A stretch of DNA of 64,000 bases from Alteromonas mediterranea DE (GTDB taxonomy: Bacteria > Pseudomonadota > Gammaproteobacteria > Enterobacterales > Alteromonadaceae), in the NCBI RefSeq assembly GCF_000020585.3, contig NC_011138.3:1705193-1769192 (forward strand). The letters run 5' to 3'. Each line of letters opens with the position of its first letter. Positions within the stretch are counted from its first letter, which is position 1. Positions 1-64,000 of the stretch are shown one piece after another. Position numbers and translations under genes: made by a program. The notes beneath the pieces were generated by a model. That model was not told where the DNA came from. It saw only the letters and a list, made by a program, of their open reading frames with translations, and did no database searches.

Positions 1-152
1 CCATAGAGTTTTACTCGTCAATTGCTGCGCTATATAACGTAACAGACGATGTATCGCTAGAAGCTGAAATCGGGCATATCTCTAACGGTGGGTTAGGCGA
101 TACAAACCCGGGCTCTGAATCTTTTGTGCTAAGTGGGCACTATCGCTTTTAA
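1..152 (+). CDS. PagL-type lipid A 3-O-deacylase, C-terminal end (partial)
   Basis: Only the last 49 codons are present, read from base 3 to the TAA at 150-152. The tail contains the motif HISNGGLGDTNPGSE and ends in HYRF, a terminal aromatic typical of outer-membrane barrels. In PagL the catalytic residues are a His, a Ser two positions later and a Glu about twelve after that; here H, S at +2 and E at +14 have that spacing. PagL removes the 3-O acyl chain of lipid A in the outer membrane. The N-terminal part lies outside the window, so signal peptide and length cannot be judged. The family call rests on this one motif plus the barrel-like terminus. Confidence 0.7.
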   Translation, partial: IEFYSSIAALYNVTDDVSLEAEIGHISNGGLGDTNPGSESFVLSGHYRF

Positions 153-252
153 ACCGTGGCGTGTCATTTCTCGCGGCGATGTTTTGCAACTTAGGTAGCG
201 CTTCTCAACCAGTTAGCGAGCTTTGCAATCACAAGCCACACGGCAAAACGAT

Positions 253-287
253 AGTAACCATCCCGCTTCATAGGCGGGATGGTTACT
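253..287. terminator. Hairpin between convergent genes, possible terminator
   Basis: A perfect 14-bp inverted repeat (253-266 paired with 274-287, 7-nt loop) lies between the stop of the PagL-like gene and the stop of the minus-strand molybdenum hydroxylase gene. There is no clear T-run on either side, so it may be an mRNA 3'-end stabiliser rather than an intrinsic terminator. Confidence 0.4.
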
Positions 288-326
288 CATGGCACTCGCC
301 AAAAGCGCGTTTACATGGCTGGCGCT

Positions 327-2624
327 TTAGGCGGTCAATGCTTTCTTAACATCGTTTGCAAGCATTGGAAGGTGTCGCATGCGTACCCCAACGGCTTGAT
401 AAACGGCGTTACCTACTGCTGGCGCCACGCCTATGACACCAGGTTCACCTAGGCCAACTGGAAATTCATCACTTTCAATGAATTCTATGTCCATATCCGG
501 CACATCGGCCATGCGAAGCGGCTGGTAAGTGGTAAGGTTTTTCTTTGCGACGTAACCGTCTTTTATTTCGTTGTGTTCAAACAACGCCAAGCTGGTACCC
601 CAAAGTAAAGCGCCTTCCATTTGCGCCATAGCACCGTCGGGGTGGATGATTATGCCCGCATCGGCCACTACCCAAAGCTTCTTAAGGGTAATTTTGCCAG
701 TATTTTTGTCTACGTGAACATGCGCTGCGGTTGCCAGCCATGCAGGCATGGTGCGCTCTTGGCCTGCCGTCACGCTATAGCCAATACCTTCATTCTCACC
801 TAAGCTTACATTCGCGGTTTTCTTTTTAAGTATTTCGAGGGTATTCGCTAATCGCTTAGCGCCGCCCACGCTTTCAGGGGCTTTTCCTGCTTGCTTACCT
901 TTACCATCTAGCATGGCAAGTCTGAAGTCCACAGGGTTTTGCTTGGTCTTGTGCGCAATTTCGTCAATAAAGCTTTCAAGCCCCCATACTATCCAACCTT
1001 GGCCGACCGAGCGCAGCCACCCTGGGGTAAAGGTATCTTGGGCCACTTTGTTATTAATAACCCGTGCTCTGTGATGCTCCATGGTATACCAGTGGTCAGA
1101 ACCAGAAGCAGAAAACGGATCGACTTTACCTTTACCATCAACGCCGTCAGGCATAAAGCCTGGTGCCATAGCGAGCGTAGGCCAGCCTGCTGCTAGCGCA
1201 TGCTCCATGCCCATAAACTTTCCAGCCCCGTCAAAATACGCATTAAATAACGATGTTGACGCTGAGCGAGGTTGGTCAAACATCGTATCGTCTGGACGCA
1301 TAAATAGCATTTTAACCGGTTGACCAACCGCTTTTGCGGTAAGGATCGTGGGAATAACCCAATCACCAAAAAGACGGCGACCAAATCCGCCACCTAGATA
1401 GTATTGGTGAATGACAACATCAGAGTCTGGTACTTCGGCTGCTTTAGCGGCTGCAGGCAACGTTAGGCTTTGCCATTGGTTACCTGTGTGGATATGCCAT
1501 TTACCGTCTTTGAATTCTGCAATAGCATTAAGCGGCTCAAGCTGGAAGTGGCTTGCAGTAGCCGTGGTATACAGAGACTCAATGGAGTTTGCTGCCTGTT
1601 GTTGCGCATCACGAATGTCGCCTTCGTCAACAAAAAGCGTGCCTTCATCGCGGTCTCGGCAAATACGCTCTCCCTCTCGCTGGATGTCTGCTTCGCTGAC
1701 ATTAGCATTTTTGCCGGTGTTATAACTCACTTTCACCTTATCTACCGCTTTGATTGCGGTAGGATAATCGGTAGCAAGCACCGCCACCCAGCCTTCAATT
1801 GTGCCCGTCGGGTCGGTTAGTACTTTATACCCCTTGTAGCCAGATAAACCCTTGGCTTCGCTATCATCAACACCGGTAACTTTACTGCCGTAGCGGGTTG
1901 GCGGAAGAATAGGGCGGGCGTACAGCATGTTGTCTACTTCAACGTCGATACCGTAGACAGCGGTACCATTGGTCTTTGGAGGAATATCTAATGCTTTATA
2001 TTCGTTGCCCAAGCCTATTAAATGACGTTTATTACCAGGCTTTATAGGCATGGCACCAAGCTCGTCAGCCGTGTAGGTTTTGTCGATGTTGCCATTAGCG
2101 ACAATATCGCCATAGCTGACTTTTTTACTTCCCGATACAACAAATCCCGCGTTAGCCTCACATGCTGATGGCGGTACGCCTAAAAGTTCGGCTCCGGCAT
2201 TAATGAGTGTCTGACGGCCTGCGGCGCCCGCTTGCGACATAGGTTTGTAGGATTGAAAAATAGACCATGAACCACCTGTTACCATATAGCCCCATTTCGG
2301 GTCGGTGTCGACATGAACGATAGACACTTTGTTCCAATCGCATTCAAGCTCATCGGCCAGAATGCGGGCAATGGCGGTGCCGACGTGCTGACCCATTTCC
2401 GCTCTGGCAATGTTCACTGTTACTTTTCCGTCGGTATCCATTTCAAACCAGACGTTTGGTGAAAACGTTTTGGTTTCTAATGCTTCTTTAGCCGATAACA
2501 CTGAGGGTATTAGCGATGCGCCAAACGCCATAAGCAAAGATGATTTAACCGAACCCACCATAAATGAACGGCGCGACAGATTTACCGTGTCTTTCTTTTC
2601 TCTAGAAATATCTTTTATGCTCAT
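327..2624 (-). CDS. Molybdopterin-binding subunit of an aldehyde/isoquinoline oxidoreductase (IorB type), Tat-exported
   Basis: This 765-residue protein is the large, Moco-binding subunit of a xanthine oxidase-family hydroxylase of the IorB type. The N-terminus carries a Tat-like signal (LSRRSFMVGSVKSS, about residues 16-29, followed by a hydrophobic stretch), so the enzyme should fold with cofactor and act in the periplasm. Visible family motifs are GGGFGRRL near residue 410 and the C-terminal GEPGVIGVAPAVGNAV, which contains the Glu that normally acts as catalytic base. The ATG overlaps the stop of the upstream 2Fe-2S subunit gene (ATGA), indicating translational coupling. A cytochrome subunit is not encoded next to it. 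The substrate cannot be told from sequence; aldehydes or N-heterocycles are known for the family. It is distinct from the cytoplasmic XdhAB further on. Confidence 0.85.
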   Translation of the reverse strand: MSIKDISREKKDTVNLSRRSFMVGSVKSSLLMAFGASLIPSVLSAKEALETKTFSPNVWFEMDTDGKVTVNIARAEMGQHVGTAIARILADELECDWNKVSIVHVDTDPKWGYMVTGGSWSIFQSYKPMSQAGAAGRQTLINAGAELLGVPPSACEANAGFVVSGSKKVSYGDIVANGNIDKTYTADELGAMPIKPGNKRHLIGLGNEYKALDIPPKTNGTAVYGIDVEVDNMLYARPILPPTRYGSKVTGVDDSEAKGLSGYKGYKVLTDPTGTIEGWVAVLATDYPTAIKAVDKVKVSYNTGKNANVSEADIQREGERICRDRDEGTLFVDEGDIRDAQQQAANSIESLYTTATASHFQLEPLNAIAEFKDGKWHIHTGNQWQSLTLPAAAKAAEVPDSDVVIHQYYLGGGFGRRLFGDWVIPTILTAKAVGQPVKMLFMRPDDTMFDQPRSASTSLFNAYFDGAGKFMGMEHALAAGWPTLAMAPGFMPDGVDGKGKVDPFSASGSDHWYTMEHHRARVINNKVAQDTFTPGWLRSVGQGWIVWGLESFIDEIAHKTKQNPVDFRLAMLDGKGKQAGKAPESVGGAKRLANTLEILKKKTANVSLGENEGIGYSVTAGQERTMPAWLATAAHVHVDKNTGKITLKKLWVVADAGIIIHPDGAMAQMEGALLWGTSLALFEHNEIKDGYVAKKNLTTYQPLRMADVPDMDIEFIESDEFPVGLGEPGVIGVAPAVGNAVYQAVGVRMRHLPMLANDVKKALTA

Positions 2625-3112
2625 GCGTTTTCACCTTCTGATGTCGCGTTGGGGTCAAAATACTGGACAGAAGAGGTTGCGGCCCGTTTTATGGCTTTTT
2701 TTATTCTGGTATAGGCCATACAGCGGCAATAGTTTCCGTTCATGTGGTTGACGATGTCTTCATCAGAGGGGTTGGGGTTTTTATCAAGCAACGTTGCGGC
2801 TTGCATAATTTGCCCAGACTGACAGTAGCCGCACTGGGGTACTTGCTCTTCTACCCATGCTGATTGCAGCGGATGTTCATTGTTTAGACTTTCTATGGTG
2901 TTTACGTCTTTCCCCTTAGCAAGCGAAACGGGGTAAGAGCACGAGCGAATGGCATTGCCGTCTATGTGCACAGTACATACACCACACATAGCCACGCCGC
3001 AGCCAAACTTGGTGCCTTTTAGCCCAAACTCATCTCGAATAACCCAAACGAGTGGCGTATCTGAGGCAGCATCCGTCTGCACTTTTTTTCCATTTAACGT
3101 AAATTCAATCAT
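2621..3112 (-). CDS. 2Fe-2S subunit of the IorAB-type molybdenum hydroxylase
   Basis: Small electron-transfer subunit with two [2Fe-2S] clusters. The plant-type cluster is seen in GCGVAMCGVCTVHIDG and the second in QCGYCQSGQ plus NYCRCMAYTRI. Length (163 residues from the chosen start) fits IorA. Three starts are possible: GTG 3124, ATG 3121 and ATG 3112. I chose 3112 because it gives the usual family start MIEFTLNGK and has GGTGA eight bases upstream, but 3121 cannot be excluded. There is no signal peptide; the subunit would travel as a hitch-hiker with the Tat-bearing large subunit. It is the first gene of a two-gene operon divergent from an HxlR regulator 200 bp away, which is the likely controller. 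Confidence 0.85.
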   Translation of the reverse strand: MIEFTLNGKKVQTDAASDTPLVWVIRDEFGLKGTKFGCGVAMCGVCTVHIDGNAIRSCSYPVSLAKGKDVNTIESLNNEHPLQSAWVEEQVPQCGYCQSGQIMQAATLLDKNPNPSDEDIVNHMNGNYCRCMAYTRIKKAIKRAATSSVQYFDPNATSEGENA

Positions 3113-3312
3113 GGTTTTCATCACCGTGAAGTTATAGTTTAATTTGCTCTTACTGCCTTATAAGGCGGTGAACCTTTTATATAAAGTAGACTAATTGATA
3201 AAAGATGCGCCACTGTGGGCTAGCACGTATCATGTGGTATAGTTTAGTTACCTTGTTCAACTAAGCAATCAGTTTACTTTTAGTAACTAGGGTGCTTTTT
3301 TAAAGGATATCA

Positions 3313-3672
3313 ATGAAAACTCAAATAAAAACAGATGCTAAGGGTAAGAAAACCGTTTTAAATACGTGCACTGAGCCATGTGCGATTGAGCGGGGAATGC
3401 GCTTAATCGGTGGTAAGTGGACAGGGTCTATTATTTATCATTTAAATGATGAGCCCGTTCGCTTTAACGATCTGTGCCGAATGCTAGGTGGCGCAAGCCG
3501 TAAAATGGTTGACCAGCGTCTTAAAGAGCTAGAAAACAATGGGATGGTGATACGCAATGTGATCGATTCTCGTCCCATTGCCGTGGCTTACAGCTTAACC
3601 GATTTCGGGCGCTCTGCGTTAGATATTCTTGAACAGCTTAGAGTATGGTCAGAAAGCCATTCAAACGACTAA
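3313..3672 (+). CDS. HxlR-family winged-helix transcriptional regulator
   Basis: 119 residues with the classic HxlR layout: TCTEPCAIERGMRLIGGKW at residues 19-37 leading into a winged helix (VRFNDLCRMLGGASRKMVDQ), then the wing region with RPIAVAYSLTDFG. HxlR proteins often respond to aldehydes or redox state through a conserved N-terminal Cys, and C20 or C24 here could serve that role. The gene is divergent from the IorAB-type hydroxylase operon, sharing about 200 bp of promoter DNA, so it probably controls that operon. Start ATG at 3313 has AAAGGA about 6 bases upstream. Confidence 0.88.
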   Translation: MKTQIKTDAKGKKTVLNTCTEPCAIERGMRLIGGKWTGSIIYHLNDEPVRFNDLCRMLGGASRKMVDQRLKELENNGMVIRNVIDSRPIAVAYSLTDFGRSALDILEQLRVWSESHSND

Positions 3673-3802
3673 GTGCGTAAAATAAGTGCACTCAAAAAGG
3701 GCAGGGATAAGCCTTAGTTTCCGCCTCATCAAAAAAATGCGCTATCTAATCCTTTGGCTTAGGCGATTTGCGAAGCGAAAGAAAAAAACTGAACTATACT
3801 TT

Positions 3803-3818
3803 TTATACTAAAGTATAA
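3803..3818. promoter_or_regulatory. Palindrome TTATACTAAAGTATAA before the PAS-GGDEF gene
   Basis: Perfect 7+2+7 inverted repeat about 85 bp upstream of the cyclase start. It is a candidate operator; the regulator is unknown. Confidence 0.4.
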
Positions 3819-3828
3819 GTTTCGTTAA

Positions 3829-3842
3829 GGGTCATTTGACCC
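3829..3842. promoter_or_regulatory. Palindrome GGGTCATTTGACCC before the PAS-GGDEF gene
   Basis: Perfect 6+2+6 inverted repeat, 10 bp after the palindrome ending at 3818. It does not match the RutR-like sites elsewhere in the window. Candidate operator for an unknown regulator. Confidence 0.35.
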
Positions 3843-3902
3843 AGATGGTTAGGCATTAATTTTGAGGCGATGGAATGCATTTAATTAGCGGGGCAATGCC
3901 CT

Positions 3903-5186
3903 ATGTTTGAGAAAACTTTTCACTATTGTGCGGTTGGGCTAGCTCATGTCGGCATAGACGGGACTTTCATTCGCGTAAACCAAAAGTTGTGTGACTTTTT
4001 GGATTATTCAGATCAGGAACTTACCAAGCTTACCTTTCAGGATCTTACCGCGCCGGACCACCTTGATGAAGACCTCGATCAATTAGAGCGCTTGCTTAAA
4101 GGGCAAATCGATAACTACTCAATCGAAAAACGCTATATCAGGCGTGATGGCAAGAGGGTATGGGCGAAACTTACCGTTTCTCTTGTGCGGGACGATAGTA
4201 ACAACCCTGACTATTTTATATCGGTTGTTGAAGATATTGATGAAAAAAAGCGTATTCAATCTGAGCTTTTCCAAGTTGATGCCTTGTTTAGCAAAATTGT
4301 AAGTGCTTTCTCAGAAAGAACGTTTATCTGGGTAGCAACGCCGGATTTCTCTAAACTCAAATACGCGAACGATGGCTATGCAAACATTTTCGGGCGAAGT
4401 GAATACGAACTTTACTGTAACCCAATGAGCTTTCTTGATCATGTTCACGAAGATGATAGAGCTAGAGTTGCCAAAGTCTTCAGTCGTCGCCCCCTTGAAA
4501 ATTGGGATATTCAATATCGCATTTACGATTCAAAAGGAGCGGTGAAGTATCTTCACGACCGCGGAAACCTCATCTTCGACGACCGAGAAACACAAACACT
4601 CATCTTAGGCACCGCCGACGATATAACACGAGAAAAGAATCAGCAGCAGGCCCTAATGAGCGCAGTTACCAAGTTAGAGTACTTATCCCAAACGGACTCC
4701 CTCACAGGCCTTGCTAATAGAAGAGAAATATTGAGTCAATTGAGCGATGAAATAGCGCGCATGGAGCGAGGGCAAAAAGCGTCTACCCTCGTTTATGTTG
4801 ATCTTAATAAGTTTAAAGAAATCAACGATAAATATGGGCATAAAGTCGGTGATAACGCGTTGGTAGAATTTTCTCAGCAAATGAAAGTCTTGTTGAGGGA
4901 TAGCGATCGATTTGGCCGAATTGGCGGTGATGAGTTTGTTATTCTGCTTTATGGGACCGATGATAAAGAAACGGAAATCTTTTTCGAGCGTATTGCTCAG
5001 CATGACTTTACGCTTAACGTGAATAATACATCGGTAGTGCCGATTACCTTTAGCGTTGGGTGGGTAACATGGAGTGCTGAAACTTCAACGGTTGAAGAGT
5101 GGCTGGATAAGGCTGATGAGGTTATGTACGAAAAAAAGCACAACCTGCAAGGGCAAGTAGTGATTGATAAAGCGATGAAGGTATAG
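3903..5186 (+). CDS. PAS-PAS-GGDEF diguanylate cyclase
   Basis: 427-residue soluble protein. Residues 1-120 form a PAS/PAC domain (VGIDGTFIRVNQKLCDFLDY, YIRRDGKRVWAKL, VVEDIDEKKR). A second PAS-like domain follows (about 130-255, ending in LGTADDITREKNQQ), then a GGDEF domain. The active-site loop is an intact GGDEF at 341-345, preceded by RDSD at 332-335, exactly five residues before it, which is the product-inhibition I-site. It should therefore make c-di-GMP and be feedback inhibited. No membrane segments are seen. The start is fixed by an in-frame stop at 3882-3884; the ribosome site is weak. Two palindromes lie upstream. Confidence 0.92.
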   Translation: MFEKTFHYCAVGLAHVGIDGTFIRVNQKLCDFLDYSDQELTKLTFQDLTAPDHLDEDLDQLERLLKGQIDNYSIEKRYIRRDGKRVWAKLTVSLVRDDSNNPDYFISVVEDIDEKKRIQSELFQVDALFSKIVSAFSERTFIWVATPDFSKLKYANDGYANIFGRSEYELYCNPMSFLDHVHEDDRARVAKVFSRRPLENWDIQYRIYDSKGAVKYLHDRGNLIFDDRETQTLILGTADDITREKNQQQALMSAVTKLEYLSQTDSLTGLANRREILSQLSDEIARMERGQKASTLVYVDLNKFKEINDKYGHKVGDNALVEFSQQMKVLLRDSDRFGRIGGDEFVILLYGTDDKETEIFFERIAQHDFTLNVNNTSVVPITFSVGWVTWSAETSTVEEWLDKADEVMYEKKHNLQGQVVIDKAMKV

Positions 5187-5199
5187 CCTACATCGCTTT
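5169..5199 (+). terminator. Intrinsic terminator overlapping the PAS-GGDEF stop codon
   Basis: AAAGCGATG (5169-5177) pairs with CATCGCTTT (5191-5199), and an inner AGG/CCT pair extends the stem. The stem spans the stop codon and is followed by a T-rich stretch (ACTGTTTTATTGTC). Confidence 0.65.
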
Positions 5200-5206
5200 C
5201 ACTGTT

Positions 5207-6487
5207 TTATTGTCTTTGCGCGAACCACTGGGCTATTTCTTGACGCTCTTCTTCAGTCATGTTCGTTTTGTTTAAAAACGGCATGTCTTTAGTTACTGTC
5301 GTTCTACGAACCACTTGAGGGGCAAACCGTTCAATATCTTGCCAAGAGTCTAGCACTACGCCTAACGGTGCTACCTTGAAAATATCGTCGGTAGGTGTGC
5401 GTGAGTGACAGCTCACGCAATGTGTGGCTATCAAGTTTGCTACACGTTCATTAGTCACACTAGTACTCACTTGCGCCGCACTGTTCTCACCAATAGAGGT
5501 AGCATCATCGGTTTTATTCGCTACTTGAGTAGTCTTACTTGAAGGCACAGCTACCTCTGTATGAACAGGAACAAGCGCCGACGATGTTTGCGGCCACGAC
5601 ACCCATAATGCAATCGCCATCATGGCTATGGCGCCAGAAACCAAAATGCTCGGTTTCGTAGTACCCACATGGCGAAGGTTAAAGAAGTGTCTTATCCATG
5701 CCGCAACCACCATGATAGCAATAAGTACCAAGTAGTTTTGCGGGTGCTGATAGGTCATGGGGTAATGATTTGAAATCATAATAAACAACAAGGGCAGGGT
5801 GAAATAGTTGTTGTGCAGCGAGCGAAGTTTGGCACCAGCGCCCCAACTCGGGTCAATATTTTGTTTATCAGCCACTGCCGCCACCATTTTGCGTTGGTTA
5901 GGCATGATATTAAAAAATACGTTTCCAGCCATAATAGTGCCGATAAGCGCACCCACATGAATGTAAGCCCCTCGGCCGCTGAACCATTGGGTAGAGAGGT
6001 AACTCACGGCGCATATTAAGGCAACAAGGCAAATACCAAACACCAACGGGTACTTGGCAAGTGGGCTTCTACAGGCCAGTTCATACAATGCTAGGCCGCC
6101 AAAAATTAACCCCAAACCTAAAGAGATTGCCAAGGTTGGCGTTATAGCATTTACCGACGGGTCGATAAGATAAGCGCTGGCGCCAAAGTAATATACAATG
6201 ATAAGAAGGGCAAAACCTGATAACCAGGTTGTATAAGCTTCCCACTTAAACCAGTGCAGGGTTTCTGGCATTTTTTCTGGCCCATAAGCATACTTGGCCA
6301 CCTCATAAAAGCCGCCGCCATGAATGGCCCACAAATCACCTTTAATTCCCTTATCTTGCTTCCATTTTGGGGGCGTGCGCAAATTATTATCTAACCAGAT
6401 AAAATAAAATGAGGCACCAATCCAAGCAACGCCAGCTATTACGTGAAACCAACGTACAAATAGACTTAGCCAATCTAGCCACGGCAT
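5207..6487 (-). CDS. puuD: Membrane urate hydroxylase PuuD with C-terminal cytochrome c domain
   Basis: Oxidises urate to 5-hydroxyisourate in the inner membrane. The 426 residues match PuuD in length and layout: MPWLDWLSLFVRWFHVIAG at the start, about eight to nine hydrophobic segments through residue 300, a low-complexity Ser/Thr linker (about 305-340) and a cytochrome c domain with the haem motif CVSCH near residues 356-360 and a later Met-containing segment. Electrons would pass to the respiratory chain, so no peroxide is expected, unlike soluble uricase. It is the last gene of the xdhA-to-puuD operon, and its neighbours supply the steps before and after. The start has AAGGAG eight bases upstream. 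Confidence 0.92.
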   Translation of the reverse strand: MPWLDWLSLFVRWFHVIAGVAWIGASFYFIWLDNNLRTPPKWKQDKGIKGDLWAIHGGGFYEVAKYAYGPEKMPETLHWFKWEAYTTWLSGFALLIIVYYFGASAYLIDPSVNAITPTLAISLGLGLIFGGLALYELACRSPLAKYPLVFGICLVALICAVSYLSTQWFSGRGAYIHVGALIGTIMAGNVFFNIMPNQRKMVAAVADKQNIDPSWGAGAKLRSLHNNYFTLPLLFIMISNHYPMTYQHPQNYLVLIAIMVVAAWIRHFFNLRHVGTTKPSILVSGAIAMMAIALWVSWPQTSSALVPVHTEVAVPSSKTTQVANKTDDATSIGENSAAQVSTSVTNERVANLIATHCVSCHSRTPTDDIFKVAPLGVVLDSWQDIERFAPQVVRRTTVTKDMPFLNKTNMTEEERQEIAQWFAQRQ

Positions 6488-6518
6488 TATTATTCTCCTT
6501 ATTAAGGGTCAGCAGACC

Positions 6519-7826
6519 CTACTGTAGCTCGTTATTACCGCTGCTTTTTTCATAGCAACAGTTACCACTGATCCAAGTTTGCGCAATTGCGCGATCATCG
6601 CCTAAAATACTTAAGGCAAAAAATACATCATCGAAATCGGCGTCTTGTTGAATTCTTAAACTTGTCAGTTCATCGAATCTGGGCTCTACCACAATAAAGT
6701 CTGCGATAGTCCCTGGGTTTAAATTACCGATTTCCTCATCAAGGCCATGGGCGATGGCCGCCCCTTGTGTCATAAGGTAAAAGCCTTCAAGTGGGCTTAA
6801 TGGGTCGTTTCTCAGTTGACTCACCTTGTAGGCATCGCCATAGGTCTTAAACATGTTAAAGGTGGTACCTGCACCCACGTCGGTAGCCATGGCCACATGA
6901 ACCTTATTGGCACGGGCAGCGGTCATATCAAAAAGACCGCTTCCTAAAAACAGGTTTGACGTAGGGCAAAAGGCCACGGTTGCACCACTTTCTCCTAACC
7001 GACCCCATTCATCAGGCGTTAAATGGATACCATGGCCAAAAACGGCGCGCTCACGCACGAGATTATATTTATCATAAACATCTAAATAGCCATCAGCCTG
7101 CGGGAATAGACTTTTCACCCAGGCAATTTCATCTAGGTTCTCAGATAAGTGAGTTTGTATGAAAACATCACTGTACTGCTGCGCCAATTCACCTAATGCC
7201 GCAAGTTGGGCTTCTGTGCTTGTTGGCGCGAAGCGAGGGGTTAACGCGTAACGATTTCTCCCCTTGTTATGCCAAGTTTCAATTAAGCTGGCACTGTCGG
7301 CCTGCGCACTCTCAGTACAGTCAGTAAGCTGGCTTGGGCAGTTTCTATCCATGCACACTTTGCCTGCGACAATAGCCATGTCGATATCGCTTGCGGCATT
7401 AAACAGGGCTTGGCAACTGCTTTTGTGCACAGTGGTAAACACAAAACCGGTGGTGGTGCCGTTTTTCAAGAGCTGATTTAAAAACACTTTTGCTATGGTG
7501 TTGGCATGTTCGCTATCTGCAAACTGCATTTCAGCCGGGAAGGTGTAGTTTTCAAGCCAAGTAAGAAGCTGTTCGCCGTAGTGCGCAATGCTTTGTGTCT
7601 GCGGGTAGTGCAAATGGCTGTCAATTAAACCTGGCAGTATCCACTTACCCGTCAAGTCGGTAACGCTGGCCGCAGGATAGCGCGCTGCAATGGTATCGAA
7701 ATCGCCGATATCTTTTATTTCTTTTTTATCAATCAACAAACCACCGTCTTTGAAAATGGCAATGTCGTCAGTAAATTGTGTGGTTTGTTTAGGAAAGTGC
7801 GCAATGCTTGCACGAAAAAGCTGCAT
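6519..7826 (-). CDS. guaD: Guanine deaminase
   Basis: Converts guanine to xanthine in the cytoplasm. It is an amidohydrolase-superfamily protein of 435 residues, the usual GuaD length. Metal and substrate motifs appear in order: SHLHYPQ (about residue 69), FIQTHLSE, FGHGIHL and MATDVGAGT; the FCPTSNLFLGSG stretch is typical of the family. It lies 5 bp downstream of the hydroxyisourate hydrolase gene and 31 bp before puuD, in the same operon, so guanine feeds directly into the xanthine dehydrogenase of the same transcript. Confidence 0.93.
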   Translation of the reverse strand: MQLFRASIAHFPKQTTQFTDDIAIFKDGGLLIDKKEIKDIGDFDTIAARYPAASVTDLTGKWILPGLIDSHLHYPQTQSIAHYGEQLLTWLENYTFPAEMQFADSEHANTIAKVFLNQLLKNGTTTGFVFTTVHKSSCQALFNAASDIDMAIVAGKVCMDRNCPSQLTDCTESAQADSASLIETWHNKGRNRYALTPRFAPTSTEAQLAALGELAQQYSDVFIQTHLSENLDEIAWVKSLFPQADGYLDVYDKYNLVRERAVFGHGIHLTPDEWGRLGESGATVAFCPTSNLFLGSGLFDMTAARANKVHVAMATDVGAGTTFNMFKTYGDAYKVSQLRNDPLSPLEGFYLMTQGAAIAHGLDEEIGNLNPGTIADFIVVEPRFDELTSLRIQQDADFDDVFFALSILGDDRAIAQTWISGNCCYEKSSGNNELQ

Positions 7827-7831
7827 GTTTA

Positions 7832-8164
7832 TTAGCTGCCCCTGTAGCTGCTGAAACCGAACGGAGAAATTAGTAGCGGTACGTGATAGTGCCCACCGTT
7901 TTCTTCTAGTTCAAAGGTAATATCAATGTGTGGGTAGAAACTGCTGCCGTGAGCCTTAACTAAGTAAGGCTTGCAGTGAAAACGCAGCGTGTAAACACCT
8001 GCTGGAAAGCCATTGTCGCTCTCTAGAGCCCAGTTGTTAAAGCGGCCGTCGCTATCTGTTTTACCCGACAGCGTATTACCGTCGGGTAGGGTTAGGGTAA
8101 GCGCGATACCGTGAGCTGGCTTACCCAAAGTGGTGTCAAGTACGTGGCTTGAAAGCGTATTCAT
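7832..8164 (-). CDS. uraH: 5-hydroxyisourate hydrolase (transthyretin-like)
   Basis: 110 residues, the normal length for the family. The N-terminal SSHVLDTTLGKPA and the C-terminal YRGS tetrapeptide are the two signature motifs; YRGS separates the enzyme from true transthyretin. It hydrolyses the 5-hydroxyisourate made by PuuD to OHCU. No signal peptide is present, so it is cytoplasmic. AGGAATA precedes the ATG. It sits between uraD and guaD in the operon. Confidence 0.95.
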   Translation of the reverse strand: MNTLSSHVLDTTLGKPAHGIALTLTLPDGNTLSGKTDSDGRFNNWALESDNGFPAGVYTLRFHCKPYLVKAHGSSFYPHIDITFELEENGGHYHVPLLISPFGFSSYRGS

Positions 8165-8210
8165 ACTGTATTCCTATTAAATTCGTTACTTGTAATACGT
8201 CAGTGCGCTG

Positions 8211-8714
8211 TTAAGACAGGCTTTTATTAATACGCAGCAACGTAATTTTTATTTGCTCAGCTGCGGCGTTTACTATTTCTTGTTGCGTTGAATTAGGCAA
8301 CCTTGCCTGCAGTGCTTCTAGCATGGTTTGAGCAGAAAGCCCTGTGGCGCAAATAATAAAAATAAAGCCGTGTTTATCTAAATACGCCTGATTTGCCTCT
8401 TTTAGTTGTTGAAGCACCGCCTCAGGCGCACTGGCCGTGCCTGACTGCTCTCCCGCCGCAATGGCCTTGGTATTTGCAAACTTTTTGCGAAGCGAGTCTA
8501 CATCTCCAATCATAGGATGGGCGGTAAAGGCCTCTAAATAATCGCTGTTACTGCATTGCGCCCATGCGTTTTTTGCCTGTTCTGTTAAGGCGTTGGTATC
8601 GCTGTAGGGGCGGGCATTAACCATCATATAAATCCAAGTTTTTGATGCGCAGCATTGCTCAAACCAGGCTGAAGCCTCATCCGAAGCGAGGGTATTCAAG
8701 TCATTTAATGTCAC
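8211..8714 (-). CDS. uraD: OHCU decarboxylase
   Basis: Decarboxylates 2-oxo-4-hydroxy-4-carboxy-5-ureidoimidazoline to S-allantoin. Signature stretches are FEQCCASKTW, AHPMIGDVDSLRKKF (contains the catalytic His) and HGFIFIICATGLSAQTML. The open frame extends to a GTG at 8753, but I prefer GTG 8714: it has AAGGA eight bases upstream, gives the family-like start VTLNDLNTL and a normal length of 167 residues. It then overlaps the end of xdhC by 14 bases, consistent with the tight packing of this operon. Confidence 0.92.
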   Translation of the reverse strand: MTLNDLNTLASDEASAWFEQCCASKTWIYMMVNARPYSDTNALTEQAKNAWAQCSNSDYLEAFTAHPMIGDVDSLRKKFANTKAIAAGEQSGTASAPEAVLQQLKEANQAYLDKHGFIFIICATGLSAQTMLEALQARLPNSTQQEIVNAAAEQIKITLLRINKSLS

Positions 8715-9642
8715 GGGTAGTATCCTTTTTGCTGCTCGAGCTTTCACTGTCACCTAGCGTGGTGGCAATGAGCTGCTCGCACCCAGTCTTATTTAATTTA
8801 CTCGTCTGCATGTGACTCACGCTAACGTCACTTACCGCAGAAGGCGTCGCGCTGCGGTTGTCGTGGTGAAGCCGAGCGATAATTTGCGCCGAAATCGAAA
8901 CAGCGACTTCAATTGGCTGCTTACCTGGAATATCGCGATTACCGATTGGCGTCACTAAGCGTGCTAATGCATGTTCATCAAAACCGCGATGCGTAAGCTT
9001 CGTTTTAAATCGTTTGGCTTTTGTATCAGACCCAATTAAACCCACAAAAGGCAGGGAAGGGTGCTTCAACGCCTGCTCGGTGATGCGATAGTCAAGTTGA
9101 TGATCGTGAGTAAGTATAATGAGCCAGCTGTTTTCATCTAAATGCCTTACTTCACTTTCCGGCGCGTCTTCCACAATTTTTTGTACGTTGGCAGGTAACG
9201 CGTCGGGAAACAAGTCTTCTCGGCTGTCTATCCATGCAATGCGTACGGGAAGTTGGGCCAAAATAGGCACAAGGGCCTTAGCTACATGGCCTGCACCAAA
9301 AATAGCAACCTGCTGCTGATGTAGGTTACATACATCAAACAGCACTTTTACGGCACCTCCGCAGCATTGCCCTAAAGCACTGCTTAGCGGGTAGCTATGT
9401 AGCTCAGTACGCGTTTCGCCCTTAGCGAGGTAGGCACGTGCACGACTTATCGCATCAAATTCAAGATGTCCACCGCCTATGGTATCTATGGTATGCGATG
9501 CTGTAACTACCATCTTGCTACCTGACTCTCGAGGGGTAGAGCCCGCTGTTCCCACCACGGTAACCAGTACATAGCCTTCGTTTTGTTGCTGGCACTCGGC
9601 TATGCCCTCGTACCAGCGCTTGGCACGAAAAGACGCAGTCAT
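8701..9642 (-). CDS. xdhC: XdhC, Moco-insertion chaperone for xanthine dehydrogenase
   Basis: XdhC binds molybdenum cofactor, has it sulfurated and delivers it to the XdhB subunit. The 313 residues show GTAGSTPRESGSKMVV near the N-terminus (XdhC/CoxI domain) and a Rossmann-like C-terminal domain starting at VAIFGAGHVAKALVPIL, with LTHDHQLDYRI and VGLIGSDTKAKRF typical of XdhC. The last about 35 residues are a Ser/Thr/Lys-rich tail. Its ATG overlaps the xdhB stop (ATGA). Position directly after xdhB is the usual one. Confidence 0.92.
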   Translation of the reverse strand: MTASFRAKRWYEGIAECQQQNEGYVLVTVVGTAGSTPRESGSKMVVTASHTIDTIGGGHLEFDAISRARAYLAKGETRTELHSYPLSSALGQCCGGAVKVLFDVCNLHQQQVAIFGAGHVAKALVPILAQLPVRIAWIDSREDLFPDALPANVQKIVEDAPESEVRHLDENSWLIILTHDHQLDYRITEQALKHPSLPFVGLIGSDTKAKRFKTKLTHRGFDEHALARLVTPIGNRDIPGKQPIEVAVSISAQIIARLHHDNRSATPSAVSDVSVSHMQTSKLNKTGCEQLIATTLGDSESSSSKKDTTRDIK

Positions 9643-12005
9643 ATTGACGACCCTTCGCTTGCACAGTTTTGTATTGCAGCAATGGCGTTCAGTACCCGCT
9701 CTGGCGTAGCCGGGGTATCTAGCTGCGGGTCAAGGGTATAACCAGACAGGCTTGAAATGGCGTCTTTAATAGCACACCACACCGAAATGGCTAACATGAA
9801 CGGCGGTTCGCCCACTGCTTTTGAATGATAAATGCTATCTTCAGCATTTTTTCTGCCAAATAATTTCACGTTGAATACTTTCGGTGTATCACCGATGGCC
9901 GGAATTTTATAGGTGGCCATATTTTCGCTGATGAGTTTACCGTTCTCGTTCCACTTTAAATCTTCTGTAGTTAACCAGCCCATGCCTTGGATAAATGCGC
10001 CCTCAATCTGACCAATATCAATGGCAGGGTTAAGGCTACTGCCCACATCGTGAATAACGTTCACTTCGTCAACGGTATATTCGCCAGTTAGGGTATCGAT
10101 AGAAACTTCGCTCATCGACACACCGTAGGCGAAGTAGAAAAAGGGTCTACCTTCACCGGTATCGCGGTTGTATTGCAGCTTAGGTGTTTTATAGAAGCCC
10201 GTCGAAGATAGCGATACGCGAGCAAAGTAGGCTTGCTGTACTAGTTCAGGAAAAGTAATGCTGTGCTTACCTAGCACTACATGCTGATCAGTAAATACGA
10301 CTTCATCAACACGTTCGCCTAACCCTAGGCTTTCGGCATAGCGTTTTGCTAAACGAGTTTTAAGTGTAATACACGCATTTTGTACTGCTTTACCGTTAAT
10401 GTCTGTGCCGCTAGACGCTGCAGTTGGCGACGTATTTGGTACCTTATCAGTGCGCGTAGCAGTCACTTCTATCATGTCCAGGTCGAGGCCGAATTCGTTC
10501 GCCGCAATTTGCCCAATCTTCGTGTGTAAACCCTGACCCATTTCTGTACCGCCATGGTTCACCTGAATACTACCGTCGGTATAAATATGAACCAGCGCGC
10601 CTGCTTGATTGAGGTGTTTCGCTGTAAAGGAAATACCGAATTTGACCGGTGTAAGCGCAAGGCCTTTCTTTATAACCGGGCTTTCACGGTTGAAAGCAGA
10701 AACGGCTTCTCTGCGCTGCCAGTACTGAGCGCTTTGTTCGAGTTCGTTTATCATTTCCGGCAGCAGGTTGTGTTCGACCTCCATGCCATAAGGCGTGGTG
10801 GTTCCCGTCGTTGGCCCGTATAAATTGCGTTTTCTAACTGATAGCGGGTCGCTGCCTATAGTGCGCGCAATCTTATCTATCAGGGCTTCCGCCATAATCA
10901 TGCCTTGCGGGCCACCAAAGCCTCGGTAAGCCGTGTGCGACACCATGTTGGTTTGTAGTCTGTGACCAACGATATCGCTGTCGCCAAGAAAATAGCCATT
11001 ATCTGCATGAAACATGGCTCTATCGACAATAGCATCAGAGAGATCCGGAGAATGCCCGCAAATACCGTTAATGATCATGCGGGTGGCTTCAATCTTTCCT
11101 GTGCTGTCAAATGCGACGTCAAAAGCATTGTCGAAGGGGTGACGTTTGCCGGTTACGTGTATATCAGTAAAGCGAGGTAAACGCAGCTTAACCGCGCACC
11201 TATTGCGTGAGGCAAGTAGAGCAGCGATACAAGCCCACTGCGCCGCTTGGGTTTCTTTCCCACCAAAGCCACCGCCCATACGACGCATATCTACCATAAC
11301 GCGATGCAGTTTGATATCTAAGACTTCAGCCACAAGTTTTTGTACTTCGCTTGGATGTTGGCTAGAGGTGTAAATCTTCATGCGATCTTCTTCATCGGGG
11401 ATCGCGAGGCTAACTTGCCCCTCTAGGTACATATGCTCTTGGCCACCTATGCTCAGCGTACCTGACGCTTTATGTTGCGCGTTGTCGAAGGTGTCATCAA
11501 CGCGTGTAGATTGTTGGCCAAATCGGTGCAATGGGCGCACAAATGTTTGTTGTGCGTGTGCTTCATCTGCATATAGAACAGGGGGGGCTTCAACAACCTC
11601 AATGTGGCCCTTAAGCGCCGCTTGGCGCGCCAACGTTACCGAGGTAGCAAGCACAGCAAAAACCGGTTGGCCAAAGAACTTCACCTCGCCATTGGCAAGT
11701 AGGGGGTCGCCTTCAAATACCGGGCCTATGTCTTTATGGCCGGGCACATCGTCTATGGTTACAACATCAACCACACCTTCACTGGCGCGCACGGCACTTA
11801 AGTCAACATGGGCGATAGTGCCCTTAGCACACTTGCTTAGCCCTACAGCCGCGTAAAGCGTACCTTGAGGCTCAATCACATCATCTACATAGTTGGCAGT
11901 GCCCTGGACTTGACGCTCAGCGCTTTCATGTTTTTTAGATACGTGAACCACACCTTGCTTTTCACGTTCACCTGTTGGGGTAGGGGTATCAATTAACTTA
12001 CGCAT
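9639..12005 (-). CDS. xdhB: Xanthine dehydrogenase, molybdopterin-binding subunit
   Basis: Catalytic subunit for hypoxanthine to xanthine to urate. Visible motifs are FGGKETQA preceded by MRRMGG (Moco pocket), AYRGFGGPQGM with the substrate-binding Arg, GGTEMGQGLHTK, and KAVGEPPFMLAISVW at the C-terminus containing the catalytic Glu. No signal peptide, so cytoplasmic, unlike the Tat-bearing IorB-type protein at the left of the window. I chose the ATG at 12005 (788 residues) rather than 12026: it lies in the ATGCGTAA overlap with the xdhA stop and has GGGTGG just upstream. Confidence 0.93.
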   Translation of the reverse strand: MRKLIDTPTPTGEREKQGVVHVSKKHESAERQVQGTANYVDDVIEPQGTLYAAVGLSKCAKGTIAHVDLSAVRASEGVVDVVTIDDVPGHKDIGPVFEGDPLLANGEVKFFGQPVFAVLATSVTLARQAALKGHIEVVEAPPVLYADEAHAQQTFVRPLHRFGQQSTRVDDTFDNAQHKASGTLSIGGQEHMYLEGQVSLAIPDEEDRMKIYTSSQHPSEVQKLVAEVLDIKLHRVMVDMRRMGGGFGGKETQAAQWACIAALLASRNRCAVKLRLPRFTDIHVTGKRHPFDNAFDVAFDSTGKIEATRMIINGICGHSPDLSDAIVDRAMFHADNGYFLGDSDIVGHRLQTNMVSHTAYRGFGGPQGMIMAEALIDKIARTIGSDPLSVRKRNLYGPTTGTTTPYGMEVEHNLLPEMINELEQSAQYWQRREAVSAFNRESPVIKKGLALTPVKFGISFTAKHLNQAGALVHIYTDGSIQVNHGGTEMGQGLHTKIGQIAANEFGLDLDMIEVTATRTDKVPNTSPTAASSGTDINGKAVQNACITLKTRLAKRYAESLGLGERVDEVVFTDQHVVLGKHSITFPELVQQAYFARVSLSSTGFYKTPKLQYNRDTGEGRPFFYFAYGVSMSEVSIDTLTGEYTVDEVNVIHDVGSSLNPAIDIGQIEGAFIQGMGWLTTEDLKWNENGKLISENMATYKIPAIGDTPKVFNVKLFGRKNAEDSIYHSKAVGEPPFMLAISVWCAIKDAISSLSGYTLDPQLDTPATPERVLNAIAAIQNCASEGSSI

Positions 12006-13446
12006 GTTGCACCACCCGTGTTTCAATGTTATTCGTCGACTGGTTTTCTAGCCAGAAGCGGTGCCACAAGTTTGCTAGCACGGTTTTGCGGTATTCGGCA
12101 GTAGCCCGTACATCGTCTATGGGCGTGAATGCATCAAATAAAATTTGTTTGCCTAGGTTTAGGCATTCACTACTTGAGAATTGCTTACCTTTAAGCGCGT
12201 TTTCAAGGGCTTGACAGGTAGAAGGTATAGCTGCAACACCACCAAAACCTGTGGTAATAGCGGCTACGTTGCCATTATCAAGAGTAAGATTGAATACGGC
12301 ACAGACCGCTGAAATATCATCTTCAAAGCGCTTGGAAATTTTATACGCAGCCAACACTTGGGCAGGCTGTTTAAGCGGTATTTCTATGGCACTGATCCAT
12401 TCACCACGTTCTAGCTGAGTTTCACGATAGCCAGTGAAAAATCTGCTAATTGGTAAGGTGCGCACTTTATCACCGTTATCTAAATGCAAGGTAGCGTTTA
12501 GGGCTAGCAGTAGGGGAGGCATATCTCCTATCGGCGAAGCGTTAGCCACATTGCCGCCCATTGTAGCTTGATTTCGAATGGGCAAAGAGGCAAATCGCGT
12601 GACGAGTTCAGCCACTTGTGGAAATACAGTTAATAAAAAAGGTGCTGCATCATTTAACGCAACGGCTGCACCAATAATAAGTGAATGTCCTGTATTGGTG
12701 CACTGTTTTAGTGCGTCGATGTGAGTAACACTAATAAGGGTGTCGATATTCTTAAGCTGCTGCGTGAACTGTAAACTCAAGTCCGTACTGCCTGCAACAA
12801 GCTGGGCAGTGGGGAACTCGCTAATTAGGGCCTTTAGTTCTTCACGGGTAGTTGGCGTATAAACCTTGCCTGTACCCGTGGGAGGCGTATTAGTCAGTGA
12901 CAACAAAGTAGCCAGTGTCTTGCTTTGTTTAGCAGAGAATTGGTCGTTTGGCGTTTGCTCACATACCGCTAGTGTTGCATCTATGATGGGGCGGTAGCCC
13001 GTACAGCGACAGAGGTTGCCCGATAAGGCCTGTAGGACTTCATCTCTATTTGGCTTCGCGTTACTGTGGTAAAGCGCAAACATTGACATGATAAAGCCGG
13101 GAGTGCAAAAGCCACATTGAGTGCCGTGATGGTCTACTAACGCCTGTTGAACAGGGTGTAAGTGTTTACCATCGCTTAAATGCTCTACAAATAAAAGTTG
13201 TTTACCGTGAACCGCACTCATAAGTGTAATGCAGCTATTTACCGTTCGGTAATGTAATGTCTCTTTGTTTGACGCTGCGGGTTCAACAAGTACCACGGTA
13301 CATGCACCACAGTCGCCTGCCGCACATCCTTCCTTTGTCCCTGTCTTTTTTCTGTGTTCGCGTATAAATTGTAGAAGGGTGAGGTCGGCTCGCGCTTCGT
13401 TTAATTCTACGATATCGTTATTTATTAGAAAGCGAATCATACTCAC
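11998..13446 (-). CDS. xdhA: Xanthine dehydrogenase, FeS/FAD subunit
   Basis: 482 residues combining two [2Fe-2S] clusters and a FAD domain. The first cluster is in GCAAGDCGACTVVL, the second in QCGFCTPGF and GNLCRCTGYRP. The FAD-binding domain starts near residue 185, with LVAGSTDLSLQ and NQATMGGNVANASPIGD as the pyrophosphate-binding loops. It passes electrons from XdhB to NAD. It is the first gene of the operon xdhA-xdhB-xdhC-uraD-uraH-guaD-puuD. A RutR-like operator is centred 67 bp upstream of its start. Confidence 0.95.
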   Translation of the reverse strand: MSMIRFLINNDIVELNEARADLTLLQFIREHRKKTGTKEGCAAGDCGACTVVLVEPAASNKETLHYRTVNSCITLMSAVHGKQLLFVEHLSDGKHLHPVQQALVDHHGTQCGFCTPGFIMSMFALYHSNAKPNRDEVLQALSGNLCRCTGYRPIIDATLAVCEQTPNDQFSAKQSKTLATLLSLTNTPPTGTGKVYTPTTREELKALISEFPTAQLVAGSTDLSLQFTQQLKNIDTLISVTHIDALKQCTNTGHSLIIGAAVALNDAAPFLLTVFPQVAELVTRFASLPIRNQATMGGNVANASPIGDMPPLLLALNATLHLDNGDKVRTLPISRFFTGYRETQLERGEWISAIEIPLKQPAQVLAAYKISKRFEDDISAVCAVFNLTLDNGNVAAITTGFGGVAAIPSTCQALENALKGKQFSSSECLNLGKQILFDAFTPIDDVRATAEYRKTVLANLWHRFWLENQSTNNIETRVVQHA

Positions 13447-13505
13447 ACCTTCTCGTAATATTCATTCTTGTATCCATTAATATAGCTGTATTTTTTTAAG
13501 AAAAG

Positions 13506-13521
13506 TAGACCAAATGGTCAA
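13506..13521. promoter_or_regulatory. RutR-like operator, xdhA/regulator divergent promoter
   Basis: TAGACCAAATGGTCAA matches the E. coli RutR consensus TTGACCAnnTGGTCAA at 13 of 14 defined positions. It lies 60 bp before xdhA and 300 bp before the divergent RutR-like gene, so it may serve both. The surrounding intergenic stretch (13447-13820) holds no convincing gene; a small hairpin CCCCACAGTTGGGG is at 13694-13707. Confidence 0.75.
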
Positions 13522-13820
13522 TTTATTGCTTATAAAAAAAGGCCAGGTTATAAAAAGGCCATTATTTCGCGCCAATATTTTGGGGTTTTGAGCGAAAAGC
13601 TTTCCCAATTTCTGCGTCGCATGTATTGAATAAGGCAAGATTCGTGCAAGGTTTGAAGTAACACGCAAATTTCGTGCTTTAGTATGGTTAACACCCCACA
13701 GTTGGGGCATGTATACTTTATAGCAACTCATCGGCAATAAATGCTAACCTAACAATAAGGCATGCAGCATTATTCTGCCCGTGCGCTTGCAAAGTAGATT
13801 GCAAAGGAATTTAAATAATA

Positions 13821-14465
13821 ATGATGAAGGTAAAAAGTGCCGACGCTGGTGTTGGCGCTATGAACAGAAGAAAGATACTCCAAGCTGCTGAAAAGTGCTT
13901 CGCTCAGTTTGGTTTTAAAGGAACAGCGGTACAAAAAATTGCTGACGAAGCCGGGCTCCCGAAAACTAACGTACTGTACTATTTCAAAACCAAGCAAGAG
14001 CTTTACGTGGCGGTGCTAGAAGAAACCCTTTCACTGTGGAATTCTCGCTTCGATAGAGCAACGGTGGAGGATGACCCCGCAGAAGTGTTGGCTAACTATA
14101 TCGCTGAGAAAATGGAAGTATCGCGAACCAACCCCCAGGCGTCTAAGATCTTTGCTATGGAAATTATCAACGGTGCACAGAATTTAAGCGGCTACTTTGA
14201 TGAAGAGCACGCGCTGTGGATGAAGGGGCGTTTAGCAGTTATCGATGCGTGGGTAGAGGCAGGTAAGCTTCCCCCTGTTGAAGGCGAGTATTTGCTTTAC
14301 ACTATTTGGGCCAGTACCCAGCATTATGCCGATTTCTCTACGCAAATCACGCGGCTTCGCGGAAAGAAAATGACAAAGATAGACTTCGAGAACGCGACAA
14401 AGCAAGTGGTTAAGCTTGTATTAGGCGGATGTGGTTTGTCGGTACCTGAAAGCTTTGAGGTGTAA
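13821..14465 (+). CDS. RutR-like TetR-family regulator of purine catabolism
   Basis: 214 residues with an N-terminal TetR helix-turn-helix (about 15-62) reading FGFKGTAVQKIADEAG then PKTNVLYYF. E. coli RutR, as I recall it, has SKTNLLYYF in its recognition helix, KLEVSRDYPQAS in the middle and IWASTQHYADF near the C-terminus; this protein has EKMEVSRTNPQAS and IWASTQHYADF. The matching recognition helix agrees with the RutR-type palindromes found at four places in the window. In E. coli RutR senses uracil/thymine and controls pyrimidine and some purine genes; the ligand here is unknown. It is followed after 1 bp by puuE, so the two are cotranscribed. Starts at 13821, 13824 or 13860 are possible. 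Confidence 0.9.
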   Translation: MMKVKSADAGVGAMNRRKILQAAEKCFAQFGFKGTAVQKIADEAGLPKTNVLYYFKTKQELYVAVLEETLSLWNSRFDRATVEDDPAEVLANYIAEKMEVSRTNPQASKIFAMEIINGAQNLSGYFDEEHALWMKGRLAVIDAWVEAGKLPPVEGEYLLYTIWASTQHYADFSTQITRLRGKKMTKIDFENATKQVVKLVLGGCGLSVPESFEV

Positions 14466-14466
14466 C

Positions 14467-15378
14467 GTGACAGACGCTGTATATCCTAGAGATTTAGTGG
14501 GTTACGGTCAGCACGTACCCCATGCCAAATGGCCAAACAATGCCAAAATTGCCATACAGTTTGTATTGAATTACGAAGAGGGTGGTGAGAATTGTGTTCT
14601 TCACGGTGACGAAGCGTCCGAAATCTTTCTATCTGAAATTATAGGTGCACAAGCCTATAAAGACCGCCATCTTAGCATGGAGTCAATCTACGAATATGGC
14701 AGTCGAGCAGGGTTCTGGCGTTTACACCGCTTACTGAATAAGCACGAAATCCCCGTTACCGTATTTGGCGTTACAATGGCCATGCAAAGGCACCCTGAGG
14801 CGGTAAAAGCAATGATTGATTCTGGTTGGGAAATTGCCAGCCATGCTATGCGATGGGTGCATTACCAAGATATGGATGAAGAGCAAGAGCGCAAGCAAAT
14901 TGATGAAGCGATTATTCTTCACGAGCAGCTAACCGGGGCTAAACCTGTAGGGTGGTATACGGGAAGAACGAGCCCAAACACCTTAAAACTGATTGCCGAG
15001 CGAGACGATATATTATATTGCGCTGATTCCTACGCCGACGATTTGCCCTATTACGATTGTCACTACAGTAAGCCTCTACTCATGGTGCCCTATACGCTAG
15101 ATACTAACGACATGCGTTTTGCCACGCCGCAGGGGTTTAACAGCGGTGAGCAGTTCTTTACCTATTTAAAAGATGCATTTGATGTATTGTACGAAGAAGG
15201 TGAAGAAGCGCCTAAAATGCTTTCTATTGGCCTTCACAATCGCATTATTGGGCGGCCTGCTCGTATGGCGGCGCTACAGCGCTTTATTGAGTACGTAAAG
15301 TCACACGATAAGGTATGGCTGGCTACAAGAGAGCAAATTGCCCGCCATTGGCTTGATACTCATCCTAAAGACGAGTGA
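14467..15378 (+). CDS. puuE: Allantoinase PuuE (polysaccharide deacetylase fold)
   Basis: Opens the allantoin ring to allantoate. It belongs to the metal-independent PuuE type, related to polysaccharide deacetylases and not to classical AllB. Characteristic stretches are YPRDLVGYGQHVPHAKWP at the start, VLNYEEGGEN, WEIASHAMRWVHY, GWYTGRTSPNT and LSIGLHNRIIGRPAR. The frame is open to an ATG at 14431 inside the regulator gene, but the GTG at 14467 follows the regulator stop by 1 bp and has GAGGTG at proper distance, giving 303 residues, which fits the family. It completes the urate-to-allantoate section. Confidence 0.93.
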   Translation: MTDAVYPRDLVGYGQHVPHAKWPNNAKIAIQFVLNYEEGGENCVLHGDEASEIFLSEIIGAQAYKDRHLSMESIYEYGSRAGFWRLHRLLNKHEIPVTVFGVTMAMQRHPEAVKAMIDSGWEIASHAMRWVHYQDMDEEQERKQIDEAIILHEQLTGAKPVGWYTGRTSPNTLKLIAERDDILYCADSYADDLPYYDCHYSKPLLMVPYTLDTNDMRFATPQGFNSGEQFFTYLKDAFDVLYEEGEEAPKMLSIGLHNRIIGRPARMAALQRFIEYVKSHDKVWLATREQIARHWLDTHPKDE

Positions 15379-15483
15379 CAAATTGCACCATTAGCGTTTA
15401 CAGTGCACCAAGAAGATATACATTTCGTAAAGCGAACGATGAAAAAGCGTTTTCCGTTCGCTTTTAGCCAAAGGACATTAACG

Positions 15484-15741
15484 ATGAAAGTAAAATTAGC
15501 ACTAATTGCACTTGGCGCACTCGCGCTTACCGGATGCTCTAAGCTGACCAAAGAAAACTATGACAAGCTAGAAATGGGGATGACTCAGGATGAAGTAGAG
15601 TCGATATTAGGCTCTGCTGACAATTGCGGTAAAACCATGGGAACCACGGCGTGTACGTGGGGTAGTGAAGATGAAAAACACGTAAAAATTGTGTTCATGG
15701 GCGATAAGGCGGTTACCTTTACTTATGACGGCCTTAAGTAA
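15484..15741 (+). CDS. Small DUF3862/SmpA-like lipoprotein
   Basis: 85 residues. The start MKVKLALIALGALALTGCSK is a lipoprotein signal with lipobox LTGC, so a membrane-anchored lipoprotein. The rest (MGMTQDEVESILG, ACTWGSEDEKHVKIVFMGDKAV) resembles the compact BamE/SmpA-like fold of DUF3862. I chose ATG 15484 over an upstream in-frame ATG at 15403 because AAAGGA lies 10 bases before it and the signal peptide then begins at residue 1. Function unknown; it follows puuE but has its own leader and probably no link to purines. Confidence 0.82.
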   Translation: MKVKLALIALGALALTGCSKLTKENYDKLEMGMTQDEVESILGSADNCGKTMGTTACTWGSEDEKHVKIVFMGDKAVTFTYDGLK

Positions 15742-15789
15742 AACGGCGCTTAGCTAAAGTTAGGTCAAAAAAGTCTACATTATTTATCT

Positions 15790-15826
15790 AAAAAAAGGTG
15801 GCTAATTTAAATTAGCCACCTTTTTT
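15790..15826. terminator. Bidirectional intrinsic terminator
   Basis: AAAAAAGGTGGCTAATTT is followed immediately by its exact reverse complement, giving an 18-bp perfect stem with A- and T-runs on both sides. It separates the plus-strand lipoprotein gene from the minus-strand permease gene and would work for both. Confidence 0.93.
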
Positions 15827-15877
15827 GTATTTATTGCTATAGCGTGATTTCTATCGCATTATAAGCGCGCTTAGCAG

Positions 15878-17209
15878 TTATTTTAGGTCCAGCAAGTATC
15901 GCAGTAAGAATACAACCGCAAGTGCGTAGGTAAGTGGGGTTACGTCTTTGAACTTTCCTGTACCCACCTTAATGCCCACATAGGTAATAAAACCAAGCGC
16001 GATACCTTCGCTGATACTAAAGGTGAGAGGCATTGCAATAAGTGCTACAGAGGCCGTTGCCAGTGCGCCTAGATCATCGAAGTCAACTTGACGAATCGAT
16101 TCCATCATTAAAATACCCACCATGAGAAGTGCAGGTGTGGTGGCCATGAGAGGGATCACTTTCATCAGCGGCGTCAAAAACAGTGATAATAAGAAGCACA
16201 CTGACACTACGACCGCGGTAAGGCCTGTTCGGCCACCTGAAGAAACGCCGGTGGCAGACTCTACATAGCTTGTTACTGGCGATGTGCCGACCATTGCGCC
16301 GGCAATACTCGCTGACGCATCAGCAGTCATCGCCGCGCCAATTTTAGGGAGTTTACCCTCAGGTGTGAGCAGGTTTGCTTTTCGCGAAACGCCAATGAGT
16401 GTGCCGATGGTATCGAACATGTTGACAAACATAAGCGCAAAAATAAGGTCCCATGTCTCAGCAAGGTGGTCGATAGGATACCAAAAGTCCATTGCCATAA
16501 AGGTGTTTGATATCGACTCTGGCATGCCTACAACGGCAGATGGCGTGGCTGTAAGTGTGCCATTCTCAGTAGGAACGAATGCGCCGATAAGTGTAAGCGT
16601 TACGATAGATATTAAAATGGCACCTGTTACGCGCTTTACCATAAGTACAATAGTAAAAATGATACCCGCAAGGGCGAGCATAACAGCGGGTTCTGAAAGG
16701 TCGCCTAGCTGCACAAATGTGGCTGGGTTATCAACAATAAGCCCTGCGTTTTTAAGGCCAATAAAAGCAATGAACAAACCGATGCCGCACTGCACGCCAA
16801 TTTTAAGCGACGGCGGAATAGATTCGGCTATTTTTGTTCGCACCCCTGTCAGTGACAGTATAAGAAAAAGAATACCATTCCAAAAAACGATACCTAATGC
16901 TGCTTCCCATGGGATCTCTCGACCAAGGCAAATGGTAAACGCAAAAAAAGCATTTAAACCCATGCCTGGTGCTAACGCGATAGGGTAATTTGTCATCAGT
17001 GCCATCATGAGCGTGCCGATACACGCTGCAATCGCTGTCACTGTAATTAAGCCCTCTACGGGCATACCGCTTAACCCCAAGATACCTGGATTGACCACAA
17101 GAATGTAAGACATAGCGGCAAACGTAGTTAGCCCCGCGATGATCTCTGTTCTTACTGTTGTTCCGTGTTCCTGCAGCTTAAATAGCCGTTCAATTACGTT
17201 ATTGGACAT
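15878..17209 (-). CDS. NCS2-family purine permease, AzgA type
   Basis: 443 residues with about 12 to 14 hydrophobic segments. The start TTVRTEIIAGLTTFAAMSYI and the stretches ALAPGMGLNAFFAF and GTSPVTSYVESATGVSSGGR are hallmarks of the AzgA/PurP branch of NCS2, which imports adenine, guanine or hypoxanthine by proton symport. The first in-frame start is a TTG at 17212; the ATG at 17209 is more likely. A RutR-like operator is centred about 60 bp upstream and is shared with the divergent adenine deaminase gene, so uptake and deamination of adenine are probably induced together. Confidence 0.88.
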   Translation of the reverse strand: MSNNVIERLFKLQEHGTTVRTEIIAGLTTFAAMSYILVVNPGILGLSGMPVEGLITVTAIAACIGTLMMALMTNYPIALAPGMGLNAFFAFTICLGREIPWEAALGIVFWNGILFLILSLTGVRTKIAESIPPSLKIGVQCGIGLFIAFIGLKNAGLIVDNPATFVQLGDLSEPAVMLALAGIIFTIVLMVKRVTGAILISIVTLTLIGAFVPTENGTLTATPSAVVGMPESISNTFMAMDFWYPIDHLAETWDLIFALMFVNMFDTIGTLIGVSRKANLLTPEGKLPKIGAAMTADASASIAGAMVGTSPVTSYVESATGVSSGGRTGLTAVVVSVCFLLSLFLTPLMKVIPLMATTPALLMVGILMMESIRQVDFDDLGALATASVALIAMPLTFSISEGIALGFITYVGIKVGTGKFKDVTPLTYALAVVFLLRYLLDLK

Positions 17210-17529
17210 CAAGAGTTCTCTGTGTGTGTTTCATTTATAGTTTTGTGCGTTAAAGCAATAAACTGACCAATTAGTCAACTTGTTGGTGTGTTTTGTGCTA
17301 ACTTAAAATTTTAGTACAATGAAAAAACAAAATTCATTGTATGACTTAACGTCACTAGCCAGGCGACATAAAGCCAGCCAAACGGTTAGTAAACACCATA
17401 GTTGATGTTAAAAAAACGCAAACAAAACCTAAATGAGCAATAGAACTCGTTTACAGATAGCATTAAAGATTAACTATAACGCACCAAATAAATGCATTCG
17501 CATTGTGATGGTGCAATAAGTGAGGGGCC
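17210..17529. other. Divergent promoter region, permease / adenine deaminase
   Basis: 320 bp without a gene. It holds a RutR-like palindrome at 17263-17278 and AT-rich DNA. No further repeat or RNA-like structure is evident. Confidence 0.6.
17263..17278. promoter_or_regulatory. RutR-like operator before the AzgA-type permease
   Basis: CTGACCAATTAGTCAA matches TTGACCAnnTGGTCAA at 12 of 14 defined positions. It lies 54 bp before the permease start and about 250 bp before the divergent adenine deaminase. Confidence 0.7.
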
Positions 17530-18540
17530 ATGTCGCTGTCATCCATAATTAACAACATTCCAAAGGCCGAACTGCATCTGCATATCGAAGGTAGCTTAAC
17601 GCCTGAACTCATGTGGCGCCTAGCTAAGAAGCACAGTGTAACACTTCCTTATGCCAGCGTGAAAGAGATAGAAGCTGCATATAACTTTGAAGACCTGCAA
17701 AGCTTTCTCGATTTATATTACGCTGGTGCTGGCGTGCTTAGGGACGAAGAGGACTTTTTCACACTCATGTGGGAATACCTAAGCCGATGCCATAAGGAAA
17801 ACATCGTTCATACGGAAATCATGTTCGACCCACAAACACACACCGAGCGTGATATTGGCTTTGACGTTTTTATGCCAGGCTTTCTACGGGCCATGGATAA
17901 AGCAAAACAAGAGTACGGCATTAGTAGTTATCTCATCATGTCTTTCTTGCGACACCTTCCTGAAAGCGCAGCTTTTGAAACACTCAGCGAAGCAGAACCG
18001 TATTACAAGCACATAACCGCTGTGGGGTTAGATAGCTCAGAGCTAGGGCATCCGCCGTCAAAATTTGAACGGGTATTTAAGAAAGCGAAATCACTGGGCT
18101 TTAAAATAGTCGCCCATGCTGGAGAAGAAGGCCCCGCTTCTTACATTTGGGAAGCCATTGAGCTTCTTGATGTTGACCGCATTGACCACGGGGTAAGGTG
18201 CCAAGAAGATAAAGCGCTTATGGCACTTTTAAGAGAAAGGCAAATTCCACTGACTGTATGCCCGCTAAGCAACCTTAAACTGTGTGTAATAGACGATATG
18301 AAGCAGCACAATATCGTTGAACTATTGAACGAAGGGCTATTGGTTACCGTTAATTCAGACGACCCCACATACTTCGGCGGTTTCTTAAACGACAACTTTG
18401 TTGCTTTACAAGAGTCTTTAGATATCGACGAAGATACAATTAGAACGTTGGCGGCAAACAGCTTTAAATCCAGCTTTTTACCTGAAGATGTTAAGCGCTC
18501 TTTTGTTGAGAAAGTCTTTAACGATAGAGAAAACTTTTAA
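17530..18540 (+). CDS. Adenine deaminase (ADA family)
   Basis: 336 residues of the adenosine deaminase fold, converting adenine to hypoxanthine. Zinc and catalytic residues are seen in ELHLHIEGS (about 15-23), VAHAGEEG, RIDHGVR and NSDDPTYFGG. The stretch IMFDPQTHTERD is the feature known from bacterial and fungal adenine deaminases of this fold, where adenosine deaminases have a different sequence, so I prefer adenine over adenosine as substrate. GAGGGG lies 4 bases before the ATG. The last codons (FNDRENF) belong to the first copies of a 19-bp tandem repeat that continues past the stop. It faces an adenine-type permease across a shared operator. Confidence 0.88.
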   Translation: MSLSSIINNIPKAELHLHIEGSLTPELMWRLAKKHSVTLPYASVKEIEAAYNFEDLQSFLDLYYAGAGVLRDEEDFFTLMWEYLSRCHKENIVHTEIMFDPQTHTERDIGFDVFMPGFLRAMDKAKQEYGISSYLIMSFLRHLPESAAFETLSEAEPYYKHITAVGLDSSELGHPPSKFERVFKKAKSLGFKIVAHAGEEGPASYIWEAIELLDVDRIDHGVRCQEDKALMALLRERQIPLTVCPLSNLKLCVIDDMKQHNIVELLNEGLLVTVNSDDPTYFGGFLNDNFVALQESLDIDEDTIRTLAANSFKSSFLPEDVKRSFVEKVFNDRENF

Positions 18541-18645
18541 CGTGAGGGGAAACCTTTAACGATAGAGAAAACCTTTAACGTGAGAAAAAACCGTTAACGT
18601 TAGAGTAAGTCTTTAACGTGAGAAAAAAACTTTAACGTTAAATGA
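18516..18645. repeat. Seven imperfect 19-bp tandem repeats over the end of the adenine deaminase gene
   Basis: Copies begin at 18516, 18534, 18554, 18573, 18592, 18611 and 18630, a steady 19-bp period (18 and 20 at the first two steps). A representative unit is CTTTAACGTGAGAAAAAAC. The first copy and the start of the second are inside the coding sequence; the rest fill the gap to the Hpt gene. No terminator is seen there. Confidence 0.85.
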
Positions 18646-18659
18646 CAAGGGGCATCATA

Positions 18660-19022
18660 CTACGCCCGCATTACATCAACGGTTTTTTTAATTAATTCGT
18701 CAAGCGCGGCCATGTCGCTTACTACGTTGCTAAGGTCGCCTTGCTTTGCTTTAACTTCAATTTCCGCTGCTTTTTCTCGAATGGCGTCAGCGCCCACATC
18801 GCCAGACACGCCTTTCATTGCATGGCTATTAAAGCGCACGCCTTCTGCGTCTTCCGCTTCTGCGGATACTTGAAGCGCATTTTGCTTTTGTTCGATTTGT
18901 GCCAAAAACATTTCAACAATGCGATTGAGTAGACCCTCGTTTCCCCCGAGCCTGCTTATTGCTGCCTCTTTATTCCATAACTTCTCTGTAGAGAGTGCGT
19001 GTTGTGCGTTTAACGTATCCAT
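18660..19022 (-). CDS. Free-standing Hpt phosphotransfer protein
   Basis: 120 residues of a single histidine phosphotransfer domain. The phospho-accepting His is H67 in SHAMKGVSGDVGA, the HxxKG signature of Hpt domains. There is no kinase or receiver domain attached. The frame is open to GTG 19031; ATG 19022 with GGGTG seven bases upstream is a better start. It should relay phosphate from a hybrid kinase to a separate receiver; a hybrid kinase without its own Hpt (21057) and a receiver-GGDEF protein (19975) are close by. Confidence 0.88.
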   Translation of the reverse strand: MDTLNAQHALSTEKLWNKEAAISRLGGNEGLLNRIVEMFLAQIEQKQNALQVSAEAEDAEGVRFNSHAMKGVSGDVGADAIREKAAEIEVKAKQGDLSNVVSDMAALDELIKKTVDVMRA

Positions 19023-19210
19023 GACTATCACCCAATCAATTGTTTCGTACCACTTTATAGTAATTGTTGTGCTTTAAAAAAACATTAGTCAATTGCTTTG
19101 ACTAATATTTTTACATAATGCATGGCTAATATATACTAAAGGTTAATGTTTTTTTGAGTATCTCAAGCGATACTGAACTCGGTTAATTGTTCCAAAGTTT
19201 GGTAATTCTC

Positions 19211-19776
19211 ATGGGAAGTGAGACACAGAAAGTAGTCATCATAGACGATGAGCCTACAACACTCTTGTTATTAGAAAGTGCAGTAGAATCTCTAGCAAAA
19301 GTCGTTACAGTCTCTCAAAGCGTACAAGCGTTTGATAGTGTTAAATTACATCGCCCAGACTTAGTTGTGCTGGATATAAGCATGCCTGAAATGTCAGGTT
19401 TTGAAGTGTGCAAGCAAATAAAGGTGTGTCCTGATACGGCTTCAATTCCTATTATCTTCGTTACATCCCACAGTGATATAGAAAATGAGCGCATTGCACT
19501 GTCCTAAGGCAGTTTCCACTTAACGTATTAAAAATAGATCGTTCCTTTATAATAGATATGGATACAGAGCAACAGGCGCACGATATTGTTACTGCAATCG
19601 TGCACTTAGCGTTAAGCCTCGAATTAAAGATTGTGGCTGAAGGTATAGAGACGCAATCCCACTTTAATGGTTTAAAAGCTCTGGGGTGTCACCTAGGGCA
19701 GGGGTATTTTATGTGTCGCCCTATGCCAATGAACAATTTCTTTACAAAGTTCATTGATGATATTGATGTGGCGTGA
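19211..19776 (+). pseudogene. Decayed response regulator-EAL gene (internal deletion and frameshift)
   Basis: Two fragments in different frames. The first (19211-19507) is a receiver domain from KVVIIDDEP through VVLDISMPEMSG to PIIFVTSHSDIENERIAL and then a stop. The second is open from about 19501 to 19776 and encodes only the last third of an EAL phosphodiesterase domain: LRQFPLNVLKIDRSFI, KIVAEGIETQSH, HLGQGYFMCRPM. The end of the receiver, the linker and the EAL core with its active site are missing, and the junction falls near 19500-19504. The simplest reading is one internal deletion in a receiver-EAL or receiver-GGDEF-EAL gene. The receiver resembles that of the next gene, so the two may be paralogues. 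Confidence 0.85.
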
Positions 19777-19974
19777 AAAAGCATTCTATAGGAGTAAGCC
19801 CTAATAGGTAAATTTATGTGCCATTTTTAATACCGATTAATTCCAAAAATATAGTGTTTTCAATACACATCTCTCTATAAGATGCTAGACTAGCTTTAAT
19901 TTATGTGGTTTCAAAAAAGTCCTAGGTAACAAAGGCTATGCCTTATCCCTTCGCGGTAATATATTAAAAAATTA

Positions 19975-20895
19975 ATGAATGGAATGGAAATAAAACCCTA
20001 CTCAGCGTGCCGGGTACTAATTGTTGACGATGAACCGATGAGTCGGTTGTTGTTGGAGTCAATACTAGAAAGCGTTTTTCATTGCACTGTAGTGGAATCC
20101 GGTAAAGACGCTATATCTAACTGCGAGGAGTGTTTGCCTGACTTAGTGTTACTCGACATGAATATGCCAGACATAAATGGGCTCGAAGTATGTGCAACGC
20201 TCAAAGCATCCCCGACGACAAGCCAAATACCGGTAATATTCGTTACCTCAACGATGGACATTGAAAGTGAAAATGCATGCTGGGAGGTTGGAGCGTCTGA
20301 CTTCGTTATGAAGCCAGTAAACGCCTCTACTTTAACGCACCGAGTCAAAACCCACCTCCAAAATAAGCTTCGTACTGAGTTTTTAGAAATGATGACATTT
20401 CATGATCAGTTAACGGGCCTGTACAACCGCATGTATCTGACCAAAGAAATCCCTCTGCTAATAAAACAAGTAGCGCGAGATAAAGGAATGGTTGGCGCGA
20501 TAATGATTGATATCGACTATTTCAAGCTTTTTAACGACCATTACGGGCATTTAGAAGGCGATAATTGCCTTAAGAAGGTTGCGCAGATTATTGCAGACAC
20601 CGTTAAACGGCCCAAAGATGCAGTGATCCGTTTTGGCGGTGAAGAATTCTTGGTAATTCTTCCCTACATCGATTATCAGGGAATAAAGCTCGTTGCCAAC
20701 CAACTCGTGAAAGCGGTGAGACAAGCAGGTATTGTGCACGAAAAAGGGATTAGCGGCTATGTATCAATTAGCGCTGGATATGCCGTATGGAAGGCAGCAG
20801 ACGTTGTAGACGAAGATTCAGCTTCACTTATCGAAGACGCAGATATTTCCCTTTTTGAGGCCAAAGAGCGAGGGCGAAATCAAGCGAAAGGCTAA
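19975..20895 (+). CDS. Response regulator with GGDEF output (diguanylate cyclase)
   Basis: 306 residues. The receiver domain (about 12-130) has the acidic pair in LIVDDEP, the phospho-acceptor D61 in LLDMNMPDING, the Thr in FVTSTMD and the Lys in VMKPVNA. The GGDEF domain (about 140-305) has the active variant GGEEF at 221-225 and an I-site RPKD at 212-215, five residues before it. Output should be c-di-GMP, controlled by phosphorylation. It lies between a decayed receiver-EAL gene and a hybrid histidine kinase, its probable source of phosphate through the Hpt protein. Confidence 0.92.
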   Translation: MNGMEIKPYSACRVLIVDDEPMSRLLLESILESVFHCTVVESGKDAISNCEECLPDLVLLDMNMPDINGLEVCATLKASPTTSQIPVIFVTSTMDIESENACWEVGASDFVMKPVNASTLTHRVKTHLQNKLRTEFLEMMTFHDQLTGLYNRMYLTKEIPLLIKQVARDKGMVGAIMIDIDYFKLFNDHYGHLEGDNCLKKVAQIIADTVKRPKDAVIRFGGEEFLVILPYIDYQGIKLVANQLVKAVRQAGIVHEKGISGYVSISAGYAVWKAADVVDEDSASLIEDADISLFEAKERGRNQAKG

Positions 20896-21056
20896 CGTGT
20901 ATAAAAATTGTGCCCTTATCGCCCTACAATCTATCCTATTGTTTAATGTCGTAAACAAAATATAAACGCTACTATTTGGCATTATAGAAGAAGTCTAATG
21001 TCGCAGTGCTTTGTGCGCTGCAGTGTTTCATCGGTGTTGAGCTTAGGTAGCGAGCC

Positions 21057-23060
21057 ATGGTTTATTTTGACGAGCAGTCGAGTTTAAATATTAAGTTGGA
21101 AGCACAGCTAAAAACCTCGCTAACGGGGTTAGTTCAGCGCGGCTGTGATTCGCTTGGTATCTTCCAAGCTATGCTACTGCAAATTGATGATGAAACAGTC
21201 AACGTTCTTGTAAAAGCCTCCTCTGCTTATCCCCCAAGCTTTAAGTCGATTCCCTCTTTTTCTTCATGTGTTTCTGTAGATAACTGTTTTCCTGCTAACA
21301 GCGCAAAAGCGTCGTCAGCCTTTAAGCAATGGTTTGCTGCATACTTTAATGGCGAAAAGTACATTCGCGGGCGTATTCACAATCTCGACGGAAATCGCGT
21401 TTGTCTGGTTTTCATTAATGCCTGTCCGGCACAGTCGATAAACCTTGAAAAAGTGGCGTTACTCGATGACTGGTTAAATGTGATGATTGAGAAGTTTCAC
21501 GTTGAAAAAGCGGAAACTAACCAGAATACCCTGTACGATAAGCTACAAAGCGTAGCAAATATTGGCACGTGGGAAGTAGATTTCACAACAAACGTTCTAA
21601 CTTGGTCATCACAAACTCGTCGCATACATGAAGTGGATGACGATTTTATTCCTTCACTAGAAACCGCAGTGGGTTTTTACAAAGAGGGATTTGACCGAGG
21701 TGAGATTAGCCGCATTGTTTCTCATACCGTCGAAACGGGTGAACCATGGAGTGCAACCCTCGAACTAGTTTCTGCAAAGGGTAACTCGGTGTGGATCGAA
21801 ACCCATGGTATGGCAGAAATGAAGCAGGGTAAATGCGTTCGGTTGTTCGGCACTTGTCAAAATGTGAATAAGTCGGTTCAGCTTAGGCTTGAGCTCGACG
21901 CCCGTCGTAAAGAAGCGGAAGCGGCGTCTAAAGAGCGTGGCATGTTGCTTTCGCGAATTAGTCACGAGTTAAAAACCCCGCTAAATGGTATTACGGGAAT
22001 GCTTCAGGCCATCAAGTTTGAAAATAAAGACAATGTTCGCATAAGAAAAGCAGATATTGCATTGCACAGCGCCGACCGGCTTTTATCGTTAATCAACGAT
22101 GTGCTTGACTATACGTCAATCATCAATGGAGAATTTTCCCTCAATTACAGCGATTTTTGTGTACGCTCACTAGCCGAAGATATCGTTGATGAGTTTAAAA
22201 ATAAATGTTCAGACAAAGGCGTCAGGCTTTATGCCGTATTGTCTTTTGACGATAACACCTATGTTAATGGTGATGCCGCAAGAATCAGTCAAGTTATTAC
22301 CAACTTGCTGTCAAATGCCGTCAAATTTACGGCAAAAGGCTACATTTCTATTCAGGTCACCCTAAAGCAGCAGGGAGATATACCTATCTTGCTCGCCTCT
22401 GTCGAAGACACAGGTGTGGGCATGAGCGATGACATATTGTCGCGTATATTCAGACCCTTCCAAAACGATACCGACAGTGCATCAGAAGAATTAAACGGTA
22501 ATGGTTTAGGCCTGTCTATCGTCAACCAACTGGTAGGAAAAATGGGCGGCGAGTTAGAAGTTCGCTCGAACGTGGGGAAGGGAACATGTTTCGATGTAGC
22601 CATCCCTATTGAAATGGCAACATTGGAAGAAACAGCGAACGAGGATGTCGAGATATCTTCTGAGCTTTTGACTGTGCCGATAAATATATTGGTCGTTGAT
22701 GACAACGACATAAACCGCCTTGTGCTGGCCTCCATGCTTGAAAGATTTAACTACGTGCCCGATGAGGCAGACAATGGCGAAGTTGCTGTCGAAATGGCCC
22801 GGGCGAAAAGATATGACCTTATTTTTATGGACTGTGCGATGCCAGTGCTTGATGGGATGAGCGCAACGAAAATCATTATGCAAGAAGGGCTGCTATCAAA
22901 ATACGGAAGAGTTGTCGCGGTAACCGCTAACACCACAGCCGAAGATAAAATTAGCTGTAGCGAAGCAGGAATGGCTGATTTTCTGTCAAAACCCGTGGTC
23001 CAGAACGACGTGACCGCGCAGGTTAGAACTGCATTGAACGCAAAGTCTATCACCGCTTAA
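21057..23060 (+). CDS. Hybrid sensor histidine kinase (N-terminal sensor, PAS, HisKA, HATPase, receiver)
   Basis: 667 residues, no membrane segments. Residues 1-155 form an unassigned sensor, possibly GAF-like. A PAS-like domain follows (about 160-285; VANIGTWEVDFTTNVLTWSS). HisKA has the phospho-His H303 in SRISHELKTPLNG. The ATPase domain shows NLLSNAVKFT, DTGVGMS and NGLGLSIVNQL. A receiver domain (about 540-660) begins ILVVDDNDINR, has the acceptor D592 in FMDCAMPVLDG and the Lys in FLSKPV. There is no Hpt domain, so phosphate has to leave through a separate Hpt, and one is encoded 2 kb upstream on the other strand. Confidence 0.92.
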   Translation: MVYFDEQSSLNIKLEAQLKTSLTGLVQRGCDSLGIFQAMLLQIDDETVNVLVKASSAYPPSFKSIPSFSSCVSVDNCFPANSAKASSAFKQWFAAYFNGEKYIRGRIHNLDGNRVCLVFINACPAQSINLEKVALLDDWLNVMIEKFHVEKAETNQNTLYDKLQSVANIGTWEVDFTTNVLTWSSQTRRIHEVDDDFIPSLETAVGFYKEGFDRGEISRIVSHTVETGEPWSATLELVSAKGNSVWIETHGMAEMKQGKCVRLFGTCQNVNKSVQLRLELDARRKEAEAASKERGMLLSRISHELKTPLNGITGMLQAIKFENKDNVRIRKADIALHSADRLLSLINDVLDYTSIINGEFSLNYSDFCVRSLAEDIVDEFKNKCSDKGVRLYAVLSFDDNTYVNGDAARISQVITNLLSNAVKFTAKGYISIQVTLKQQGDIPILLASVEDTGVGMSDDILSRIFRPFQNDTDSASEELNGNGLGLSIVNQLVGKMGGELEVRSNVGKGTCFDVAIPIEMATLEETANEDVEISSELLTVPINILVVDDNDINRLVLASMLERFNYVPDEADNGEVAVEMARAKRYDLIFMDCAMPVLDGMSATKIIMQEGLLSKYGRVVAVTANTTAEDKISCSEAGMADFLSKPVVQNDVTAQVRTALNAKSITA

Positions 23061-23094
23061 TGCAAAAGTTATTGCCAATAAGCGGCTTTTGCTT

Positions 23095-23268
23095 TTAGCG
23101 TGCCTTACGAGTTGAATGTTGTAATTCATTCCAGTGTTTAACGATATAATCTGTTACCTGAGAACCCACGCGATATGCTGCTTGAATAGCTGCATTCATC
23201 GCCGCATAGCCATCGCCCGAACTTTCAAGTTTAAGATTATCTGCAGCGCTTAAGCTTGGCGGTTGCAT
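23095..23268 (-). CDS. Possible small protein of 57 residues
   Basis: An ATG-started frame reads MQPPSLSAADNLKLESSG, then AMNAAIQAAYRVGSQVTDYI, and ends at the stop at 23095. Composition is protein-like with an amphipathic C-terminal half, but no ribosome site is seen before the ATG and I do not recognise the family. The frame is open for about 20 further codons upstream without a better start, so it could be the tail of a decayed gene. It lies beyond the terminator of the TonB receptor gene on the same strand. The rest of the 23061-23489 gap holds only that terminator. Confidence 0.35.
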   Translation of the reverse strand: MQPPSLSAADNLKLESSGDGYAAMNAAIQAAYRVGSQVTDYIVKHWNELQHSTRKAR

Positions 23269-23356
23269 CGTAAAATAATTCGCAGTACGTAAAATAAGAA
23301 GCGTATTGAGGAAAGTAAAAAGTTTTTATGAAGCAATGTGCATGGAAAGAAATCCT

Positions 23357-23405
23357 AAAAAAGAGCCAAGCACCGAAGTGACCTTCAGACAGTGTGCTGG
23401 GCTCT
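23357..23405 (-). terminator. Intrinsic terminator of the TonB receptor gene
   Basis: On the minus strand AGAGCCCAGCAC pairs with GTGCTTGGCTCT with one mismatch, followed by six T. It is 85 bp past the receptor stop codon. Confidence 0.8.
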
Positions 23406-23489
23406 CTAGTAAAAGTGAGGAGACAAACTGTCAGTGGTTGTCGCGCTAACGTCTATGCTACGCACGACAACCTTAACAGCATTGGCTAC

Positions 23490-25919
23490 CTAGAAGGTGT
23501 AAGTGAATTTCGCGTTGAAGTGACGCGGTAATTCAGGAAGCACAATTTGGCTACCGAACAGGTCAGGGAAGTTAGAACGGAAATAACGCTCATCCGTTAA
23601 GTTTTTAACCGTTAGGTTAAACGCCCAGTCTTCTGCCTGATATGACAATCCCGCATTTACAAGCGTGTAAGCAGGTAAGGTAACTGCAGCCGAGAACCCT
23701 GACGCTACTTCTTCTACATCTACCACGCTCACGTTAGCAGCATAGCCATTTTGAAAATCATAAGTGGCTGTTAGCGTGTAGATATTCTCAGGGATACCCG
23801 CTTTACGGCCGTCAGTATTGTTGAAGCCTTCGCCTATTAGGTTAAGGCCAATCACGTTACCGCCAAAGATCAGAGACGGATCTTCAAGGTTAACTAAGTC
23901 TTCAGCACCTAAGAAACCAAACTGATTACCGTTTTCAAGCGCCGTTAGGTTAATAACTTTGATATTGGTATAACCCGCCGACACAACCAAGTTGTCGTTC
24001 ACTACCCAGCGAAGCTCAAACTCGGTACCTTTATTGTTAGTGGTGTTGTTAGTAACCGTATTTTGTGCGTTAAAGTCAGTACGCTCTTGTTCAAATGATG
24101 ACAGTGCGAAGTATAGCGTGTCATCTAATAGTGAACCTTTAACACCAAACTCAATCAGTTCAGAGGTATCGAAAGCACTACCATCACCCAGCTGACCTAC
24201 GCCTATCTCAGCACCTTGTCCAGCTACCAATGTTGCCTGCTCTGCCGCAGTGATGTATGGAATTAAACCAAATTCAAATTCGTATGAAATACTTGCGTTC
24301 CACGACCATCCGTCGACGGTTTCTTCTGCAGAAACTGGTGTACCCTCGTTACCTTCAATGCGAGCACTTGGCAATATAAGGTCTTGACGCGAGGTGGACT
24401 CAATATCAATGGTGTCATAACGTACACCAAGAACAAGGTTTAAGCCCCAATCCCATGTTAAATCGGTCATCGCGGCAACGCCCAAATCTAAGTAGTTGCC
24501 CACGTCATAGTTGTCGTAGTTTTTGCCTGAACGGGTAGACAATAGGCGACGGTCCAGCGCAGAAGATGGCATCGTTAGGTCGCGACGGTTAAAGTACTCA
24601 TAAGTAAAATCATCACCGTGCTCAAAATCCGTGTAACGTACTGATGGCGAGAATTGGAACTGAGCGAGTAAGCCGTCGTTTTCATATTCTGTGGCAAAAA
24701 TAAGCTTGTCTTCTACCACCCAACTATCGTGGAACTGAGAGAATCCATAGGCATTTTCATTGATATTGTCGTATGCATCATAGAAAAGCTGGTTGCGAAT
24801 TTCCCAGTTATCCGTGTAGTAAATGGTGTCGAAGTATAGCGTGATGGCTTCGTTACCTAGCTGATCGTCCGGAGCAACCAGAACTTGGTTACCGCTAAGA
24901 GTAGTGGTTCCTACATTTTCCAGTTGCATTAATGCTGTAGCTTCATCGTCGGTAAAGCTCGATGCTGGAACGTAGAAAAAGCTTTCGCCGGCAATGTTTA
25001 TTGCGCCGTATTCTTCGTGACTAATTTGGCCATCGCCGTCGGTATCTAGCGGTTGCGCTGTACCTGTAATGTAAGTGCCGTCATCCACTAGTTCTTGCGT
25101 TAAACGGTTCCAGCCAGCTACTTGGTTGCCATCGTAGTCATGGTACATACCGCCAAACTCAAAGCGTAAGTTGTCTGTGATATCTACGTTGAAAGAGGCT
25201 TGAAGCACGGTTTGATCGGTTTGCGTATTATCGTAATAGCTATCTGAGTTCTCTAGCTCACCGTATATATAATAGCCCATCTCTTTACCAGCAACGCTTG
25301 CTGGGCCGCCAACTTCGGCGGTTAGAATGCTTTTATCCCATGAACCTGTGGTATAAGAAAGGGCACCGGTAGGGGCATCTAAATATTGCCCACCAGATGC
25401 GCGAGCAGATTTGGGGTTGAAGTTTAGGTAGCCGCCAATTTTAGACGGACCATAAATAGGTGATGCTGGGCCTCGAACAATATCAATTCGGCTTGATGCG
25501 CCAATAGGGGTAGGGTAGTTGCCTGGGTTATCAAGGCGCTTTACACCGCGAAAGTATGTTTCACCCGGTGTACCACGCACGTCAAGTGAACCGGCTACAC
25601 CAAAGAATGACTGGGTGAATGTACCAGGTGCGAATGCGACCAATTCATCAATATCAGAAACGTTGAAACGCTCCATTTGCTCTTGAGAAATAGTGGATGC
25701 TGAACGCGGTGTTTCCAGAATAGATTTACCAAAGCCGAAGACAGACTCAACGTCTTGGCCTGGTAAGCTGCCTAGCGACCCAGTTACCTGAATCTTTTCG
25801 ACATCTTTTTCTTTAACCTCTGTCTCTTCTTGCGCAAATGCTTGAGATGACAGTGCCACTGCGGTAGTCATCGCAAACGCTTTTGCTAGAGGAGATAATT
25901 TGAATGTAGTGTTTTTCAT
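23490..25919 (-). CDS. TonB-dependent outer-membrane receptor, predicted purine-related
   Basis: 809 residues. A signal peptide ends near AFAQ (residue 30), a TonB-box-like VEKIQVTGS follows at about 40-48, then the plug domain (to about 170; IDIVRGPASPIYGPSKIGGYLNF is unusually clear) and a 22-strand-type barrel ending in a terminal Phe (FTYTF). A loop at 292-303 reads DTDGDGQISHEE, a canonical 12-residue EF-hand calcium loop, uncommon in this family. Substrate is not readable from sequence. A RutR-like operator lies 107 bp upstream and a XanP-type permease is the next gene, so a purine or purine-derived ligand is inferred. It has its own terminator. Confidence 0.88.
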   Translation of the reverse strand: MKNTTFKLSPLAKAFAMTTAVALSSQAFAQEETEVKEKDVEKIQVTGSLGSLPGQDVESVFGFGKSILETPRSASTISQEQMERFNVSDIDELVAFAPGTFTQSFFGVAGSLDVRGTPGETYFRGVKRLDNPGNYPTPIGASSRIDIVRGPASPIYGPSKIGGYLNFNPKSARASGGQYLDAPTGALSYTTGSWDKSILTAEVGGPASVAGKEMGYYIYGELENSDSYYDNTQTDQTVLQASFNVDITDNLRFEFGGMYHDYDGNQVAGWNRLTQELVDDGTYITGTAQPLDTDGDGQISHEEYGAINIAGESFFYVPASSFTDDEATALMQLENVGTTTLSGNQVLVAPDDQLGNEAITLYFDTIYYTDNWEIRNQLFYDAYDNINENAYGFSQFHDSWVVEDKLIFATEYENDGLLAQFQFSPSVRYTDFEHGDDFTYEYFNRRDLTMPSSALDRRLLSTRSGKNYDNYDVGNYLDLGVAAMTDLTWDWGLNLVLGVRYDTIDIESTSRQDLILPSARIEGNEGTPVSAEETVDGWSWNASISYEFEFGLIPYITAAEQATLVAGQGAEIGVGQLGDGSAFDTSELIEFGVKGSLLDDTLYFALSSFEQERTDFNAQNTVTNNTTNNKGTEFELRWVVNDNLVVSAGYTNIKVINLTALENGNQFGFLGAEDLVNLEDPSLIFGGNVIGLNLIGEGFNNTDGRKAGIPENIYTLTATYDFQNGYAANVSVVDVEEVASGFSAAVTLPAYTLVNAGLSYQAEDWAFNLTVKNLTDERYFRSNFPDLFGSQIVLPELPRHFNAKFTYTF

Positions 25920-26025
25920 GGTTTCCTCGTTATTTTTAGTTGCCCTTTTTTAGGGCTTTATCAACGCAACATTTCTATTGCGCCTTGCTGTATGCAAGAG
26001 GGTTAGCAGGATGAGTGCCAACTAC

Positions 26026-26041
26026 TTAACCAGTTGGTCAA
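26026..26041. promoter_or_regulatory. RutR-like operator before the TonB receptor
   Basis: TTAACCAGTTGGTCAA matches TTGACCAnnTGGTCAA at 13 of 14 defined positions. It is 107 bp upstream of the receptor ATG, in the 243-bp gap to the XanP-type permease gene. Confidence 0.75.
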
Positions 26042-26162
26042 CTTTTAACCTGCTCTTAAGCTGCTGAATTATAGGGATAAAAAAATATAATGTTGTTCTT
26101 ATATTGTTATTTTTATGTAAATAGTTAAGGTTTTTCTAATTTATGCACTTTTACGGTGATTT

Positions 26163-27716
26163 TTATCGTGTTTTTGCACTATAAAGGGAAAAGGCTGCAT
26201 CTTGACGATGGTGAGTGCCCAGTATGGCTGTTATAGGTTTAGGAACATCGCGGGCGTTGTTAACCTCAAAGCCCGTATTATCTGCATGGAAAGCGTTCGA
26301 GCTTTGTTTACCTTGGCGTGTCGCCTTCTCGCGTTTGGCATTTTGTAACTGGTTTTCAGATGGCGTTTCACTTTTTGATTTGTGTGACGTTCTACCGGGT
26401 AAGGTTAAATCTAGTATGACAGCGGTAAGCCCTGCCGAAGTCACTGGAGAAAGCAAAATATTTTCAAGCCAATTTGGGAGTTCAGCTAGTGCCTGAGGCA
26501 CCATCATTACACCTATGGCCATGCCCAAAGCGCAGGCCGTTACCAAACTACTGCGTCTATCTAGGGCATAACTTGCAAGTAGCTTCAATCCGCCTACGGC
26601 CACCATGGCAAACATAACCAAGGTTGCACCGCCTAACACCGGTTTAGGAATAGCTTGAAGCACGCCGCCTACCACTGGAAAGCAGCCAATAAACACAAAT
26701 AGCCCAGCGACAAAAAAGCCTACTTTACGGCTCGCGATCCCCGTTAACTGGATCACGCCGTTGTTCTGCCCAAATGTGGTATTGGGAAAAGTGTTGAATA
26801 TGCCAGCAAGCAATGAATTTACGCCGTCACCCAAAATGCCGCCTTTAATGCGACGTAAATACACAGGCCCGGTGACTGGCTGCTTACAGAAAAGGCTGTT
26901 GGCGGTGAGGTCGCCAGCCGTTTCTATAGCGCTGAATAAGTAAATAAGCGCAATAGGCAAAAATAAGTTGATATCAAAGGCAATACCAAAAGCAAATGGC
27001 GTGGGAATAGCGACGATAGACAATGAAGATAAACCGCTAAAATCTAGCCCTTTAGTAAAGGCAATATAGGTGGCACCTATTGCCATGCCGATAAAAATGG
27101 CGCTTAAGCGAAGCCAATGATTTGATGACGCGTTCAGAAAAACAATGATTAGTAATACACCTAGCCCGACGATTAAGTTGTCGGTACTGGCAAAATCTGA
27201 AGCATTAAAGCCGCCGGCAAGGTCTGTCATGCCCACGTTAATTAAACTGAGACCTATTGCGGTAATAACGATACCTGTGGTCAGTGGTGTGATAATTCGC
27301 TTTAAGCGGTTTACAAACAAGCTGAATACAATTTCAACTGACGCACCTGCCATCGTTAAGCCAAATAGCAGGGCTAGGATATCTTCAGGCGTGCCACCAT
27401 TTGCTTTCACCTGACTACCGGCCAAAATCAATGCGCTGATAAACGCGAAGCTAGTACCTTGAATAGCAACAAGGCCACTGCCCACAGGCCCAATTCGCTT
27501 GGTTTGAATTGCCGTACCCACGCCGCTTACAAACAAAGCCATGCTAATCAAATAGGGAGTATACTCGCTTAACCCTAATGACGATGTGACGATAAGTGTT
27601 GGTGTAATTACGCCTACAAAACTGGCTAACAAGTGCTGAAACGCCGCGGTAAGTGATGGGAGAAATGCCGGGCTATCGTGTAAATCGTAAATTAACTCGC
27701 TGTTACCAGAAGACAT
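26163..27716 (-). CDS. NCS2-family xanthine/urate permease, XanP type
   Basis: 517 residues with about 12 to 14 hydrophobic segments up to residue 440. Family landmarks are AAFQHLLASFVGVITPTLIV (with the conserved His), SAIETAGDLTANSLFCK and GQNNGVIQLTGIASR, the nucleobase-ascorbate signature. It is the uric acid/xanthine branch of NCS2, different from the AzgA-type permease at 15.9 kb. The last about 70 residues are a hydrophilic tail rich in Lys, Ser and Asn with no recognised domain, longer than usual. A RutR-like operator lies 336 bp upstream, leaving a long leader. It would import the purine delivered to the periplasm by the TonB receptor. Confidence 0.87.
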   Translation of the reverse strand: MSSGNSELIYDLHDSPAFLPSLTAAFQHLLASFVGVITPTLIVTSSLGLSEYTPYLISMALFVSGVGTAIQTKRIGPVGSGLVAIQGTSFAFISALILAGSQVKANGGTPEDILALLFGLTMAGASVEIVFSLFVNRLKRIITPLTTGIVITAIGLSLINVGMTDLAGGFNASDFASTDNLIVGLGVLLIIVFLNASSNHWLRLSAIFIGMAIGATYIAFTKGLDFSGLSSLSIVAIPTPFAFGIAFDINLFLPIALIYLFSAIETAGDLTANSLFCKQPVTGPVYLRRIKGGILGDGVNSLLAGIFNTFPNTTFGQNNGVIQLTGIASRKVGFFVAGLFVFIGCFPVVGGVLQAIPKPVLGGATLVMFAMVAVGGLKLLASYALDRRSSLVTACALGMAIGVMMVPQALAELPNWLENILLSPVTSAGLTAVILDLTLPGRTSHKSKSETPSENQLQNAKREKATRQGKQSSNAFHADNTGFEVNNARDVPKPITAILGTHHRQDAAFSLYSAKTR

Positions 27717-28051
27717 GGTTATTCCTTATTTCACGCAGACAGTAAAAGCACTTGTAGACAAAGCACTTATTAATAAAGCACTGTAGAAGAAGTGAAGTGC
27801 GTTTGTTTTTTTGAAAGACGGGACCTCGGCCGTAAGTATCCACGCTTGCTGGCGGAGAACTCGACACGTTTGCGATGCGCTTTGTGAGCCCATACCCCTT
27901 TTGAACCAAGCGTTAGCATTTCTATCAACGACACGCGTGGCAACAAGGCTATGCAGGCATGAAAAGCACAGCGGTAAAAAACGTAAGGGTGGTAAAGCAA
28001 ATAACATGGCCGGAGATAGGTAAATAAAGTATATCCATGAACTGCAAGATG
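27717..28051 (-). other. Long untranslated leader of the XanP-type permease gene
   Basis: 335 bp between a RutR-like operator and the permease start. Open frames here do not look like proteins. Close to the gene, AGTGCTTT recurs three times at 15-bp steps (27736-27783, read on the minus strand). I looked for a riboswitch-like fold and could not establish one. Confidence 0.4.
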
Positions 28052-28067
28052 TTGACCAACTGGTCTG
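28052..28067. promoter_or_regulatory. RutR-like operator before the XanP-type permease
   Basis: TTGACCAACTGGTCTG matches TTGACCAnnTGGTCAA at 12 of 14 defined positions, including both full GACCA/TGGTC cores. It is 336 bp upstream of the permease start, which is farther than at the other sites. Confidence 0.7.
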
Positions 28068-28171
28068 TTTGTTTTGTGATTTCTAACTGTCTGTTTTGGC
28101 TTGCTTTTTATGTGCTATTTACGTGGGTTGAAATGTTCGGAGAATGTCTAAGCCCCATTTTGGTGCCTAAA

Positions 28172-28200
28172 CAAAAAAATGCGCTAAATTAGCGCATTTA
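28172..28200 (-). terminator. Intrinsic terminator after the cupin gene
   Basis: AAATGCGCTAA and TTAGCGCATTT form an 11-bp stem with a one-base loop, so the apex probably opens. On the minus strand a run of seven T follows. It ends the ureide operon 25 bp after the cupin stop. Confidence 0.85.
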
Positions 28201-28224
28201 TTAACGTGAGTTGGGCATTTATTG

Positions 28225-28590
28225 CTAAAGCGTAACGCCTTCGTCCAGCGTGACAAAAATCGAGTGGCGCACTTCATTGTACATAGCCCGCGAGCAGTGG
28301 CCTTCACCTTCGGTATCTTCCAAAAGTAGGACGTCGCCTGCACCAAATACATGGCGCTCACCGTTAGATACGGTAAACTCTGCGCGCCCTTTAATGATAA
28401 ATAGCAACTGGCGTGCTGGGGCTGGGTGCCATTTAAAGTCATAGTCGGCAGGCGTTTCTCGGAAAATGATTTTATCCGCGCCAAACTTTTCTGAAAGCAT
28501 ACCAATCGGCCCGCCGTCCTTTAGCGCAATATCCACTTCGCCGAAGTGACTTTTTCCCACTTCATCGTTGTAAATCCTTGTTATTTTCAT
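28225..28590 (-). CDS. Single-domain cupin protein in the ureide operon
   Basis: 121 residues forming one cupin barrel: FKWHPAPARQLLFIIKGRAEF gives a single His in motif 1, and VFGAGDVLLLEDTEGEGHCS motif 2 with another His. It is too short to be the bicupin ureidoglycine aminohydrolase AllE. The position after the allantoate amidohydrolase gene, with a hairpin between, suggests an accessory role in ureide metabolism, but no reaction can be assigned. GAAGGGTG precedes the ATG. It is the last gene before a terminator. Confidence 0.75.
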   Translation of the reverse strand: MKITRIYNDEVGKSHFGEVDIALKDGGPIGMLSEKFGADKIIFRETPADYDFKWHPAPARQLLFIIKGRAEFTVSNGERHVFGAGDVLLLEDTEGEGHCSRAMYNEVRHSIFVTLDEGVTL

Positions 28591-28633
28591 TATTCACCCT
28601 TCAAAACTATCGTGGTTTTATCTTAAGAAGAAA

Positions 28634-28650
28634 GAGAGCGGAACGCTCTC
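28634..28650 (-). terminator. Short hairpin between the amidohydrolase and cupin genes
   Basis: GAGAGCG and CGCTCTC enclose a 3-base loop. On the minus strand TTTCTTCTT follows. It could act as a partial terminator that lowers cupin expression relative to the genes upstream. Confidence 0.5.
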
Positions 28651-28708
28651 GCGATAAAAGGCCTTTGCCTTGAAATACGCTGACGTTGGCGCACGTTTGT
28701 TACAAATG

Positions 28709-29944
28709 CTAAGCGTGTTGCAACTTGCTAATTGTTTTATAAAGCACTGACAAACTCGCCGCGACGTCATCGAGAGTGATAGACTCAGCAGGGTGATGGC
28801 TAATACCGCCTTTGCAGCGGGTAAATAGCATTGCTACAGGGCAAATATCTGCAATTGCCATGGCATCATGACCTGCTCCAGAAGCTAATACCCGTGGCAA
28901 TATTTCACTTTCTTCAACCCCGCGAATCAAGGCTTGCTTTAAGTGCGGGTCGCAGTGAACCGCGGGAGCGCTATGCGTTTGCTCACGGCTAAGCGTAATT
29001 TGTCGTGCTTTTGCAATGTCATCGAATTTTTGCAAAATTTCTGCCAACACAGAATCGCGCAAGTCATTGTCTTCACTTCGAATATCGAGTGAAAAACGGG
29101 TGCGACCCGAAATAACATTGACACCATTAGGGGCATTTTCAATTTTACCAACGGTAGCGACTACGCCAGGGCGCTGCAGGCTTATAGCTTCAACGGCTAA
29201 CAGCATTTCTGCACTTGCACATAGCGCATCTTTTCGCATGGACATAGGTACCGTACCGGCGTGACCTGCCATGCCTTCAACCGTAAAATTAAAGCGCTTC
29301 GCGCCCGCTATTGCACTTACTACACCCACAGGTAAGTTTTCTTGCTCTAAAACGGGGCCTTGTTCAATATGCAGTTCTAAGTAGCCCAAAATATCGGTAC
29401 GGGAAATAGCGGCGCTGTTAACGGCATCAAAGCTCAGGCCAAAATCCGTCATGGCTTGCTCTAAACTCATGCCGTTTTCATCTTTAAGGAAGCGCCATTG
29501 GTCTTGCCACTTACCAGTAAGCGCGCGGCTGCCTAATAGTGTTGTGCCAAACCGCGTGCCTTCCTCATCACAAAAGCCAACGATATCAATGTTAAATGGG
29601 AATTTAGTTTGGGTGCCGTCAAACATGGCTACCAGTGAAATAGCTGCAATAACACCCAGCATGCCGTCGTATTTACCACCATTTGGTACGGTATCTAAGT
29701 GGCTGCCCAAGATTAATCGCGGTGCATTGGGCACGCTAGATGTGTAGCGCCCCCAAATATTTCCCACCGCGTCTTGCCAGGTCGTCATGCCTGCTTCAAT
29801 CATCCAACCGGATGCAAGTTGGTTCGTTAACCTGTGTTGTTCGGTTAAGTAGCGCCTGTCTAAACAGGTGGGATCTTGGCTTAAGGTGCCCAAGGTTTCA
29901 CACCGTGCCATAACCTGAGTGGCTAGTTCAGCGAATTCACGCAT
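28709..29944 (-). CDS. allC: Allantoate amidohydrolase-like Zn hydrolase
   Basis: M20-family dinuclear zinc hydrolase of the allantoate amidohydrolase/carbamoylase group. Metal ligands appear in LGSHLDTVPNGGKYDG, CDEEGTRFG, ELHIEQGP and the C-terminal CKGGISHHPAE; MAGHAGTVPM belongs to the dimer domain. Members hydrolyse allantoate, ureidoglycolate or N-carbamoyl amino acids. Next to pucG and downstream of PuuE in the pathway, allantoate to ureidoglycine is most likely. The frame is open to 29974, but ATG 29944 has AGGAG six bases before it and overlaps the pucG stop by 8 bases (ATGCGTGA), giving 411 residues, the usual length. Confidence 0.85.
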   Translation of the reverse strand: MREFAELATQVMARCETLGTLSQDPTCLDRRYLTEQHRLTNQLASGWMIEAGMTTWQDAVGNIWGRYTSSVPNAPRLILGSHLDTVPNGGKYDGMLGVIAAISLVAMFDGTQTKFPFNIDIVGFCDEEGTRFGTTLLGSRALTGKWQDQWRFLKDENGMSLEQAMTDFGLSFDAVNSAAISRTDILGYLELHIEQGPVLEQENLPVGVVSAIAGAKRFNFTVEGMAGHAGTVPMSMRKDALCASAEMLLAVEAISLQRPGVVATVGKIENAPNGVNVISGRTRFSLDIRSEDNDLRDSVLAEILQKFDDIAKARQITLSREQTHSAPAVHCDPHLKQALIRGVEESEILPRVLASGAGHDAMAIADICPVAMLFTRCKGGISHHPAESITLDDVAASLSVLYKTISKLQHA

Positions 29945-31217
29945 CCGCCACTCCTGCCGCTTTAGCTTCTGCATACACCGTTAATGCCGCATCTACCCCT
30001 TTGCCTGCAGGCGCATTAAACCCTTGCATTCGCAATACGGTTTCCAGAGATTGTAAAGTGTGAAGTACAGCATCTTCACGCGCGTTATAGCCCATGGTGC
30101 CAATACGCCATATTTTGCCTTTAAGGGGGCCGAAGCTGGTGCCAATTTCAATATTGAACCGCATAAGCAGCGTTTCTCGAACGGCTTCACCTTTAACGCC
30201 CTCTGGAATATGTACTCCCACCACGTTATACATTTTGTGGTTTAAGTCGCCAAAAGGCGCAAGGCCCATGGCTTGAATGCCGGCAAGCATGGCATCGCCA
30301 GCCACTTTATGGCGAGCTATAACATTCTGCTGACCTTCTTCTAAATGTAAGCGTGCGCATTCTCTAGCGCAATACAGCATGCTGGCAGCTTCTGTGTGAT
30401 GGTTTAAACGCTCTTCACCCCAATAATCCATGATCATAGGTAAATCAAAATAATTCGAGCGAATTTTGGGGCCTCGGGCCGCTTCGTGATGGGCATCGCG
30501 AATACCCGCCTCAACGTGATGGCGCGTGCGTACCATCTTTACGAATTTATCGCTAAGGGTAATAGGCGCACTGCCAGACGGGCCGCCTAAACACTTTTGC
30601 AGGCCAACGGAAACTGCGTCTAACTTCCACGCATCAACATCAAGAGGATTACCGCCGATAGATGCGGTGGCATCGCAGTAGAACAATACGTCGTGAGCCT
30701 CACATATTGCGCCTATGTCTTTGAGCGGTTGAAGCATGGTGGTCGACGTATCGCCCTGCACAATAGCCAGTAACTTCGGTTTTACTTCTTTAATTGCCGC
30801 TTCAATTTGCGCTGGTGAAAAGACTTCACCCCAAGGTACTTCGATAGTGTGTACCTCGGCATCGGCGCGTTCGGCAATTTCAGCAAGCAAATGCCCAAAA
30901 CGACCAAAAATAGGAACAAGTACTTTATCGCCTGGCTCTATGGCCGAGACGAGTACGGCTTCAATGCCAGCCCGCGAAGTGCCGTCAACCAAAAACGTCT
31001 GTTGGTTTTGGGTGTTAAAAACATCCCGGTAAAGCTGCATTACCTCATTCATATAGCCGGTCATTACCGGGTCGTACTGGCCTACTAGCTGCGTAGACAT
31101 GGCGCTTAAAACGCGCGGATAGCAGTTGATAGGACCAGGGCCCATTAGCAAACGCGGCGGTGGAGAGAGTGGTGCCAAAGCCCCGTTAGAATTTGCGTTA
31201 AACATTTCGTGAGACAT
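29937..31217 (-). CDS. pucG: S-ureidoglycine-glyoxylate aminotransferase
   Basis: 426-residue PLP enzyme of the alanine-glyoxylate aminotransferase fold. The PLP lysine is K208 in VGLQKCLGGPSG; DATASIGG holds the cofactor Asp. As I recall, B. subtilis PucG differs from ordinary AGXT enzymes by a Gln near the N-terminus and an Asn before HHT; here Q47 (VGQYDP) and N272 (LNHHT) are in those contexts, supporting ureidoglycine as amino donor. The products would be oxalurate and glycine. It lies between a TauE/SafE permease and the allantoate amidohydrolase, all in one operon. AGGAG precedes the ATG. Confidence 0.88.
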   Translation of the reverse strand: MSHEMFNANSNGALAPLSPPPRLLMGPGPINCYPRVLSAMSTQLVGQYDPVMTGYMNEVMQLYRDVFNTQNQQTFLVDGTSRAGIEAVLVSAIEPGDKVLVPIFGRFGHLLAEIAERADAEVHTIEVPWGEVFSPAQIEAAIKEVKPKLLAIVQGDTSTTMLQPLKDIGAICEAHDVLFYCDATASIGGNPLDVDAWKLDAVSVGLQKCLGGPSGSAPITLSDKFVKMVRTRHHVEAGIRDAHHEAARGPKIRSNYFDLPMIMDYWGEERLNHHTEAASMLYCARECARLHLEEGQQNVIARHKVAGDAMLAGIQAMGLAPFGDLNHKMYNVVGVHIPEGVKGEAVRETLLMRFNIEIGTSFGPLKGKIWRIGTMGYNAREDAVLHTLQSLETVLRMQGFNAPAGKGVDAALTVYAEAKAAGVADA

Positions 31218-31227
31218 TAGGGCACTC

Positions 31228-32046
31228 CTAGATAAGGACTTGCGCTAACATGCGCAAGCCAGTGATGATAAGAACAACAGCGAAGATTTTCTTAAGCAAG
31301 CCTGCATCAAGCTTGTTGGCAATGCCTGCGCCAATGGGAGCAAACAGCACGGTAAGCGGCACTATGCAAGCAAAGCCAAGCAGGTTTACGTAGCCGTAGG
31401 TTGCAAACGGGGCGTCGGCGGGAGTTGCTCCCACAAACAGTAAGGTTAGCGCTGCAGGAAGGGAAATAATTAAGCCTACTGCCGCTGCAGTACCCACTGC
31501 TTTATGTGCTGGGTAGTTACAAAAAGTCAGTGTAGGTACGGTTAGCGTTCCACCGCCAATACCCACCATAGAGCTAAATAAGCCAATACAGCTTGCCATT
31601 ACCGATTGACCCACACGGCCTGGCAAACCATTAAATAGGGCGTCTTTTTTACCTATAAGCATGTTAATTGCAGAAAGCGTAGCAATAATGCCAAACAGTA
31701 AGGTCAGGAAAGTAGGGTTAACCACGGTAACCAGATAGCTGCCAGCAAGTACGCCAATTAATATGAATACAGCCCACGCTTTGAGTAAGGCAAAATCCAC
31801 GTTGCCTTTAGCGTGGTGGGCACGAATAGAGCTTACCGAAGTGGGGACAATAGTAGCCAGCGACGTTGCTGTGGCAATGACCATCGCGCTTTCAGGCGAT
31901 ACGCCAAGGGCTTGAAATAAAAAGAACAGCACGGGCACTATCACAATGCCGCCGCCTACGCCCAGCATTCCCGCGAGTAAACCCGCGAAAACGCCCGTAC
32001 CTATTAAAGACAATATAACCGTAAGGTTATCCATTAAAAACTGCAT
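31228..32046 (-). CDS. TauE/SafE-family membrane permease
   Basis: 272 residues with about eight hydrophobic segments. The paired glycine-rich repeats FAGLLAGMLGVGGGIVIVPVL and SSMVGIGGGTLTVPTL are the signature of TauE/SafE anion transporters, usually exporters of sulfur or organic anions. It lies 10 bp before pucG and after the HpxW-like gene, in a pathway making oxalurate, oxamate or oxalate. Export of such an anion, or import of a ureide, is a reasonable inference but not shown by sequence. An internal ATG at 32034 is an alternative start. Confidence 0.82.
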   Translation of the reverse strand: MQFLMDNLTVILSLIGTGVFAGLLAGMLGVGGGIVIVPVLFFLFQALGVSPESAMVIATATSLATIVPTSVSSIRAHHAKGNVDFALLKAWAVFILIGVLAGSYLVTVVNPTFLTLLFGIIATLSAINMLIGKKDALFNGLPGRVGQSVMASCIGLFSSMVGIGGGTLTVPTLTFCNYPAHKAVGTAAAVGLIISLPAALTLLFVGATPADAPFATYGYVNLLGFACIVPLTVLFAPIGAGIANKLDAGLLKKIFAVVLIITGLRMLAQVLI

Positions 32047-32116
32047 GTAATTTATAACTCTTCTAAGTGATTAATTTAAATGTGTAACTTAAGTTAATAG
32101 CAAAGCGTTAAGTGAA

Positions 32117-33694
32117 TTAACGGTGACCAAAGAAAGCCTTACCGTCGCTGCGCGGATCGCTGGCACCGTTAACCGTTCCTTCAGTGTCGCGAATGATGGC
32201 GCCGGCATGGCCCATCAGTTCGTTGCATGGGTCTACCGTAACCATGTCGTGACCGCGGGCTAGCAAACTATCACCTACGTATTCAACCAAGTCGCGCTCG
32301 GCTTTTAAGTTGTGGCTCTGATCGCCCCACGTTCTGCCAAGCAACCAGCGTCCTAACGAAATCGCTTTTGCAATAGGTTGGCCGTGATAAATGTGACGCG
32401 CAAATAGAGCGGCTTGGGTTTGCGGTTGTCCTTCACCGCCCATGGTGCCGTAACTCATTCGGCGGCCATCAATAAGCTCTGCAAAAGCTGGGTTTAGCGT
32501 GTGAAACGGCTTTAAACCAGGTGCTAGGTATTGATTGCTGCTTGGGTCAAGTGAGAACGACGTGCCGCGGTTATTCCAAACAATACCGGTTTGTGGGCTT
32601 ACTACGCCGGAGCCAAATTCCCAGTAAAGGGACTGAATATAGCTCACCATGCGACCTTCTGAGTCACAGCAGCCCATCCAAATGGTGTCGCCGTGTTTTG
32701 CTTCATGTGGCCATGGCAAGGCTTTGTCTAACGAGATGTTCTTGACCATTTCTTCAAGCGCGTCGTCGCTTAATAGGCTTTGTAAGCTCACCGGTGTGCG
32801 CGACGGGTCGGTCACGTTAGCGTTACGAGTAATAAAGGCTTGCTTTGTACACTCAATGAGTAGGTGCACCATGTCGGCATCGGTACTGCCTAAGTGTTGA
32901 ACTTTGTCGTACAGCGCCAAAATAATCAGCGACGCCACCCCTTGCGTGGGCGCCGGTAAGTTATAAAGCTTACCTTTACTGGTAGACACCGATAGCGGCT
33001 CTACTAATTTTGCTTCGTAATTTTTGAAATCTTCTAAGCGAATAGGGGAGCCTGCCGCTTCTAAATCTTCAGCGAGTTGTGTGGCAAGTTCGCCGTGATA
33101 AAAGTCATCCAAGCCTTTATCAGCCAAATGCTTCAAGGTTTCAGACAGTTTAGTAAGCTTTAAAATTTTACCTTTTTTAAGGGCTTTGCCCTTTATTAAA
33201 AACTGGGCAAAGTTTTCGTCGCTACTGAGTTCCTCGAAAGTTTTATTGCTTGCGTCAACCAGGCTTTGGGTAACTTCTATCCCCCAGTTAGCTTGGCTGA
33301 TGGCGGTATCAAACAGCGTACTTAGCGGCAGCCCGCTTTGCCAAGAATGGCTTATCTCTAAGGCTTTCTGCCACCCCGCTACTGCGCCGGCCATGGTTAG
33401 CGCCGACTTTCCGCCTCTGCTTGGAATTGCATCAAAGCCTTCGTAAAACGACGGCGTCGCGCCTTTTGCGGCAACACCAGACGCATCGATACCAACAGGG
33501 CTTTTGCCCGGTTCGCTGATAAGCCAAAAGCCATCACCGCCCATACCATTCATGTGCGGGTACTCAACGGCAATTGATGCCGCTGCCGCCACCATAGCTT
33601 CAATGGCCGTGCCGCCTTTCTCTAAAATGTTTAAACCCACTTGTGATGCAGCATAATGGGGCGCAGTAAACGCGATGTTCGGTTTTTCACTCAT
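32117..33694 (-). CDS. hpxW: Gamma-glutamyltransferase-family protein, probable oxamate amidohydrolase
   Basis: 525 residues of the Ntn-hydrolase gamma-glutamyltransferase family. The expected self-cleavage Thr is T337 in KHGDTIWMG; YGTMGGEGQPQ and NNRGTSFSLDP are further family motifs. No signal peptide is present, whereas ordinary GGT is periplasmic. In the Klebsiella hpx purine cluster the GGT homologue HpxW hydrolyses oxamate to oxalate and ammonia. Here the gene is in the same operon as pucG, which leads to oxalurate, so the oxamate role is favoured by context. GGAGG precedes the ATG. A different amide substrate remains possible. Confidence 0.75.
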   Translation of the reverse strand: MSEKPNIAFTAPHYAASQVGLNILEKGGTAIEAMVAAAASIAVEYPHMNGMGGDGFWLISEPGKSPVGIDASGVAAKGATPSFYEGFDAIPSRGGKSALTMAGAVAGWQKALEISHSWQSGLPLSTLFDTAISQANWGIEVTQSLVDASNKTFEELSSDENFAQFLIKGKALKKGKILKLTKLSETLKHLADKGLDDFYHGELATQLAEDLEAAGSPIRLEDFKNYEAKLVEPLSVSTSKGKLYNLPAPTQGVASLIILALYDKVQHLGSTDADMVHLLIECTKQAFITRNANVTDPSRTPVSLQSLLSDDALEEMVKNISLDKALPWPHEAKHGDTIWMGCCDSEGRMVSYIQSLYWEFGSGVVSPQTGIVWNNRGTSFSLDPSSNQYLAPGLKPFHTLNPAFAELIDGRRMSYGTMGGEGQPQTQAALFARHIYHGQPIAKAISLGRWLLGRTWGDQSHNLKAERDLVEYVGDSLLARGHDMVTVDPCNELMGHAGAIIRDTEGTVNGASDPRSDGKAFFGHR

Positions 33695-33813
33695 TGTTAT
33701 ATCCTCCGAAAATTCAGCAACGGCCAGGGCCTATTATGCAATAGGGTAGCGTTGTTTCTTCCTTCTGCTTGCTGCTAAATAGTGGAGGCGCAGTTTTTTG
33801 TGCGCCTAAACCA

Positions 33814-35085
33814 TCAGCCAGTGGTTAGCGTTTTAGCTAACGCAAGAAGTGCAAGATCGTTGCCTTTTTTGCCCACAAGCGATAAGCCGCAGGGGGCATT
33901 GTGTAGGGTAAACAATGGCAAATGTAGCTGGGGCAAGCCCGCTAGCCCTGCTATTGCAGTAAGTGCAAGTAGCGCGTTTCTATCGTTTGCCAATGTTGTC
34001 TCGTCGGCATCGCATCGGGGTGCGACACCGGGTGTTGTGGGAATAACCAATACGTCAAAGTCATTAAATAGCGCATTGATGTGGTCAATCACCACTTTTT
34101 GTTGTGCTTTAGCAAGGGTGACGTCTTGCGTTGTTATGGTCTTGCACCATGCTAAGCGCAACATAATGTCTTTCGCAATATCTGGCTGAACTGTCTCAAT
34201 CCACTCGCCGTGTTGCTGCCAAATTTCACTGCCCTGCAGAATTCGAAATGTAGCGGCGGTTTGCAGTTTAAAAAGATCTAACTGTTCTTCTGTTAGCGCA
34301 ACACAACGGTTGTTATCAGCAAGTTCGGTTAACCATTTATTACATACCGAACTATGTGCCGTGTTTGCAAATAAAGGGGTGGCTATACCGAAGCAAGGGT
34401 TTGCTTTAATGGTGCTCTGCTTTGTATTATCTATACATGTGTGCGCGACTTTCTGAAGCGTATCGAGATCTCTCGTCATCCACCCAATGGTGTCGAAAGA
34501 AGGGGCTAATGCTACCATGTTGTCGCACGGTAGAAGGCCATGCGTAGTGCGAAGCCCCCATAACCCTTGATAGCTAGCAGGCACGCGTATCGACCCGCCT
34601 GTATCGGTTCCAAGCCCAATATCGGCAAGATGGGCACTTACCGCTACCGCAGAGCCAGACGACGAGCCGCCAGGAATATGTGCAGGTGCAACCGGGTTTA
34701 CTAATGGCGCATAATGCTTGTTTTGTCCATGCAAACTGTAGGCGAGTTCGTCGGTAATGGTTTTTCCTTTAAAACTCGCGCCAGCGTTTAGCATGGTAGC
34801 TACACAGGTATTCGTTGCTTGAGGTATGTCGTGTGTTGCCTGCCAGTCGGGGTTACCTGCCGCCGTGGGCAAACCTTTTATATGAAACAAATCTTTCACC
34901 GCTAGACCAAGGCCCTTAAGTGAAGTGTTTATATCTTGGCCGTTATCAAGGCGCCTTTCTGCATGGCTCTTTTTAGAATGAGCGCTTACGTCTGGGCTGT
35001 AACTGTCACCAAGGTAGGTATTTAAATTTTCAATTGCCTGCTCAAAATGCTTGTCGCAGGGCTTGATTACAAAAGGTGAGCTCAC
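33814..35085 (-). CDS. Amidase-signature family amidase (AMI1-like)
   Basis: 423 residues. Catalytic Lys K64 in LGLAVKDLFHIKG, the serine cluster PGGSSSGSAVAV (139-150) and nucleophile region GTDTGGSIRVPASYQG (S165) are all present, so the enzyme should be active. The pattern KDLF.IKG, then GNPDW, then GKTITDELAYS resembles plant AMI1-type amidases. The start is GTG 35085 with a weak ribosome site. It is the first gene of the operon that includes hpxW, the TauE/SafE gene, pucG and allC; an AtzE-type amidase also occurs in the Klebsiella hpx cluster. A ureide or oxamate-related amide is the likely substrate. A palindrome 52 bp upstream is a candidate operator. Confidence 0.82.
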   Translation of the reverse strand: MSSPFVIKPCDKHFEQAIENLNTYLGDSYSPDVSAHSKKSHAERRLDNGQDINTSLKGLGLAVKDLFHIKGLPTAAGNPDWQATHDIPQATNTCVATMLNAGASFKGKTITDELAYSLHGQNKHYAPLVNPVAPAHIPGGSSSGSAVAVSAHLADIGLGTDTGGSIRVPASYQGLWGLRTTHGLLPCDNMVALAPSFDTIGWMTRDLDTLQKVAHTCIDNTKQSTIKANPCFGIATPLFANTAHSSVCNKWLTELADNNRCVALTEEQLDLFKLQTAATFRILQGSEIWQQHGEWIETVQPDIAKDIMLRLAWCKTITTQDVTLAKAQQKVVIDHINALFNDFDVLVIPTTPGVAPRCDADETTLANDRNALLALTAIAGLAGLPQLHLPLFTLHNAPCGLSLVGKKGNDLALLALAKTLTTG

Positions 35086-35136
35086 AGCGCAATTCTTATT
35101 TTTCGTTCTTTATTTATTCATTTATGCCTACACAAC

Positions 35137-35154
35137 ATGAAACAATTGTTTCAT
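35137..35154. promoter_or_regulatory. 18-bp palindrome before the ureide operon
   Basis: ATGAAACAATTGTTTCAT is a perfect palindrome 52 bp upstream of the amidase start. It fits the kind of site bound by RpiR-type regulators, one of which is encoded 900 bp away. It is unrelated to the RutR-like sites. Confidence 0.6.
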
Positions 35155-35332
35155 TGTAATGTCAAGAAGAAACAAGCGTTGCTTTTCAGAAAAGCAGAAA
35201 AGCAAAAAACCGGAGAGCAAAAGGGCAAGCATTAAGAAGTCGTATAGCGGTAATTGAAAAATACGAACGAACTTATGTGAAGCCGCAACAAACAGCGCCA
35301 CAATAGCCGCGGTTTTGCGGGGGCAATAGCCG

Positions 35333-35896
35333 CTAAAAGCCTTGAGGATTACTTTTAAGGAAGGCGATTTCTTGTGCCGTCGACTCGCGCCCTAACAAAT
35401 GATTTCTATGTGGGTAGCGGCCAAACGTTTCAATCACCTTTTGGTGGCGCTTTTCAAAAGAAAATTCACGCTCGAGCCCTTCTTGAGAAAACAGTTCCAT
35501 TGCGACATCGTGAATGGCAAGTGATTCACTATGCATGAAAGGCATATACATAAATGCGCGTTGCTGCGGGGTTAACACCTTATCTGCTTCTACGCTGACT
35601 GCCTCTTGGGCTAACACCAGCGCAATACTATCGGCACTGAATGCATCAGCGTGGTTGCGAAAAATATTGCGAGAGAACTGATCTAAAAGAATGATTTCTG
35701 CAAGGCGGCCTGTTGCTGTGGCACGCCATGGCCATAGTTCGCCTCTTGTTGCAGCTAATCGAAGTTCAGAAAATTGCGACGCGATCGTTTTATCCAGCGC
35801 AGGATCTTCTTCAAACCACTGTTCAGGTGAAAGCTCACCAAACCAAAATGCTAACACCCCGTTAGCTTCTTCCATGACTACTTGCGTCTTATCCAT
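35333..35896 (-). CDS. DUF924 family protein
   Basis: 187 residues, all alpha-helical TPR-like family of unknown function. Recognisable stretches are VLAFWFGELSPEQWFEEDP, ILLDQFSRNIFRNHADAF, RAFMYMPFMHSES and FGRYPHRNHLLGR. Length is typical. GGAG lies before the ATG. It is separated from the ureide operon by 247 bp and from the RpiR gene by 153 bp, and no connection to either is visible. Confidence 0.88.
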   Translation of the reverse strand: MDKTQVVMEEANGVLAFWFGELSPEQWFEEDPALDKTIASQFSELRLAATRGELWPWRATATGRLAEIILLDQFSRNIFRNHADAFSADSIALVLAQEAVSVEADKVLTPQQRAFMYMPFMHSESLAIHDVAMELFSQEGLEREFSFEKRHQKVIETFGRYPHRNHLLGRESTAQEIAFLKSNPQGF

Positions 35897-36049
35897 ATCT
35901 ACTCCAACAGCATGTCAAAAGCAGTAAAATAAAAATAATTTATACTTATACCTACTTTTTCCTGAAAAAGTTCCATTTTTACTTGCATAATAGCTGTTAT
36001 CTGCTACTTACGTTTATAGTATTGCTTAAAAAGCGTACGATTGGAAGCG

Positions 36050-36883
36050 TTAGCGTTTAGGACTTTCTAGCTCATCCATTTGAATATAAATCTCGGTAAT
36101 GGCGTCTACCCGGTCTGCCGCGGCGCTACCCAATGCTTCGTAAGTTAAATTACACAGCGACGCGACAAGGCTCATGGGGGCTGCATAACTATCAAACGGC
36201 GAGTCGCTACCAATGTGTGTAACCAGCAAATGATCAACGCTTTGGCGGTAGCCTTGACCGGTAGGGTCGGTAACCAATACGGTTTTACACTGTTTTATGC
36301 TGTTTAAGACATACTTGAACTGTCGGGTTCTGCGGCGAAACCCAAATAGCACCACTACATCGTTCTCCCCAAGGTCAATGATATCTTCACTTAAGGTTTG
36401 CCCGGGTTGCGGTAAAACGCGTACCGACGTGCGAATCTGTTTTAACTGTTGCCTGAAGTGAAGCGCAATAGGGTAGGCGTTTCTAAACCCTATTAAGGTA
36501 ATTTGGCCTGCCGAAGCAAGCAGCTTAGCCACTTCGGTCAATGCTTCTGAAGACGTACTTGCAAACGTATTAGCTAAATTTTTGCTATCACTTTCATGCT
36601 GAAGAACGCCGCTTGAAGGGCTAACGACAGGTACACCTTGTTCCCGTAATTGCACCAACGCGTCTTTCGCCTGTTGGTGCGAGTCGAAACCCAGCTGGCG
36701 AAAGAAACGGCTAACCGTGGCTTTTGATGTACCCGTTTTCTCGGCAATGAGTGAGGTAGATTGACTAAGCACAGCGATGGGGTTTTGTTGAATATAGTGC
36801 GCAATCGATTTGCCCGATGGAGACAACGAAGCATAGTGTTTTTCAATTTGTTGTAAAACGTCGCTAGGGCTATTTTTTGTCAT
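36050..36883 (-). CDS. MurR/RpiR-family transcriptional regulator
   Basis: 277 residues: an N-terminal helix-turn-helix (about 5-80; LIAEKTGTSKATVSRFFRQLGF) and a C-terminal SIS domain (about 120-260; ITLIGFRNAYPIALHFRQQL, DVVVLFGFRRRT). SIS domains of this family usually bind phosphosugars, but members in purine clusters probably sense pathway intermediates. The frame is open to a TTG at 36910; ATG 36883 has AAGG eight bases upstream and starts MTKNSPSDVLQQI, so it is preferred. An 18-bp palindrome ahead of the ureide operon is a probable target. Confidence 0.87.
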   Translation of the reverse strand: MTKNSPSDVLQQIEKHYASLSPSGKSIAHYIQQNPIAVLSQSTSLIAEKTGTSKATVSRFFRQLGFDSHQQAKDALVQLREQGVPVVSPSSGVLQHESDSKNLANTFASTSSEALTEVAKLLASAGQITLIGFRNAYPIALHFRQQLKQIRTSVRVLPQPGQTLSEDIIDLGENDVVVLFGFRRRTRQFKYVLNSIKQCKTVLVTDPTGQGYRQSVDHLLVTHIGSDSPFDSYAAPMSLVASLCNLTYEALGSAAADRVDAITEIYIQMDELESPKR

Positions 36884-37297
36884 TAGTTTCGCCTTATACA
36901 TCTTGTGCAATTATTTCACGACTTTTGTGCGTTATACAAACACTACCTGAACTCACCCTCTCGCTTTTTCATATTTCATCGTTTCTGATATTCACAAACC
37001 GCCTGTTAAACGCCTTTTTCAAACGTCTTTTCTGCGCAGTGATTCTCTTGGTGTAAACAAAACTAAATAGAAATGAATGGCTTACTTATAGCTGCAGCTC
37101 GTTAGGCGAAAGTAGCACCGAATTAGTCGTTCGAAGGGCGCACATTGGCACTACACTTTCATAATAGTAGCAATATTCATAAAACCGTCATCGGATGGTA
37201 ATGAACGTGTTGTTCAGGGCATTAGGGCGAGAATCTAATGCATAAATGGAACAACAGGCAAGGGTAAAACAAGCATGGGTAAAACAAGAGGTGTGTT
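36884..37297. other. Intergenic region upstream of the RpiR and CPBP genes
   Basis: About 414 bp between divergent genes. I see AT-rich promoter-like DNA but no gene, strong hairpin or copy of the palindromes described elsewhere. Confidence 0.4.
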
Positions 37298-37924
37298 GTG
37301 GCAAAGCTGTGGTCTGAACTGATTTTGCTATTTGTAGCAGTTCCCTTTGTTGTGCTGTACTGGATAAAGCATTTCGCAAGTTACCTCATGCCTATTTTGG
37401 GCGTAATGGGGCTTTTCTGCTTAGCGGTACTGTTAGCAGATAAACAATTTAAACGTATAAAGTTGTGGCATTGGGACGATTACCGAATTCATTTAAAACG
37501 CACGCTTAGGCTATTTTTGCCGTGGGCGAGTTTACTTGCGCTGGTGGTTTATTTTCTCAAGCCAGCGCTATTTTTACATTGGCCAATGAACCAACCTTGG
37601 ATGTGGGTGGCAACCCTATTAATTTATCCCATTGTGTCTGTGATCCCGCAAGAAATTATCTTTCGCACTTATTTTTTCCACCGCTACAAACGCATTTTGC
37701 CGTCTAAGTACGCACGATGGGGCCTAAAAACTTTTTTGTTTGGTCTTGCTCATTTGGTTTATGGGAATTGGGTGGCCGTTGTTGTCTCTTGGATAGGGGG
37801 CGCAATATTTGGCTATCGATATATGCAAACTAACTCGACCCCTGTGGTCGTGATTGAACACGCTATTTGGGGCAGTTTTCTATTCACAATAGGGCTGGGA
37901 TCTTATCTTGTGATTTCTACGTAG
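37298..37924 (+). CDS. CPBP-family intramembrane protein
   Basis: 208 residues with five to six hydrophobic segments. The CPBP (Abi) motifs are present as PQEIIFR (117-123), FLFGLAH and VIEHAIWG. The first motif is normally EExxxR; here the first Glu is Gln (Q118), while E119 and R123 remain. Members are intramembrane proteases or, in bacteria, often bacteriocin-immunity-like proteins of unknown role. The start is GTG 37298 with AGAGGTG upstream. It is followed after 54 bp by the mechanosensitive channel gene. Confidence 0.82.
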   Translation: MAKLWSELILLFVAVPFVVLYWIKHFASYLMPILGVMGLFCLAVLLADKQFKRIKLWHWDDYRIHLKRTLRLFLPWASLLALVVYFLKPALFLHWPMNQPWMWVATLLIYPIVSVIPQEIIFRTYFFHRYKRILPSKYARWGLKTFLFGLAHLVYGNWVAVVVSWIGGAIFGYRYMQTNSTPVVVIEHAIWGSFLFTIGLGSYLVIST

Positions 37925-37978
37925 GCATTATGCATACAGCGTGCATGAGCGTTAATGTTACTACCAAGGAATTAGGTT

Positions 37979-39133
37979 ATGTTATCAACTTCGCAATTCA
38001 GTCACTGGCTTTCGTTTACTTCTTCTTTTATGCAAGACAGTGAAGGCGGTGGCGTAACAAGCTTCACGAACGCGCAATCGTTGCTTTCCTCGCTTTGGGA
38101 AAGTTTTGTATACCGTTTACCCGGGTTAGCGCTTGGTGCGGTTATCATGGTGGCGTTTATACTGTTAGCCCCTCATGTGGCAAAAGTGCTGGTAAAGCCC
38201 TTTACTCGCACTACTGCGTCGCCACTGTTACGTTCGGTTATTCAGCGCAGCGTAAGCCTTATACTTATCTTACTTGGCATATATCTATTTCTGTTTTTGG
38301 CAGGGTTAACAGGCTTTGCAATTGCTGTGGTGAGCGGTACTGGCGTAGTGGGGCTTATTTTAGGTTTCGCCTTTAGAGATATTGCAGAGAACTTTATATC
38401 AAGTTTACTTCTTACCATTCAAAGGCCGTTTAGAATAGGCGATATTGTTCAAATAAACGAGTTCGTGGGTATTATTCAGAAGGTGACTGCGCGCGCCACC
38501 ACGCTGGTTGATTTCGATGGCAATCACATTCAAATTCCTAACGCGACGATTTACAAGGGCGTTATTAAAAACCTTACCGCCAACCCGCTTATGCGCGGTC
38601 ATTTTGTGATTGGTGTGGGTTACGACTCAGACATACAGCATGCACAAAAAATTGCGCGTGACGTGACTAATGCGCAAGATAACGTGCTGCACGACCCAGA
38701 GCCACAAATTCTTATCGATGAGCTAGGGGCGTCAACCTACAACGTTAAAGTATATTTTTGGGTGAATGTTGAGAAAACCAGCGTACTAAAAATGTCGTCT
38801 GTCTTAATGCGCAACATTACCCAAGCGTACTTAGATGCTGATATTAGCATGCCAGACGATGCGCGAGAGCGTATTTTTCCGCAGGGCTTAGCGATTACCC
38901 GCACTGATGACGCACACCCTGAACCTGAAAAACGCGCCACAGATGAGCATGGTGAAGGCGGCGCAGCGACTCGCACCCAGCATAAACCCCAAAGCGATGC
39001 AAAGCGCAGCGAAAGGCATCAATCAGATAGCTCACAAAACAGCGAAGCGGATGACGTTACCTCTGAAGCGCATGAGATTAGAGAACAGGCCCGTAAGTCT
39101 CGAGACCCCGAGGCCGGTGAAAATATTTTATAA
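37979..39133 (+). CDS. MscS-type mechanosensitive ion channel with charged C-terminal tail
   Basis: 384 residues. Three hydrophobic segments lie within about 40-135; the pore helix is Gly/Ala-rich (VVSGTGVVGLILGFAFRDIA). The MscS beta domain follows (RPFRIGDIVQINEFVGIIQK and TTLVDFDGNHIQIPNATIYK), then the alpha/beta cage to about residue 300. The last about 80 residues are highly polar (repeated Glu, Arg, Ser, His, Asp), look disordered and match no known domain. It should open under membrane tension to release osmolytes. AAGGA precedes the ATG. Confidence 0.92.
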   Translation: MLSTSQFSHWLSFTSSFMQDSEGGGVTSFTNAQSLLSSLWESFVYRLPGLALGAVIMVAFILLAPHVAKVLVKPFTRTTASPLLRSVIQRSVSLILILLGIYLFLFLAGLTGFAIAVVSGTGVVGLILGFAFRDIAENFISSLLLTIQRPFRIGDIVQINEFVGIIQKVTARATTLVDFDGNHIQIPNATIYKGVIKNLTANPLMRGHFVIGVGYDSDIQHAQKIARDVTNAQDNVLHDPEPQILIDELGASTYNVKVYFWVNVEKTSVLKMSSVLMRNITQAYLDADISMPDDARERIFPQGLAITRTDDAHPEPEKRATDEHGEGGAATRTQHKPQSDAKRSERHQSDSSQNSEADDVTSEAHEIREQARKSRDPEAGENIL

Positions 39134-39139
39134 AGCAAC

Positions 39140-40213
39140 TTAGCCGGGTGCGACTGGCGATAAGTTACAGCGGCCTAAAAACTGTTGCCATAGGCTTACG
39201 TGCGACTTCATCGCGTCGCTGTACTGTGCGAAGCCTTCTTGGGTTTGGTTTTCAATGTAGCGCTTCAGTTCATTGTGCAGCGAAGGTTCGTTAAGCCATT
39301 TTTCCCACAATGGAGAGAGCTTATAGTGGTATTGGTTAACTAAACTTCCCACGGGCTGAATTTTTTCAATGAAGAATAAATAGAACACATTGCGCAGGAT
39401 CTTGGCTTGATCGCTCGCTCTTCCATCCGGGCAGCTTATCGCTTCAAGTTTTGGGCTGAGCATGTGCGTTAATTCAGAAAGCGTATGGGCTAAGGTTTGC
39501 TGCGTTTGCCAGAGCGTAGCCGGCAACCGGCCTGAGCGAACAATGTGAAGTTGATTCTCTAATTCACTGCTATTGATAGGCGTGGCAAGGTTAGCCGCAT
39601 TGTTAACGGTGGTTAAATAAAAGAGGGCGTTTACGCTTGATAGCGAATCTTTGTTGTTTTCTACAGAAAACAAGCGTTGAGGGGTGTTAAGTGCCAAACG
39701 TAACTCTTGGCTTCCTTGAATCAGGTTCGCCCAAGTTTTGGCGTAGTCTATGGTTTTTTGCTTGCGCCATGACGCAATAGTAACGGCCAGCTTTTCATTA
39801 CCACTGCTTTGTTCGTTTTGCAGAGCCGCTTCGCATTCTTTTAACACCGTAAGCAATTTGCTTTCGTGAACTAGCCGTTGTGAGGGCAGCTGACTTTTGC
39901 CTAAGGACGTGTTGCGCTCGGCAACAACGGTGCCCAGCTCACAATCTTGTAACGCGTAGAATTCCCGTAAATTAATACTTATGGGCTCAATGTTATGTCT
40001 AAGAGACGCTGAGTCGGCAAGTGTAGGAAGGGGGCGTACTATGTTATCGTCAAACGACGGGGGAAGCGGCGTATCGAGTACACGGGAAAGGCGTTCAGCA
40101 TAGTCTTCAATACTGTGCTTAACGGTGTTATCGCTAAAGCAGCCAGACAGCGCTAAGAAAGCCACGCTCACTGTGCCAATGCGACAAGCTCCTCTTAGCA
40201 AACGTTGGTTCAC
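39140..40213 (-). CDS. DUF3080 family lipoprotein
   Basis: 357 residues. The N-terminal segment VAFLALSGCFSDN is a lipoprotein signal with lipobox LSGC, so the protein is anchored in the envelope. The body is helical with a conserved DCELGTVVAERNTSLGK stretch and ends FLGRCNLSPVAPG; I recognise it as DUF3080, function unknown. The start is GTG 40213, overlapping the stop of the upstream reductase gene (GTGA), so the two are translationally coupled. Confidence 0.82.
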   Translation of the reverse strand: MNQRLLRGACRIGTVSVAFLALSGCFSDNTVKHSIEDYAERLSRVLDTPLPPSFDDNIVRPLPTLADSASLRHNIEPISINLREFYALQDCELGTVVAERNTSLGKSQLPSQRLVHESKLLTVLKECEAALQNEQSSGNEKLAVTIASWRKQKTIDYAKTWANLIQGSQELRLALNTPQRLFSVENNKDSLSSVNALFYLTTVNNAANLATPINSSELENQLHIVRSGRLPATLWQTQQTLAHTLSELTHMLSPKLEAISCPDGRASDQAKILRNVFYLFFIEKIQPVGSLVNQYHYKLSPLWEKWLNEPSLHNELKRYIENQTQEGFAQYSDAMKSHVSLWQQFLGRCNLSPVAPG

Positions 40214-40959
40214 GCAGATGCCCCCGTATGTAAGCTACGACCACCATCGACAAAAATGATTTGCCCTGTGATATACGGTGCCGAAATTAAAAAACAAAGG
40301 GCGTTCGCAATATCGTCAGGCGTACCTAATTCGCCTAACGGAATGCTGGATAACAATGTATCTTTTTCCGCGTCTTCCATTTCTCTCTCTGGCCACAATA
40401 TTGCGCCGGGACCTATGCCATTAACCCGTATATTGGGGGCTAAATCTATCGCTAAAGATTGGGTTAACGAGGCAAGCCCGGATTTTGCCAGCAGGTACAC
40501 GCTGTGTTTGGGGAGAGGGCGGTCTATGTGCATATCAACCATATTCACGATACAGCCTTTACTTTTTTTAAGCGCTGGCGCGAGTGCTTGCGACAAAAAC
40601 AGCGGGCCTTTCACATTGCTGCCAACAAGCGATGTCCAGTCTTCCTCGGTGATATCGCCAACGGGTGTCGGGTAGAAGCTAGATGCGTTATTCACTAACA
40701 CATCAAGCCTGCCCCAAACGTTTACGGCTTCTTCGCCTAATGCCGAAACCGCGTGGGTATCGCATAAATCTGCTTGTAAGCAAAACGCCGAGTTTGCGCG
40801 CTTTCGATTAAGCCTAGCGGCAAGTGATTGTGCGTCATTTTCAGAGTGCCCGTAATGAATAATCACACGATACCCTTCGTTGTGTAATTTCATTGCCATT
40901 GCGGCACCAATGCGCTTTGCTGCCCCGGTAATAAGTGCGACAGGGCCTGAATTTGTCAT
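40210..40959 (-). CDS. Pteridine reductase-like SDR (FolM type)
   Basis: 249-residue short-chain dehydrogenase. TGAAKRIGAAMAMKLHNEG carries the nucleotide-binding loop with the Lys-Arg pair that favours NADPH. LVNNASSFYPTPVGD is typical of pteridine reductases, and the catalytic YLLAKSG supplies Tyr and Lys. It would reduce dihydrobiopterin, dihydromonapterin or dihydrofolate. Cotranscribed with the DUF3080 lipoprotein gene, a pairing I associate with Alteromonas-type genomes. Confidence 0.85.
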   Translation of the reverse strand: MTNSGPVALITGAAKRIGAAMAMKLHNEGYRVIIHYGHSENDAQSLAARLNRKRANSAFCLQADLCDTHAVSALGEEAVNVWGRLDVLVNNASSFYPTPVGDITEEDWTSLVGSNVKGPLFLSQALAPALKKSKGCIVNMVDMHIDRPLPKHSVYLLAKSGLASLTQSLAIDLAPNIRVNGIGPGAILWPEREMEDAEKDTLLSSIPLGELGTPDDIANALCFLISAPYITGQIIFVDGGRSLHTGASA

Positions 40960-41010
40960 AATAAAAGCTGCTCTCTATTTTTAAATCTCATGCGGCGTAT
41001 TGTGAGGGGG

Positions 41011-41895
41011 TTAGTCTCTGTTAATGTCATCTAGCATGTGTTTTGCTTGCGCAATGTAGTGCGCGCCGAATAATAACCCGTGATTTAAAATATGGTAAAG
41101 CTGGTAAATTGGTTTTCTTAACGGGTAATTTTTTTCAATGGGTAGGTGCTGTTTATATCCGTCAAAGAAAGATTGGGGAAAACCGTTAAATAATTCAGCC
41201 ATGGCTAAATCGGTTTCGCCATCGCCAACATAGACAGCAGGGTCGAATAAAATAGGCCCCTTACAATTAAACCCTGCATTGCCTGCCCACAAGTCACCAT
41301 GAAGCAGAGAAGGGTGGGGCTGATGTAAACTAAGAAGGTGTCGAACCCGCGTAACGATAGAGTCGATATCACCATCCTCGCTTTTCCAGAGTCCGTTTGA
41401 GGCCAAGCGTTCTAGCATGCTGCCAATTCGCCTTTCGGCAAAAAAATCGGCCCATGAAGCCATTCGTCCATTAGTTTGCACGCTAGCGCCAATGTAATTA
41501 TCGTGGGGCCAGCCGTAGCTGGTATAGGCGTTTACCTTGTGAAGCGACGCTAACTGCTCGCCCAATGTGAAGTAGTTATCTGCGTTAGGCTCTATAAACC
41601 GAATGTGAGAAAGCACTAAATATTCCATATTTGGGGTTTCGTTGGCGGTAATGCCGTGGCAGATGACGCGAGGTGTGGCAATCGTTTGTGTATTGGCTAA
41701 GGCATTTAATCCTTCCGCCTCATGGGAAAGCTGCTGGGTGTCGTCGTAACGCCTGGTTTTCACGAAATAGCGATGAGTAGCGTCTTTAATAATATAGCTA
41801 TCATGGGTGTCGCCACCGCTTACGCGCTCGGCTTTTTGACAGCTGAAAAATTGCTCGGTCTCATCTGAAATATGCTCGCTAATGAAATGCCACAT
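41011..41895 (-). CDS. Fructosamine/ketosamine kinase family protein
   Basis: 294 residues of the fructosamine-3-kinase family. Seen are VSGGDTHDSYIIKD and RYFVKTRR in the N-lobe, the catalytic loop LLHGDLWAGNAGF and the metal-binding stretch LFDPAVYVGDGETDLAM. It phosphorylates ketoamines formed by sugar-protein glycation so that they fall off. Length is normal. No ribosome site stands out before the ATG. Confidence 0.9.
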   Translation of the reverse strand: MWHFISEHISDETEQFFSCQKAERVSGGDTHDSYIIKDATHRYFVKTRRYDDTQQLSHEAEGLNALANTQTIATPRVICHGITANETPNMEYLVLSHIRFIEPNADNYFTLGEQLASLHKVNAYTSYGWPHDNYIGASVQTNGRMASWADFFAERRIGSMLERLASNGLWKSEDGDIDSIVTRVRHLLSLHQPHPSLLHGDLWAGNAGFNCKGPILFDPAVYVGDGETDLAMAELFNGFPQSFFDGYKQHLPIEKNYPLRKPIYQLYHILNHGLLFGAHYIAQAKHMLDDINRD

Positions 41896-42182
41896 ATCAC
41901 ACGCTCTGCTAAGTCTATTTCTTTACATTAAGACGCCTATTTAAAACGTTCCCTTGAAACGCTTTGGTATAAAGATAGTGCCCGACCCGCGATAACGTCT
42001 TACTAACTGGCTTCGTGTGAACGTATGCGCAAATAAAAAGCGCATAAGAAAAGCATTAATAAGCCAAATCGCATTATTCTAAAGTATGGGTTAAAAAAAC
42101 ATAAATGCACGAATTCGACGCTTAAAATGTTAAATGCAAAGAACAATATGACACAAATTGCACCAAGATAGCCTTTTGATTA

Positions 42183-42210
42183 TTGAAGTTGCCCATACAC
42201 TGGTTATAAT
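42183..42210 (+). promoter_or_regulatory. Sigma-70 promoter of thrS
   Basis: TTGAAG and TATAAT are separated by 16 bp, giving transcription from about 42217 and a leader of roughly 140 nt before thrS. The remainder of the gap 41896-42182 shows no gene. Confidence 0.65.
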
Positions 42211-42231
42211 CCACCACTTGCTGTACCGAGC

Positions 42232-42291
42232 CCGCGCATTTTTTATGCATAGCGCGGCGAAAGTGCGCTGTATTCGAGTGCTCAATAGCAC
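42232..42291 (+). promoter_or_regulatory. Two hairpins in the thrS leader
   Basis: CCGCGC (42232-42237) pairs with GCGCGG (42252-42257), and GTGCT (42278-42282) with AGCAC (42287-42291). E. coli thrS is autoregulated by ThrRS binding to stem-loops in its leader; these could be the counterpart. This is an inference from position and structure. Confidence 0.4.
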
Positions 42292-42354
42292 GATTAAATT
42301 TATCAGATTATGCATGTGGCGCAGAGTAGGCGTCACCACTGTAAAGGAATTAAA

Positions 42355-44271
42355 ATGCCTGTAATTACCCTTCCTGATGGAAGCCAACGCGCTTTCGATA
42401 ACCCTGTTTCTGTACTAGATGTTGCAAACGATATTGGCCCTGGTTTAGCCAAAGCAACCATTGCGGGGAAAGTAAACGGCGAACTTGTAGACGCTGTTGA
42501 CATGATTGACGCAGACGCACAACTTCAAATTATCACTGCAAAAGACGAAGAAGGTTTAGAAATTCTTCGTCACAGTTGCGCGCACTTGTTAGGCCACGCT
42601 ATCAAACAACTTTGGCCTAACACCAAAATGGCTATCGGCCCAGTTATCGACAACGGTTTTTACTATGACGTTGATATGGAAGAGAGCCTAACCCAGGAAG
42701 ATTTAGCTAAGTTAGAAAAGCGCATGCTTGAGCTGGCTAAAACCAATTACAACGTGGTTAAAAATAAAGTTAGCTGGCAGGAAGCCCGCGATGCATTTGA
42801 AGCGCGCGGTGAAAGCTACAAAATGGAAATTCTTGATGAAAACATCAGCAAGGACGACCGCCCAGCACTTTATCAACACGAAGAATACACCGATATGTGT
42901 CGTGGCCCGCACGTACCGAACATGAAGTTCTGCCACCACTTCAAACTCATGAAGGTAGCAGGTGCTTACTGGCGTGGTGACAGCGACAACAAAATGCTTC
43001 AGCGTATTTACGGCACAGCGTGGGCTGACAAGAAACAGCTTAAGTCTTACCTACAGCGCTTAGAAGAAGCGGAAAAGCGCGACCACCGCAAAATTGGTAA
43101 AGCCCTTAACCTGTTCCATTGGCAAGAAGAAGCGCCAGGTATGGTGTTTTGGCACAACGACGGCTGGTCTATTTACACCGAGCTAGAAAGCTTTGTGCGT
43201 AAAAAGCTGCGTGAATATGGCTACGACGAAGTAAAAGGCCCATTAATGATGGACCGCTCTTTGTGGGAAAAATCAGGTCACTGGGATAAGTATGCTGAAA
43301 ACATGTTCACCACCGAATCTGAAAAACGTGAATATGCGGTTAAGCCTATGAACTGCCCGGGCCACGTACAAATTTTCAACCAAGGTTTGAAATCGTACCG
43401 CGATTTACCGCTTCGTATGGCCGAGTTTGGCTGCTGTCACCGTAATGAGCCATCGGGTGCGCTACACGGCTTAATGCGTGTGCGAGGCTTTACGCAAGAC
43501 GACGCTCATATTTTTTGTACAGAAGAACAGATCCTAGAAGAGGTAAGTGGCTGTATTAAGATGGTGTATGAGACATACGCGGCATTTGGTTTTGAAAATA
43601 TCAAAGTTAAGCTGTCTACTCGCCCTGAAAAGCGTGTAGGTGCTGACGAGATTTGGGATAAATCAGAAGCGGCGCTTGCAGAGGCACTTAAAGCCAACGA
43701 TATCGAATTCGATTATCAGCCTGGTGAAGGCGCGTTCTACGGCCCTAAAATTGAATTTACGCTGCACGACTGCTTAGACCGTGCGTGGCAGTGTGGAACG
43801 GTACAGCTTGATTTCTCAATGCCTGGTCGTTTGGGTTCAACCTATGTGGCTGAAGATGGCGAACGTAAAGTACCGGTAATGATTCACCGTGCTATTTTGG
43901 GTTCACTAGAGCGCTTCATTGGTATTTTGACCGAAGAATTTGCAGGTTTCTTCCCACTTTGGTTGGCACCTCAGCAAGTTGTGGTAATGAATATTACCGA
44001 TAAACAGGCTGACTATGCATCAGATTGTGTAAAAAAACTGCAAGATTTAGGGTTTAGAGCAAAGTCTGACTTGCGTAATGAGAAAATCGGCTTTAAAATC
44101 CGCGAGCACACATTGAAGCGTATTCCGTATATGCTGGTTGTGGGCGATAAAGAAATGGAAGCGGGCGAAGTAGCAGTACGCTCTCGTCGCGGCGATGACC
44201 TAGGCAAAATGGGCCTGGAAGACTTTATTGCCATGGCTCAACAAGAAGTTGTAGAAAAGACAATTAAATAG
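42355..44271 (+). CDS. thrS: Threonyl-tRNA synthetase
   Basis: 638 residues, class II synthetase. Order: TGS domain (1-61; [17 protein letters not shown]), editing domain ([16 protein letters not shown]), catalytic core with the zinc Cys in [29 protein letters not shown] and [16 protein letters not shown], and the anticodon-binding domain at the C-terminus. The frame runs upstream to 42310, but ATG 42355 has AAAGGA upstream and begins with the standard TGS sequence. It leads the thrS-infC-rpmI-rplT translation operon. Confidence 0.98.
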
Positions 44272-44303
44272 TTGAGCATTTTGTGTATAATGCACATCAA
44301 GGT

Positions 44304-44349
44304 GTCTGCTTTTATTTTTTAGATTCATACGAATCACCTAAAAGCAGAC
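44304..44349 (+). promoter_or_regulatory. Long hairpin between thrS and infC
   Basis: GTCTGCTTTT (44304-44313) pairs with AAAAGCAGAC (44340-44349), and an inner GATTC/GAATC stem caps it. It ends 17 bp before the infC ribosome site. No T-run follows, so a regulatory or processing role is more likely than termination. TATAAT at 44286 may belong to an internal promoter. Confidence 0.55.
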
Positions 44350-44379
44350 AAAAGAATTAAATGTTTGGAGGAATAGCAC

Positions 44380-44919
44380 ATTAAAGGCGCTAACAACAAG
44401 GCTCAGGGCGACAAAGCCCGCATTAACGATGAGATTAAAGCCAGAGAAGTAAGATTAATTGGCAAAGACGGTGAACAGGTTGGTGTGGTTTCGCTAGCAG
44501 AAGCTACGCGTACCGCTGAAGAAGCGAGCCTAGATCTAGTAGAAATCAGTCCGAATGCCGAGCCGCCAGTCTGTAAAGTTATGGACTATGGCAAATTCCT
44601 CTTCGAAAAAAGTAAAGCTCAAAAAGAGCAGAAGAAAAAACAAAAGCAAATTCAGGTCAAGGAGATTAAATTTCGCCCTGGCACTGATGAAGGCGATTAC
44701 CAGGTAAAACTGCGCAACCTGCGTCGCTTTCTTGAAGGTGGTGACAAAGCCAAAGTTACGATCCGCTTCCGCGGTCGTGAAATGGCGCACCAAGACATCG
44801 GTATCGATTTGCTAAACCGCGTTAAAACGGATTTAGAAGAAATCGCTACATGCGAGTCTTTCCCACGCCGTGTGGAAGGCCGTCAGATGATCATGGTGCT
44901 AGCCCCAAATAAGAAGTAG
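44380..44919 (+). CDS. infC: Translation initiation factor IF-3, ATT start codon
   Basis: 179 residues, binds the 30S subunit and checks start codons. The N-domain reads [21 protein letters not shown], then [20 protein letters not shown]; the Lys-rich linker and C-domain ([29 protein letters not shown]) follow. The first ATG in frame is at 44485, which would cut off 35 conserved residues. The true start is ATT 44380, with GGAGG eight bases upstream, exactly as in E. coli, where the AUU start lets IF-3 repress its own synthesis. A 7-codon frame beginning ATG 44361 ends across the ATT. Confidence 0.96.
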
Positions 44920-45037
44920 TAACGGTCTAAAGTTTTAAGGAATCTGCACCCTTAAACACCTTGCTGCTAAACATTAGCCGGTATGAAGTGACTGCAACAC
45001 GAAAAATACCGATATTAAACAATGCGGAGTTTTAGCA
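44920..45037 (+). promoter_or_regulatory. infC-rpmI gap, possible L20 autoregulatory site
   Basis: 118 nt with a hairpin TTTAAGG/CCTTAAA (44934-44956) just after the infC stop. In E. coli, L20 represses rpmI-rplT by binding RNA structures near this place. The position agrees; the fold is not proven. Confidence 0.35.
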
Positions 45038-45235
45038 ATGCCTAAAATGAAAACTGTAAGCGGTGCCGCCAAACGTTTCAAGAAAACGGGTTCTGGCCGC
45101 TTTAAAAGCAAACAGTCTCACTTACGTCACATTCTGACTAAGAAGAGCTCTAAGCGTAAACGTCACCTTCGTGGCAAAAAACTGGTTCATGACTCTGATA
45201 CCAAATTGGTTCAGCGCATGTTGCCTTACGTATAA
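45038..45235 (+). CDS. rpmI: 50S ribosomal protein bL35
   Basis: 65 residues, standard length. [20 protein letters not shown] at the start and [13 protein letters not shown] in the middle are diagnostic. GCGGAG lies before the ATG. It is followed 18 bp later by rplT. Confidence 0.98.
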
Positions 45236-45250
45236 GACTTAGGAGACTGA

Positions 45251-45610
<360 letters not shown>

Positions 45611-45641
45611 TTATTAACTAATTAAGTTTAAGTTCTTTCGG

Positions 45642-45670
45642 AAAAAGGCGAGCAGGATGCTCGCCTTTTT
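45642..45670 (+). terminator. Intrinsic terminator of the thrS-rplT operon
   Basis: AAAAAGGCGAGCA and TGCTCGCCTTTTT form a 13-bp perfect stem with a 3-nt loop, followed by further T. Confidence 0.95.
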
Positions 45671-45691
45671 TCGTTTTTGGTGGTTAGATAC

Positions 45692-45716
45692 AAAAAAGCA
45701 GGACCGAAGCCCTGCT
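45692..45716 (-). terminator. Intrinsic terminator after manC
   Basis: On the minus strand AGCAGG and CCTGCT enclose a loop containing TTCG, followed by six T. It is 30 bp past the manC stop. Confidence 0.9.
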
Positions 45717-45744
45717 AGTATTTATTCCAAAGCGCGTAGAGGCT

Positions 45745-47154
45745 TTATTTCTTCTCAACACGGCCGTAGCGGTCTGAAAACCTCACTATGTCATCTTCTC
45801 CAAGATATGCACCAGATTGCACCTCTATAAGCTCTAAAGGGATTTTCCCAGGGTTTTCTAACGCGTGCACAGCACCAATAGGAATATAAACAGATTCGTT
45901 CTCTGTTACTAACTGAGTGCTGTCATCAATGGTGACATTGGCACTGCCTGAAACCACAATCCAGTGTTCTGCGCGGTGGTGATGCATTTGAACTGATAGC
46001 TTTTCACCTGGTTTTACCGTAATACGTTTAACTTGGAAGCGTGCGCCGCTGTCAATTGAATCGTAGCTACCCCAAGGGCGGAAAACTTCGCGATGAAATT
46101 CAAACTCCGGACGCTTTTCGGCTTTAAGTTTATTAACAACATTCTTAATGCTCTGTGCATCGTCTTTGTGCGCGACCATTACGGCGTCTTTCGTTTCAAC
46201 GACTATCACGTCTTCTAAACCAATTACCGAAACTAAGCGTTGCTCTGCGTTTACATAACTATTTTTAGTATTTTCTAAAATAGTATCGCCTACACAAACG
46301 TTCCCGTTGCCATCTTTATTTGCTGTTTCCCAAAGTGACGTCCAACTGCCTACATCACTCCAACCTGCATCTAGGGGAACCATTGCAGCGCTGTCAGTTT
46401 TCTCCATAACTGCATAGTCAATAGAGTCGTCAGGACAAGTTGCAAAAATTTCAGAATCAACACGAATGAAGTCTAAATCAGGGGCTTCGGTTTCAATGGC
46501 GCGACGGCAGATCTTTAGTATTTCTGGGTTATACTTACTTAATTCTTCAACATAGCGGCTTGCTTTAAACATGAACATACCGCTATTCCAAAAGAAATCA
46601 CCAGATTCAACATACTGCTTGGCTGTATCCAGTTCAGGTTTTTCTACGAAGTCAGCTACTTCAAAACCAACATTAAGTACGTTTCCAGCTTTTATATAGC
46701 CATAGCCAGTATGTGGTTGGTCGGGAACAATTCCGAACGTAACTAGCTTGCCTTCATTCGCTAAAGCTCCTGCCTTAATAATAGCGCTGTGAAATGCGCT
46801 CTGGTCTTTAATTAGGTGGTCTGCTGCAAGAACAAGAAGTATAGGATCTTCGCCATTTTTAGTTGCGTGTAACGCGGCAAGTGCTATTGCAGGGGCCGTA
46901 TTTCGACCAACAGGCTCTAGTAAAATACCACCATGTTTAATGTTCTTTTTTCGAAGCTGTTCCGCGACCAGAAAGCGATGCGCATCGTTACATATAAAAA
47001 CAGGCGCTTCAGCATCAGTACCATTTAAGCGTGTAATGGTATCTTGCAACATTGTACTGTCTGAAGTTAGCGACAAAAACTGCTTTGGTAATGCTGCTCG
47101 TGACTTAGGCCAAAGGCGACTTCCAGTGCCGCCAGCCAATACAACAGGTTTCAT
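45745..47154 (-). CDS. manC: Mannose-1-phosphate guanylyltransferase / mannose-6-phosphate isomerase
   Basis: 469 residues, bifunctional type II enzyme making GDP-mannose. N-terminal nucleotidyltransferase: [20 protein letters not shown] (activator loop), then [18 protein letters not shown]-terminal cupin isomerase: [20 protein letters not shown] and [13 protein letters not shown]. It supplies activated mannose, or GDP-fucose/rhamnose precursors, for the exopolysaccharide made by this locus. It follows the sugar transferase gene by 29 bp in the same direction. Confidence 0.95.
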
Positions 47155-47183
47155 TGTTGATATCCTTTTCTTATCAGTTTGTT

Positions 47184-48638
47184 CTAGTAAGCGTTCTTGT
47201 TAATGAAGCCATTGAAAACGGTCATGAACACGATTTTAATATCAAACCATATAGACCAGCGGTGAATGTAATCTAAATCATACTCTACGCGCTGAACCAT
47301 TTTGTTCGTAGTTTCCGTTTCGCCGCGCAGGCCGTTAACTTGTGCCCAGCCAGTAATCCCAGGTTTAACTTTATGGCGTAACATATAGCCTGTAATAATC
47401 TTGCGGTATTCTTCGTTATGCGCCACAGCATGAGGGCGAGGGCCTACAATTGACATGCGGCCTTGCAAAACGTTGATAAACTGTGGAAGTTCATCCAAAG
47501 ACGTTCTTCTTAAAAAACCGCCAATCTTCGTTAAACGCGCATCGTTTTTAGTGGCTTGTTTTACAACTGCACCATTATCTTGGGTAGTCATAGACCGAAA
47601 TTTGTAAACCGTAATTTGTTTACCATCTAACCCGTAACGCTTTTGTTTGAAAATTACAGGCCCTTTCGACGTAAGCTTAACTGCTGCTGCAATCGCTAAC
47701 ATAGGAATAGATATAAGCATTAGTATCAAAGTGCTTAAAACAATATCTTCAAAGCGCTTCAATACGTCACTTGCACCTTGGAACGGGGTGTCGTAAACAC
47801 TTAGCGCTTGTACATTACCTACAGTTTGCCAGCGAGCATTTAGTAGGTTGTACATAAAGAAGTTCGGAATAACATAAACGTTTGCCGTAGTATCACTACA
47901 TTGCTCTAAAATGCTGCGAATCCGGTTTTCTGCACTCATCGGAAGGGCAATGTAGATGTAATCAACCTCATTGCGCTTTGCCATGTCTATCGCAGCTTCT
48001 ATATTTCCAAGCACCGCACCCTGCATTTCATGCGGCAGCCTTTCAGGCTCTCTATCATCATAAAGCCCATTAAACTGAATGCCCAAGTGTTCGTTTTGCT
48101 GTATCTGAAGAGCGACATTCGCCCCAAGCTGTGTGGCACCAATAATAATGGAACGACGAGAGTTCAAACCACTTTTTCGAATGCGAAATAAAAATTTTCG
48201 CATAACAAATCGCCACATGATTAAAACAACGAATGACGATGCGAACCACAGTAAAATTGCAGGCGGCGGAGTTTTAATTTCTTGAACGAAGAAGTATCCC
48301 ATGGTCATAGTGCCCAGAATACTCAACATCCAAGTAATTGCGGCTGCGCGAAGCATTTCTGGTGTTCTGTGACCGCGCCATGAACGATAAAGTTCTACGC
48401 CTTCCGCTGAAATTTGAAAACAAATTACATTGATAAATAGAAGGATTAAGCTTGTTGTGTCTATTTGCGTTCCATAATACGCAGCCGAAGAATAATAAAG
48501 AATAGTGACAAGTGAAAGGTCAATAAGTCTGTAAATCGTAGAAAAACCGCTCTGGTTTCTAACAACTAAACCACCATTGGTATTAGGTTCTACCGGATGA
48601 GCTTTAATCGCTTTGTTAGATTCTACTCTATTGTCCAT
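47184..48638 (-). CDS. Undecaprenyl-phosphate sugar phosphotransferase, WcaJ type
   Basis: 484 residues. It starts polysaccharide repeat-unit synthesis by moving a sugar phosphate, usually glucose-1-phosphate, to undecaprenyl phosphate. Four N-terminal membrane helices (about 30-145), a nucleotide-binding-like middle domain (about 160-280), one more helix (about 295-320) and the catalytic domain with [48 protein letters not shown] and [16 protein letters not shown]. Length and architecture fit TIGR03023-like WcaJ proteins. Divergent from the export genes across a 679-bp region. Confidence 0.92.
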
Positions 48639-49317
48639 TTAGGTAATCTCTAGATGAAAAGTGAAGGCCGCTATGGATGTTGAGGCTATTTTAATAACCC
48701 GATCCAAGTATTATGCAAATAGTAAAAACAGCTAATACATTTATATAAAAACAAGCAATAGTTGTGCCTAATATTGCTAGGGTATGCCAGCGCATCGGCA
48801 AGCAATTAGTCTTTGTGCTCATTGTCGAGCTACATGCTCAACGCGCCTCGATATTGTAACAATATTGGCTCGACATTGTAATTTTATTACAGCAAGAGAT
48901 TTTATTTCGTACTAATTTGGTGCAGAAAGAGTACAATAGTGCTCATTCGCTTTTCATTCGTCATATATATAAGTTAGCATATAACGCATGTAAGTTGGTC
49001 GACATACATCTGAAACAATATGTAAGTACTTTAAGGAATACTTTTGCTGTGGCGTATGTAAGGGCAAGTGCTTAGTGATTGAAAATGATTTCGCTGCTTT
49101 ATCTTGCAAATGTGGCGTTAAGAAATATTGCAATTGCGGCACGTCTATTGCTCGTAACGTACAGTTGCTGAACATTTCGGTAGTAAATACCAGAAATTGT
49201 AAAAGATGCTGAGTTTCTACTTATTTGATTTAGGCATATAAGCACCAGGTACAGCCTAAACCAAGTTTCAGTTATGTTAGTTATCATTTCAGATAGGTCA
49301 TCGAAGGAAGGAAAAAT
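48639..49317. other. Long divergent regulatory region of the exopolysaccharide locus
   Basis: 679 bp with no credible gene; the short open frames here lack protein-like composition. It contains a cluster of related CTCGAYATTGTAA-type elements at 48832-48881. No match to the ops element GGCGGTAG was seen. Confidence 0.6.
48832..48881. promoter_or_regulatory. Cluster of CTCGA(T/C)ATTGTAA elements
   Basis: CTCGATATTGTAA at 48847-48859 and CTCGACATTGTAA at 48869-48881 are direct repeats exactly 22 bp apart, about two helical turns. An inverted half copy TTGTCGAG is at 48832-48839, and the first copy also forms the palindrome ATATTGTAACAATAT. Candidate binding sites for a polysaccharide regulator. 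Confidence 0.55.
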
Positions 49318-50523
49318 ATGTTTAAAAGGACCAAAAGCATTATAGCAATGTCGGTTATTTGCGCCACCCCGACACTATATGCCCAAGAGGCCGGTCGAAT
49401 TCAGGCGGGGCAGTTCGATTTAATTCCATCATTTTCATCGTCGATGGCTTATGTCGATAACGTCGCGTATGCGCGTGATGATGACCCTAAAATATATAGC
49501 TGGCGCGCTACGTTATCACCGGAACTAATCGCAGCTACAGAAGTAGATGGTAACCCAGTTCAAGTTGGTTATAGATTAGAACGCGGCGTTTATTTTTCCA
49601 GTGATAACGACGATTACACCGATCATTTTGTAGAAGCTTCGGGTGACTTCGAGTTGAACAGTCGCCATCGAGTCAATGCTGTCGCTCAATATGAAGACGG
49701 TCATGAAGAGAGAGGCACCGGCTTCTCACTAGGCCTTGGTACAGCTATTACTACTCCTGACAGGTATAAAAGTACTTATTTCGGTGGTGAATACATGTAC
49801 GGCGCTGCTACATCTGATGGTTTGTTAACGCTCAAAGCCAACCGTGAAACGCTAGACTATGATAGGTCTGAACAAGCTTACCTAATTCGAGATCGTGTAA
49901 AAAATAAAGTAGGCGCTGAATTGGGTTATAGAATAGGTTCAGCGACTACAGCCGTTCTTGATGTCACCCAAACTTATGTCAGATACGATAACCAAACCGG
50001 GATTGAAACACGTGATAGTGACGAGACACGTGTTCTATTAGGTGTAACTTGGGAATCGACTGCTGCAACAACGGGTTTTGCGAAAGTCGGTTATAAAGAG
50101 AAAGATTTTGAGTCTGCAACAAGAAGCACCTTTTACGGAACAGATTGGGAAGTTGGAGTAGAGTGGCAACCTGTTTCATATTCAACGTTCCGCTTCTCGA
50201 CCAATGCGGATACTCGCGAAACAAACGGCGAAGGAAACTTCATTCGTGGCAGAGACTATACTGCATCATGGAATCATGAGTGGTTAAATCGTCTAAGTTC
50301 TTCTGTGAGTATAACTCGTGAAACCAATGAATATGTATTAAATGATGAAGGTATAGAAAACCGTGATGACGAGCTGATGCGCTATTCAGCCTCTCTAAAT
50401 TATCAAGCACGTCGTTATTTATCGTTCTCGCTGTTTTACCAGTTAGCAGATCGTGACAGTAATAGAGAATCAATAGGTTACGATAGAAACGTTGTAGGTT
50501 TATCCGCAGAGGTTACGTTGTGA
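49318..50523 (+). CDS. Outer-membrane beta-barrel protein of the exopolysaccharide locus
   Basis: 401 residues. Signal peptide MFKRTKSIIAMSVICATPTLYAQ, then alternating polar/hydrophobic strands with many Tyr, Arg and Glu (for example GYRLERGVYFSSDND, FRFSTNADTRETNG) and a barrel-like end SAEVTL. It is like the large outer-membrane proteins found at the head of Eps-type operons in marine gammaproteobacteria. A role in polysaccharide export or attachment is inferred from its place just before the Wza gene, with which it overlaps at the stop/start (GTGA). GGAAGG precedes the ATG. Confidence 0.8.
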   Translation: MFKRTKSIIAMSVICATPTLYAQEAGRIQAGQFDLIPSFSSSMAYVDNVAYARDDDPKIYSWRATLSPELIAATEVDGNPVQVGYRLERGVYFSSDNDDYTDHFVEASGDFELNSRHRVNAVAQYEDGHEERGTGFSLGLGTAITTPDRYKSTYFGGEYMYGAATSDGLLTLKANRETLDYDRSEQAYLIRDRVKNKVGAELGYRIGSATTAVLDVTQTYVRYDNQTGIETRDSDETRVLLGVTWESTAATTGFAKVGYKEKDFESATRSTFYGTDWEVGVEWQPVSYSTFRFSTNADTRETNGEGNFIRGRDYTASWNHEWLNRLSSSVSITRETNEYVLNDEGIENRDDELMRYSASLNYQARRYLSFSLFYQLADRDSNRESIGYDRNVVGLSAEVTL

Positions 50524-51068
50524 AGAATGGTGTAGTTTATAGTTTCTTCTTAATTTGTTTCTTACTTCTCTCGAGCGTCGTTACGGCCCAAGAGGGCAAT
50601 TTAAGTATGAGCCAATATCAGCTGGGCTCTGGCGATAGAATACAAATAAGTGTTTTCGGGCAAGACGATCTGTCTATGGAGGTTCGCCTTCCTGACGTTG
50701 GCACAATAAACTATCCATTTCTTGGTGAAATAAAGCTTGTAGGCCTAACTGCAGCACAAGTAGAACAGCTTATATACGACGGTTTACTAGGTGACTACCT
50801 TGTTAACCCATCTGTTTCTGTAGCTATCGTGGAATATCGCCCGTTCTTTATTGATGGCGAAGTTAAGCGCCCTGGCGGTTATGCTTATCAGCCAGGGTTG
50901 TCGGTAAACAAAGCGGCGGCGTTAGCAGGCGGGTATACCGAACGAGCGGCGCGCGACAAAATTACCATCATTCGCGAAAAAGATGGCAGAACTAACGAGT
51001 TCACAGTAACGGTTAGCGACATGATCCAGCCTGGTGACATTATCACCATTAATCAGCGTTTCTTCTAA
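50520..51068 (+). CDS. Wza-type polysaccharide export protein (short form)
   Basis: 182 residues. Signal peptide ending VVTAQEG, then the Poly_export domain (QYQLGSGDRIQISVFGQDDL) and one SLBB domain (YRPFFIDGEVKRPGGYAYQPG). It has no lipobox Cys and lacks the C-terminal amphipathic helix that spans the outer membrane in E. coli Wza, so pore formation probably needs the barrel protein encoded just before it. The start is GTG 50520 with AGAGG seven bases upstream, overlapping the preceding stop. Confidence 0.9.
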   Translation: MKNGVVYSFFLICFLLLSSVVTAQEGNLSMSQYQLGSGDRIQISVFGQDDLSMEVRLPDVGTINYPFLGEIKLVGLTAAQVEQLIYDGLLGDYLVNPSVSVAIVEYRPFFIDGEVKRPGGYAYQPGLSVNKAAALAGGYTERAARDKITIIREKDGRTNEFTVTVSDMIQPGDIITINQRFF

Positions 51069-51094
51069 ATTATACGTCGCGTTCAGGAATAAAA

Positions 51095-53311
51095 ATGGCA
51101 GTAAATAGCAGGGAAGAGTTAAACGCCGGTGTGTTTGAAAATGAAACCATCGACATTGCTCATTATTTAGGAATTATAAAGCGTTACGCATTTCGTATTA
51201 TTTCATTAGCAATTGCGTTCACAATTTTAGTTGCGCTGTTAGTTATGCGCATGACGCCCATGTATACCTCTACCACTACTATCTTGGTAGAAGCTGACAA
51301 AGCTAACGTTGTTTCAATTGAAGAAGTCTATGGCTTAGATACTAAGCGTAAAGACTACATGCAAACTCAGTTTGAAATATTGCAGTCGCGTCAAATTGCA
51401 GAGCGTACGGTGGAAAGCTTGTCATTATGGAATAATGAAGAGTTTATGCCAGCCAAAGAAGAGCCAGGTATTGCCGACCAGCTTAAAGCCAGTCTTCTAA
51501 AGGCATTACCATTTTTGCCGCAGGAAGAGCCAAAAGAGCTTACCGAAGAGCAAATTTTAGCGGCTAAAAAACGTAAAGCTACGTCCTTGCTAATGAGAGC
51601 GTTGTCTGTAGAAATGGTAGATAACACGCAAGTAATGCGTATTACCGTTACCACCGAATCTCCGCAGCTGTCGGCTGAATTGGCCAACGCTGTTACCGAT
51701 GTGTACATCGAGAACTATCTTCAAGCCAAGCTGGATATGACGGCGAAAGCGACGTCTTTTCTTACAGAAAGCTTAGAAGGTTTGAAGCAGAAACTAGATG
51801 TTGCTGAACGTAATTTGGCGAAGTTCTATGAAGAAAACCAAGTGGTAAACATTGATGGTGTAGTAGGTTTAGCGTCTGAAGAACTAGAGCAGTTAAGTAA
51901 GCAGTTATTAGATGCGCAAACGGCGCTTAAATTAAACGCGGTTATTTACAAGCAAACGCGTAATGATGTTTCATTAAACGACATTGCACGCCTGCCTGAA
52001 GTGCTTAACCACCCGACTATTAGAGACGTTCGCCGCGACGAAGCCAAGGCGATGACGCGCGTAAGTGAGCTTAGCAATGTATACGGCCCGAAACACCCGC
52101 GCATGATTGCAGCAAACGCTGAGCTTTCATCAATAAGAGAAACATTAAGCGGCCAAATACGCGACCTTATTAGAAGTATTACAACGCAATATGAAGTATC
52201 TGAAGATAGGGTGGCGCAATTAGAGCGAGAAGTGTCTCGTGCGAAAGCCGAATTTCGCGACCTATCCGCGCTGGATAATCAGCGCAAAGCCCTTCAGCGC
52301 GAAGTTGATATTAATCAGCAGCTATACAATTCATTCTTTACACGCTTAAAAGAAACAGACGAGCTAGGTGGGTTTGAATCTGCAAACGCAAGAGTGTTGG
52401 ATGAAGCGCTTCCAAACTATGTGCCTTCAAAACCAAATAAAAAATTGTTAATTGGCGCAGCTTTCGTATTTAGTGTGGGTTTTGGTGTGTTCTTAGCTAT
52501 TGCGATGGAAACGCTTAACAGTGGTATACGTTCAGTTGAAGATGTAGAGCGCAAGCTTGGTCAACGTATGCTGGGCCTTATTCCTTGGCTACCACACAAG
52601 AAAAAGACCGACTTACCAGTTCGTTCATTCTTCGATGGCAAAAAACACCAGTTTGCCGAGTCTGTTCGTACACTGCGTACTAGCTTGTCTTTATTGAATT
52701 TAGACAAAGAGCAACAAGCTATAATGGTAACCTCAAGTGTACCTAAAGAAGGTAAAACGACGGTTTCTATAAACTTGGCGTTCGCCTTAGGTCAGCTTGA
52801 TAAAACTATACTTATTGATGCGGACTTACGTCGCCCTAGTGTAGGTAAGCAATTTAACATTCCAAACTATCAGCCGGGCGTAGCAAACCTTATCTTGAAG
52901 TCTCATACTTTAGATGAGTGTTTGGTTAGGGATGAAGAGTCTAATATCGACATCTTATCAGCAGGTACTATACCTTCTAACCCGCAGGAGCTCTTGTCTG
53001 ATAAAGGTTTCAACGAGCTTATTGAGCTGTTAAAAACTCAGTATAAGTACGTTGTCATTGATACTGCACCTACTCAAGCGGTAAGCGACTCTATGTTGAT
53101 TGCTAACTCTTGTGACTCAGTAATTTACGTAGTACGTGCGGATAGTACCAGTGAAAAGCTTATTAACAATGGCTTGTCTCGTTTCCTTCAAGTGGGTCAT
53201 CGCCTTGATGGTGTAGTACTAAATCAAGTAGACTTACGCAAATCAGGGGCAGCACAGAGGTACGCTGGTTTTTATGACCAATACGGATATACCAGTCATA
53301 AAAGCAGCTAA
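51095..53311 (+). CDS. Wzc-type polysaccharide co-polymerase with tyrosine autokinase domain
   Basis: 738 residues. N-terminal Wzz domain with membrane helices near residues 30-55 and 445-470, a long coiled-coil periplasmic part, then a cytoplasmic BY-kinase: Walker A SSVPKEGKTTVSIN (about 545-558), Walker A' TILIDADLRRPS, and KYVVIDTAPTQAVSD as Walker B. The C-terminus carries a tyrosine cluster (RYAGFYDQYGYTSH) for autophosphorylation. Cycles of phosphorylation control chain length and export; the next gene encodes the likely phosphatase. AGGAAT precedes the ATG. Confidence 0.94.
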   Translation: MAVNSREELNAGVFENETIDIAHYLGIIKRYAFRIISLAIAFTILVALLVMRMTPMYTSTTTILVEADKANVVSIEEVYGLDTKRKDYMQTQFEILQSRQIAERTVESLSLWNNEEFMPAKEEPGIADQLKASLLKALPFLPQEEPKELTEEQILAAKKRKATSLLMRALSVEMVDNTQVMRITVTTESPQLSAELANAVTDVYIENYLQAKLDMTAKATSFLTESLEGLKQKLDVAERNLAKFYEENQVVNIDGVVGLASEELEQLSKQLLDAQTALKLNAVIYKQTRNDVSLNDIARLPEVLNHPTIRDVRRDEAKAMTRVSELSNVYGPKHPRMIAANAELSSIRETLSGQIRDLIRSITTQYEVSEDRVAQLEREVSRAKAEFRDLSALDNQRKALQREVDINQQLYNSFFTRLKETDELGGFESANARVLDEALPNYVPSKPNKKLLIGAAFVFSVGFGVFLAIAMETLNSGIRSVEDVERKLGQRMLGLIPWLPHKKKTDLPVRSFFDGKKHQFAESVRTLRTSLSLLNLDKEQQAIMVTSSVPKEGKTTVSINLAFALGQLDKTILIDADLRRPSVGKQFNIPNYQPGVANLILKSHTLDECLVRDEESNIDILSAGTIPSNPQELLSDKGFNELIELLKTQYKYVVIDTAPTQAVSDSMLIANSCDSVIYVVRADSTSEKLINNGLSRFLQVGHRLDGVVLNQVDLRKSGAAQRYAGFYDQYGYTSHKSS

Positions 53312-53320
53312 CAGCATTTA

Positions 53321-54061
53321 TTGATAGACTTACATAGCCATATATTACCTGGCATCGACGATGGTGCCAGGTCTTTAGACATTGCCTTGGAAATGGCGCA
53401 GCAAGCTATAGATGGCGGTGTTCGCCATATGGTTTGCACACCACATATCCACAAAGGCTACTTTGACAATACGTTAAAGTCTATTGAACATTCTTTTCTA
53501 GAATTCAAAAAAGAAATTATCCGTGCATCTATACCTCTTTCTCTTTCTTATGCCGCAGAAGTGCGCGTTAACGAGCTAATTCCTGTTTGGTATAAGCAAA
53601 AAGCACTGCCTTTTTTAGGTGCATTTAATGGTAAGCATATTCTATTGCTCGAAATGCCACATAGCCATATACCACAAGGCTTAGAAGTGCTTATAAAATG
53701 GCTTTTAAAAAATAATGTGCAGCCCCTCATTGCACACCCAGAGCGAAATCGCGAGTTGCTAGCCGAGCAGCATAAATTTAGTTGGCTGCAGCGACAAGGC
53801 TGTATGTTCCAAGTTACCGCAGGTGCGTTAACAGGGCGTTTTGGCGAGAAGGCGGAAGATTTTGCGTTATCTATGATGCGAAGTAAGGCGTTTCACGTAG
53901 TAGCCTCTGATACACACGACTTAGTGCGCCGGCCTAACGACATGCAGGCAGCGTTTGAAGTAGTGTCTAAGTTCAACACTGACTTTGCTTACGAAGTGTT
54001 TATTAAAAGGCCAGGTGACATTGTCTCGTTCCCTTCAGAGAGCGCTGAATACAATGGCTAA
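53321..54061 (+). CDS. CpsB/YwqE-type PHP-family tyrosine phosphatase
   Basis: 246 residues of the metal-dependent PHP phosphatase family that dephosphorylates BY-kinases. Metal motifs: IDLHSHILPGIDDGARS at the start, VCTPHIHKGYF, LIAHPERNREL and VVASDTHDLVRRP. It begins with TTG at 53321, which gives exactly the conserved family start; no ribosome site is visible, so translation may depend on the wzc gene ending 9 bp before. It overlaps the next gene by 8 bp. Confidence 0.92.
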   Translation: MIDLHSHILPGIDDGARSLDIALEMAQQAIDGGVRHMVCTPHIHKGYFDNTLKSIEHSFLEFKKEIIRASIPLSLSYAAEVRVNELIPVWYKQKALPFLGAFNGKHILLLEMPHSHIPQGLEVLIKWLLKNNVQPLIAHPERNRELLAEQHKFSWLQRQGCMFQVTAGALTGRFGEKAEDFALSMMRSKAFHVVASDTHDLVRRPNDMQAAFEVVSKFNTDFAYEVFIKRPGDIVSFPSESAEYNG

Positions 54062-54809
54062 TCGGTTATTCAGCTTCCTGACTAATATGAACTTACTCTT
54101 TAAGTGGGTAGCGTTTTTTATCGCCTTTTTCGGCTTTTTTTGGAGCGCGCAATTATTCATATCGGGTAACGCATATTACAGCGTAAAAAATAATATCGAA
54201 ATATGGCAATTAGCGCCGAATAAAGCTTCAATTCAAAAGGTTAACAGTGCCTTAAATAGAATAGGTAATGCTCTTCATTATTTTCCCGATAACGCATTGT
54301 ACTATCAAGTTCAAGGGCAGCTATTTGAATGGAAGGCAATTACCGTTGATAGGAGCAAACTTGATGCTAGTTCGAGTCAAGATAGAACAGAAGTGAATAC
54401 TTATTTGCGGGAAGCGGCAATAAGCTACGAAAAAAGCTTACAGCTTAGGCCGAATTGGAGCGGAAGCTGGATAGGTCTGGCTTCGGTGAAATTAAAGCAG
54501 GGTTTGTTAAACAAAGAATTCTATAATTACTTAGAAAATGCGAAAAGGGCAGGCCCACAAGACGCAATAGTGCATAAGTTTATTGTCGAGTTCGGTTTAG
54601 AAATGTTTAGCGCAAGATCTATCCACTATGTAAAGATTAAAGATCAACTAAAGCATCATTTAAATTTAGGCCTTCAAAACCCGCTTAGCAGAGAGTTTGT
54701 GTTAAATTCAATACAAAAGCACGATGCGAGCGAAACCGTTTGCAGGTGGTTGCGTGACGCTAGCTACCCGGTTAGAAAACGCATTCCTAATTGCATAACT
54801 TATGATTAG
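54054..54809 (+). CDS. TPR-like membrane protein of the exopolysaccharide operon
   Basis: 251 residues from ATG 54054, which overlaps the phosphatase stop by 8 bp; the frame is open further upstream inside that gene. One membrane helix at about 11-36 (NLLFKWVAFFIAFFGFFWSA), then a soluble part with helical repeats: LNRIGNALHYFPDNALYYQV, YEKSLQLRPNWSGSWIGLAS and LENAKRAGPQDAIVHKF look like TPR units. It may correspond to the VpsP-type polysaccharide proteins, but I am not certain. Role inferred only from its place at the end of the export operon. Confidence 0.65.
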   Translation: MANRLFSFLTNMNLLFKWVAFFIAFFGFFWSAQLFISGNAYYSVKNNIEIWQLAPNKASIQKVNSALNRIGNALHYFPDNALYYQVQGQLFEWKAITVDRSKLDASSSQDRTEVNTYLREAAISYEKSLQLRPNWSGSWIGLASVKLKQGLLNKEFYNYLENAKRAGPQDAIVHKFIVEFGLEMFSARSIHYVKIKDQLKHHLNLGLQNPLSREFVLNSIQKHDASETVCRWLRDASYPVRKRIPNCITYD

Positions 54810-55219
54810 CTAGCCTTTCCGTTAAGCCAATCCCACAGACCTAAAGAAAACCCTTCAAATAGGTTAATACCCAGCCAGCTTTTTAAAATATATAGCAGCA
54901 CTAACCCTACTAATAGCGATACGCACAGAAACAAGGCAACGACGGCTGCCATCACTAGCTTACCTATGCGGCTCTCGGTACGTGAAAGGTCGCGCTTATC
55001 TCGGCCTGCCAATAAAACAAAGTAATATCGGCTTCTTAATAACCCTATAGTGCCTCTTACATCAACTTTATGGCTTCCCCATCGCCGACCGGCAAGTGCT
55101 GTATTTAAATGAAATAGCTGGTCGTCGGTAAAAGAATTGGCAACATCTTTAGGCATACGTTCTAGCATATGCTGAACGTTTGGCTCTTCTTTTATCGGTC
55201 GCTTAATCTTTAATACCAC
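54806..55219 (-). CDS. Unknown membrane protein, 137 residues
   Basis: Soluble N-terminal part with MLERMPKDVANSFTDDQL and ALAGRRWGSHKVDVRGTIGL, and one or two membrane helices near residues 88-118 (GKLVMAAVVALFLCVSLLVG). I do not recognise a family. The basic ALAGRRWGSH stretch and cytoplasmic N-terminus suggest a regulatory or interaction role. Its stop overlaps the stop of the convergent gene by 4 bp. It follows the O-antigen ligase-like gene in the same direction. Confidence 0.65.
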   Translation of the reverse strand: MVLKIKRPIKEEPNVQHMLERMPKDVANSFTDDQLFHLNTALAGRRWGSHKVDVRGTIGLLRSRYYFVLLAGRDKRDLSRTESRIGKLVMAAVVALFLCVSLLVGLVLLYILKSWLGINLFEGFSLGLWDWLNGKAS

Positions 55220-55252
55220 ACAAATCCCCTTGTGTTATAAAACTAATGCTGG

Positions 55253-56665
55253 CTATTTATTTTGCCGCCCCATAGGGATATCGCGGCTTAACGCGCCAAG
55301 CGCTAACAATACAATAAATATAGCGGTATTCGCTGGCGCCTGCAGTGGGAAGTCTACCGTACTGTGTAAGGCTATACCTATTACTGCCATAACAGCTGCA
55401 AACGCTGTTCCCCTAGGAAGTGGATGGCGTCGATGTCTTATAGCGCTCATGGCGTTTTTAGCGCACAGCAACACGAGTGCAGCCAACAGTGCTGCGCCCA
55501 CGATGCCAAACTCAATAGCGAATTGAAGGTATTCATTATGGGCATGATCGTAAAAGTGCTGAATAGACTCACTTTGAACCTGAGGGTATACCGTATAAAA
55601 AGTGCCACCGCCCGTACCTATAGCGCCATACTGACTAAGTAGGGGCAGGGCATCAGTAATAACTTCATCACGGCTTTCTTGAGTCAAGTTGGTTTGCTCT
55701 ATACGTTGCTGTACTTGTTTAAGTCCGAAAAGGCTACTCACAATAAGAATATCGATAACCAACATACTGATAAATAACGCGACATAACTTTTTTGGCGGG
55801 GCTTGAAATAAATTAAGCCTAGCGTGGCGGTAATAGTCATAGCAATGAAAAAGGCGCTGTTACCCATTCTAGAGCGAGACATCACTAACGCAATAACCAT
55901 AATAATAATGCCAATACGAAACAGCACTTTATTGCTTAGCCAAAAACGCACTATTCTACGTAATCGCTCTCTAGCGCTCGAGCCACTTCGAACTCGCAAG
56001 CTAGCTATCATATAGCCGATGGCAGCGCTTAAACATAGCAGAAGAAAATTAGCGTAGTGGTTTTTATAGACGAAACTTCCCGTAGCGATATGCGAAACAG
56101 GTAGTTTGAAAACCAAGCTGTAGTTGATGCCAGATAGCACCTCTAACGAGCCGTAAACAGCTTGAAATATGCCTGCGCCACTAATCACTATAAGGGTGTA
56201 TTTTAAACGTTTAGCAGAGGAAATAAGTGTTAGTGAGATAAAAAATAAGAAACAATAGGCTAGGGATTTAAAAAAAGTAACGTCGCTTTGCCCAACATCA
56301 AAACTTAAGGCAAGCCACTGCGACCTTATACTTTCCATGTTCTCAATATTCCCATTTAGCAGAAACTGAACCCGCTGTGGGCGAATAGCTTCAACTAAAG
56401 CAAAGGGCAGAGGAACTATATTCATAAGCTGCCAAGTCAGGAATGCCAGCCATACAATGACAAACAATTTATATTTGGCATAGAGCTGAGAGAGCAGTGT
56501 TTTGTGAGTAAGCAGTAGAACGCCGCCAATAAAGAAAAACGACATCTGCATTAACGCCCACGCCCATGGGCGGTTAGCGCCTAGTGATAAAGGCAGCCAA
56601 AATAAGGTGAACAAAAGAAAACCGAAAAGAAACTTTTCGGTTTTCTGAGAATTGAATATAACCAC
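55253..56665 (-). CDS. O-antigen ligase/polymerase family membrane protein
   Basis: 470 residues with about 12 hydrophobic segments and the Wzy_C signature region: SRMGNSAFFIAMTITATLG, then YGAIGTGGGTFYTVYPQ, and YDHAHNEYLQFAIEFGIVG near residue 375 with the conserved His and Glu. Such proteins join or polymerise lipid-linked oligosaccharides in the periplasm. The start is GTG 56665. A second, different Wzy-like protein is encoded at 61.5 kb, so one may be the polymerase and the other a ligase. Confidence 0.87.
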   Translation of the reverse strand: MVIFNSQKTEKFLFGFLLFTLFWLPLSLGANRPWAWALMQMSFFFIGGVLLLTHKTLLSQLYAKYKLFVIVWLAFLTWQLMNIVPLPFALVEAIRPQRVQFLLNGNIENMESIRSQWLALSFDVGQSDVTFFKSLAYCFLFFISLTLISSAKRLKYTLIVISGAGIFQAVYGSLEVLSGINYSLVFKLPVSHIATGSFVYKNHYANFLLLCLSAAIGYMIASLRVRSGSSARERLRRIVRFWLSNKVLFRIGIIIMVIALVMSRSRMGNSAFFIAMTITATLGLIYFKPRQKSYVALFISMLVIDILIVSSLFGLKQVQQRIEQTNLTQESRDEVITDALPLLSQYGAIGTGGGTFYTVYPQVQSESIQHFYDHAHNEYLQFAIEFGIVGAALLAALVLLCAKNAMSAIRHRRHPLPRGTAFAAVMAVIGIALHSTVDFPLQAPANTAIFIVLLALGALSRDIPMGRQNK

Positions 56666-56706
56666 TTACAGCGTACTAGCGTAGAATTTAAATAAATTAA
56701 AACTCT

Positions 56707-57276
56707 TTAGTTAGCGGATACGGTTGTATCACCGCCGCCTGCACCTGCTGCACCCGTGCCTACACCCAGTGGAGAGAACGTATTGCCCGCAGCGCCTGCT
56801 GCCGTGGCGGTTAACGTGCTAGGGTCTACTCCTGCATTGATAACGGCTAACAGCGCATCTTCTTCGCTAATAACCTGCATCTGAAGTGCAATATTATAAA
56901 TTTCATTAGCATCTTCTGGGAACATCAAAATAGCAATAGTGACAACTTGCGCCGGTTGCTCAGGCAATTCACCAAAACCTGCTATCGCAATTTCAAACCC
57001 AGTAGCATTGTCATTTAGAAGGGAAACCATTGACTGGTAGGCAGCTTGGTTCTCGCTTAAGTACGATAAACCTGCGGCGTCGAAAAACATACCTTCATTA
57101 AGCACGGTTTGGCTTACTTCTTCTGCAGCTTGCTCAACCGCAGCTCCTTCATCAATCTCGGTAACTAAAAGGTTTCTAACTTGTAGGCCTGGTACGCTGC
57201 CTTCTTGTGCAAAAGAAACTGTCGAAAAAGCGATTAAAGCGCTTAAAAGCACAGATAAAAAAACGTTGCTACGCAT
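56707..57276 (-). CDS. Unknown secreted protein with Gly/Ala-rich C-terminus
   Basis: 189 residues. Signal peptide MRSNVFLSVLLSALIAFSTV ending near SFAQ. The mature part is acidic, with LVTEIDEGAAVEQAAEEVSQ and IAILMFPEDANEIYNIALQM, and the last 30 residues are Gly/Ala/Thr-rich (GVGTGAAGAGGGDTTVSAN). No cysteine, no lipobox, no family recognised. AAGGAT precedes the ATG. It lies between the ligase-like gene and lapD, so it is a candidate matrix or envelope component. Confidence 0.75.
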   Translation of the reverse strand: MRSNVFLSVLLSALIAFSTVSFAQEGSVPGLQVRNLLVTEIDEGAAVEQAAEEVSQTVLNEGMFFDAAGLSYLSENQAAYQSMVSLLNDNATGFEIAIAGFGELPEQPAQVVTIAILMFPEDANEIYNIALQMQVISEEDALLAVINAGVDPSTLTATAAGAAGNTFSPLGVGTGAAGAGGGDTTVSAN

Positions 57277-57335
57277 AACTTATCCTTAGATTAAAAACGT
57301 CGGGTTAGCTTCTTGCTAACGCCATATGGTTACAT

Positions 57336-57377
57336 TGTACAACAAGTGAACGTACAAGATCTCGCTTTTGTTGTACA
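57336..57377. repeat. Inverted repeat TGTACAACAA / TTGTTGTACA
   Basis: Two 10-bp arms (57336-57345, 57368-57377) separated by 22 bp, in the gap between lapD and the unknown secreted gene. A third GTACAA lies between the arms. It could be an operator for the secreted-protein gene or an mRNA hairpin after lapD; no T-run follows. Confidence 0.5.
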
Positions 57378-57408
57378 TCCATTCACATATACTCACTTTA
57401 CGCGTTTG

Positions 57409-59346
57409 TTAATACTGCCATAGCGAAGGTTTCGCAAAATAGAAACCTTGTTGGTATACAACATCTAATCGGGTTAAAGCGACAGACTCTGCTTCATTTT
57501 CAACAAGCTCAGCGATAATGTTAATACTTAACCCGCGGGCAATACTCAATAAACTAGATACAAATAACTGACTGTCTTGGTCTGCGTGAATATCTTTCGT
57601 AAGTTTGCCGGAAATCTTTACAAAATGAGGCTGTATAGCCCTTAACCCAGCTAACGATGCAAGATTGTCTCCAAAATGTTCAATGGTTATCTTACAACCT
57701 AAATTAACTAGCGACTTACAGAAAAGTATTGCATCGTCTTTATGATGAATTAAGGCAGAATCTTCTAACTCGAACACCAATTGGGTGCATAGCGCTGTAT
57801 TTTGGTTCAGTAAACCGAGCAGCCATTGCCTGAACGACGCGCTGGCTAAAGAAGCGTTTGCAATGTTGATAGCGACATCACGGCTAGATTTAGTTAGTTT
57901 ACTCAGTACAAGACTTACCACCAGCTTATCGACTTCAGGTATTAGGTTTAAACGCTCCGATGCGGGTATTAGTTGCGTCATAGGTATGGCATTGCCACTG
58001 TTTTTTTCTTTAAAACGCGCAAAAGCTTCATAATAAGCAGGGATATTTTCTTCAACATTCATAACAGGCTGAATAAGAATATCTGCGTACTGCTGCTCTA
58101 AAACCTGGTTTAAACGCTCTTTCCAAGCAGTATTACTATGAATATAAGTGAGTTCAGACGCAAATTGCCAGCCATTGGGTTGCTTTGTGGCAGCCATAAG
58201 CGCGCTATCAGCGTTTTCCATAATTTCTGAAAACGATTGCTCGTCGTTAAATTGCGCTGCGCCTATCCACACAGCTTTACTGCCATCTTTGAGTGGATTG
58301 CAATGAGAAAGGGTAGTGCTAAGTACTTTTAAACGCGCTTCACAATCTTGCTTTGCCATCGCTTCTGTTACCAAAACGAAATCGGCACCCGATACCCTAA
58401 ATAGAAATGCCGTTTCCTGAATACTGGACGTAAAACTCTTAAGCTCTTTAGCAACGGCGGTCACATAGTTATCGCCATCTTGTGCACCTAACGTCATATT
58501 AATTGCGTTTAGTTGTGCTAAGCGTATTAACATCACATAGCCTTCGTCCGAGGTGGCAGTTTTGCTTAAAAGTGCATTCATATGCCGCGTAAACGCGCTT
58601 CTGTTTTGAACCCCGGTAAGGCTATCTTCAAAGGCTTGAATTCTGAACTGCTCGGCCTTTTGGGTTAACTCTTTAAACATTACTTCAACAGACGAAGAAA
58701 GCCTGTTTACCGCCTGAGTTATAAAAGAAAGTTCTTTCGTAAAAGGTTTGTAGTTAATGTGGGAAAACTTTTGATTTTGAATATCTTCAATTTTGTTTAC
58801 GACAATACGAAGGGGTTTTGTAATGGCAGTAATGATAAAGAGTAGGGCGATATAGGCAAAAACGAAGGCTGCAAAAAACATAAAGGCGCTTTGTTTAACA
58901 CTTTCCCATAAGGTCTCATTGGCAAGCCCAGGGTGACTTTGAACCGCTAGTTCACCGGCCATCGTCCAACCGTCATTCAATTCTGTTTTTTCGACGGGTG
59001 GGTTAACTTCTACAATATCGGTAAACCAAGTAGGAACAGTATCAACCGTGTTTGGATTACGCCGTTCAATCAGTAAATTGCCTTCCATGTCGGTAATGGT
59101 GATGTACTGATAGAAGCCTCTATCAAAAATGGCATTAACCATAGTCTCCGCCACAATAAGGCCGTTAGCGTCGCCTAAGTACGGGGTAATAGAAAGCCCC
59201 AAAGAGGTTGCGGTGTCTTGTGCATGGGTAGCAAGCTGCTCGTTTACATATTCTCTGGTTAGTTTCACGTTTATAAAAAACGAACCGGCGAAAACCAGTA
59301 TCAAAAAAACGAGTAAGCTTGTGCTTAGTTGGGTAGATAGTCTCAT
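57409..59346 (-). CDS. lapD: LapD-like c-di-GMP receptor (degenerate GGDEF-EAL)
   Basis: 645 residues. Membrane helix at 7-28, a periplasmic LapD/MoxY domain (about 30-150) with the conserved GWTMAGELAVQSHPGLANE strand, a second helix (about 152-178), HAMP, GGDEF and EAL domains. Both catalytic sites are broken: the GGDEF loop reads SGADF, and in the EAL domain EAL is EAF, the DDFG motif is EHFG and KID is KIS. That is the LapD pattern: bind c-di-GMP inside, hold the protease LapG outside, and so protect a surface adhesin. It overlaps lapG by 1 bp (TAATG). Confidence 0.92.
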   Translation of the reverse strand: MRLSTQLSTSLLVFLILVFAGSFFINVKLTREYVNEQLATHAQDTATSLGLSITPYLGDANGLIVAETMVNAIFDRGFYQYITITDMEGNLLIERRNPNTVDTVPTWFTDIVEVNPPVEKTELNDGWTMAGELAVQSHPGLANETLWESVKQSAFMFFAAFVFAYIALLFIITAITKPLRIVVNKIEDIQNQKFSHINYKPFTKELSFITQAVNRLSSSVEVMFKELTQKAEQFRIQAFEDSLTGVQNRSAFTRHMNALLSKTATSDEGYVMLIRLAQLNAINMTLGAQDGDNYVTAVAKELKSFTSSIQETAFLFRVSGADFVLVTEAMAKQDCEARLKVLSTTLSHCNPLKDGSKAVWIGAAQFNDEQSFSEIMENADSALMAATKQPNGWQFASELTYIHSNTAWKERLNQVLEQQYADILIQPVMNVEENIPAYYEAFARFKEKNSGNAIPMTQLIPASERLNLIPEVDKLVVSLVLSKLTKSSRDVAINIANASLASASFRQWLLGLLNQNTALCTQLVFELEDSALIHHKDDAILFCKSLVNLGCKITIEHFGDNLASLAGLRAIQPHFVKISGKLTKDIHADQDSQLFVSSLLSIARGLSINIIAELVENEAESVALTRLDVVYQQGFYFAKPSLWQY

Positions 59347-60017
59347 TATTCTTCTTTATCTCCGTACATAACGCGGTCTAACCGCTCTACCATATCGTCC
59401 CACATTTTCATCGGGCCGCTTCCTCTGAGCTTGCGACCTGTTCCCATAGCTTTCGCAGCCCACAGGCCATTACCATTAAAGCTATAAATGGGTGACAAAT
59501 CTCTTCTTTTATTAGCAGGCAATATACGCCTATTTATATTATCCAAAACAAGTGGAATAGAGGTTGGGGTTTTATAATACGCCAAAACCATGTGGGGTTG
59601 GCGTAATTCTAAGGCGGTGACATACATTAATCGCAACTGTTGTTCAGGAACGCCAAGTTCAATTAACGAGAAGTATTTGGCAATAGTGTAGTCTTCACAG
59701 TCGCCAGCACCGGTGGAAATGAACTCTATTGGCGTTGCCCAATAATCTTTTTGTTGCCAGTGAACAAGGTCGTCTACAAAATCAAAACGGTTAAAAAAGC
59801 GGTTTATCTGGTAAAGCTTTTCGTCTATGTCTTCGCTTTGTAACTCAGTAACCAATTGTCGCCATTTGGCAACGTCTTCTTTTGCTTCTTTACCATAGAC
59901 TGAATTAATACGTGCATAAACTTGCGGTGTGAAAACCGTTTTTTGTTGGGCAATTGGCGATGTAACCGCTAGTAAGGTACAACCTACAACAACGGCTGAG
60001 CGAACAGCGGTTAACAT
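59346..60017 (-). CDS. lapG: LapG-like periplasmic cysteine protease
   Basis: Bacterial transglutaminase-like protease that cuts large biofilm adhesins of the LapA type unless held by LapD. From ATG 60017 (223 residues) the protein begins with a signal peptide MLTAVRSAVVVGCTLLAVTS. The catalytic triad is C107 in GAGDCEDYT, H142 in RQPHMVLAYY and D159 in LVLDNINRR. The frame is open to TTG 60074, but that would put 19 polar residues ahead of the signal. No LapA-like adhesin is encoded in this window, so its target is elsewhere. Confidence 0.92.
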   Translation of the reverse strand: MLTAVRSAVVVGCTLLAVTSPIAQQKTVFTPQVYARINSVYGKEAKEDVAKWRQLVTELQSEDIDEKLYQINRFFNRFDFVDDLVHWQQKDYWATPIEFISTGAGDCEDYTIAKYFSLIELGVPEQQLRLMYVTALELRQPHMVLAYYKTPTSIPLVLDNINRRILPANKRRDLSPIYSFNGNGLWAAKAMGTGRKLRGSGPMKMWDDMVERLDRVMYGDKEE

Positions 60018-60371
60018 ACTGCGCACAGTTAAATGGGTAAGAAAAGGAAAGCAAAAACGTTTCTTTTGGTGCAAACCGTAGGTACTTTATGCAAGAGATT
60101 AAGGCAAGTGTAAAAAATCTTTCACTACCATGCGATAGCATAGCTTGCCTACCAATAAAGCAATGATGGCAAACTTATTAAGAACTTGAAAGGTATTTTG
60201 GGTACCACAAAGTTTTTTTGTTCGATATTGATCTTTTTGGCACATTTTATGTTTAACCTATCTTCAAATAGAGTTTTGAACATATAAGTACAAGGTGTGG
60301 GTTATGGACTTGTGCACCATCTGGTATCATTACCCTGCTTTGTAGTAAATTTACAACGAAAAGGAACTTTC
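60018..60371. other. Divergent promoter region, lapG / glycosyltransferase
   Basis: About 354 bp, AT-rich. No gene or strong repeat was seen. Confidence 0.4.
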
Positions 60372-61511
60372 ATGGAGTACTCAGCGCGTCCAGCGGTGTT
60401 TATCATTAATTCACTTGAAGGCGGTGGCGCTGAACGAGTCATGGTTAAACTGTTAACCATAATGCAATCTTATTTCGTTGCTAAAAACATTCCTGTACAT
60501 CTAATTCTGCTAGACGACTTGCCCGAATCTCAAGTTTGCCCTGAATACGTAAATAAAATAGTGCTTGATTCCCAAGGCAGTTTAGTTTCAGGTTATCAAC
60601 AGCTTAAGCCCGTTTTAGCAGAACTAAACCCAGAATATTGCTTCAGCTTTTTAACAAGAAGTAACTTCTTAAACGTTACCTTGGCTAAACGGCTAAAATT
60701 TAAAGCCATAATAAGCGAGCGGGTTAATACAACAAGCCATCTTTCTGGCGGGCTAAAAGACAGTGTTAGCCGACTTTTGGTTCGTTTGCTTTACAACAAA
60801 GCTGACAGCGTTGTAGCCGTTTCTGAAGGTGTAAAAGCCGACCTTATCGACAACTATGCAGTATCAAGAGGTAAAATTTCGGTGCTGTATAACCCGTATG
60901 ATATCGAGCAACTTCAGGCTCAGGCATCGGAAAATGTGCAGGATCTACCGGTAAAGCCCTACATTATTGGGGTAGGGCGCTTAGTCAAAAATAAAAATTT
61001 CTCTTTACTACTTAACGCCTATGCTAAAGCTAACATAGCAGAAAACTTAGTAATTCTGGGCGTGGGCGATGAAGAAGCGAACCTAAAAGCACAAGCAAAA
61101 GAGCTAGGAATTGAAAACAAAACGCAGTTTCTTGGTTTTAAAGCAAACCCATACCCTTATTTAAGCAATGCCGAATACTTTGTAAGTACGTCGAACGCTG
61201 AAGGCTTCCCTAATGCCATTGTTGAAGCCATGTGTTTAGAAAAAGCAGTAATAGCAACAAACTGCGAATCTGGCCCTGCGGAAATTATTGCCGAGCAATA
61301 TCCTTACAGAGTAACTGGCGCTAGTAATGAAAAAAACGGTATTCTTTGTGAGTTAAATAACGCTGAAGGTGTTGCAAGTGCGTTAAGCTCATTCAGTGAT
61401 GAAACTGTTCGGGCATCTTACGCTGCAAAAAGCAAAAGCTGTGCAAAGCAATTTTCTTACAATGCCTTTCAAGACAAAGTAATAGCCATTATTGAAAAGG
61501 TTTGCGAATAA
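60372..61511 (+). CDS. GT4-family glycosyltransferase
   Basis: 379 residues, GT-B fold. Start motif FIINSLEGGGAERVMVKL is typical of GT4 enzymes acting on lipid-linked sugars; the donor-binding C-terminal domain shows IIGVGRLVKNKNFSLLL and STSNAEGFPNAIVEAMCLEK, containing the EX7E pattern. The frame is open to GTG 60297, but ATG 60372 has AAAGGA upstream and begins the fold correctly. First gene of a second plus-strand polysaccharide operon. Confidence 0.92.
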   Translation: MEYSARPAVFIINSLEGGGAERVMVKLLTIMQSYFVAKNIPVHLILLDDLPESQVCPEYVNKIVLDSQGSLVSGYQQLKPVLAELNPEYCFSFLTRSNFLNVTLAKRLKFKAIISERVNTTSHLSGGLKDSVSRLLVRLLYNKADSVVAVSEGVKADLIDNYAVSRGKISVLYNPYDIEQLQAQASENVQDLPVKPYIIGVGRLVKNKNFSLLLNAYAKANIAENLVILGVGDEEANLKAQAKELGIENKTQFLGFKANPYPYLSNAEYFVSTSNAEGFPNAIVEAMCLEKAVIATNCESGPAEIIAEQYPYRVTGASNEKNGILCELNNAEGVASALSSFSDETVRASYAAKSKSCAKQFSYNAFQDKVIAIIEKVCE

Positions 61512-61513
61512 AC

Positions 61514-62836
61514 ATGTTTGAAGGGTTAAAAGTAGTTGTTGGCCTAATAAGTTTTATTATGGTGTATCGCACCATAACTGGGAACTGCAATAAATATTTA
61601 GCGTTTGCTATTTGCGCTATATGGCTGCGATTCTTTTTGTCGGCTTTTCATACTATTACGTACCCTTCGTTGGTAGCGGGCTTTTCGATAAATGCGCTTT
61701 CAAGTATTTCTGTGGCTGGGCTGGGGCTTTTCTTCTTACCGTTTGCAGTATTTACGTTGCGTAAACTACTTCCTTTCTACTTTCTGTTTGTTGCCATTGC
61801 AATAAGTGGATTTGTTAATATGTTGATTCCAGGCACCATAAATGTATTAGTTAAATGGTGTTATTTCTTGGTGTTAACTGGAGCTATATTTTTATCTGTA
61901 AGGGCACAAGGCCACAGTATTACTTTCAAAAAATTATTAGTGTGCTTTTTTATGCCTGTAGCAATGCAGGTGCTGTCTATAGTGCTTGGTGAAGTAAAAG
62001 CTACAGAGAACGATGGTTCCGCAAGCTATATTGGCGGGTACAACCACGAAGCAGCTTTCTCTATGATAATAGTTAGCTTCATATTTGTACTAGGGTTAAC
62101 AGAAAGACATGCTATTAGGTTTCGAACCACACTTTTTACGATAGCGGTCTTTCTTCTTATACTCGTTAATTACAGAACTGCTGTGTTAACAATTTTACCC
62201 ATTGCTGCAATCTTCTATTACTCGTTAGTAGAACAGCGTTTAAAGCCTTCCCAAAAAGCACCTGTTTTGACCGTGGTTTCAATGTTCCTCATTTTTGTTT
62301 TCGTTGCACTTTCTTTTACGATGAGGGAAAGGTTTGCTGACGTCGGAACGTTAGCATCGAATTTAGACCTAATATTTAAAGCGCCTGCTTATTTTACTGA
62401 AGCTGAAAAAGACATTATGTCTTCAAGAGTATATTTGTGGAGCCAATATATAGATGCGCTGACAAATTCAGATTTGCTTCAACAATTGCTTGGTTATGGA
62501 CCAGAGGCGTGGAACGGTGTTTTTAAGCATTACGCACATAACACTTATGTTTCTTACTTTTATGAATATGGATACATAGGGCTGTTCTCGTTTCTTTTCC
62601 TATGCTCGTATTCTTTGATTATTACCGCTGGTGTAAAAGACAAACGCTTGTCAAAAATCTTACCACTATCTTTAATTGGCTTTTTAACAATGAATTTAGC
62701 AACAATGCCACTATGGAATATAGAAGGACTAATATTCTTCGCAATTTTGATAGGCGTTTCTTTAGGTAATACTGCCCCAGCAAGAGCGCGGTATAGTTTT
62801 AGAAACCAATTAGCACTATTAACTACAACGGATTAG
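61514..62836 (+). CDS. Wzy-like polysaccharide polymerase
   Basis: 440 residues, about 11 to 12 hydrophobic segments with a large periplasmic loop. IGGYNHEAAFSMIIVSF, NYRTAVLTILPIAAIFYYSL and the loop ending YGPEAWNGVFKHYAHNTYVS fit O-antigen polymerases; overall sequence conservation in this family is low. I chose ATG 61514, 3 bp after the upstream stop, over a TTG at 61502. It would join repeat units on undecaprenyl pyrophosphate at the periplasmic face. Confidence 0.82.
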   Translation: MFEGLKVVVGLISFIMVYRTITGNCNKYLAFAICAIWLRFFLSAFHTITYPSLVAGFSINALSSISVAGLGLFFLPFAVFTLRKLLPFYFLFVAIAISGFVNMLIPGTINVLVKWCYFLVLTGAIFLSVRAQGHSITFKKLLVCFFMPVAMQVLSIVLGEVKATENDGSASYIGGYNHEAAFSMIIVSFIFVLGLTERHAIRFRTTLFTIAVFLLILVNYRTAVLTILPIAAIFYYSLVEQRLKPSQKAPVLTVVSMFLIFVFVALSFTMRERFADVGTLASNLDLIFKAPAYFTEAEKDIMSSRVYLWSQYIDALTNSDLLQQLLGYGPEAWNGVFKHYAHNTYVSYFYEYGYIGLFSFLFLCSYSLIITAGVKDKRLSKILPLSLIGFLTMNLATMPLWNIEGLIFFAILIGVSLGNTAPARARYSFRNQLALLTTTD

Positions 62837-62840
62837 TTTT

Positions 62841-63938
62841 ATGAAGATTTGCGCAATAGGTCTACGCGGTATTCCAGATGTTATGGGAGGGATAGAGTCT
62901 CATTGCCAACAGCTTTACCCTAAAATGGTAAGGCAAGGTGCAGAAGTTACGGTTCTGGCGCGCTCGCCGTATGTAAGTCAGAAGCGATATGAATATGAAG
63001 GTGTGGAAGTTATTAGTGTTTGGGCACTAAGGCACAAATTGCTAGAAACCTTCTTGCATACCTTTATCGCTATTATTTATGCCAGACTTTTTGTAAAACC
63101 AGATATTGTGCATTTGCATGCTATAGGACCGGCACTATTTACGCCGTTAGCTCGAGTACTTGGTATGAAGGTAATGGTTACTCACCATGGGGCAGACTAC
63201 GACAGGCAAAAGTGGAGTCCTTTCGCCAAAAAGGTACTAAAGTTTGGCGAAAAAATGGGGATCACCTACGGAAATAGAGTGTTAGTAGTGGGGCGAAGCT
63301 TAAGTGAATTGGTTAAACATAGCTTCCCCAAACATTCAGATAAAATTAGCTTTGTTCCCAATGGTATGTTGCCTACACTTACAGGAAAAATAACGCCCGA
63401 CTATCTACCAAAAGATTTAGGTATCAGCGCGAATAGTTATATTTTAACTGTTGGTAGGTTAGTTCCCGAAAAGGGTTTTCACGACCTTGTAGAAGCTTAT
63501 AAACAATCTAACGTTTCACCAAAATTAGTAATTGTTGGTGATGCAGATCATGAAGATGACTATTCGAAAAGTTTAAAACGTTTTGCAAGTGCAAGCATTA
63601 TATTTGCCGGCAGGCGCTCAGGAAACGAATTGAAAGCATTATATCAGCATGCTTCCGTTTTTGTTTTACCTTCGTACCATGAAGGTCTTCCAATTGTAGC
63701 GTTAGAGGCGATAAGTGCTGGTAGTAAAGTGTTATTGAGCGATATTTCACCCAATATTGATATAGAAGCACCTGCCGATAGCTATTTCAAAGTGGGTAAT
63801 GTTGAAGAGCTTTCTGTTAAATTATCTACCTTATCGAGTCTAAACCTAAGTCTTGATAGAGAGGAATTTTTAAAAAAGTATGACTGGGAAAGTATAGCCA
63901 CAACAACCTTCGGTCATGCTAAAAGTTTGGTATCATAG
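62841..63938 (+). CDS. GT4-family glycosyltransferase
   Basis: 365 residues, GT-B fold. RGIPDVMGGIESHCQQLYPK is the N-terminal acceptor region, VTHHGADYDRQKW is characteristic of this subgroup, and LTVGRLVPEKGFHDLV with LPSYHEGLPIVALEAISAG form the donor site including the EX7E motif. It starts 4 bp after the polymerase gene. Sugar specificity cannot be told. Confidence 0.92.
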   Translation: MKICAIGLRGIPDVMGGIESHCQQLYPKMVRQGAEVTVLARSPYVSQKRYEYEGVEVISVWALRHKLLETFLHTFIAIIYARLFVKPDIVHLHAIGPALFTPLARVLGMKVMVTHHGADYDRQKWSPFAKKVLKFGEKMGITYGNRVLVVGRSLSELVKHSFPKHSDKISFVPNGMLPTLTGKITPDYLPKDLGISANSYILTVGRLVPEKGFHDLVEAYKQSNVSPKLVIVGDADHEDDYSKSLKRFASASIIFAGRRSGNELKALYQHASVFVLPSYHEGLPIVALEAISAGSKVLLSDISPNIDIEAPADSYFKVGNVEELSVKLSTLSSLNLSLDREEFLKKYDWESIATTTFGHAKSLVS

Positions 63939-63982
63939 CTTGAGCTAATATGTTTATTCCATGGTGTTAGAAGGGGATCTAT

Positions 63983-64000
63983 TTGGACATTTCAGTTGTA
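63983..64000 (+). CDS. Start of a further gene, probably GT2 glycosyltransferase (partial)
   Basis: Six codons from TTG 63983 read M-D-I-S-V-V, the usual opening of GT2 glycosyltransferases. AAGGGG lies about 8 bases upstream. The rest is outside the window, so the product is only a guess from operon context. Confidence 0.45.

What the first reader, a model, noticed from the sequence alone, without database searches (positions are those of the whole stretch)
13506..28067. RutR-type operators define a purine uptake and degradation regulon
Four palindromes (13506, 17263, 26026, 28052) match TTGACCAnnTGGTCAA at 12 or 13 of 14 positions and occur only before purine genes: xdhA/the regulator gene, AzgA permease/adenine deaminase, TonB receptor, XanP permease. 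The window encodes a TetR protein whose recognition helix and C-terminal motifs match E. coli RutR as I remember it. In E. coli RutR mainly serves pyrimidine breakdown, so here the same protein-DNA pair seems to have become the master switch of purine use, joining outer-membrane uptake, inner-membrane uptake and degradation.
Basis: partly seen in the sequence, partly recalled or inferred. Interest (0 to 1): 0.75.

Follow-up and report, generated by a model that had tools for sequence, protein, structure and literature searches.

The report
Purine-use regulon of a RutR paralogue
A marine Alteromonas bacterium appears to switch on purine uptake, purine breakdown and perhaps swimming towards purines together, using a sister protein of the known uracil sensor RutR that binds its own, slightly different DNA sites.

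Summary
The four palindromes are real, conserved across Alteromonas and far above chance. The regulon reading holds and extends beyond the window: the same motif precedes a second TonB receptor, a 2OG-Fe(II) oxygenase, a ribokinase/nucleoside hydrolase pair (in relatives) and a chemoreceptor that matches the purine sensor McpH and carries the published purine-binding motif. The claim that E. coli's RutR and its operator were converted to purine use does not hold. The same genome keeps a second, true RutR beside rutA-F, with a distinguishable operator (half-site T[G/A][G/A]ACC instead of mostly TTGACCA). The window regulator is a paralogue in a separate, purine-associated subfamily of PF08362. 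It keeps all five residues that contact uracil in RutR but has N at position 78; D/N/E there marks the purine-context clade (exploratory). Best explanation: a TetR-type repressor released by a purine-pathway metabolite. DNA binding, regulatory sign and effector are inferred, not shown. Against: one genome without any close RutR relative keeps a perfect site, and several targets lack the site in part of the genus. New variant of a known kind.

The parts
13506..13521 (.). Operator TAGACCAAATGGTCAA between xdhA and the regulator gene
   Evidence: 16 of 18 named loci L028-L045 keep a <=2-mismatch site upstream of xdhA or the regulator (in L032 the contig begins there); island of conservation in the alignment
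17263..17278 (.). Operator CTGACCAATTAGTCAA between azgA and add
   Evidence: 15 of the 17 named loci that hold azgA keep a <=2-mismatch site; alignment
26026..26041 (.). Operator TTAACCAGTTGGTCAA upstream of the TonB receptor
   Evidence: site at <=2 mismatches in 24 of 27 genus genomes scored, control 3 of 27
28052..28067 (.). Operator TTGACCAACTGGTCTG upstream of xanP; overlaps a weak promoter-like match 28055-28028 (-)
   Evidence: site at <=2 mismatches in 13 of 28 genus genomes scored, control 0 of 28
13821..14465 (+). TetR-family regulator, paralogue of RutR (PF08362); keeps W77, Y97, W167, Q171, Q179 of RutR, has N at position 78
14431..15378 (+). puuE, allantoinase, overlapping the end of the regulator gene
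11998..13446 (-). xdhA, xanthine dehydrogenase small subunit, first gene after operator 13506
9639..12026 (-). xdhB, xanthine dehydrogenase molybdopterin subunit
8701..9642 (-). xdhC, xanthine dehydrogenase accessory protein
8211..8753 (-). uraD, OHCU decarboxylase
7832..8164 (-). uraH, hydroxyisourate hydrolase
6519..7826 (-). guaD, guanine deaminase
5207..6487 (-). membrane protein resembling PuuD-type urate oxidase (recalled resemblance; no NCBIfam match)
15878..17212 (-).
17530..18540 (+). add, adenosine (or adenine) deaminase
23490..25919 (-). TonB-dependent receptor, substrate unknown
26163..27716 (-). XanP/PbuX-like xanthine permease (NCS2; 389.8 bits, just under the PbuX cut-off of 414)
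28177..28199 (-). Terminator-like hairpin after the 121-aa gene at 28225-28590, which would separate that operon from xanP
28709..29974 (-). allantoate amidohydrolase; no operator of this type found upstream of its gene run (pathway member, regulation not shown)
29937..31217 (-). aminotransferase, PucG-like by recall (no NCBIfam cut-off passed); same gene run, no operator found

Best explanation
The window holds the core of a purine-use regulon controlled by a TetR-type regulator that is a paralogue of RutR. The dimer binds a 16-bp palindrome, consensus (C/T)TGACCAnnTGGTCA(A/G), in front of xdhA-xdhB-xdhC-uraD-uraH-guaD-puuD-like, its own gene with puuE, azgA, add, a TonB receptor and xanP. 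Outside the window the same motif stands before a second TonB receptor, a 2OG-Fe(II) oxygenase, a McpH-like purine chemoreceptor and, in relatives, a ribokinase/nucleoside hydrolase pair. It most likely represses, including its own gene. It probably lets go when a purine-pathway compound (xanthine, urate or hypoxanthine) fills a pocket inherited from the uracil sensor; xanthine and urate carry the same dione ring as uracil. True RutR persists in the same genome with its own operator variant at rutA. Shown by sequence: the conserved sites, the paralogy, the two distinguishable operator types, the conserved pocket residues. Inferred: DNA binding by this protein, repression, the effector.
For: Sites far above chance and conserved as islands. 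Per target in genus genomes that have the paralogue, best site within 450 bp upstream at <=2 mismatches, reversed control in brackets: xdhA 9 of 9 (0), tbdr 24 of 27 (3), xanP 13 of 28 (0), chemoreceptor 13 of 17 (0; two of the 13, G004 and G021, lie about 400 bp up and may not be the same site), second TonB receptor 12 of 20 (1), 2OG oxygenase 9 of 20 (0). Sites persist where no true RutR was found: xdhA 9 of 9, tbdr 11 of 13, xanP 5 of 14, chemoreceptor 8 of 11, second TonB receptor 8 of 13, oxygenase 4 of 13. In the two genomes lacking both proteins that could be scored (G012, G014), chemoreceptor, second TonB receptor and oxygenase have no site (0 of 2 each). The regulator gene lies beside an operator and among the targets. 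At operator position -7, all 28 RutR half-sites have A or G, none T; in purine operators collected by alignment rather than by pattern T stands in 54 of 72 half-sites (azgA 36 of 36, xdhA 18 of 36). The chemoreceptor's sensor domain matches McpH (8bmv, E 6e-22) and has the Y-R-W-F-N motif (motif from PMC11245519, passages read). Pocket residues of RutR are conserved (residues from PMC10891134, passages read). Purine-linked relatives outside the genus also carry such sites near the regulator: L334, L335 and L338 at <=1 mismatch.
Against: G030, in which no close RutR relative was found, keeps a perfect TTGACCATCTGGTCAA before the ribokinase/nucleoside hydrolase pair (L238): a relic, or another factor uses the motif. 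Sites are missing before xanP in 15 of 28, before the oxygenase in 11 of 20 and before the second TonB receptor in 8 of 20 paralogue-bearing genomes. Only two genomes lacking the protein could be scored, and they are also divergent; genome-wide counts in the three such genomes are 5 against 3, 9 against 2 and 4 against 5, so G014 shows an excess without the protein. The same motif is used by pyrimidine-context family members elsewhere (L324, L330, L331, L333), so the motif alone does not name the function. The xdhA operator has one half (TAGACC) of the RutR type. Conserved uracil contacts allow that the effector is still uracil. No binding or expression data exist.
Confidence: 0.8

Rival explanations
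1. The regulon is real but the signal is uracil: the paralogue still senses uracil and uses it as a general sign of nucleic-acid breakdown, switching on purine use alongside the rut operon.
For: All five uracil-contacting residues of E. coli RutR are kept in every member of the Alteromonas paralogue clade aligned. Some targets are nucleoside genes that would also serve pyrimidines.
Against: D/N/E at position 78 clusters with purine context (12 purine, 0 pyrimidine; other W77 members 1 and 45), though essentially as one clade. Genomes in which no RutR was found keep the regulon. Core targets are purine-specific by annotation.
Confidence: 0.2
2. True RutR, not the paralogue, controls these sites, or the two proteins share them.
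For: The xdhA and oxygenase sites score moderately with the RutR matrix (16.2 and 16.9; own rutA 20.3): one half-site, TAGACC, fits both.
Against: Sites are kept in genomes where no RutR was found. The own rutA operator scores 7.4 with the purine matrix; azgA and the second TonB receptor score 7.4 and 4.9 with the RutR matrix. The purine matrix was built from pattern-chosen sites that include own ones, so its own scores are not independent.
Confidence: 0.1
3. The palindromes are mostly chance or belong to a widespread unrelated factor, and the link with purine genes is coincidence.
For: At <=3 mismatches the genome shows no excess (254 against 277). A site survives in G030 without a close RutR relative. 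The order outside the genus also shows some excess (105 against 64).
Against: Conservation and per-target controls; 0 of 400 simulations reach the observed count.
Confidence: 0.03

Closest known systems
RutR of E. coli (TetR family, PF08362; uracil-responsive regulator of rutA-G)
   Same: Same family and domain; 148 bits to the solved structures; same recognition-helix lysine and the five uracil contacts; closely related palindromic operator; regulator gene beside an operator
   Different: Separate subfamily in the tree; misses both RutR equivalog cut-offs; coexists with a true RutR in the same genome; operator mostly has T rather than A/G at position -7; purine rather than rut targets
RutR-type protein PA1504 of Pseudomonas aeruginosa near the gcl cluster (PMC12694930, passages read)
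   Same: [quoted passage not shown] its authors raise it as a candidate regulator
   Different: That group appears here as the gcl clade without W77 (equating it with PA1504 is my inference); regulation there is not shown; here the purine genes themselves carry the operators
XdhR of Streptomyces coelicolor (TetR family; PMC6627660, passages read)
   Same: TetR-type repressor of xanthine dehydrogenase genes
   Different: Answers to ppGpp and GTP; whether it belongs to PF08362 was not tested here; no wide uptake and chemotaxis regulon is described in the passages read
McpH purine chemoreceptor of Pseudomonas putida and the dCache_1PU domain (PMC11245519, passages read)
   Same: The chemoreceptor behind the 486980 operator matches the McpH sensor domain and motif
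   Different: Here its gene carries a conserved operator of the purine regulator; no such control was seen in the passages read

Membership tests
RutR (equivalog, TIGR03613 / NF011584) | Score above the curated equivalog cut-off | tested here: not met
   195 of 368 bits; 166 of 230 bits. The own rutA-linked RutR scores 299.6, also under 368, so TIGR03613 is strict.
RutR (equivalog) | Groups with E. coli RutR, apart from other PF08362 subfamilies | tested here: not met
   EcRutR, own RutR and 42 other rows lie on one side of a branch with SH-aLRT 100; the window protein is on the other (quick tree); same split with weaker support (90/83)
RutR (equivalog) | Linked to the rut operon | tested here: not met
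   rutA-F lie about 2.1 Mb away beside the other RutR
RutR (equivalog) | Binds uracil | not testable with these tools
   Contact residues W77, Y97, W167, Q171, Q179 are conserved; binding unknown
PF08362 / YcdC-like TetR family | TetR_N plus TetR_C_3 domains above gathering scores | tested here: met
   TetR_C_3 162.4 (cut-off 25) and TetR_N 48.3 (cut-off 24) bits
dCache_1PU purine chemoreceptor (gene behind operator 486980) | Sensor domain related to McpH | tested here: met
   8bmv, E 6.3e-22 over residues 15-249 of the 256-residue piece given; Pfam dCache_1 56.1 bits, cut-off 45
dCache_1PU purine chemoreceptor (gene behind operator 486980) | Motif Y-[RK]-W-F-[DN] in the ligand pocket | tested here: met
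   Y118, R126, W136, F162, N164; two of the four spacings are one residue shorter than in McpH; ligand binding untested

The most novel reading that the evidence does not exclude
PF08362 contains a purine-sensing subfamily, marked by a polar residue (D/N/E) next to the stacking tryptophan W77, in which the uracil pocket of RutR was retuned to the uracil-like ring of xanthine or urate. In Alteromonas this sensor coordinates chemotaxis, two outer-membrane receptors, inner-membrane permeases and the degradation pathway, kept apart from the coexisting RutR mainly by one changed operator position.
Probability: 0.4. Interest if true: 0.65.

Novelty: new variant of a known kind. Interest (0 to 1): 0.5.

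Why it matters
Purines are traded between marine microbes, and Alteromonas is a common marine heterotroph (general knowledge, no call). A single regulon joining swimming, outer and inner membrane transport and breakdown would explain how such a cell commits to purines. It also gives a pair of paralogous sensors in one cell, with separate operators and almost the same pocket, for asking which residues switch a regulator from pyrimidines to purines. It predicts functions for two TonB receptors and an oxygenase with unknown substrates.

Tried and rejected
Rejected: that the window protein is RutR itself. Rejected: that a <=3-mismatch genome count says anything. Weak: promoter predictions around the operators do not exceed shuffles (1 against 1.7; 2 against 4.1). 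Considered: S. coelicolor XdhR as the known match; different ligand, and the C. necator XdhR is of the LysR family (PMC7057948, passages read).

Literature: ten searches were run. bear on this regulator; two searches were on chemoreceptors and cross-feeding. In their listings, and in the passages read of seven papers (PMC5343134, PMC10891134, PMC11245519, PMC9736018, PMC7057948, PMC6627660, PMC12694930), I saw no RutR-family regulator of a purine regulon demonstrated; PMC12694930 raises one as a possibility. PMC5343134 (passages) counts 273 RutR sites in 68 genomes, but its supplementary gene lists and RegPrecise could not be read, so parts of this regulon may be listed there already.

Limits of the position-78 result: it was noticed while looking at the alignment, so it is exploratory. 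The Fisher p of 1.5e-11 ignores kinship: on the tree the D/N/E rows are one group (one change, SH-aLRT 85), and independent pairs number 2, of which 1 agrees and 1 does not differ (column 78 itself was left in that tree). Of the 100 places scored, 33 had neither a purine, a pyrimidine nor a gcl marker nearby. A few genes occur twice among the 100 because loci overlap (for example L291/L298 and L274/L351). Flanks were 1.5 kb for L262-L291 and about 4 kb for most others. I chose the regions from 125 of 398 genomes with a match and from earlier hits, not at random. Identity of neighbours is by tblastn to reference proteins at E 1e-12.

Other limits. The W-D/E-F/L group of family code f184 (nine rows) gives no uniform picture: only L312 has a <=1-mismatch site just upstream of the regulator and L293 one elsewhere, so its operator may differ. 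The 81 sites behind the purine matrix were chosen with a pattern that has T at position -7, so the 83% T is biased; one search gives the count from alignments instead. In one search only 6 of 19 chemoreceptor loci gave a readable frame under my filter; all 6 have the motif, 13 were not read; several with the motif lack the operator. Orthologues of the second TonB receptor go down to 37% identity and may be paralogues; where a genome had two candidate loci (G003, G005, G006, G010) the better site was kept. For xdhA, 7 of 16 loci were dropped because they lie outside the genus or hold no usable xdhA start. One search did not list the one-mismatch site at 26026, although searches do; its listing is incomplete.
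Full report
OBSERVATION. The four palindromes are at 13506, 17263, 26026 and 28052 with 13, 12, 13 and 12 of 14 matches to TTGACCAnnTGGTCAA. Five <=2-mismatch sites occur in the window; 400 Markov simulations gave a mean of 0.20 and at most 2. The fifth, at 32742, is inside the ggt-like gene and scores low. Genome-wide the loose pattern is uninformative (254 against 277), while YTGACCANNTGGTCAR at <=1 mismatch gives 12 against 4. Summed over the 36 genus genomes that is 357 against 117, and over the 24 others of the order 105 against 64 (sums).

CONSERVATION. Upstream of xdhA and the regulator, 16 of 18 named loci (L028-L045) keep a <=2-mismatch site; between azgA and add, 15 of the 17 that have azgA. 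In alignments both stand out against poorly conserved surroundings, and the loci that fail the mismatch limit still have a recognisable site at the aligned place. Around xanP and the TonB receptor the sites recur through the genus. A table by target and genome with a reversed-pattern control is; its counts are given under the best explanation.

WHAT THE GENES ARE. The gene run read from operator 13506 goes through xdhA, xdhB, xdhC, uraD, uraH, guaD and a PuuD-like membrane protein; that it is one transcript is inferred. On the other side lie the regulator and puuE. With add, azgA and xanP this covers the way from purine bases to allantoate. The allantoate amidohydrolase and aminotransferase genes (28709-31217) have no such site and may be regulated otherwise.

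THE REGULATOR IS A PARALOGUE. The own genome has two PF08362 proteins. The second, at 3805350-3806021, scores 299.6 bits to RutR and sits divergently beside genes that match E. coli rutA, rutB, rutC, rutD, rutE and rutF at 73, 70, 69, 43, 58 and 50% identity. The window protein scores 194.5. In a tree of 114 family rows, E. coli RutR and the own RutR lie in a group of 44 cut off by a branch with SH-aLRT 100; the window protein lies in a group of 30, all with D, N or E at position 78 (SH-aLRT 85). In the genus, 14 of 36 genomes have true RutR, while 33 of 36 have the paralogue or a close relative of it; G012, G014 and G030 have neither (my reading).

TWO OPERATORS. The rutA-rutR spacer of 14 genus genomes contains a conserved palindrome with half-site T[G/A][G/A]ACC. 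Of 28 RutR half-sites none has T at position -7. In purine operators collected by alignment, T stands in all 36 azgA half-sites and in 18 of 36 xdhA half-sites, the xdhA site having one TAGACC half. The own rutA operator scores 20.3 with the RutR matrix and 7.4 with the purine matrix; the purine matrix came from pattern-chosen sites that include the own ones, so own purine scores are not an independent test. The E. coli rutA-rutR spacer holds TGGACTAAACGGTCAA, one half of each type.

BEYOND THE WINDOW. Conserved sites stand before a second TonB receptor (3831547), a 2OG-Fe(II) oxygenase (3835638; two sites 24 bp apart in 5 of 25 loci at <=3 mismatches) and a chemoreceptor (486980). The chemoreceptor's sensor domain matches McpH, the purine receptor, and carries the published purine-binding residues (PMC11245519, passages read). 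This supports a purine role of the motif without using the window's genes. A perfect site at 3241509 corresponds in relatives to a site before a ribokinase-like gene and a nucleoside hydrolase: both signatures lie beside the site in 11 of the 29 loci that brought, one locus per genome (names by eye). In the own genome neither signature was found in the 18 kb examined, where other genes (phage-like by my reading) follow. One of the 11 is G030, in which neither regulator was found; this counts against a simple one-factor reading.

LIGAND. In E. coli RutR, uracil is stacked by W77 and W167 and contacted by Q171, Y97 (through water) and Q179 of the partner (PMC10891134, figure legend read). All are conserved in the Alteromonas paralogue clade. 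Residue 78 is N there and L in E. coli and own RutR. Across 100 places in fetched loci, W77 members with D/N/E78 had purine markers nearby in 12 of 21 and pyrimidine markers in 0; the other W77 members had pyrimidine markers in 45 of 63 and purine markers alone in 1 (L124). This is essentially one clade, so it is a subfamily mark, not proof of function.

WHAT IS KNOWN. The E. coli regulator is described as coordinating pyrimidine and purine metabolism, with glxR among reported targets (PMC10891134, abstract and passages). A December 2025 paper suggests, untested, that a RutR-type protein may act on the allantoin-induced gcl cluster of P. aeruginosa (PMC12694930, passages). A purine regulon of a RutR paralogue was not seen in the searches named under what was tried; RegPrecise could not be read.

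VERDICT. Real, conserved, and a new variant of a known kind: same family of regulator, related operator, different branch, different targets, probably a different signal.

Noticed in passing
L070:18796-19637 (own genome 3835795-3836636): The 2OG-Fe(II) oxygenase gene behind the operator is split into two overlapping frames (131 and 149 aa) in the own genome, while genus relatives carry one open frame of 283-314 aa. Intact copies exist in relatives.
   Followed up: partly
L072:9510 onward (own genome 3241509): A perfect operator is followed in the own genome by unrelated, phage-like genes, whereas in 11 relatives a ribokinase-like gene and a nucleoside hydrolase follow.
   Followed up: partly
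window 17212-17530: Upstream of add, GCACCA and TGGTGC blocks conserved in the alignment resemble NtrC sites (recalled consensus), suggesting nitrogen control on top of the purine regulator.
   Followed up: no
own genome 952066 and 1282204 (L007, L002/L074): Further one-mismatch sites between a phoU-like and a phosphate-permease-like gene (named by eye), and before an EamA-family transporter.
   Followed up: no
own genome 2556848 and 2641947 (L358, L359): Two more one-mismatch sites whose surroundings were not looked at.
   Followed up: no
L130, L134 (genomes G032, G005): Some Alteromonas genomes carry a third kind of PF08362 protein that groups apart from both others.
   Followed up: no
L262-L269, L271, L272, L274, L279, L294, L306, L341, L351: A PF08362 clade lacking W77, 8 of 16 rows beside a glyoxylate carboligase gene, has no <=2-mismatch site of this kind in 15 of 16 loci and may bind another ligand.
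   Followed up: partly
window 32742-32757: A two-mismatch operator-like site inside the ggt-like gene, low matrix score.
   Followed up: yes
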